Shown here one piece after another: positions 1 through 21,547 of a stretch of DNA of 21,547 nt. This DNA is from a virus, in the IMG/VR virus record IMGVR_UViG_3300035670_001389, positions 1-21,547 of that record. One strand, given 5' to 3'. Position numbers and translations under genes: made by a program. Each line of letters begins with the position of its first letter. Position 1 is the first letter of the stretch. The notes under the pieces are model-generated. The model had not been told where the DNA came from. It saw only the letters and a list, made by a program, of their open reading frames with translations, and did not search any database.

Positions 1-1008
1 TGGGATGGTACAAATATAACATTAAACGGAACTACCGCTACCAGTGATCTTGAGATTAATGGTGCTATAGTTACCGGTGGTATCATAAGGACAAATTCTG
101 ATACAGACAACAATGATGCCGTTGCAATTCAGGAAGATAGAATTTATATTTATAACAGAGGTGGCGGTGCAGGTGAGATCAGATTTGAATCTGATAATTC
201 TTCTGATGTATCAAAAATAGTTGCGAGTACTGGAGGAGTTTCTTTTGAGTGTGATTCTCAAACCGGCGATGCAACATTTATTAATGGTGCAAGTTCTAGT
301 AGGCCAGAGTTTAACTGGAAGGGATGGGGAGCGACGTTTGCATCTCTATATCAGAATACTAGCTCTGGTGGTTTGGCTGTTTTTAGCCTTGGGGGGTCAT
401 CGTCTAGCTATATTCAATCTAACAACTTTTATATAGCCCAGAATGGTGGAACAAGTGCCCTTCCATTAAGATTCTCTAACGATACTGATACGGGAATATA
501 TAGATATTCGGATGGAAGTACTGGTACTGGTTTAGGACTAGTTGCAAATGGTACTCTTATTTTTGCTGCACATACCACTAATTCCAATGGAACTGGACCA
601 TCGCTGTATATGAATGCTCCAGCAACAACAACCACTTCGGGTTATAGGTTCCTACTTAGGAGTACAACTTTTGGAGGAGTAGCCGAGTTCGCTTCGAACA
701 GATATTTGAAAGATAATATACAAACATTTGATTATAGTGGTTTTATTATGGATAGTTTGAATCCTATAAAATATGTACCTTCTTATCTTGGTGAAGATGA
801 AGAATTAGAACAGGATAAAATATTAAGGGAAAATGATATTCAACATGGTTTTATAGCAGAAGATATATCTCAAGTAATGGGTGGGATATTGGCCACTTTT
901 GATGAAAACTTAAATCCAACAGGTTGGAGGTGGCCAGATTTAATAGCTATATGTGTAGCAGAAATAAAGAGCCTCCGTAGCAGGGTTGCACAACTAGAAT
1001 CTCTGTGA
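1..1008 (+). CDS. Tail/receptor-binding fibre with C-terminal S74 intramolecular chaperone (5' partial)
   Basis: Frame 1 is open from the first base, so the start lies upstream of the window; 335 residues are visible. The first ~230 are Gly/Ser/Thr/Asn-rich beta-type fibre sequence. The last ~104 match the Peptidase_S74 chaperone domain: SNRYLKDNI, then LNPIKY, HGFIAEDI and a closing helix ending RVAQLESL. In this family the chaperone trimerises the fibre and then cuts itself off just before a Ser, using a Ser-Lys pair five residues apart. That pair is present as Ser at 694-696 and Lys at 709-711, so autocleavage is expected. The usual Asp after the Ser is Asn here. The protein is probably a tail fibre or host-recognition protein; which virion structure carries it cannot be told from this fragment. 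The family call is firm. Confidence 0.9.
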   Translation, partial: WDGTNITLNGTTATSDLEINGAIVTGGIIRTNSDTDNNDAVAIQEDRIYIYNRGGGAGEIRFESDNSSDVSKIVASTGGVSFECDSQTGDATFINGASSSRPEFNWKGWGATFASLYQNTSSGGLAVFSLGGSSSSYIQSNNFYIAQNGGTSALPLRFSNDTDTGIYRYSDGSTGTGLGLVANGTLIFAAHTTNSNGTGPSLYMNAPATTTTSGYRFLLRSTTFGGVAEFASNRYLKDNIQTFDYSGFIMDSLNPIKYVPSYLGEDEELEQDKILRENDIQHGFIAEDISQVMGGILATFDENLNPTGWRWPDLIAICVAEIKSLRSRVAQLESL

Positions 1009-1038
1009 TATTATTATCCATCTTTAGAAGAGGTATAT

Positions 1039-1227
1039 ATGGAAGATATTGATGTTAATATATTAATACAAGTTTTTAATGAAAAAATAAGTTCTTTAAT
1101 GACAGATATAATTGTTAAAGATACAACGATTCGACAGCTTTCTATTCAATTGGAGTCACTTAAAAATTCCTTAAATAGCGAAGGTGTTGCAACTAACAAA
1201 AAAGAAGAAAACAAAGACTTTAAGTGA
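1039..1227 (+). CDS. Small coiled-coil protein of unknown function
   Basis: This is a 62-residue protein following the fibre gene after a 30-nt gap, with AGAAGAGG (1026-1033) ending 5 nt before the ATG. Residues ~10-45 show a heptad-like run of Ile/Leu/Val (for example IRQLSIQLESLKNSL), which suggests a short coiled coil, and the C-terminus is Lys/Glu-rich. There is no signal peptide or membrane segment. Short coiled-coil genes after fibre genes are common in aquatic phages, where some assist fibre assembly; a chaperone role here is only an inference. I do not recognise a specific family. The ribosome site and tight packing support a real gene. Confidence 0.62.
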   Translation: MEDIDVNILIQVFNEKISSLMTDIIVKDTTIRQLSIQLESLKNSLNSEGVATNKKEENKDFK

Positions 1228-1235
1228 GGTTTATA

Positions 1236-1439
1236 ATGTCGGAAAATGTAGAGTTAGAATTATCAGAGAATAATACTGATACGGAAGTAAAAACAGAATT
1301 TTCTATAGAGATAAACATATCAAACGCCAACCTGTCATATAGAAGTGATTTTTCAGAAGGCGAGACTGTGTTTTGGTTGGAGTCAGTCAAGAATTTAATT
1401 ATTAAAAATACATTTGAAAATAATAATTCCGCTGAATGA
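1236..1439 (+). CDS. Small acidic protein of unknown function
   Basis: The protein has 67 residues starting MSENVELEL. An in-frame GTG at 1224 would add four residues, but GTGAGGT at 1224-1230 is well placed as the ribosome site for the ATG at 1236, so the shorter form is chosen. The first ~25 residues are acidic and probably disordered. A more ordered part follows with alternating hydrophobic residues and the segment ETVFWLESVKNLII. It starts 8 nt after the stop of the coiled-coil gene, so the two are likely co-translated. No family is recognised. It is the last gene before a 65-nt gap and the portal gene. Confidence 0.62.
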   Translation: MSENVELELSENNTDTEVKTEFSIEINISNANLSYRSDFSEGETVFWLESVKNLIIKNTFENNNSAE

Positions 1440-1455
1440 CCTTAACTTGTAAAGG

Positions 1456-1477
1456 TATAAAAAAATAACTACTATTA
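1456..1477 (+). promoter_or_regulatory. Candidate phage promoter, site A (upstream of portal)
   Basis: In the 65-nt gap before the portal gene, TATAA (1456-1460) is followed after 9 nt by TACTAT (1470-1475). The same pair with the same spacing recurs at 4243 and 15681, and a relaxed copy lies at 7948. The motif ends 27 nt before the ATG. A TTGTAA lies 17 nt before TACTAT (1447-1452), so a bacterial sigma-70-like promoter is an alternative reading for this site only. The promoter role is inferred from recurrence and position. Confidence 0.4.
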
Positions 1478-1504
1478 CATTCAGTTCTATTTTTGGAGAT
1501 TTAA

Positions 1505-3151
1505 ATGGCCGTACGTGACTACCTACCATTCAGGCAACTAGATGCAAAACTTAATTCACAGTTGGAAGCTACGACATTAACTGATGATCAGATCAGGTCG
1601 GTTAATAAGATAATGAAAGTAGCTGCGTTGGCCTTAGGTTATCAGGGTACTACTTATTATTATAATACTAGAACTAACTTTGAACCTTCTCCTTATAATT
1701 TTGATAGGATTATACAAGCTGTAGATACAGATTCCTATGTAAAGCAGGCTATAACTAAATATAAAGAACTCTTTTGGAAAGAAGGGTGGCAAATAGTTGG
1801 AGAAAATCCAGAGGCTGTTGAGTATTTGTATCAAAGAATAGATTTTATGGAAATGGCAATGAAAAGGCCATTTCTTGAATTTTTGATTGAAGTTTCTGAC
1901 CAATTGTTAAAATTTGCTAATGCTTTTGTAGTTAAAGCAAGAGGGGATTTGACAGGTTACTTTCCATCAAAAATTACTCCCGTTAATGCAACGGAAACTT
2001 TAGTCGGATACTATTTGATTCCAACTGAACAAGTTAAAATACTAAGAGACAAATTTAATAGACCTAAATCTTATCAGCAATCGACCGATCCACTAACGTA
2101 TGCCCCTACAGACAGAGATCCTGTTTGGGCCGCTGATAGAGTTATTCATATGCACTTTGATAAAAAACCTGGTAGAGCTTTTGGTACACCATTTTTATCT
2201 AACGTATTAGACGATGTTGTTGCACTTCGTCAAATGGAAGAAGATATACAAAACCTGGTTCATAGAGAGCTGTTTCCATTATATAAATATAGAATAGGAA
2301 CTCCAGAGCAGCCGGCAGAGCCAGATGAAATACTAAAAGCAGCTGCGGAGATAGAAAGTATGAGGACAGAGGGAGGATTAATACTTCCTCATCGACATGA
2401 TATAGAGATTGTAGGTTCAAATAATCAAGCTCTAGATGCAAGTTCTTATATAGACCATTTCAAAGAAAGAGTGGCCGTAGGACTTGGGGTTGCACCTCAT
2501 CATTTGGGTATGATGATGAATGGTGGAAATAGATCTGTTACGGAAAGGTTAGACACTGCGTTATATGATAAGGTCAAACAATATCAAAAAATATTTGCAG
2601 AGATAGTAAGGGTTCATATATTTAATGAGATTTTATTAGAGGGTGGTTTTGACCCAATAGCTACACCATATAGCGATGGATCTTCTGATAGATGTTATTT
2701 TAAATTTAATGAAATTGATGTAGATACTCAAGTTAAAAAAGAAACACATGTAATACAGAAATACGTTAACAATGTAATAACTCTATCAGAAGCAAGAACT
2801 CAGCTAGGGGTAGACCCGGAGGCTGATATGGATGGTCTATTCCAAAACATTCAAGCAGACACTCAAGTGAAAATTCAACAGTCTCAAATGCAGATGAAAT
2901 CAATGACAGATGTACAAAAAGATGGAGATAAGCAGCAATCATCCTCTGGTGGTCGGAGAAATTTGCCCAATAACAGAAGAGGCGTAGGAAATGCCATTCG
3001 TCCTGCTAATCAGCAGGGAAGAAGAACATCTCCCGATATTAAGAGGTCAGATAGCAGTTTATTAAGTGCAGTTGAAAGTTTGCTAGATGAAGAGTATAAT
3101 GTTGTTTATACAGACGAAAATGATAAGGAAATAAATTTAAATGAAGATTAA
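1505..3151 (+). CDS. Portal protein
   Basis: The protein has 548 residues, within the usual size range for phage portals. The portal forms the ring at the unique capsid vertex through which DNA enters and leaves and to which the neck attaches. Family-like features run in order: an N-terminal region with DTDSYVKQAITKYKELFWK (near residue 75), the wing/stem region with RVIHMHFDKKPGRAFGTPFL, the long helix DDVVALRQMEEDIQNLVHRE, then ERVAVGLGVAPHHLGM followed by NRSVTERLD. The last ~90 residues are Gln/Arg/Ser-rich and probably disordered. GGAG at 1495-1498 supports the ATG. Arg codons are 27 of 32 AGA/AGG, unlike the capsid gene. It overlaps the next gene by 11 nt. The call rests on motif reading and on its place before protease and capsid genes. 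Confidence 0.92.
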   Translation: MAVRDYLPFRQLDAKLNSQLEATTLTDDQIRSVNKIMKVAALALGYQGTTYYYNTRTNFEPSPYNFDRIIQAVDTDSYVKQAITKYKELFWKEGWQIVGENPEAVEYLYQRIDFMEMAMKRPFLEFLIEVSDQLLKFANAFVVKARGDLTGYFPSKITPVNATETLVGYYLIPTEQVKILRDKFNRPKSYQQSTDPLTYAPTDRDPVWAADRVIHMHFDKKPGRAFGTPFLSNVLDDVVALRQMEEDIQNLVHRELFPLYKYRIGTPEQPAEPDEILKAAAEIESMRTEGGLILPHRHDIEIVGSNNQALDASSYIDHFKERVAVGLGVAPHHLGMMMNGGNRSVTERLDTALYDKVKQYQKIFAEIVRVHIFNEILLEGGFDPIATPYSDGSSDRCYFKFNEIDVDTQVKKETHVIQKYVNNVITLSEARTQLGVDPEADMDGLFQNIQADTQVKIQQSQMQMKSMTDVQKDGDKQQSSSGGRRNLPNNRRGVGNAIRPANQQGRRTSPDIKRSDSSLLSAVESLLDEEYNVVYTDENDKEINLNED

Positions 3152-3455
3152 ATTAACCAATGAAAATCACAGAACGTACGCCAGAACAGATGATGCATGT
3201 GAAGCATTTAAAAGAGCAGTGGCAAATGGTCAAGCCAGACTTGCACTTGAAATGATGGTTGATATAGTTGATTATATATCAGGTTTAGCAGAGCCATTAA
3301 ACAATGAGGATATTGATATTACAGGTGAAATTACCGCTGAACAAGCCGTCAAAGAGGTTCAAGAAAAGCAACAGGTAAAAACATCAAACAAAAGACAAGC
3401 AGTAACTAAAAATGAAACGCAGGAAGATTCAGAAGGTAAAAAAGAAGAAGAGTGA
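3141..3455 (+). CDS. Small portal-adjacent protein of unknown function
   Basis: This protein has 104 residues. Its ATG lies inside the end of the portal gene (11-nt overlap), and its stop overlaps the GTG start of the next gene (GTGA), so translation is probably coupled on both sides. Residues ~17-50 (DDACEAFKRAVANGQARLAL onward) look like two amphipathic helices. Residues ~60-104 are charged, Lys/Glu/Gln-rich and probably disordered. There is no signal peptide, membrane segment or catalytic motif. No function can be assigned; being stitched to the portal suggests a head-assembly or packaging accessory, which is an inference only. Confidence 0.72.
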   Translation: MKIKLTNENHRTYARTDDACEAFKRAVANGQARLALEMMVDIVDYISGLAEPLNNEDIDITGEITAEQAVKEVQEKQQVKTSNKRQAVTKNETQEDSEGKKEEE

Positions 3456-4219
3456 AACTTGTAATAGGATGCCCCATTTATAAAAGGGATTGGATACTTC
3501 CGCTTTGGATAAAAGCTATTAAATCTCAAGGTTTAAATTTTAAAGATGTTGGTTTTATATTTGAAGTATCACCTGAAGATCATGAAACTTTAAAAATATT
3601 AAACAATTGGAAAGTTTCAGATAAAAGTTTAGGATTATTTGAGATAAATCAAAGAGAAGACATTGCACACTTTGCTCACAGGGATAATGGTAGACAGTGG
3701 ACATTGTCTAAGTATGAAAATATGGTATCTCTAAGAAATTCCATACTTAAGCGTGTTAGGGATATATCTCCAGATTATTATTTCAGTTTAGATTCAGATA
3801 TAATATTATCTAATCCAAATACAATAAGACTTTTGACATCTCATATAGATAATGGAGCTGATGCCGTTAATCCTTTGATGTTTATGACTCCAGTTGGAAC
3901 TCAGTATCCTAGTGTAATGAGCTGGACAGAGTCAGATTCAAACAGAGCATATAGGAAAAGTGAATATCCACTAGGTACATACTTCCAATGCGATGTAATA
4001 ATGGCTGCTAAAATGATGAGTAGAGATGTTTATCAAAACGTTAACTATTCTGTACATAGACAGGGGGAAGACGTTAGTTGGTCTAGGTCATGCAAAGAGA
4101 ATGGTTATAAGCTTTTTTGCGCCTCATACATATATGCGATGCATATAATGTCTCCTTTAGCGCTTGAAGATATAATAAAAAACGGAGATTCTAGAAGTAA
4201 AGTTCTTGAATTAATATAA
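3452..4219 (+). CDS. GT-A fold glycosyltransferase
   Basis: The protein has 255 residues. It begins with MKLVIGCPIYKRDWILPLW, the first beta strand and loop of a GT-A nucleotide-sugar-binding fold. The metal/nucleotide-binding DxD is seen as LDSDI (Asp114, Asp116), preceded by the family-like MVSLRNSIL (residues 91-99). Near the C-terminus GEDVSW, then YKLFC and HIM, resemble the acceptor-side ED motif and a late His. Such enzymes move a sugar from a nucleotide donor to an acceptor; the sugar and acceptor cannot be read from sequence. GTG is the start (GTGA overlap with the previous gene), with GAAGAAG just upstream. It sits between portal and protease, which points to a virion protein as a possible acceptor. 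No membrane segment is seen, so cytoplasmic action is likely. Confidence 0.85.
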   Translation: MKLVIGCPIYKRDWILPLWIKAIKSQGLNFKDVGFIFEVSPEDHETLKILNNWKVSDKSLGLFEINQREDIAHFAHRDNGRQWTLSKYENMVSLRNSILKRVRDISPDYYFSLDSDIILSNPNTIRLLTSHIDNGADAVNPLMFMTPVGTQYPSVMSWTESDSNRAYRKSEYPLGTYFQCDVIMAAKMMSRDVYQNVNYSVHRQGEDVSWSRSCKENGYKLFCASYIYAMHIMSPLALEDIIKNGDSRSKVLELI

Positions 4220-4234
4220 ATTTGTATAAATTTG
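4215..4234 (+). repeat. Exact tandem 10-bp repeat at the end of the glycosyltransferase gene
   Basis: TATAAATTTG occurs twice head to tail, and the first copy contains the glycosyltransferase stop codon (4217-4219). One copy length is close to one DNA helical turn. It lies 8 nt before candidate promoter site B. A regulatory role is possible but unproven, and in such AT-rich sequence chance is also plausible. Confidence 0.6.
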
Positions 4235-4242
4235 TTCAATGT

Positions 4243-4264
4243 TATAAAAATAAATTTACTATAT
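4243..4264 (+). promoter_or_regulatory. Candidate phage promoter, site B (upstream of protease-scaffold)
   Basis: TATAA (4243-4247), 9 nt, then TACTAT (4257-4262), ending 30 nt before the chosen ATG at 4295. The spacing is identical to sites at 1456 and 15681. The TTACTATAT core is also identical to the site before the sheath gene. It would drive the protease-scaffold, decoration-like and capsid genes. The role is inferred from recurrence. Confidence 0.42.
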
Positions 4265-4294
4265 GTGTACAATACAACCAAAAAGGTGTGCGAT

Positions 4295-5986
4295 ATGTCA
4301 ATAGATTTTGTTGAAAGTTTCACTGTTCAACTTCCTGACTTCAAGGATTCAAATATAGATTTTTCTGAATCTTTTAACTCAAAGCATGGTCTAATAATAG
4401 AGGTCGCAGCAATTCATGAAGGCCTCACGGCTAATTATAATAACTATTCAGCTGATGAGCTAGCGGCAGCACTAGAGTCATGGGTATCTCCTTATCCTAA
4501 GCCAATAATTTTAAATCACGATCTTAATACTGAGCCAATTGGCAGAGTCATGGCCGCTAAAATGGATAAAGAAGAAGATGGTTCTAGTTTTGTTAGGCTT
4601 CAGATAGCAATTACGGATCCCGTTGCAGCACAGAAAGTTCTAGATAAAAGATATCTCACAGGTTCAGTTGGTGGAAGAGCAGGTAAAGCAGTCTGCAGTA
4701 TAAGTGGAGAAGATTTAGCTCAGGAAACAGATTCTGGAAGACCTAGACTACCTAAGTATAAAAGAGGTAAGGTTTACAAAGGTAAACTGGCATATATAGA
4801 TATGCAAGATATTTCATTTAAGGAATACTCTTTTGTAAATCAACCGGCAGATCAAAAATCAGGAGTAAGAAGTACTTCTGTAAAAGATGGTTCTGCAGCA
4901 GTTGCTGACTCAGAAAATTGGGTAGCAAAAAGCGCAGCATTCGTTCTCTCTATGGACACTGAAGATATAGTTTCTGTTCAAGAAAATGAATCAATACTGA
5001 AAGGTATGAGAAAGAAAGAGTCAAGACCGGCCTACCTTCAGTTAAAAGGCGCTTTTCTAACTGCTTTAGCTGCACAAGAGATGGAAAGTGACATTAATGA
5101 AGATGATTCATTACTATCTTGTGAAGATTCCGAAAAAGTAAAATCTGAGGAGAATTCTATAATGGATGATGTTACCAAAGAGGAAGACATTCTAGCTGTG
5201 GCTACTGGCCTAAGTGAGGATTTGTCTAGCATCACATCTTCCACCTCTGAAGAAGAGGTGACCGAAGAGTCAAATGGTGCTGAAGAAGATGTGCAAGTAT
5301 CAGAAGAGGAAGAAGCTGTCGCAGATTCCGAAGTTTCTGAGGAAACATCTCAAGAAGGGTCAGAAACCGTAAATGAAGAAACGGTTGAAGAAGATAAGGC
5401 CCAGGAAAGTTCTGCTGACGATTCAGAAGAGGCGGATGTACAAAACGTAGATTCCGAAAATGCTGGAAAGCCAGAAGAATCATCATCTGGAAAAGTTGAA
5501 ATAAAAGATGATGAAGTTCAAGAGGAAGCTGATCAAGACGGTGATCTCATTACAAATGAAAGTAGTGATGAGCAAGATATTGAGCAGTTGAAGGCAGAAA
5601 AAGCCCTTCTTGAAGAGCAGATCTCAACATTAAAGGTTGAGAATGCAAAGCTCAAAGGTGCATTACACATGACTCTCGTTGAAAGAGTTGTTGACACCAA
5701 GATCGCTTTAGGTATGGAGAGTGTTGAAGATCGCGAATCACTGATAGGTGAACATTCGTCACGTACAGCTTCTTCTTTGGCAGATAGTCTTAGAGATTTA
5801 GCTAAGACACCTGCTATTAGGTCTAAACTCCCCTCCCTACCAGAAGTGATGTCTGAAGCTGAGGTTGTAGCGGAAGATAATGTTCTTACTGTAGATTCTG
5901 AGAAGAGTGAAAACAATTCCCTCTCTCCACAGGAGAAGTTCGAACAGCTTTTTGTTGACACATTAATGGGCAGACGTAAACTCTGA
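4295..5986 (+). CDS. Prohead maturation protease fused to scaffold
   Basis: The protein has 563 residues from the ATG at 4295, which has AAAAGG 8 nt upstream; an in-frame ATG at 4232 lacks such a site and would add an atypical leader. Residues ~30-200 look like a phage serine prohead protease. KPIILNHD carries the likely catalytic His75, IGRV follows, and YLTGSVGG carries the likely Ser124. From ~267 to ~428 the chain is extremely Glu/Ser/Asp-rich and probably disordered. Residues ~428-460 form a coiled coil (IEQLKAEKALLEEQISTLK). A basic tail ends GRRKL. Protease plus scaffold in one chain is known in other tailed phages: the scaffold part templates the prohead and the protease then removes it. 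It sits two genes before the capsid gene. A possible internal start for free scaffold is listed separately. Confidence 0.85.
   Translation: MSIDFVESFTVQLPDFKDSNIDFSESFNSKHGLIIEVAAIHEGLTANYNNYSADELAAALESWVSPYPKPIILNHDLNTEPIGRVMAAKMDKEEDGSSFVRLQIAITDPVAAQKVLDKRYLTGSVGGRAGKAVCSISGEDLAQETDSGRPRLPKYKRGKVYKGKLAYIDMQDISFKEYSFVNQPADQKSGVRSTSVKDGSAAVADSENWVAKSAAFVLSMDTEDIVSVQENESILKGMRKKESRPAYLQLKGAFLTALAAQEMESDINEDDSLLSCEDSEKVKSEENSIMDDVTKEEDILAVATGLSEDLSSITSSTSEEEVTEESNGAEEDVQVSEEEEAVADSEVSEETSQEGSETVNEETVEEDKAQESSADDSEEADVQNVDSENAGKPEESSSGKVEIKDDEVQEEADQDGDLITNESSDEQDIEQLKAEKALLEEQISTLKVENAKLKGALHMTLVERVVDTKIALGMESVEDRESLIGEHSSRTASSLADSLRDLAKTPAIRSKLPSLPEVMSEAEVVAEDNVLTVDSEKSENNSLSPQEKFEQLFVDTLMGRRKL
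5162..5986 (+). CDS. Possible nested scaffold protein from an internal start
   Basis: Inside the protease-scaffold gene, GAGGAG (5147-5152) lies 9 nt before an in-frame ATG at 5162. Starting there gives 274 residues: the acidic region, coiled coil and basic tail without the protease. Phage lambda makes its scaffold Nu3 from an internal start in the protease gene C, so the arrangement has precedent. However, GAGGAG also simply encodes Glu-Glu in a Glu-rich stretch, so the site may be accidental. Confidence 0.35.
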   Translation: MDDVTKEEDILAVATGLSEDLSSITSSTSEEEVTEESNGAEEDVQVSEEEEAVADSEVSEETSQEGSETVNEETVEEDKAQESSADDSEEADVQNVDSENAGKPEESSSGKVEIKDDEVQEEADQDGDLITNESSDEQDIEQLKAEKALLEEQISTLKVENAKLKGALHMTLVERVVDTKIALGMESVEDRESLIGEHSSRTASSLADSLRDLAKTPAIRSKLPSLPEVMSEAEVVAEDNVLTVDSEKSENNSLSPQEKFEQLFVDTLMGRRKL

Positions 5987-6005
5987 TTATTATAAGGAGA
6001 ATTAA

Positions 6006-6776
6006 ATGAGTTTAGCAAAATTTCGCAAGGTACATAGCAAGACCGGTGCAGGTCGTTTCGTAGTTTCTGAGGGTATTGCCCCCAGCGCCTACCTGCTGCC
6101 AGATCAGGGTCTTCCTACTTGGTATTATGACAGTGAGGATGATCGATTTGAGATTGTTATCACCAAAGGTACCATACTTTCAGTCGTTGCTGATGCAAAT
6201 GGCGACGCAAGAATCGTTCCCGCTAACGGTACGGCTTCAGCTGTAACTTGGGGCGATACAATGAGCGGCTGGGATCCACTTGATGGAGCTACCCCCAGCA
6301 CCACAACCGGTTCAACTGATGAAGTTACTGTTCCTGCGCGTTCAGTACCAATCGGTTGCGCTCAGTATGACCTCTACAGACCCTTTGACAAGGGGACCTC
6401 ACAGGGTGCTGGTTTCATCACCCATGGTTATGTAGAGTACCCGATGGTTGAGGGTCTAAATGATGCCCTTGCTATTGGTGATGCAATCCGTGCGGACCAT
6501 ATGGGCCGCCCAGTGAAGCTCACCGCTGCAGAGCAGTTCAACAGCAATGCTGTTTATGCTCACCTGCAGGTTGGCAAGGTTATCGAAGTTGAGAAGTTTG
6601 CTACAAACTTCGATGATGGCCTTCTCAGCTACATGCAGCTTCCATCTGATCCAGGTGCACTAAAGACCGTCTACGAGCTTACTCGTGATGGAGATTATAA
6701 GGGCAAGCTCGGTATTAGAGCTAACCTGGATGTTAATAACGTTGTTGGCGCATTCCGTGTCAACTTAACACTCTGA
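6006..6776 (+). CDS. Probable capsid decoration-type structural protein
   Basis: The protein has 256 residues, with AAGGAG (5994-5999) 6 nt before the ATG. It lies between protease-scaffold and major capsid genes, where many tailed phages encode a decoration or head-stabilising protein. It is mostly beta-type, with no signal or membrane segment and a short basic N-terminus (KFRKVHSKTGAGR). Codon use resembles the capsid gene (8 of 11 Arg codons are CGN) and differs from the portal, suggesting high expression and so a high-copy virion part. It ends with the tandem stop TGATAA. I do not recognise a named family; the role comes from position and codon use. Alternatives are a minor head protein or a head-fibre base. 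Confidence 0.68.
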   Translation: MSLAKFRKVHSKTGAGRFVVSEGIAPSAYLLPDQGLPTWYYDSEDDRFEIVITKGTILSVVADANGDARIVPANGTASAVTWGDTMSGWDPLDGATPSTTTGSTDEVTVPARSVPIGCAQYDLYRPFDKGTSQGAGFITHGYVEYPMVEGLNDALAIGDAIRADHMGRPVKLTAAEQFNSNAVYAHLQVGKVIEVEKFATNFDDGLLSYMQLPSDPGALKTVYELTRDGDYKGKLGIRANLDVNNVVGAFRVNLTL

Positions 6777-6809
6777 TAAAACAATATACACAGGAGGAAA
6801 AATCCTAAG

Positions 6810-7868
6810 ATGAGTAAGACAATCCAAGAGCTCCTCTCGGGTCTCCCAGCTTGGGAGGCTGCACTGACTGAGGACGGACACATCGATGAAGAGAATAGAG
6901 TAACAATTAAGGAAGCATTTGCATCTCCTGATGCAGCTGCGTTGTTCCCTAAGGTTCTCTCTCGCACACTGAGGGAAGCAGCAGAGCCACAGCTACTTGT
7001 GACTCCACTACTTTCAACAGTTCGCCTCGGCAAGGGGCGCTCATTGGAGTTTCCAGCAGTCAATGCAATCCAAGCTGCCGAAATCCCTGAGGGTCAAGAG
7101 TACCCAGAGCAAGCACTCGCCTTTGCAAAGCAGGTAGAGGGCAAGGTCTCAAAGAAGGGCGTTAAGCTCGCCTTCACCGAAGAAGTCGTTGCTGACTCCC
7201 TTTGGGACATTGTTGGTCTACACGTTCGTGCAGCAGGTCGTGCCATGGCTCGCCTTAAGGAGCAAATTGCTCTGAGCCGCTTTAAGGATGCAGCTACTGT
7301 CGTCTTTGATAACGATGACGTTGCTTATGATAACACTTCAGGTTTGGATATTGATGGCGCAGCCAACAATACCGTGACATGGGATGATATCATTGACATG
7401 GCTGCTGTTCTTATGGCTGAAAATCACATTCCAACAGACTTCATGCTTCACCCATTAATGTGGTCGGTGTTCCTAAAGGATGCCATCTTCCACGCTGGCG
7501 GGGCTGCCTCTGGAGTCAATCAAAGCTGGGGTTACCGTCCACAGTCAGCTGAGGGCGCACTCAATACCACAGCTCCAATGGGTCTGAACGTAATTGTTTC
7601 ACCATTTGTTAGCTTCACCGCTAAGAATGGCGCAACACCTGCTAAGTCAGACCTTTTCCTCATCGATCGCAATGAGGTTGGGACACTCCTGGTTAAAGAT
7701 GACATGAGCACGGATCAATTTGACGATCCTTCACGTGACATTCGCTCACTCAAGATGAAAGAGCGCTATGATATCGTGATGCTTGGTGACGGTGAGGGTA
7801 TAACCGTTGCTAAGAACGTCAGCCTTGCTCGCAACTACGAGGTTATGGTCACAAACGAGGCCAGCTGA
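6810..7868 (+). CDS. Major capsid protein (HK97-type fold)
   Basis: The protein has 352 residues. It looks like an HK97-fold major capsid protein: a helical N-terminal arm (1-60), an E-loop-like part with SRTLREAAEPQLL and GRSLEFPAVN, a long charged spine helix (SLWDIVGLHVRAAGRAMARL, 130-149), an A-domain with FMLHPLMWSVFLKDAIF, and a C-terminal strand region with RDIRSLKMKERYDIVML. The perfect ribosome site AGGAGG (6792-6797) is 12 nt from the ATG, longer than usual. Codon use is strongly biased: 13 of 15 Arg codons are CGC/CGT and 16 of 18 Lys codons are AAG, opposite to the portal gene. It ends with TGATAA and is followed by a strong terminator. All this fits the most abundant virion protein. 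Confidence 0.92.
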   Translation: MSKTIQELLSGLPAWEAALTEDGHIDEENRVTIKEAFASPDAAALFPKVLSRTLREAAEPQLLVTPLLSTVRLGKGRSLEFPAVNAIQAAEIPEGQEYPEQALAFAKQVEGKVSKKGVKLAFTEEVVADSLWDIVGLHVRAAGRAMARLKEQIALSRFKDAATVVFDNDDVAYDNTSGLDIDGAANNTVTWDDIIDMAAVLMAENHIPTDFMLHPLMWSVFLKDAIFHAGGAASGVNQSWGYRPQSAEGALNTTAPMGLNVIVSPFVSFTAKNGATPAKSDLFLIDRNEVGTLLVKDDMSTDQFDDPSRDIRSLKMKERYDIVMLGDGEGITVAKNVSLARNYEVMVTNEAS

Positions 7869-7873
7869 TAAAA

Positions 7874-7908
7874 CCTTAGGGTTGTTATAGTTACGAATAC
7901 CCTAAAGG
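7874..7908 (+). other. Upstream hairpin in the capsid gene 3' region
   Basis: CCTTAGGG (7874-7881) can pair with CCCTAAAGG (7900-7908) with one bulged A; the core TTAGGG/CCCTAA is perfect. It precedes the terminator hairpin. CCCTA (7900-7904) could instead pair with TAGGG (7910-7914), which belongs to the terminator stem, so the two structures can compete. Confidence 0.5.
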
Positions 7909-7950
7909 CTAGGGGGCGGTGGAGAAATCTGCCGCCCCCTAGTTTTATAT
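7909..7950 (+). terminator. Strong Rho-independent terminator after the major capsid gene
   Basis: A perfect 11-bp G+C-rich inverted repeat (CTAGGGGGCGG at 7909-7919, CCGCCCCCTAG at 7932-7942) encloses a 12-nt loop and is followed by TTTTATAT. Flanking GG and AA can extend the stem with the T run. It lies 41 nt after the capsid stop, so it should end most head-gene transcription. Confidence 0.9.
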
Positions 7951-7972
7951 AAGTTTTTGATTGTTACTATTA
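7948..7972 (+). promoter_or_regulatory. Candidate phage promoter, site C (relaxed spacing)
   Basis: TATAA (7948-7952) and TACTAT (7965-7970) occur as in sites A, B and D, but 12 rather than 9 nt apart; TATAAGTT is shared with site D. It follows the terminator directly and ends 31 nt before the GTG start at 8004. The downstream genes need a restart of transcription here, which supports a promoter. Confidence 0.33.
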
Positions 7973-8003
7973 ATGTATAAGATATCTTTTGGAGCGTGAT
8001 TAA

Positions 8004-8777
8004 GTGGCTTTTACAACTTTAGTTAACAATTTTATTGTTGGAGTAAATAGTTTACAAATAAAATTTGTTCGTTCAGTTCAAATAAGCTCTTTGTTAGACG
8101 AAAACTTCGTTTTAACAAAAGCTTCCCAACCATCTTCTCCTATTAGTTCTCCATTTAGAGATATTAATACCTTAATTCATTACAACTCCATAAGTCGTGC
8201 GCTTACACTTTTTTGGAATGTAGTTTTAGAAGCAAATACTGAGTATGTTGTAACAATTAGTAACCTAAAAGATGGCGCAGGCTTAACTATAGATTCTGAC
8301 AGTTTTAGTTTTACAACACCAGAAGAATCTGCTACTCCAAGTAGTTTAATTTCAACAGGAACTGTAATTGAAGAAATATTAATACAGGATAAATCTGTAA
8401 AAGTAGATTTTGATACCGGTTACCAAATAATAGCAAAAAATCCTGAATTTTATATAAAAGAAGTTCAGCCATCTAATGGATCATTTTATATAGATAATTC
8501 AGAAAATAATGGAAGAGTTACGATAACTTTTAATCAAAGGCCTGCTAGCAATTTCTTAACTTCAAAATATTTCAAGGTCCAAAGAAAACTAATGCAGAGA
8601 GCTCCATCAAGATGGGAAAATGTACCTGCACAAGTGTCTATTCATTCATGGAAGCCTGATGTTTTTATAGACTTTCCATCAGATGATACAACTCCTGTTT
8701 ACTATGTCGATGATAAGACGTATTATCAAACAGGATATAAATATAGAATTATTGTATCTTCAGAGGTAGGGGTTTAA
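8004..8777 (+). CDS. Virion surface protein with bacterial Ig-like (Big_5-type) domains
   Basis: The protein has 257 residues. GTG is the start, with GGAG (7991-7994) 9 nt upstream; the residues after it (MAFTT) are typical of a start. The segment LEANTEYVVTISNLKDGAG followed by SFSFTT matches the Big_5/SbsA Ig-like pattern. A second such domain seems to begin near VQPSNGSFYI, with GRVTITFNQRP. Ig-like domains decorate many phage capsids and tails and bind weakly to cell-surface sugars. It is the first gene after the capsid terminator and overlaps the next ATG by 1 nt (TAATG). Its exact place on the virion is not known; head decoration or fibre base are the main options. Confidence 0.72.
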   Translation: MAFTTLVNNFIVGVNSLQIKFVRSVQISSLLDENFVLTKASQPSSPISSPFRDINTLIHYNSISRALTLFWNVVLEANTEYVVTISNLKDGAGLTIDSDSFSFTTPEESATPSSLISTGTVIEEILIQDKSVKVDFDTGYQIIAKNPEFYIKEVQPSNGSFYIDNSENNGRVTITFNQRPASNFLTSKYFKVQRKLMQRAPSRWENVPAQVSIHSWKPDVFIDFPSDDTTPVYYVDDKTYYQTGYKYRIIVSSEVGV

Positions 8778-9187
8778 TGGCTAATCAATTGTATACTAGT
8801 ATAAAAGAAGATTTTTTAGGTGGTTCAATTAATTTATCAGCAGTAAATTTAAAGGTTGCGCTTGTTACATCGGGTTACTCTTTGGATATAGATAACCATA
8901 GATATCTGTCAGACATAAACCCGCTAAATATAGCAGCTTCTAGTAATATTTTAGAAAATGTTACAATTACAGATGGAGTCTTAGACGCAGAAAATGAGAC
9001 AATAGAAGATTATGGAACTAGTGGTTTTAGTTACTTAATTATTTATGAGTCAACTGGATCCAGTTCGACTTCAAGACTAATAGCATATATAGATACAGCA
9101 GACGGATTACCAGTACAAGGTACTAGTTCTCCAGTATCCGTTACTATACAATGGAGTGACTTAATAACTAAGATATTTAGTTTATAA
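8777..9187 (+). CDS. Small structural protein of a widespread phage family
   Basis: The protein has 136 residues. It starts MANQLYTSIKEDFLGGSINL and continues with VKVALVT-like strands, HRYLSDI, a long TITDGVLDAENETI strand pair, YLIIYESTG and a closing LITKIFSL. I recognise this layout from many tailed phages, where it is found beside capsid, fibre or neck genes and is called a structural or hypothetical protein; no biochemical role is established. It is translationally coupled to the Ig-like gene (TAATG). There are no catalytic residues, signal peptide or membrane segments. The fold is probably all-beta. Confidence 0.78.
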   Translation: MANQLYTSIKEDFLGGSINLSAVNLKVALVTSGYSLDIDNHRYLSDINPLNIAASSNILENVTITDGVLDAENETIEDYGTSGFSYLIIYESTGSSSTSRLIAYIDTADGLPVQGTSSPVSVTIQWSDLITKIFSL

Positions 9188-9197
9188 GGGAGTTTAC

Positions 9198-9536
9198 ATG
9201 GCTACAAATTATCCTAATTCTTTAGACATATTGGAAAATCCAACATCTACTGATAGGCTTAACTCTACGAGTGTTCCACACCATAAGCAACACGCTGATG
9301 CCAATGATGCTATCGAAGCAATACAAACGGTTTTAGGTGTAAATCCTGCTGGTAGTCATTTAACAGTCAAAGATAGAATAATTGCAGCTGAGTCTAACAT
9401 TTCTAATCAATCCGTTTTAAACGGCTTAAGTGACGTTACTATCTCTGTAGCTACAGTTGGTGATGTTTTGCGCTACACTGGCTCTGAATGGGTTAATTAT
9501 TCTGAAGAAAATCTCGTTGATGGAGGAAACTTTTAA
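9198..9536 (+). CDS. Small fibre-associated structural protein
   Basis: The protein has 112 residues, with GGGAG in the 10-nt gap before the ATG. The segment [19 protein letters not shown] then [19 protein letters not shown] is characteristic of a short family seen beside fibre genes in aquatic phages. The C-terminal half carries LSDVTIS and [14 protein letters not shown], a motif common at the joins of phage fibre proteins. It is followed after 2 nt by the long fibre gene and probably belongs to the same appendage, perhaps as an adaptor; that role is inferred. Confidence 0.77.
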
Positions 9537-9538
9537 AC

Positions 9539-11407
9539 ATGGCTAATACTATAAGAATTAAGAGAAGGTCTAGTGGTGACGCTGGCGCACCAGGTAGTCT
9601 AGAGAACGCAGAACTAGCTTTTAATGAAGTTGATGACGTTCTTTATTATGGAGAAGGAACTGGTGGAGCAGGCGGAACAGCTACCACTATATTGGCCATA
9701 GGTGGTTCTGGAGCATTTGTTACCAAGTCAACAGCGCAGACAATAACTGGCGATAAAACTTTTAGCGGTACAGTCTCTTTAGGGAGTTCTGCAACTGCAA
9801 CCACTCAGTTAGCCGGTGACAATTCCACTAAAGTAGCTACCACAGCTTACGTAGCTTCTGCCGTAACAGCAGCAACATACTCGTTTACTTTAGCCGCAGA
9901 CTCTGGAACTTCTCAAGAAGTTAGCGATGAAGAAACAGTAACCATATCTGGTGGAACTGGTCTCTCATCAGAAGTTGCAACAAATGCGGGAAATAATACC
10001 CTCACGATTAATCTTGACAATACCGCAGTAACAGCTGGTAGCTATGGATCATCAACAGAGATTCCAACTTTTACTGTGGATGAACAAGGTAGATTAACAG
10101 CAGCTGGTACGGCCTCTGTAGCTACTGCACTATCTATAGCTGATAACAACACCAATACTGATACAGTAAACTTGTTGACAGACACCCTTACCTTTGCTGA
10201 AGGTGAAGGGATAGATGTTACTGTTTCCAATAACACCGTTACAATTTCCGGAGAAGATGCAACTTCGAGCAATAAGGGTATCGCTTCCTTTTCTTCTAGC
10301 GATTTCACGGTGTCATCTGGAGCTGTTTCCATATCAAATGTAAACCTTGGAACCCAGACAACCGGAAACTATATAGCTACGATAGCAGGTACCACTAATC
10401 AGGTTTCAGTTACCGGCTCTGGTTCTGAGACTTCTGCTGTGACACTGTCCCTTCCACAGGATATCCATAGCGGTGCAAGTCCACAGTTTGTAGACATTAC
10501 TTTAACCGGAGATGCGGCAGTAAATGGTGGGGATATAACTACTACTTCTACAACAGGAAATATATTTACATCTAACGCTACCACCATTAATCTTGGCACA
10601 GTTTCGGCTACAGCCGTAAATATTGGTTCATCAACATCTACCGTTACAGTTAATGATGATTTAGTTGTTACGGGCGACCTTACTGTTAATGGTACAACAA
10701 CCACTATAAATTCAACCACATTGTCAGTTGATGATAAGAATATAGAATTGGCTAGTACTGCCTCCCCAACGGACGCATCTGCCGACGGAGCTGGTATAAC
10801 AGTTAAGGGAGACACTGACAAAACTTTTAACTGGGTTGATGCGACAGACGCTTGGACATCCTCAGAGCACATGAACCTTGTCTCTGGTAAGGAATACTAC
10901 ATTGGTGGCACTAGCGTTCTCAATGCAACAACACTTGGTTCTGGCGTAACTACATCTAGCCTTACTTCAGTTGGAACTATTGGTTCTGGAACATGGCAGG
11001 GTACAATAGTAAGCCCTACATACGGCGGCACTGGTGTAAATAATGGTTCAAGTACAATAACCATTGGTGGTAATTTAACCTTCTCTGGAGCATTTACCAC
11101 AACTATAACAGCTACAGGAAATACTTCGGTAACACTTCCTACAACTGGCACTCTAGCTACATTAACTAATTCAGAAACAATAAGTAATAAGACAATAACC
11201 AATTCAAGCATTGGGACACTGGATCCATCAACTGCAGCTTTTACAACTTTGTCTGCTAACAGCAGTGTAACATTCACTGCCAATACCGCATCTACAGCAT
11301 ACACAAATGGTACACTAGTGGTTACTGGTGGTGTGGGAATTTCGGGCAGCCTTTATGGTAATAGCTCAACTCTAAGCGGATTTGTCATTGACGGTGGTAC
11401 ATACTAA
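9539..11407 (+). CDS. Repeat-rich fibre protein lacking a C-terminal chaperone
   Basis: The protein has 622 residues, with GGAGG (9523-9527) upstream. The N-terminus ([20 protein letters not shown], then [17 protein letters not shown]) is the usual attachment end of aquatic-phage fibres. [18 protein letters not shown] follows, a lambda-Stf-like motif. Then come long Ser/Thr/Gly beta repeats, [36 protein letters not shown] and [18 protein letters not shown]. These pieces are shared by many cyanophage and pelagiphage fibres. The chain stops at FVIDGGTY with no S74 chaperone or obvious receptor tip, so the next gene may supply the tip or the fibre may be short. Its position between capsid and neck genes suggests a head fibre, although a tail fibre cannot be excluded. 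It ends with TAATAA. Confidence 0.88.
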
Positions 11408-11424
11408 TAAAGTAGGTTTAAGTC

Positions 11425-11796
11425 ATGCTGTATAACGAATTGATAGAGTATGACGAGCCGTATTTTCAATACAATGGAGTTAGAATTGTAGAACCTAATA
11501 CATTTGGTCCTACATCGGTTATATCTAATTTGGATATAAGAAAAGTCGTATTACTTCATCCAGAAAGTATTACTTCAACATTAATTTTTGTAGCTGCAAA
11601 TAAAGTTATTGTTGGAACTGGTAAAGAGCAAGTAACCCAGTCTACCGCTTCGTTAACGTTTGAGACTTATGATAGTGGTTATATAGCTTTTAATGTTGAA
11701 AAACGGGAAGCTTTTGCAGTTTCTTCGGCAGAAACTATAATACTAGAATATAATTCAGCTGGCACTGCAGATGTTACTATAATACAAACATCTTAG
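11425..11796 (+). CDS. Beta-rich protein of unknown function, possible fibre tip
   Basis: The protein has 123 residues, with a weak AGTAGG ribosome site 8 nt before the ATG. After a short Tyr-rich start (LYNELIEYDEPYFQYNG) it is dominated by alternating hydrophobic strands with no Cys and no catalytic motif. It lies 17 nt after the fibre gene, whose own C-terminus lacks a tip domain, so a role as separate tip or cap is possible. Alternatively it belongs with the neck genes that follow. I do not recognise the family. Confidence 0.7.
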   Translation: MLYNELIEYDEPYFQYNGVRIVEPNTFGPTSVISNLDIRKVVLLHPESITSTLIFVAANKVIVGTGKEQVTQSTASLTFETYDSGYIAFNVEKREAFAVSSAETIILEYNSAGTADVTIIQTS

Positions 11797-11808
11797 AATA
11801 GAGGAATT

Positions 11809-12708
11809 ATGTCAACTCAAAAAGTTCTAGTAAATGACACAGTTAGAATAAGGGTCAGATTCGTAGATGTAGACCCTTCAACTGGTGAAGAGGTGGACCT
11901 ATCTCCTGTTTCTGTAAATGTAGAAATAAAAAACTCATCTGGATCAATAGTAGTTTCAGAGGATGCGGATCCCCAAACTCCATCTTCTTTCTATTATGAT
12001 TTCATACCAGATGCAGCTGGTGAATATAATGTAAAGTTTTCTGGAATACTCCAGAATGGCAATACTGTTATTGTTCAACAAAAATTGTACGTTAGTACCA
12101 CCACAGAAACTTATCAACCAGTAGTTACTTTAGGTGCCGATGAATATATAGTATTTGCGGCAGATGTTGATCCTTTATATATAGATCCGGACGAATTAAC
12201 ACCTTATTTTCCCGATGCATCAATGTTGGAAATTGGTGAAATAGTTCATGTTTATTCCGAAGAGGTAAAGAAGCTCTATAAGCTTAGAGATGATCAAGAT
12301 GTTACGCAGCTACCCACTATAGTTTATGACTATATAAAAGCTGCTACCGCGTGTGATTTAACTAGAACATACGGATTTGGTGGAGATGACGAAATGTCTA
12401 TAACTCTTGGAGATCTTTCAATTAATAATAGAAATGTACCAAGAAATACGGTCACAAGAGATAACGCTTCGACATGGTGTCAGATAGCAGCTGCGTTAAG
12501 GAAAGAATTAATTTCGGCAAAAGTCGGACCAAGATCCATACTTCCTAGAGGGGTTCCAAATGAAAAAATTGGTACATCTGGAGGAGTTAGAGATCCTGAC
12601 ACGGGTAAGATAATATATCTTTCAGATAGGGAATTATATGGTCCAGGTAGGCAGCCTCCTAGAGATTCAGACCAGATGCCAGAAAGAGACCTAAGAAGCT
12701 ATGATTAA
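11809..12708 (+). CDS. Probable head-tail adaptor with N-terminal Ig-like domain
   Basis: The protein has 299 residues, with AGAGG before the ATG. Residues 1-~100 form an Ig-like beta sandwich (VNDTVRIRVRFVDVDPSTGE, later GEYNVKFSG and IVQQKLYVS). Residues ~150-245 are largely helical (YDYIKAATACDLTRTYGF, then NASTWCQIAAALRKELISA), resembling the helical adaptor ring that binds the portal in many phages. The C-terminus is Pro/Arg/Asp-rich and probably disordered. It is the first gene of a neck block and overlaps the next by 8 nt. The adaptor call comes from helical content and gene order; the Ig-like front is unusual for a small adaptor. Confidence 0.66.
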   Translation: MSTQKVLVNDTVRIRVRFVDVDPSTGEEVDLSPVSVNVEIKNSSGSIVVSEDADPQTPSSFYYDFIPDAAGEYNVKFSGILQNGNTVIVQQKLYVSTTTETYQPVVTLGADEYIVFAADVDPLYIDPDELTPYFPDASMLEIGEIVHVYSEEVKKLYKLRDDQDVTQLPTIVYDYIKAATACDLTRTYGFGGDDEMSITLGDLSINNRNVPRNTVTRDNASTWCQIAAALRKELISAKVGPRSILPRGVPNEKIGTSGGVRDPDTGKIIYLSDRELYGPGRQPPRDSDQMPERDLRSYD

Positions 12709-13072
12709 CGTAAAGAGAACATTTAGGCAGATACTTAAGCAATGGGGTCATGATGTCTATGTCCAAAGAATTCAGTCTAATGGAAATTATTCAGATAAAC
12801 TTGAAAGAATCACAGCTAGGCAATTAGGTCAGAGTGGGTCTATTAATGCCAATTCTGTCCAAGAGCTAGATGCTGGTATCTTTACTAAATATGATGCTGT
12901 TTATTATTTCGAAAGTACCGTTAACCCAAAAGAGGGAGACAGGATTTACGAATCTATATCTGTTAAAATAAATAAAAATTCTACTAGATTTAGAATAGAT
13001 ACAGCCACTCCAATTAGGGGTAGAATGGGCAAGGTTGACTATTGGATAGTTGGCGCTACAAGAGAAGGCTAA
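12701..13072 (+). CDS. Probable head-closure (stopper) protein
   Basis: The protein has 123 residues. The ATG lies inside the stop region of the adaptor gene (8-nt overlap) with no clear ribosome site, so coupled translation is likely. The N-terminal RTFRQILKQWGHDVYVQR and the later PKEGDRIYES, then GKVDYWIVGATREG, fit the small beta-barrel stopper proteins that follow the adaptor in many phages and close the capsid after packaging. Size and order agree with that family. It could instead be a second connector ring. Confidence 0.65.
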   Translation: MINVKRTFRQILKQWGHDVYVQRIQSNGNYSDKLERITARQLGQSGSINANSVQELDAGIFTKYDAVYYFESTVNPKEGDRIYESISVKINKNSTRFRIDTATPIRGRMGKVDYWIVGATREG

Positions 13073-13073
13073 T

Positions 13074-14666
13074 ATGATTACTCTGTATAATAATCAAAGG
13101 GCTAACTTTAAGTTTGTTTTTTCTTCAGATTTAAATGTTTATAATCCATTATCTTTAGCTACACCTAAAGAGATTATAATTAGCATATTCAGAGGCGATG
13201 GTACATCTGGACCAGTTATAGATGGTCCATATTCCTCTACCCAGCAGGACTCTGAGGTAAATAAAGACTCTTATATATCGGACAATGTATATGATGAGAT
13301 AGTTTTTACATATAGAATTCCTATGTCCTTATATGAGGGAATCTATACTGTTCAGGCTTCCGTTGAGGGTCCTGATGGTTCTATTTTAAGGAACTATTCA
13401 TCTTTTCAGGTTGTTAATACTGAATCATATTTATCTCCAGTTTCTCTGGCAAATAATACTAGCTCAATAGTTAATTATAGGCCTGAATATAAGCAGCTGG
13501 CTAGGACTAATCACAGCACACTACTATTAATAGGGCATGCCGATGGGGTTGAGTTAAATCAACCATTTAGGGTTAAAACCATACAGCACGCTATTGATAC
13601 TCTTAAGGCTGATTTTAATTCACCTCTTTTGAGAGGTATTCTTAACGCATATGCGGCCGGAGCAACTGATATAGTCGCCTGCGCTGCCGCTCCCATGTAT
13701 GAGTATATTGATGATTTTAATTACAGACTTCGGTCTGGAAATGTTTTTGATTACCAAGGTAACTTGACAAATAAAACATTTTACCAAAGATACTACGAAA
13801 GGTTGGAGCAAACGTATTTTGCAATACGTGAACTAGATTTCATAGATATTATTGCTCCTCTTCAGGCTTCCATAATTAGAACCGGAGACTATGATTTCAT
13901 AACACAACTCGCTCAATATTGTTATGACTTTAATAATGAAACTGGATTTGTTCAGATGGGTGTAATCGGATCTAGGACAAACGGATTTAATTCTTCTGAT
14001 ATTGAATTAATGGAGCAGAATTCAGTACTGGTAAATAAGCTTACTACGTATTCAAACGGATTTATCTCATCCGATATAGGTAGATTTGTTGTTCCGGTTT
14101 ATGGTGAATGTTTATATAGTCATCCTCAAATAAGGTACACCTATACTGACTCAGTTTGTGCGTCATATGCAGCAATGCTTGCCTCTAACGGGTTAGGTAG
14201 TTCTTTAATAAGGAAGAGAATTCCAGGGGCAGTTTCGGTATTTGGATCAGATCTTTCTCACTCACAGTATATGAGATTAGAAGATCTTGGTGTAAATACC
14301 ATATATAGAGGTAAAAAAACTAAGAGGAATATAGATTTTGAAGTTTACGTTACAAATGATTACACTTTAGCTAGGACTGGAAATACGCTGCATAAAGCTC
14401 AGCAAATGAGGCTAATGGCAAGACTCATAAATGAGACTAAAGTATATGCCTCCCAAGCTATTGGTAGGCTATCTTACGATTCTACTAGTGAGAAGATAAA
14501 AAAGATGCTAGACGGCTTGTTGTCTGATGGTGCAATAAATGATTATTCTTTTAATGTAACTGTTGACTCTCTAAACATAGGTCATCTAATATTCGATATA
14601 GAAGTTCTGTCTTCTCTAGGTCTAAAGAAAATAGATTTCTCCCTATCAGCAGGACCAGGAGCATAA
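13074..14666 (+). CDS. Sheath-family protein with N-terminal Ig-like domain
   Basis: From the ATG at 13074 the protein has 530 residues. AAGG (13065-13068) lies 5 nt upstream; a TTG at 13050 would overlap the stopper gene more and adds an atypical leader. Residues 1-~115 look Ig-like (EGIYTVQASVEGPDGS). The rest resembles contractile-tail sheath proteins: AAGATDIVACAAAPM, YFAIRELDFIDIIAPLQA, a central ASYAAMLASNGLG core, and a C-terminal domain with EKIKKMLDGLLSDGAINDY and HLIFDIEVLSSLGLKKI. The larger-scale sheath is the separate gene at 15743. AGA/AGG and AT-rich codons suggest lower expression, so this may form a neck- or end-proximal ring. That role is inferred. Confidence 0.78.
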   Translation: MITLYNNQRANFKFVFSSDLNVYNPLSLATPKEIIISIFRGDGTSGPVIDGPYSSTQQDSEVNKDSYISDNVYDEIVFTYRIPMSLYEGIYTVQASVEGPDGSILRNYSSFQVVNTESYLSPVSLANNTSSIVNYRPEYKQLARTNHSTLLLIGHADGVELNQPFRVKTIQHAIDTLKADFNSPLLRGILNAYAAGATDIVACAAAPMYEYIDDFNYRLRSGNVFDYQGNLTNKTFYQRYYERLEQTYFAIRELDFIDIIAPLQASIIRTGDYDFITQLAQYCYDFNNETGFVQMGVIGSRTNGFNSSDIELMEQNSVLVNKLTTYSNGFISSDIGRFVVPVYGECLYSHPQIRYTYTDSVCASYAAMLASNGLGSSLIRKRIPGAVSVFGSDLSHSQYMRLEDLGVNTIYRGKKTKRNIDFEVYVTNDYTLARTGNTLHKAQQMRLMARLINETKVYASQAIGRLSYDSTSEKIKKMLDGLLSDGAINDYSFNVTVDSLNIGHLIFDIEVLSSLGLKKIDFSLSAGPGA

Positions 14667-14667
14667 T

Positions 14668-15624
14668 ATGGTAATGAGATATAATACTTTTCCTAATTTT
14701 TCTCAATGGAACAGGCTTGGTAAGAATCCATTGGTTGCGCCTGGATTTACTAGGACTAATTCCGAGGGAGTAGATGAAATATATTCTGGCTCTTTAAATT
14801 ATCTTGAATTTGTTCAAGTGGTAAAGAAAATTTGGGAAGAGTTACATCCAGAAATATTGATTATACCCTATAATCCAAATAGGGATGTGAGTACTTCTTT
14901 TGATGAAACAGTAACTGCAATTTCTTCTTCAAATGTTGCGGGTTTGACACCTTCTGAATATCCACCAATAACTATTGGATATTCTTTAGAGCTTAGGAAG
15001 CCTCACACTATGGACCCGAAGCCAAGAATGAGGCATCAATTAAATAATTCTATCAATGAAAATATAACAATATATGGTCAGAAATTTCAAAATATAGTCA
15101 GTTTTACAGTAATGGCCGAAGTGGGTACCTTTTTTGGCTCCGATAACCAGCAGTCGTTTGACGATGCAGACGCATCCGTAGTTGTAGATCAAGTAATAGA
15201 AGAATTTGAGAATTTTATGGTTGAATATACACCAATATTTAAGGCCATGGGTGCGTCGGACTTAGTATATGCCAGAAGGGTGTCTGATTCGGATATCAAT
15301 AAAGATGGAAAAGACATTCTTCAGAGGCAAGTTATGTATATGTTAACGACAGAGAAAACTTTTGCTATCTCTAATAGAAGAATACAAAAAATAGCTGTAG
15401 ATACCAGAGCTTGGTTGAAGGATATATATTCTGCCACACCATCTTACCAGGTTAATGAAGTAGGTTCCGAGGAGCTGATCAGAGAGTCTGAAACCTACGC
15501 TAGGGTTGAAAGAATGGATAATGACGGATTCCCTGTCTATGAGATAATGGAAGACACAGATTTAGTTCTTAGGGATCATTTTCAAATGTCTACACCAGAC
15601 GAAAATTCTACTCCAAATCAATAA
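14668..15624 (+). CDS. Candidate tail terminator / tail completion protein
   Basis: The protein has 318 residues. AGGA (14657-14660) sits 7 nt before the ATG, and a second in-frame ATG lies at 14674. The middle part has ITIGYSLELRKP, NITIYGQKFQNIVSFTVMAE, then VDQVIEEFENFMVEYTPIFK, and QVMYMLTTEKTFAI. The strand-strand-long-helix order and the place just before the sheath gene resemble tail terminator proteins that cap tube and sheath at the neck. The N-terminus mentions a long helix (YLEFVQVVKKIWEELHPE). The C-terminal ~60 residues are acidic. The call is moderate; another neck component is possible. Confidence 0.58.
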   Translation: MVMRYNTFPNFSQWNRLGKNPLVAPGFTRTNSEGVDEIYSGSLNYLEFVQVVKKIWEELHPEILIIPYNPNRDVSTSFDETVTAISSSNVAGLTPSEYPPITIGYSLELRKPHTMDPKPRMRHQLNNSINENITIYGQKFQNIVSFTVMAEVGTFFGSDNQQSFDDADASVVVDQVIEEFENFMVEYTPIFKAMGASDLVYARRVSDSDINKDGKDILQRQVMYMLTTEKTFAISNRRIQKIAVDTRAWLKDIYSATPSYQVNEVGSEELIRESETYARVERMDNDGFPVYEIMEDTDLVLRDHFQMSTPDENSTPNQ

Positions 15625-15680
15625 TTATCAATATTTGAATATATATATTTTTTTATTGAGAAATTATGGATGGTTGTTTT

Positions 15681-15702
15681 TATAAGTTCCGTGTTACTAT
15701 AT
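15681..15702 (+). promoter_or_regulatory. Candidate phage promoter, site D (upstream of sheath)
   Basis: In the 118-nt gap before the sheath gene, TATAA (15681-15685) is followed after 9 nt by TACTAT (15695-15700). Spacing equals sites A and B; TATAAGTT is shared with site C and TTACTATAT with site B. It ends 40 nt before the ATG. The rest of the gap is very AT-rich, including the palindrome AATATATATATT (15638-15649); no strong terminator is seen in it. Confidence 0.42.
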
Positions 15703-15742
15703 TTGAAGATTCATAATCCTTAGCTGGAGGTCTTAAAATAAT

Positions 15743-16990
15743 ATGGCTATACCTGGAGTAACTACAACAATTAGAGATCGTTTTTATACGGTTTCAAGAA
15801 GTGATGCGCCAACCGGACCTAGAGTTGTTGCCATCGCTAAGCGCAGTACAGCAGACGGCACTGGTAACGTACAGGATCTTGACGTAGTTAGAGCATTAAA
15901 TGAAGCAGACGTTATAACTGCTTTTGGTGATGGCTCAGACTTACATAGAGCATTCGTTGAGCTCGTTACAGCCGGTGCTGAAAGAGTCTTCTTAGTCCCC
16001 TTACCAAGTGACACCGTTTTCACACATAATACTGGATCATTGACTTCAGTTACGCAAGGTGGCGGTGATATTTTCAGCGCTGCATTCGAAGCAGCCGAAG
16101 CTGCAATTCCCGATATTATTTTAGCATGGGGTAGAGGTGGTCATCCAGATGATTGGGAGGATCCAGCTACACCAAGCAACGACGCAGAATTTGGTTTTCA
16201 TGCCGATAATACATCAACTGTAAGCTCTAACTGGGCTTATAAAGTTGGTGCTGCCTGCAAAGCTATATCAGAAAATACTAATCCGTGTGTAGGAGTTATT
16301 GGTATAAAGCCTTACTACGGAGTTTCTGAGAGAATGACACCCGGTCAAACGTCTACTCATTTAGCACTAACAAACTTACCAGACAGAGATGGTAGTGACC
16401 TTTTCAAATCTGTTGGTTCATATGTGGCAGTTGTTGCTGGTGAAGTTAAGCCAATAAACTATGGTTCAGGTCTCATAGATTTTGGCTATTCAAACGGTGC
16501 TGCATCATTTGCTGCCACCATGAGCACATTGCCTTCATATAGTTCATTGGTAAACAAGCCACTCTATAATGTAGAGTCAATCCGCTATTCTCCCACAAGA
16601 ACTCAGCAAGCCTCTTTGTCTGAGAAGGGAGTTAACCCTGTTATCATAAACTTTAACAAGGTTGCTGTGTTTGGTGAGAGTCTCACTTTTGCACAAAGCA
16701 CATCGGATTACACTCGTTTGACAACTAAGAGAATAATAGATGATGCTACTGGTATAGTTAGACAGGTTTGTCAAAAATTTATCGGTATGCCATCAAACGT
16801 TCAAACCAGAAATTCAATGGAAACAGCTATTACCTCTGGTTTGCGCGGCATGCAGTTACGTGGCGCTATATTGTCAAGTGATTTCACAGTAACCTACGTG
16901 CCGAATGAGAATAAGGCTATAGTTGACCTTGTTCTAACACCTGCATTCGAGCTTAAGAATATAGAAGTTCGAGTAGCAATTAACCTGTGA
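15743..16990 (+). CDS. Major tail sheath protein
   Basis: The protein has 415 residues. The start MAIPGVTTTIRDRF and the segment AGAERVFLVPLP are typical of contractile-tail sheath subunits. The middle holds GVIGIKPYYGVSERMTPG. The C-terminal domain has TTKRIIDDATGIVRQVCQKF, GMQLRGAILSSDFTVTY and IVDLVLTPAFELKNIEVRV, the strands that link neighbouring subunits in sheath structures. Sheath surrounds the tube and contracts to drive it through the cell envelope. GGAGG (15726-15730) lies 12 nt before the ATG, the same long spacing as in the capsid gene. Codon use is intermediate between portal and capsid genes. It ends with TGATAA and is followed by the tube gene after 37 nt. Confidence 0.92.
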   Translation: MAIPGVTTTIRDRFYTVSRSDAPTGPRVVAIAKRSTADGTGNVQDLDVVRALNEADVITAFGDGSDLHRAFVELVTAGAERVFLVPLPSDTVFTHNTGSLTSVTQGGGDIFSAAFEAAEAAIPDIILAWGRGGHPDDWEDPATPSNDAEFGFHADNTSTVSSNWAYKVGAACKAISENTNPCVGVIGIKPYYGVSERMTPGQTSTHLALTNLPDRDGSDLFKSVGSYVAVVAGEVKPINYGSGLIDFGYSNGAASFAATMSTLPSYSSLVNKPLYNVESIRYSPTRTQQASLSEKGVNPVIINFNKVAVFGESLTFAQSTSDYTRLTTKRIIDDATGIVRQVCQKFIGMPSNVQTRNSMETAITSGLRGMQLRGAILSSDFTVTYVPNENKAIVDLVLTPAFELKNIEVRVAINL

Positions 16991-17027
16991 TAAAAAGCCT
17001 ACATAAAATACCGATTGGAGGGTAAAA

Positions 17028-17705
17028 ATGGCTGAAGGAGATAATGTTCAAAAGTATTTGAACACGTATACAACATTTTCTGGTGCAGATATCGTTGCCA
17101 CTTTTGGTGGCGTTGAAATTGGTGCTCTTTCCGGTATCACTTTCTCAGTAACCAGAGAAAAAGCTCCCATATACACTATGGGTTCACCAAATCCTCGTTC
17201 TTTCTCAAGAGGTAAAAGAGGTATCGCTGGTTCGTTAATATTTACTGTTTTTGACAGACCAGCTCTTTACAAGATGATAGCTGAAAACCATGACACCAAT
17301 AGAAGTCAATGGTTCTACACTAGAAGTCATAACACAATTCCCGGTGACAGCAACCATTCAAGAGGTATCGTCAACGAGGAAGCTTATGGAACAGGTGTAG
17401 CTAGAAAGCTTCCATACTACGCGGATCAAATTCCGCCTTTTGATATCACTATTACCTTTGCTAATGAGTACGGTCAGGCAGCAGTTCGCTCTATTTATGG
17501 AGTGGAACTTCTAAACGAAGGCTCCGGTGCGTCTATGGATGACATTGTTATTGAGGAAACAATGACGTATGTCGCCAGAGAGCTTGGGCCAATGTTTACG
17601 CTTGATATTGATAATTCTGCTGGAGTAGATAACGCAGGTCTTATTAATGAAAGATTTACAACAACCATTAATAATGGTCAGGGTTCAATCTATCAAGACG
17701 TATAA
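17028..17705 (+). CDS. Tail tube protein (first of three paralogs)
   Basis: The protein has 225 residues, with TGGAGGG upstream. The position directly after the sheath gene is where the tube is usually encoded. Visible features are FSGADIVATFGG (17-28), REKAPIYTMG (43-52), GIAGSLIFTVF (65-75), IPPFDITITFANEYG and VARELGPM, all strand-rich as expected for a tube subunit that stacks in hexameric rings. The same motif series recurs in the next two genes, so this is the simplest and shortest member. A perfect hairpin follows its stop. I infer major tube because of order, compactness and codon use nearer to sheath than to the neighbours. Confidence 0.8.
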   Translation: MAEGDNVQKYLNTYTTFSGADIVATFGGVEIGALSGITFSVTREKAPIYTMGSPNPRSFSRGKRGIAGSLIFTVFDRPALYKMIAENHDTNRSQWFYTRSHNTIPGDSNHSRGIVNEEAYGTGVARKLPYYADQIPPFDITITFANEYGQAAVRSIYGVELLNEGSGASMDDIVIEETMTYVARELGPMFTLDIDNSAGVDNAGLINERFTTTINNGQGSIYQDV

Positions 17706-17739
17706 TACTCTAGGCGAATTTATCGCTGTATAGCTGTTT

Positions 17740-17770
17740 GAGATGCACGGGGGTCTACCCCGTGCATCTC
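17740..17770 (+). other. Perfect 13-bp intergenic hairpin without a T run
   Basis: GAGATGCACGGGG (17740-17752) pairs perfectly with CCCCGTGCATCTC (17758-17770) around a GTCTA loop. It is followed by TAGTTAAGGAG, so there is no T tract for normal Rho-independent termination; the ribosome site of the next gene begins about 4 nt later. It may stabilise mRNA, reduce downstream transcription or be a processing site. The structure is certain, the role is not. Confidence 0.75.
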
Positions 17771-17790
17771 TAGTTAAGGAGAAAATTTAA

Positions 17791-18579
17791 ATGGATTGGA
17801 TAATAAGAAGAGGAACTACTGTCGAAGAAGCTACAAATATAGTTGATATTCCAAATGAAGTTGAATCTTCTCGATCCCTTAAAGATTATGAACAAATAAA
17901 TTATAATACTAGTCAGATTTCTTTTTCTGGCGCAGATGCCATAGCTACAATAATTGTTCCCACCATAGGTTCTGATGGATCAATAACCGGACCTGGAGAA
18001 GTTTTAGAGCTGGGTGAAATACAAACTCTCTCCTACTCTATGCATAGGGAGAATTCTCCAATTAGAACTCTTGGCCACGTAAATCCTCGTGGCTTCATAA
18101 AAGGTGGTAGAACTATTGCAGGTAGCTTAATATTTACAGTTTTTAATGAATATGTTTTCTATAGGATATCTCAATATAGGGATTTGCTTGCGAGGAGAAA
18201 TGGATTTTTTGCACCCCTAGCAGACATGCTACCTCCTTTCGATATTGTAGTTTCATTTTTTAATGAATATGGAAATATGTCAAAAATGAAGATATTTGGA
18301 GTTACAATAGTAGATGAGGGTCAAACACTCTCTATAGACGACTTAATCATAGAGCAAACATACACCTATATGGCCAGGGGAATACAGCCAATGGTTAAGA
18401 TGGTTTCTCCACATGATAGGTCAGACTCAGATAATCCAAATAGTACACAAAGCCCAGAAGTTGTTCAAAGGCAGTTGAATATACAGTATAATATCTTTGG
18501 AGATCAAGTTGTAGAAGATCTTTCTAAGTTATACCAATCAAACATGATAGATGAGGTAGTACCGCCTAATGTCCGCTAA
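17791..18579 (+). CDS. Tail-tube-family paralog 2
   Basis: The protein has 262 residues, with AAGGAG before the ATG. It repeats the motif series of the preceding tube protein: ISFSGADAIATI (43-54), RENSPIRTLG (86-95), TIAGSLIFTVF (108-118), LPPFDIVVSFFNEYG and MARGIQPM. It adds about 28 residues at the N-terminus and an acidic loop between the first two motifs. The C-terminus is extended and polar. Paralogs of the tube often serve as tube initiator, baseplate hub ring or tube-end protein; which applies here is unknown. The gene overlaps the next by 11 nt. Codon use is AT-rich, implying fewer copies than the main tube. Confidence 0.75.
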   Translation: MDWIIRRGTTVEEATNIVDIPNEVESSRSLKDYEQINYNTSQISFSGADAIATIIVPTIGSDGSITGPGEVLELGEIQTLSYSMHRENSPIRTLGHVNPRGFIKGGRTIAGSLIFTVFNEYVFYRISQYRDLLARRNGFFAPLADMLPPFDIVVSFFNEYGNMSKMKIFGVTIVDEGQTLSIDDLIIEQTYTYMARGIQPMVKMVSPHDRSDSDNPNSTQSPEVVQRQLNIQYNIFGDQVVEDLSKLYQSNMIDEVVPPNVR

Positions 18580-19555
18580 GAGAACAGAAGAATTCATTTT
18601 AAACCCTTTGTCTGAAAAAATAGATTTAAAATGGGCAGGCAGAGCTAAAGAGGGTGGTAAAAACTTCAACAGTTATTACGACTACTACTTTAGTGGTGAG
18701 GATATAAGGGTTTATATTGATGGCCTTTTTGATGTTGATGACGAGTTGGACTTAGCATCGTTTGCCTATTCTGTTAGGCAGGAAAAGCAGCCTATTTATG
18801 GTTTTTGGTCTTACAACTATGACACTGTTATGATGGGTACCAGAGTGGTTGTTGGGGAGTTTACATTATATACAAGATATCCACAAAGGATGACGCAACT
18901 GCTTGAAAAGGCAGCCTTGAATAGGGTTAATGCTGATTCTTTTGGAGGGAATAATCAGGGAAATAGCATAATATCTAAACTCTCCTCAGAGTATGCAAGA
19001 ACGCCAACAGATGAGGAAAACATTCAGAAATACTGGTCATACAGCCAGTTAGACAGAATAACAAATGATGTATATTCTGATGCTATTGATTCTAAGAATA
19101 TATTTAGTGCACACCCGCCATTTAACTTCGTAATAGTTTATGGAGCAGAGCAAACAGCATTAACACCTAGGGATATACTTAACTCTCAAGACCTATTGGT
19201 CGGAGACACCATAGATAGAGTTATAGCATCAGACGTTAATGAAAGAAATATAAAAGTAGACTCATTAACCAATCCTATGAAAGTTGTAATTCAGCAAGTC
19301 AATCTCACAAGTTGTACTAATTCATACAGTGTTGGCGGAAGTCCTCTTGTTGAGACATATCAGTTCATGGCTAGAGATTTTTATTTTTCTGACGCCGATG
19401 TGTCATTTATTAAAAATCTTAAGATTACCAACGCCTCTGATAATTTTGATGATTTAGAACCAGCTCCGTTTACTTTAGATGATAATGGAAATAGAGTATG
19501 GCAAGATGTAGATGTCGAACCGGGATCTATAATTCCGCCAGGAACCGCAATATGA
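18569..19555 (+). CDS. Tail-tube-family paralog 3 (diverged)
   Basis: The protein has 328 residues. The ATG lies inside the previous gene, with GAGG about 12 nt upstream. Motifs are weaker but in the same order: FSGEDIRVYIDG (41-52), RQEKQPIYGFW (70-80), VVVGEFTLYTRY, HPPFNFVIVYGAEQ and YQFMARDFYF. A ~60-residue insertion follows the third motif and another lies before the last. The C-terminus is Asp/Pro-rich. It is probably a specialised ring at one end of the tube (baseplate junction or neck), as its size and divergence suggest. A 34-nt gap with TATAAT (19556-19561) and AAAGGAG separates it from the chaperone gene. Confidence 0.68.
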   Translation: MSAKRTEEFILNPLSEKIDLKWAGRAKEGGKNFNSYYDYYFSGEDIRVYIDGLFDVDDELDLASFAYSVRQEKQPIYGFWSYNYDTVMMGTRVVVGEFTLYTRYPQRMTQLLEKAALNRVNADSFGGNNQGNSIISKLSSEYARTPTDEENIQKYWSYSQLDRITNDVYSDAIDSKNIFSAHPPFNFVIVYGAEQTALTPRDILNSQDLLVGDTIDRVIASDVNERNIKVDSLTNPMKVVIQQVNLTSCTNSYSVGGSPLVETYQFMARDFYFSDADVSFIKNLKITNASDNFDDLEPAPFTLDDNGNRVWQDVDVEPGSIIPPGTAI

Positions 19556-19589
19556 TATAATGTTTTGTAAAATATAAAAGGAGATATTT

Positions 19590-20126
19590 ATGTCTGATGT
19601 TAAAAAAGTTACCGTTGAAACTGAGAACATTGATGAAATTTTAACCCATGAAGAAAATGATACTTCTGCTTTTTCACAGGATGAAGAGGCTAATATTTCA
19701 ATCTCAGATTATGTAGAAGTTTCTATAGATCCAGATAACGATAATGTTTCTGTTGAAGATTTAGATTCTGATGAGGAAATATGGCCCGGTGGACCAACTG
19801 CAGGAATGATAATTGATTGGAAGCAAGAGTATGGTGATGTATATGTAACTTCTGTCACTTATGATAATCATATTGTTTGGAGAGTCTTAAATAGATTAGA
19901 ATACAAGAATATCGTAAAACACATGGAGTCTTTGGTCCAAGATGGGCAAATGACTTCAGCTGAAGCTAATATGTGGAATGAAGAAGCTATAGCAGAAGTA
20001 TGCGTTCTGTATCCAAAGATTTCCTCTAAAGACCTAACCGGTGCTATGGCTGGTGTTCCTTCCTTAATAGCTCAAGAAGTATTGGAAGCTTCTGGTTTCG
20101 TTGCCTTAGAAGTAAGACAGCTGTGA
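19590..20126 (+). CDS. Tail assembly chaperone 1
   Basis: The protein has 178 residues, with AAAGGAG upstream. Residues 1-~63 are very acidic and probably disordered. The folded part (64-178) begins WPGGPTAGMIIDWKQEYGDV and continues VLNRLEYKNIVKHMES, NEEAIAEVCVLYP and EVLEASGFVAL. The second half of this pattern recurs in the next gene, and both lie directly before the probable tape measure, where tailed phages encode chaperones that coat the tape measure during tail assembly. The gene ends in a single UGA, after which the same frame continues through two codons into the second chaperone. The family call is by context and pattern, not by search. Confidence 0.75.
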   Translation: MSDVKKVTVETENIDEILTHEENDTSAFSQDEEANISISDYVEVSIDPDNDNVSVEDLDSDEEIWPGGPTAGMIIDWKQEYGDVYVTSVTYDNHIVWRVLNRLEYKNIVKHMESLVQDGQMTSAEANMWNEEAIAEVCVLYPKISSKDLTGAMAGVPSLIAQEVLEASGFVALEVRQL

Positions 20127-20132
20127 TGTTTA

Positions 20133-20762
20133 ATGCTCGAAGCAAGCTCGATATTTGAACTAAAATACAAGTATGGAAATCTATACTATGTTACTGTAAA
20201 AAATGTAGATTTATATTTTCGTGAATTAACATTTAAAGAGTATGAAAAAGTTCTATATCTTCAGGAGTCAAACGACTACTCCTACGCTGACATAGAAGAT
20301 ATAATATTACAGGAAGCTATTGTGCATCCTGTCGATTTTGATTTAAATAAAGTTCCCCCTGGTGTGGTTTCTTCATTGGCGGAAGAGATTATAGATATAT
20401 CAGGTTTTTCTTCAGCTAAAATGGCTAGACATGTATTAATGTCTAAAAGGGAACAGGCAAATGAAGTAAAAAATTTAATGAAAGCGTTTGTTCTCGCTAC
20501 TATTAGTTCATATTCTCCTGACGACTTAGAGGATATGACTTTTTCTCAATTAGCAGAAAAAGTAGCGTTATCTGAAAAGATTATAGAAATACAACAAGGA
20601 ATTAACGGTATTGAATCTACCAATATTACTCTTGAGCTAATAGATCCTGAAGAGGAAATAAGAAAGCGCATGGAGGCCGCTGAAAAGCATGAAAAGGCAA
20701 AGCCAACCGGTGCGGCGGGGCTTAACGACCCGATAGCCCATAAGCTTTGGGGTCTTAACTAA
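20133..20762 (+). CDS. Tail assembly chaperone 2
   Basis: The protein has 209 residues. Residues ~8-95 parallel the first chaperone: LKYKYGNLYYVTV, RELTFKEYEKVLYLQES, LQEAIVHPVDFDL and EEIIDISGFSSA. A further ~110 residues, mostly helical and ending in a charged helix and PIAHKLWGLN, have no partner in the first gene, like the longer product of a chaperone pair. No clear ribosome site precedes the ATG; the upstream bases belong to the end of chaperone 1 and the UGA is 6 nt before. Translation probably depends on ribosomes finishing chaperone 1, by re-initiation or by UGA readthrough. Most phages of this kind use a frameshift instead. Confidence 0.75.
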   Translation: MLEASSIFELKYKYGNLYYVTVKNVDLYFRELTFKEYEKVLYLQESNDYSYADIEDIILQEAIVHPVDFDLNKVPPGVVSSLAEEIIDISGFSSAKMARHVLMSKREQANEVKNLMKAFVLATISSYSPDDLEDMTFSQLAEKVALSEKIIEIQQGINGIESTNITLELIDPEEEIRKRMEAAEKHEKAKPTGAAGLNDPIAHKLWGLN

Positions 20763-20774
20763 TAGGGGAATTTT

Positions 20775-21547
20775 ATGATTAGAGATCCTGGTCCCATACA
20801 CAATATAGGACACAGTGTAACATCCAGGGATGTACCTACTACTGGAGAAGAGACAGATGGAATTTCTCCAAATTCTGGCATTCTCTCTAGAGCTGTTAAT
20901 GGAAATCCTATAGTAAAATTCTTCGCCTCTTCTGCAGCTACGATGGTCGGCGCTTTTGCTGCGTCAAAGATAACCAAGGCTGGTGGGTTAAGATTAGCTA
21001 AAAAAATACAGGATAGAGCAGCTAATGAAACTGTTGGTTACGCGACTACAATTGTAAAATCTGTAACAGAACTAAGAAAACATCTTGACGAACTTCAGGG
21101 TTTAACCAGGGCTGGTGGGGACAGAGCCTATACAGACCTTGTTTGGGAAATGGATGGTAAATTAACTACTGGGATAGATTTGGATGGAAGACTTCAGGAA
21201 ACAAGTGGCTTAGGATTTTTAAATACTTCTGAGAGAGCAGCTGCAGGAAAGGGTGTACTTAGAGAACCCGCTGTAGTTTGGTCGTTTAGGGATACACTCC
21301 AGCAGAAGATGGTCAGAGCTGGACGTAGACTTCCTTATGAGCTTCCGGCCTTTTATGCCGCCCAAAGGGCTATAGTCGATCCATTATTTGGTGAGAAGTT
21401 AAATGATGAGCGAGAGGTCAACTGGTTCAATCCGGTTGATGTTGTTACAGATTTTGTAAAACAGTCCGTATCCTCCGCCGCTACTATGATCCTGCCATTT
21501 GAATTTGCTGGAGCAGCAGCTAATCAAACTAGATCATCCCTTCACAC
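20775..21547 (+). CDS. Probable tape measure protein, N-terminus (3' partial)
   Basis: The frame is open from the ATG at 20775 to the window end (257 complete codons). AGGGGAA (20764-20770) precedes it closely. The N-terminus is polar. Then comes a hydrophobic stretch FFASSAATMVGAFAAS (near residue 50), a helical charged part (IVKSVTELRKHLDELQGL), and the segment RRLPYELPAFYAAQRAIVDP. No enzymatic motif is visible. The call rests mainly on position: directly after two tail chaperones, where the tape measure, which sets tail length, is almost always encoded, and on helical, Ala-rich composition. The visible part is too short to show length or repeats. An alternative is a separate internal virion protein. 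Confidence 0.58.
   Translation, partial: MIRDPGPIHNIGHSVTSRDVPTTGEETDGISPNSGILSRAVNGNPIVKFFASSAATMVGAFAASKITKAGGLRLAKKIQDRAANETVGYATTIVKSVTELRKHLDELQGLTRAGGDRAYTDLVWEMDGKLTTGIDLDGRLQETSGLGFLNTSERAAAGKGVLREPAVVWSFRDTLQQKMVRAGRRLPYELPAFYAAQRAIVDPLFGEKLNDEREVNWFNPVDVVTDFVKQSVSSAATMILPFEFAGAAANQTRSSLH

Follow-up and report, generated by a model that had tools for sequence, protein, structure and literature searches.

In a large and widespread family of uncultured freshwater jumbo phages, the general late signal is the hexamer TACTAT alone, one six-letter start signal placed about 30 letters before the late genes. The stretch of DNA analysed here, hereafter the window, is a 21,547-nt piece of a large myophage genome, taken from its structural region (IMG/VR record IMGVR_UViG_3300035670_001389). 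Portal, capsid and tube-like proteins are encoded there, as are two proteins that resemble sheath. We consider it about 75% probable that TACTAT forms the -10 of a late promoter class specific to the phage, read by a phage sigma factor with the host RNA polymerase core in a two-step cascade. We infer its activity as a promoter in vivo, its reading by this sigma factor and its late timing from sequence comparison, and "late" is used throughout as a label of gene content, namely structural genes. The original prediction had described a two-part motif, TATAA-N9-TACTAT, in the longer gene gaps; the promoter class that it recognised is real in substance, but its anatomy was mis-drawn.

IMG/VR contains many relatives of the window, up to 194 kb in length; the complete sequences of nine contigs were examined, and family-wide hexamer counts were made on ten. 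Portal relatives were not found in genome_contigs. The nearest recorded phages are distant, as judged by the portal protein: Bacillus phage KLEB27-3 (33%), Moorella phage MTATph1 (36%) and Acinetobacter phage ME3 (27%), the last with structural genes annotated as related to those of 0305phi8-36. The two sheath-like proteins of the window phage are encoded at 13050-14666 and 15743-16990; the tube-like proteins include at least two that are related to each other (PHROG 9206), at 17028-17705 and 17791-18579.

TACTAT before the late genes

In the ten contigs no hexamer is more over-represented than TACTAT 27-36 nt before start codons (87 occurrences versus 11 expected), and in gaps it is again the most enriched, with 62 copies versus 9.9 expected from its coding rate; because the contigs are related, these counts are not independent, which a class-weighted logo allows for in part. 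A sharp peak lies 30-34 nt before the start codon across 1394 called genes, individual start codons being approximate because the genes were called with a simple ORF caller. The hexamer is rarer on the non-late strand (17/182 gaps versus 82/291), and the gaps of the window itself hold four copies against 0.35 expected from dinucleotide shuffles. The first 50 kb of KLEB27-3 and of MTATph1 lack TACTAT where promoters would lie, which suggests that the motif is family-specific, and we found no publication in the open-access literature that describes TACTAT as a phage late promoter.

Five sites lie in the window, all on the plus strand. The proposed -10 of the portal promoter (1470-1475) stands 29 nt upstream of the portal start at 1505, and TACTAT occurs 25-35 nt before portal in all 39 distinct relatives. 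The proposed -10 of the protease-scaffold promoter (4257-4262) lies 32 nt before the ATG at 4295 and is matched in 35/35 distinct relatives. That of the sheath promoter (15695-15700) has a longer leader of 42 nt and recurs in 20/20 distinct relatives and in 23/23 of another relative set. The proposed post-capsid -10 (7965-7970) precedes a 257-aa gene at 8004, as it does in 26 of 28 distinct relatives and in 10/10 long contigs. The fifth, at 11775-11780, 28 nt before a 299-aa gene at 11809, lies within the final codons of the ORF before it (11425-11796). It is found in 23/27 distinct relatives, was absent in 3 of the 19 relatives of another comparison, and keeps its distance unchanged in L108, L112 and L122, three relatives in which that ORF has no detected homologue. 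About a dozen further TACTAT copies had been counted inside genes, correctly but incompletely: the copy at 11775, which had been missed as a site, is a conserved member of the same class.

Genes expected to lie inside operons lack the signal among distinct relatives: TACTAT precedes none of 31 capsid, 22 tube, 26 622-aa and 35 256-aa genes. Between the capsid gene and the 7965 site lies an intrinsic terminator hairpin (7905-7946, plus strand) with a 19-bp stem, a folding energy of -35.1 kcal/mol and a z score of -6.9, which bears out the earlier division of the region into transcription units behind a terminator near 7909. Because this strong terminator directly precedes it, a new transcript must begin at the 7965 site. 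Terminator-like T-runs are enriched upstream of TACTAT sites more generally.

Elsewhere in the family, TACTAT is found ahead of a gene for a collagen-repeat protein and ahead of one for an Ig-like protein, which itself lies just upstream of a VanY/peptidoglycan-binding gene. In one contig (G001, L131) two TACTAT sites diverge, at 132438 on the minus strand and 132495 on the plus strand; of the two proteins that they precede, one has 812 aa and weakly matches a lectin domain, the other has 1394 aa and collagen repeats.

Promoter anatomy, the phage sigma factor and a proposed cascade

Aligned over 34 gene classes, the sites yield a logo with the core T-TACTAT-[AT]. On this evidence TACTAT itself would occupy -12 to -7 as the -10 element, the reverse of the originally preferred reading, in which TATAA was the -10; TATAA is absent at most sites and drifts to forms such as CATAA or TAGAA, whereas TACTAT is fixed. 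With TACTAT at -12 to -7, +1 is predicted to fall seven bases past the hexamer. There A stands in 68% of the 34 gene classes (23/34 versus a 35% background, about four standard deviations by our own arithmetic), and no other column beyond the core is as informative; this is where the -10 reading places +1, but we noticed it in the finished logo. Transcription would thus start at an A about seven bases downstream of TACTAT, giving a leader of some 20-30 nt, longer at sheath. As a -35 partner, neither a TTG peak nor a common element was seen at the expected distance, and none appears in the 34-class logo, in agreement with the original remark that -35 boxes are not consistently present. The late promoter would then consist of a TACTAT -10 with no conserved -35 box.

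Relatives of the window phage encode a protein of 280-290 aa (about 288 aa) with sigma-factor homology, matching PHROG families annotated as RNA polymerase sigma factor at E values of 1e-7 to 1e-9. The first member passed the Pfam cut-off for the Sigma70_r4_2 domain, and 16/16 matched it; the Sigma70_r2 match was barely detectable (E 0.02-0.08). An AlphaFold model of the protein is of low confidence (pLDDT 56); its fold matches in the PDB are almost all sigma factors, none of them below E 0.001, and a PDB sequence search gave weak helix-turn-helix matches only. The gene lies downstream of a RuvC-like resolvase gene, in one operon: RuvC adjoins it in 80 of 80 loci and an exonuclease does so too in 76. 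It was found in seven of the ten long contigs searched, the other three being possibly incomplete; the window contig carries no copy, and its sigma factor is assigned from the relatives. In one relative (G004, L148/L149, about 139662-140466) the sigma gene is split near 140291 by a frame break that is either real or an assembly error.

The promoter of the RuvC-sigma operon is, judged by its sequence, host-type: 27 of 28 distinct relatives have TATAAT upstream of the operon, and most have TTG at about -35 distance; none of the 28 has TACTAT there. Searches for an RNA polymerase with multisubunit profiles, RdRP/YonO-type profiles and a DFDGD motif scan found none. The RdRP/YonO-type profile had no match in ten contigs, which may be incomplete, and its control was positive only in B. 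subtilis; a search for a T7-type polymerase, run without a working positive control, likewise had no match.

From this co-occurrence and exclusion we infer that TACTAT is read by this sigma factor, and the involvement of a phage factor, offered earlier as one option, is probably correct. In the first step of the proposed cascade, the host sigma factor would transcribe the RuvC-sigma operon from its host-type promoter (TTG, TATAAT); in the second, the phage sigma factor would direct the host RNA polymerase core to the TACTAT late promoters and so turn on the head, fibre and tail units. The reader is most likely the ~288-aa protein, with its region-4 helix-turn-helix and diverged region 2. The presence of region 4 leads one to expect a -35 box, and that none is seen counts against the cascade. 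One way to accommodate this, possible but on balance doubtful, is that the promoter is a single -10 hexamer with no -35 and that region 4 serves another contact, either with a co-activator or with upstream elements such as GTTATAAAAA and GTTGTTTTTATAA[GC]TT.

Alternative readings and gene-specific upstream elements

The alternative that survives best, though we regard it as unlikely, is that the host primary sigma factor reads TACTAT as a variant -10, possibly helped by a phage activator or by modification of the RNA polymerase. The bases T-12, A-11 and T-7 are the most important of a -10 element, and all three are kept in TACTAT, so that a host sigma factor could read it weakly. Late promoters reported as SigA-like in Ma-LMM01 provide a precedent (PMC5780444). 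The 18 one-base variants of TACTAT speak otherwise: at 27-36 nt before starts only TAATAT is clearly raised, and more weakly (30 versus 11), whereas nearly all the others, TACAAT included, show no excess at promoter distance. The specificity of TACTAT is therefore sharp and differs from that of TATAAT. Moreover, the TATAAT class coexists with it in the same phages, accompanied by a -35-like TTG at the sigma operon that TACTAT sites lack, and the phages encode a sigma factor. A conventional sigma-70/A promoter (TTGACA, 16-18 nt, TATAAT) was considered for these sites and rejected, as they show no enrichment of TTG at the -35 distance and carry C and T in place of T and A at -10 and -9; a sigma-70 consensus scan of the window returned 68 matches versus 64, at chance level. 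The proposal of a phage-specific promoter class for late genes is upheld by TACTAT, which is kept before structural genes and differs from host promoters.

We consider it very improbable that TATAA is the -10 and TACTAT the first transcribed part, or that both are contacted as one two-part site. The arrangement itself was correctly described, with exact TATAA-N9-TACTAT at 1456-1475, 4243-4262 and 15681-15700 and an N12 form at 7948-7970, and the three exact copies exceed chance (mean 0.05, maximum 2, in 300 dinucleotide shuffles of the window), although a scan of the window allowing two mismatches gave 24 copies versus 18.5, which is chance level. Among relatives, TACTAT recurs before the same genes, whereas TATAA at N9 is fixed only at sheath (20/20 distinct relatives, 23/23 in another set) and mostly kept at scaffold (22/35, the remaining 13 reading, for example, CATAA, TAGAA or TATTA). 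It occurs in 0/39 relatives at portal and is likewise missing from every relative at the 257-aa and 299-aa genes, and across the 34-class logo it is found in more than one relative only for the scaffold and sheath classes. The two-part motif as a single class does not hold for this reason and was rejected; TACTAT is the invariant part. The portal TATAA of the window (1456-1460, plus strand) is probably at N9 by coincidence, as the nearest TATAA in portal relatives is mostly 15-17 nt from TACTAT, with a mode of N17.

The sheath and scaffold promoters nevertheless have conserved sequence of their own upstream. On the plus strand, TATAA at 4243-4247 lies within GTTATAAAAA before the scaffold promoter and TATAA at 15681-15685 within GTTGTTTTTATAA[GC]TT before the sheath promoter, and both are candidate gene-specific upstream elements. 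A similar decamer, [GC]TTATAAAAA, stands before portal and scaffold (e.g. window 4241-4250), separated from TACTAT in relatives by mostly N15-17 at portal and N9 at scaffold. Upstream of TACTAT the enriched words are the terminator-like T-runs, TTATAAAA, which stems from portal and scaffold, and a CAGCAGGG repeat belonging to three small genes. Three small-gene TACTAT sites, at G004 143048, near 11967 in G012 and near 77202 in G002, are preceded by CAGCAGGGTAA.

That TACTAT is a translational or RNA leader element held at a near-fixed distance from the start codon is hardly credible: the sharp 30-34 nt peak would suit such a role, yet distances vary between sheath sites (42-48 nt) and the others (24-36 nt), the 7965 site lies behind a strong terminator and T-runs are enriched before sites, genes expected inside operons also need translation and lack TACTAT, and an A stands at the predicted start site.

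Relation to known phage promoter systems

The family appears to display the features of a phage sigma factor with a cognate late promoter class, namely sigma homology in relatives and a distinct motif before structural genes. The T4 sigma factor gp55 is generally said to be without a region-4 helix-turn-helix, whereas the family sigma has one. As in T4, a single short -10 motif without a -35 precedes late genes in a phage with its own sigma factor; the T4 late promoters read by gp55, however, carry TATAAATA at -13 to -6 (PMC1524935), which is not found here, the core being TACTAT. The promoters of the phiEco32 and 7-11 sigma factors are likewise low in copy number, sharply conserved and placed before structural genes, with the phage sigma first made from host-type promoters, but their core is TGATGT (PMC4331800), and the sigma gene of 7-11 also lies behind phage promoters, unlike the RuvC-sigma operon, upstream of which no TACTAT was seen. 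In Bacillus phage 0305phi8-36, to whose structural genes those of the relative ME3 are annotated as homologous, 21-bp candidate phage-specific promoters similarly occupy noncoding gaps, in a genome with no recognised sigma factors and a putative RNA polymerase (PMC2147016); here a sigma factor is present and no RdRP/YonO-type polymerase was found in the ten contigs.

We found no published transcription data for this jumbo-phage family. Because TACTAT is short and conserved and tolerates little variation, late units can be recognised in fragments. The result is a late-gene map that can be read directly, with a sigma gene named as the candidate reader, for an uncultured jumbo-phage family. Few pairs of phage sigma factor and promoter are known, and this family would bring a further -10 specificity to them.
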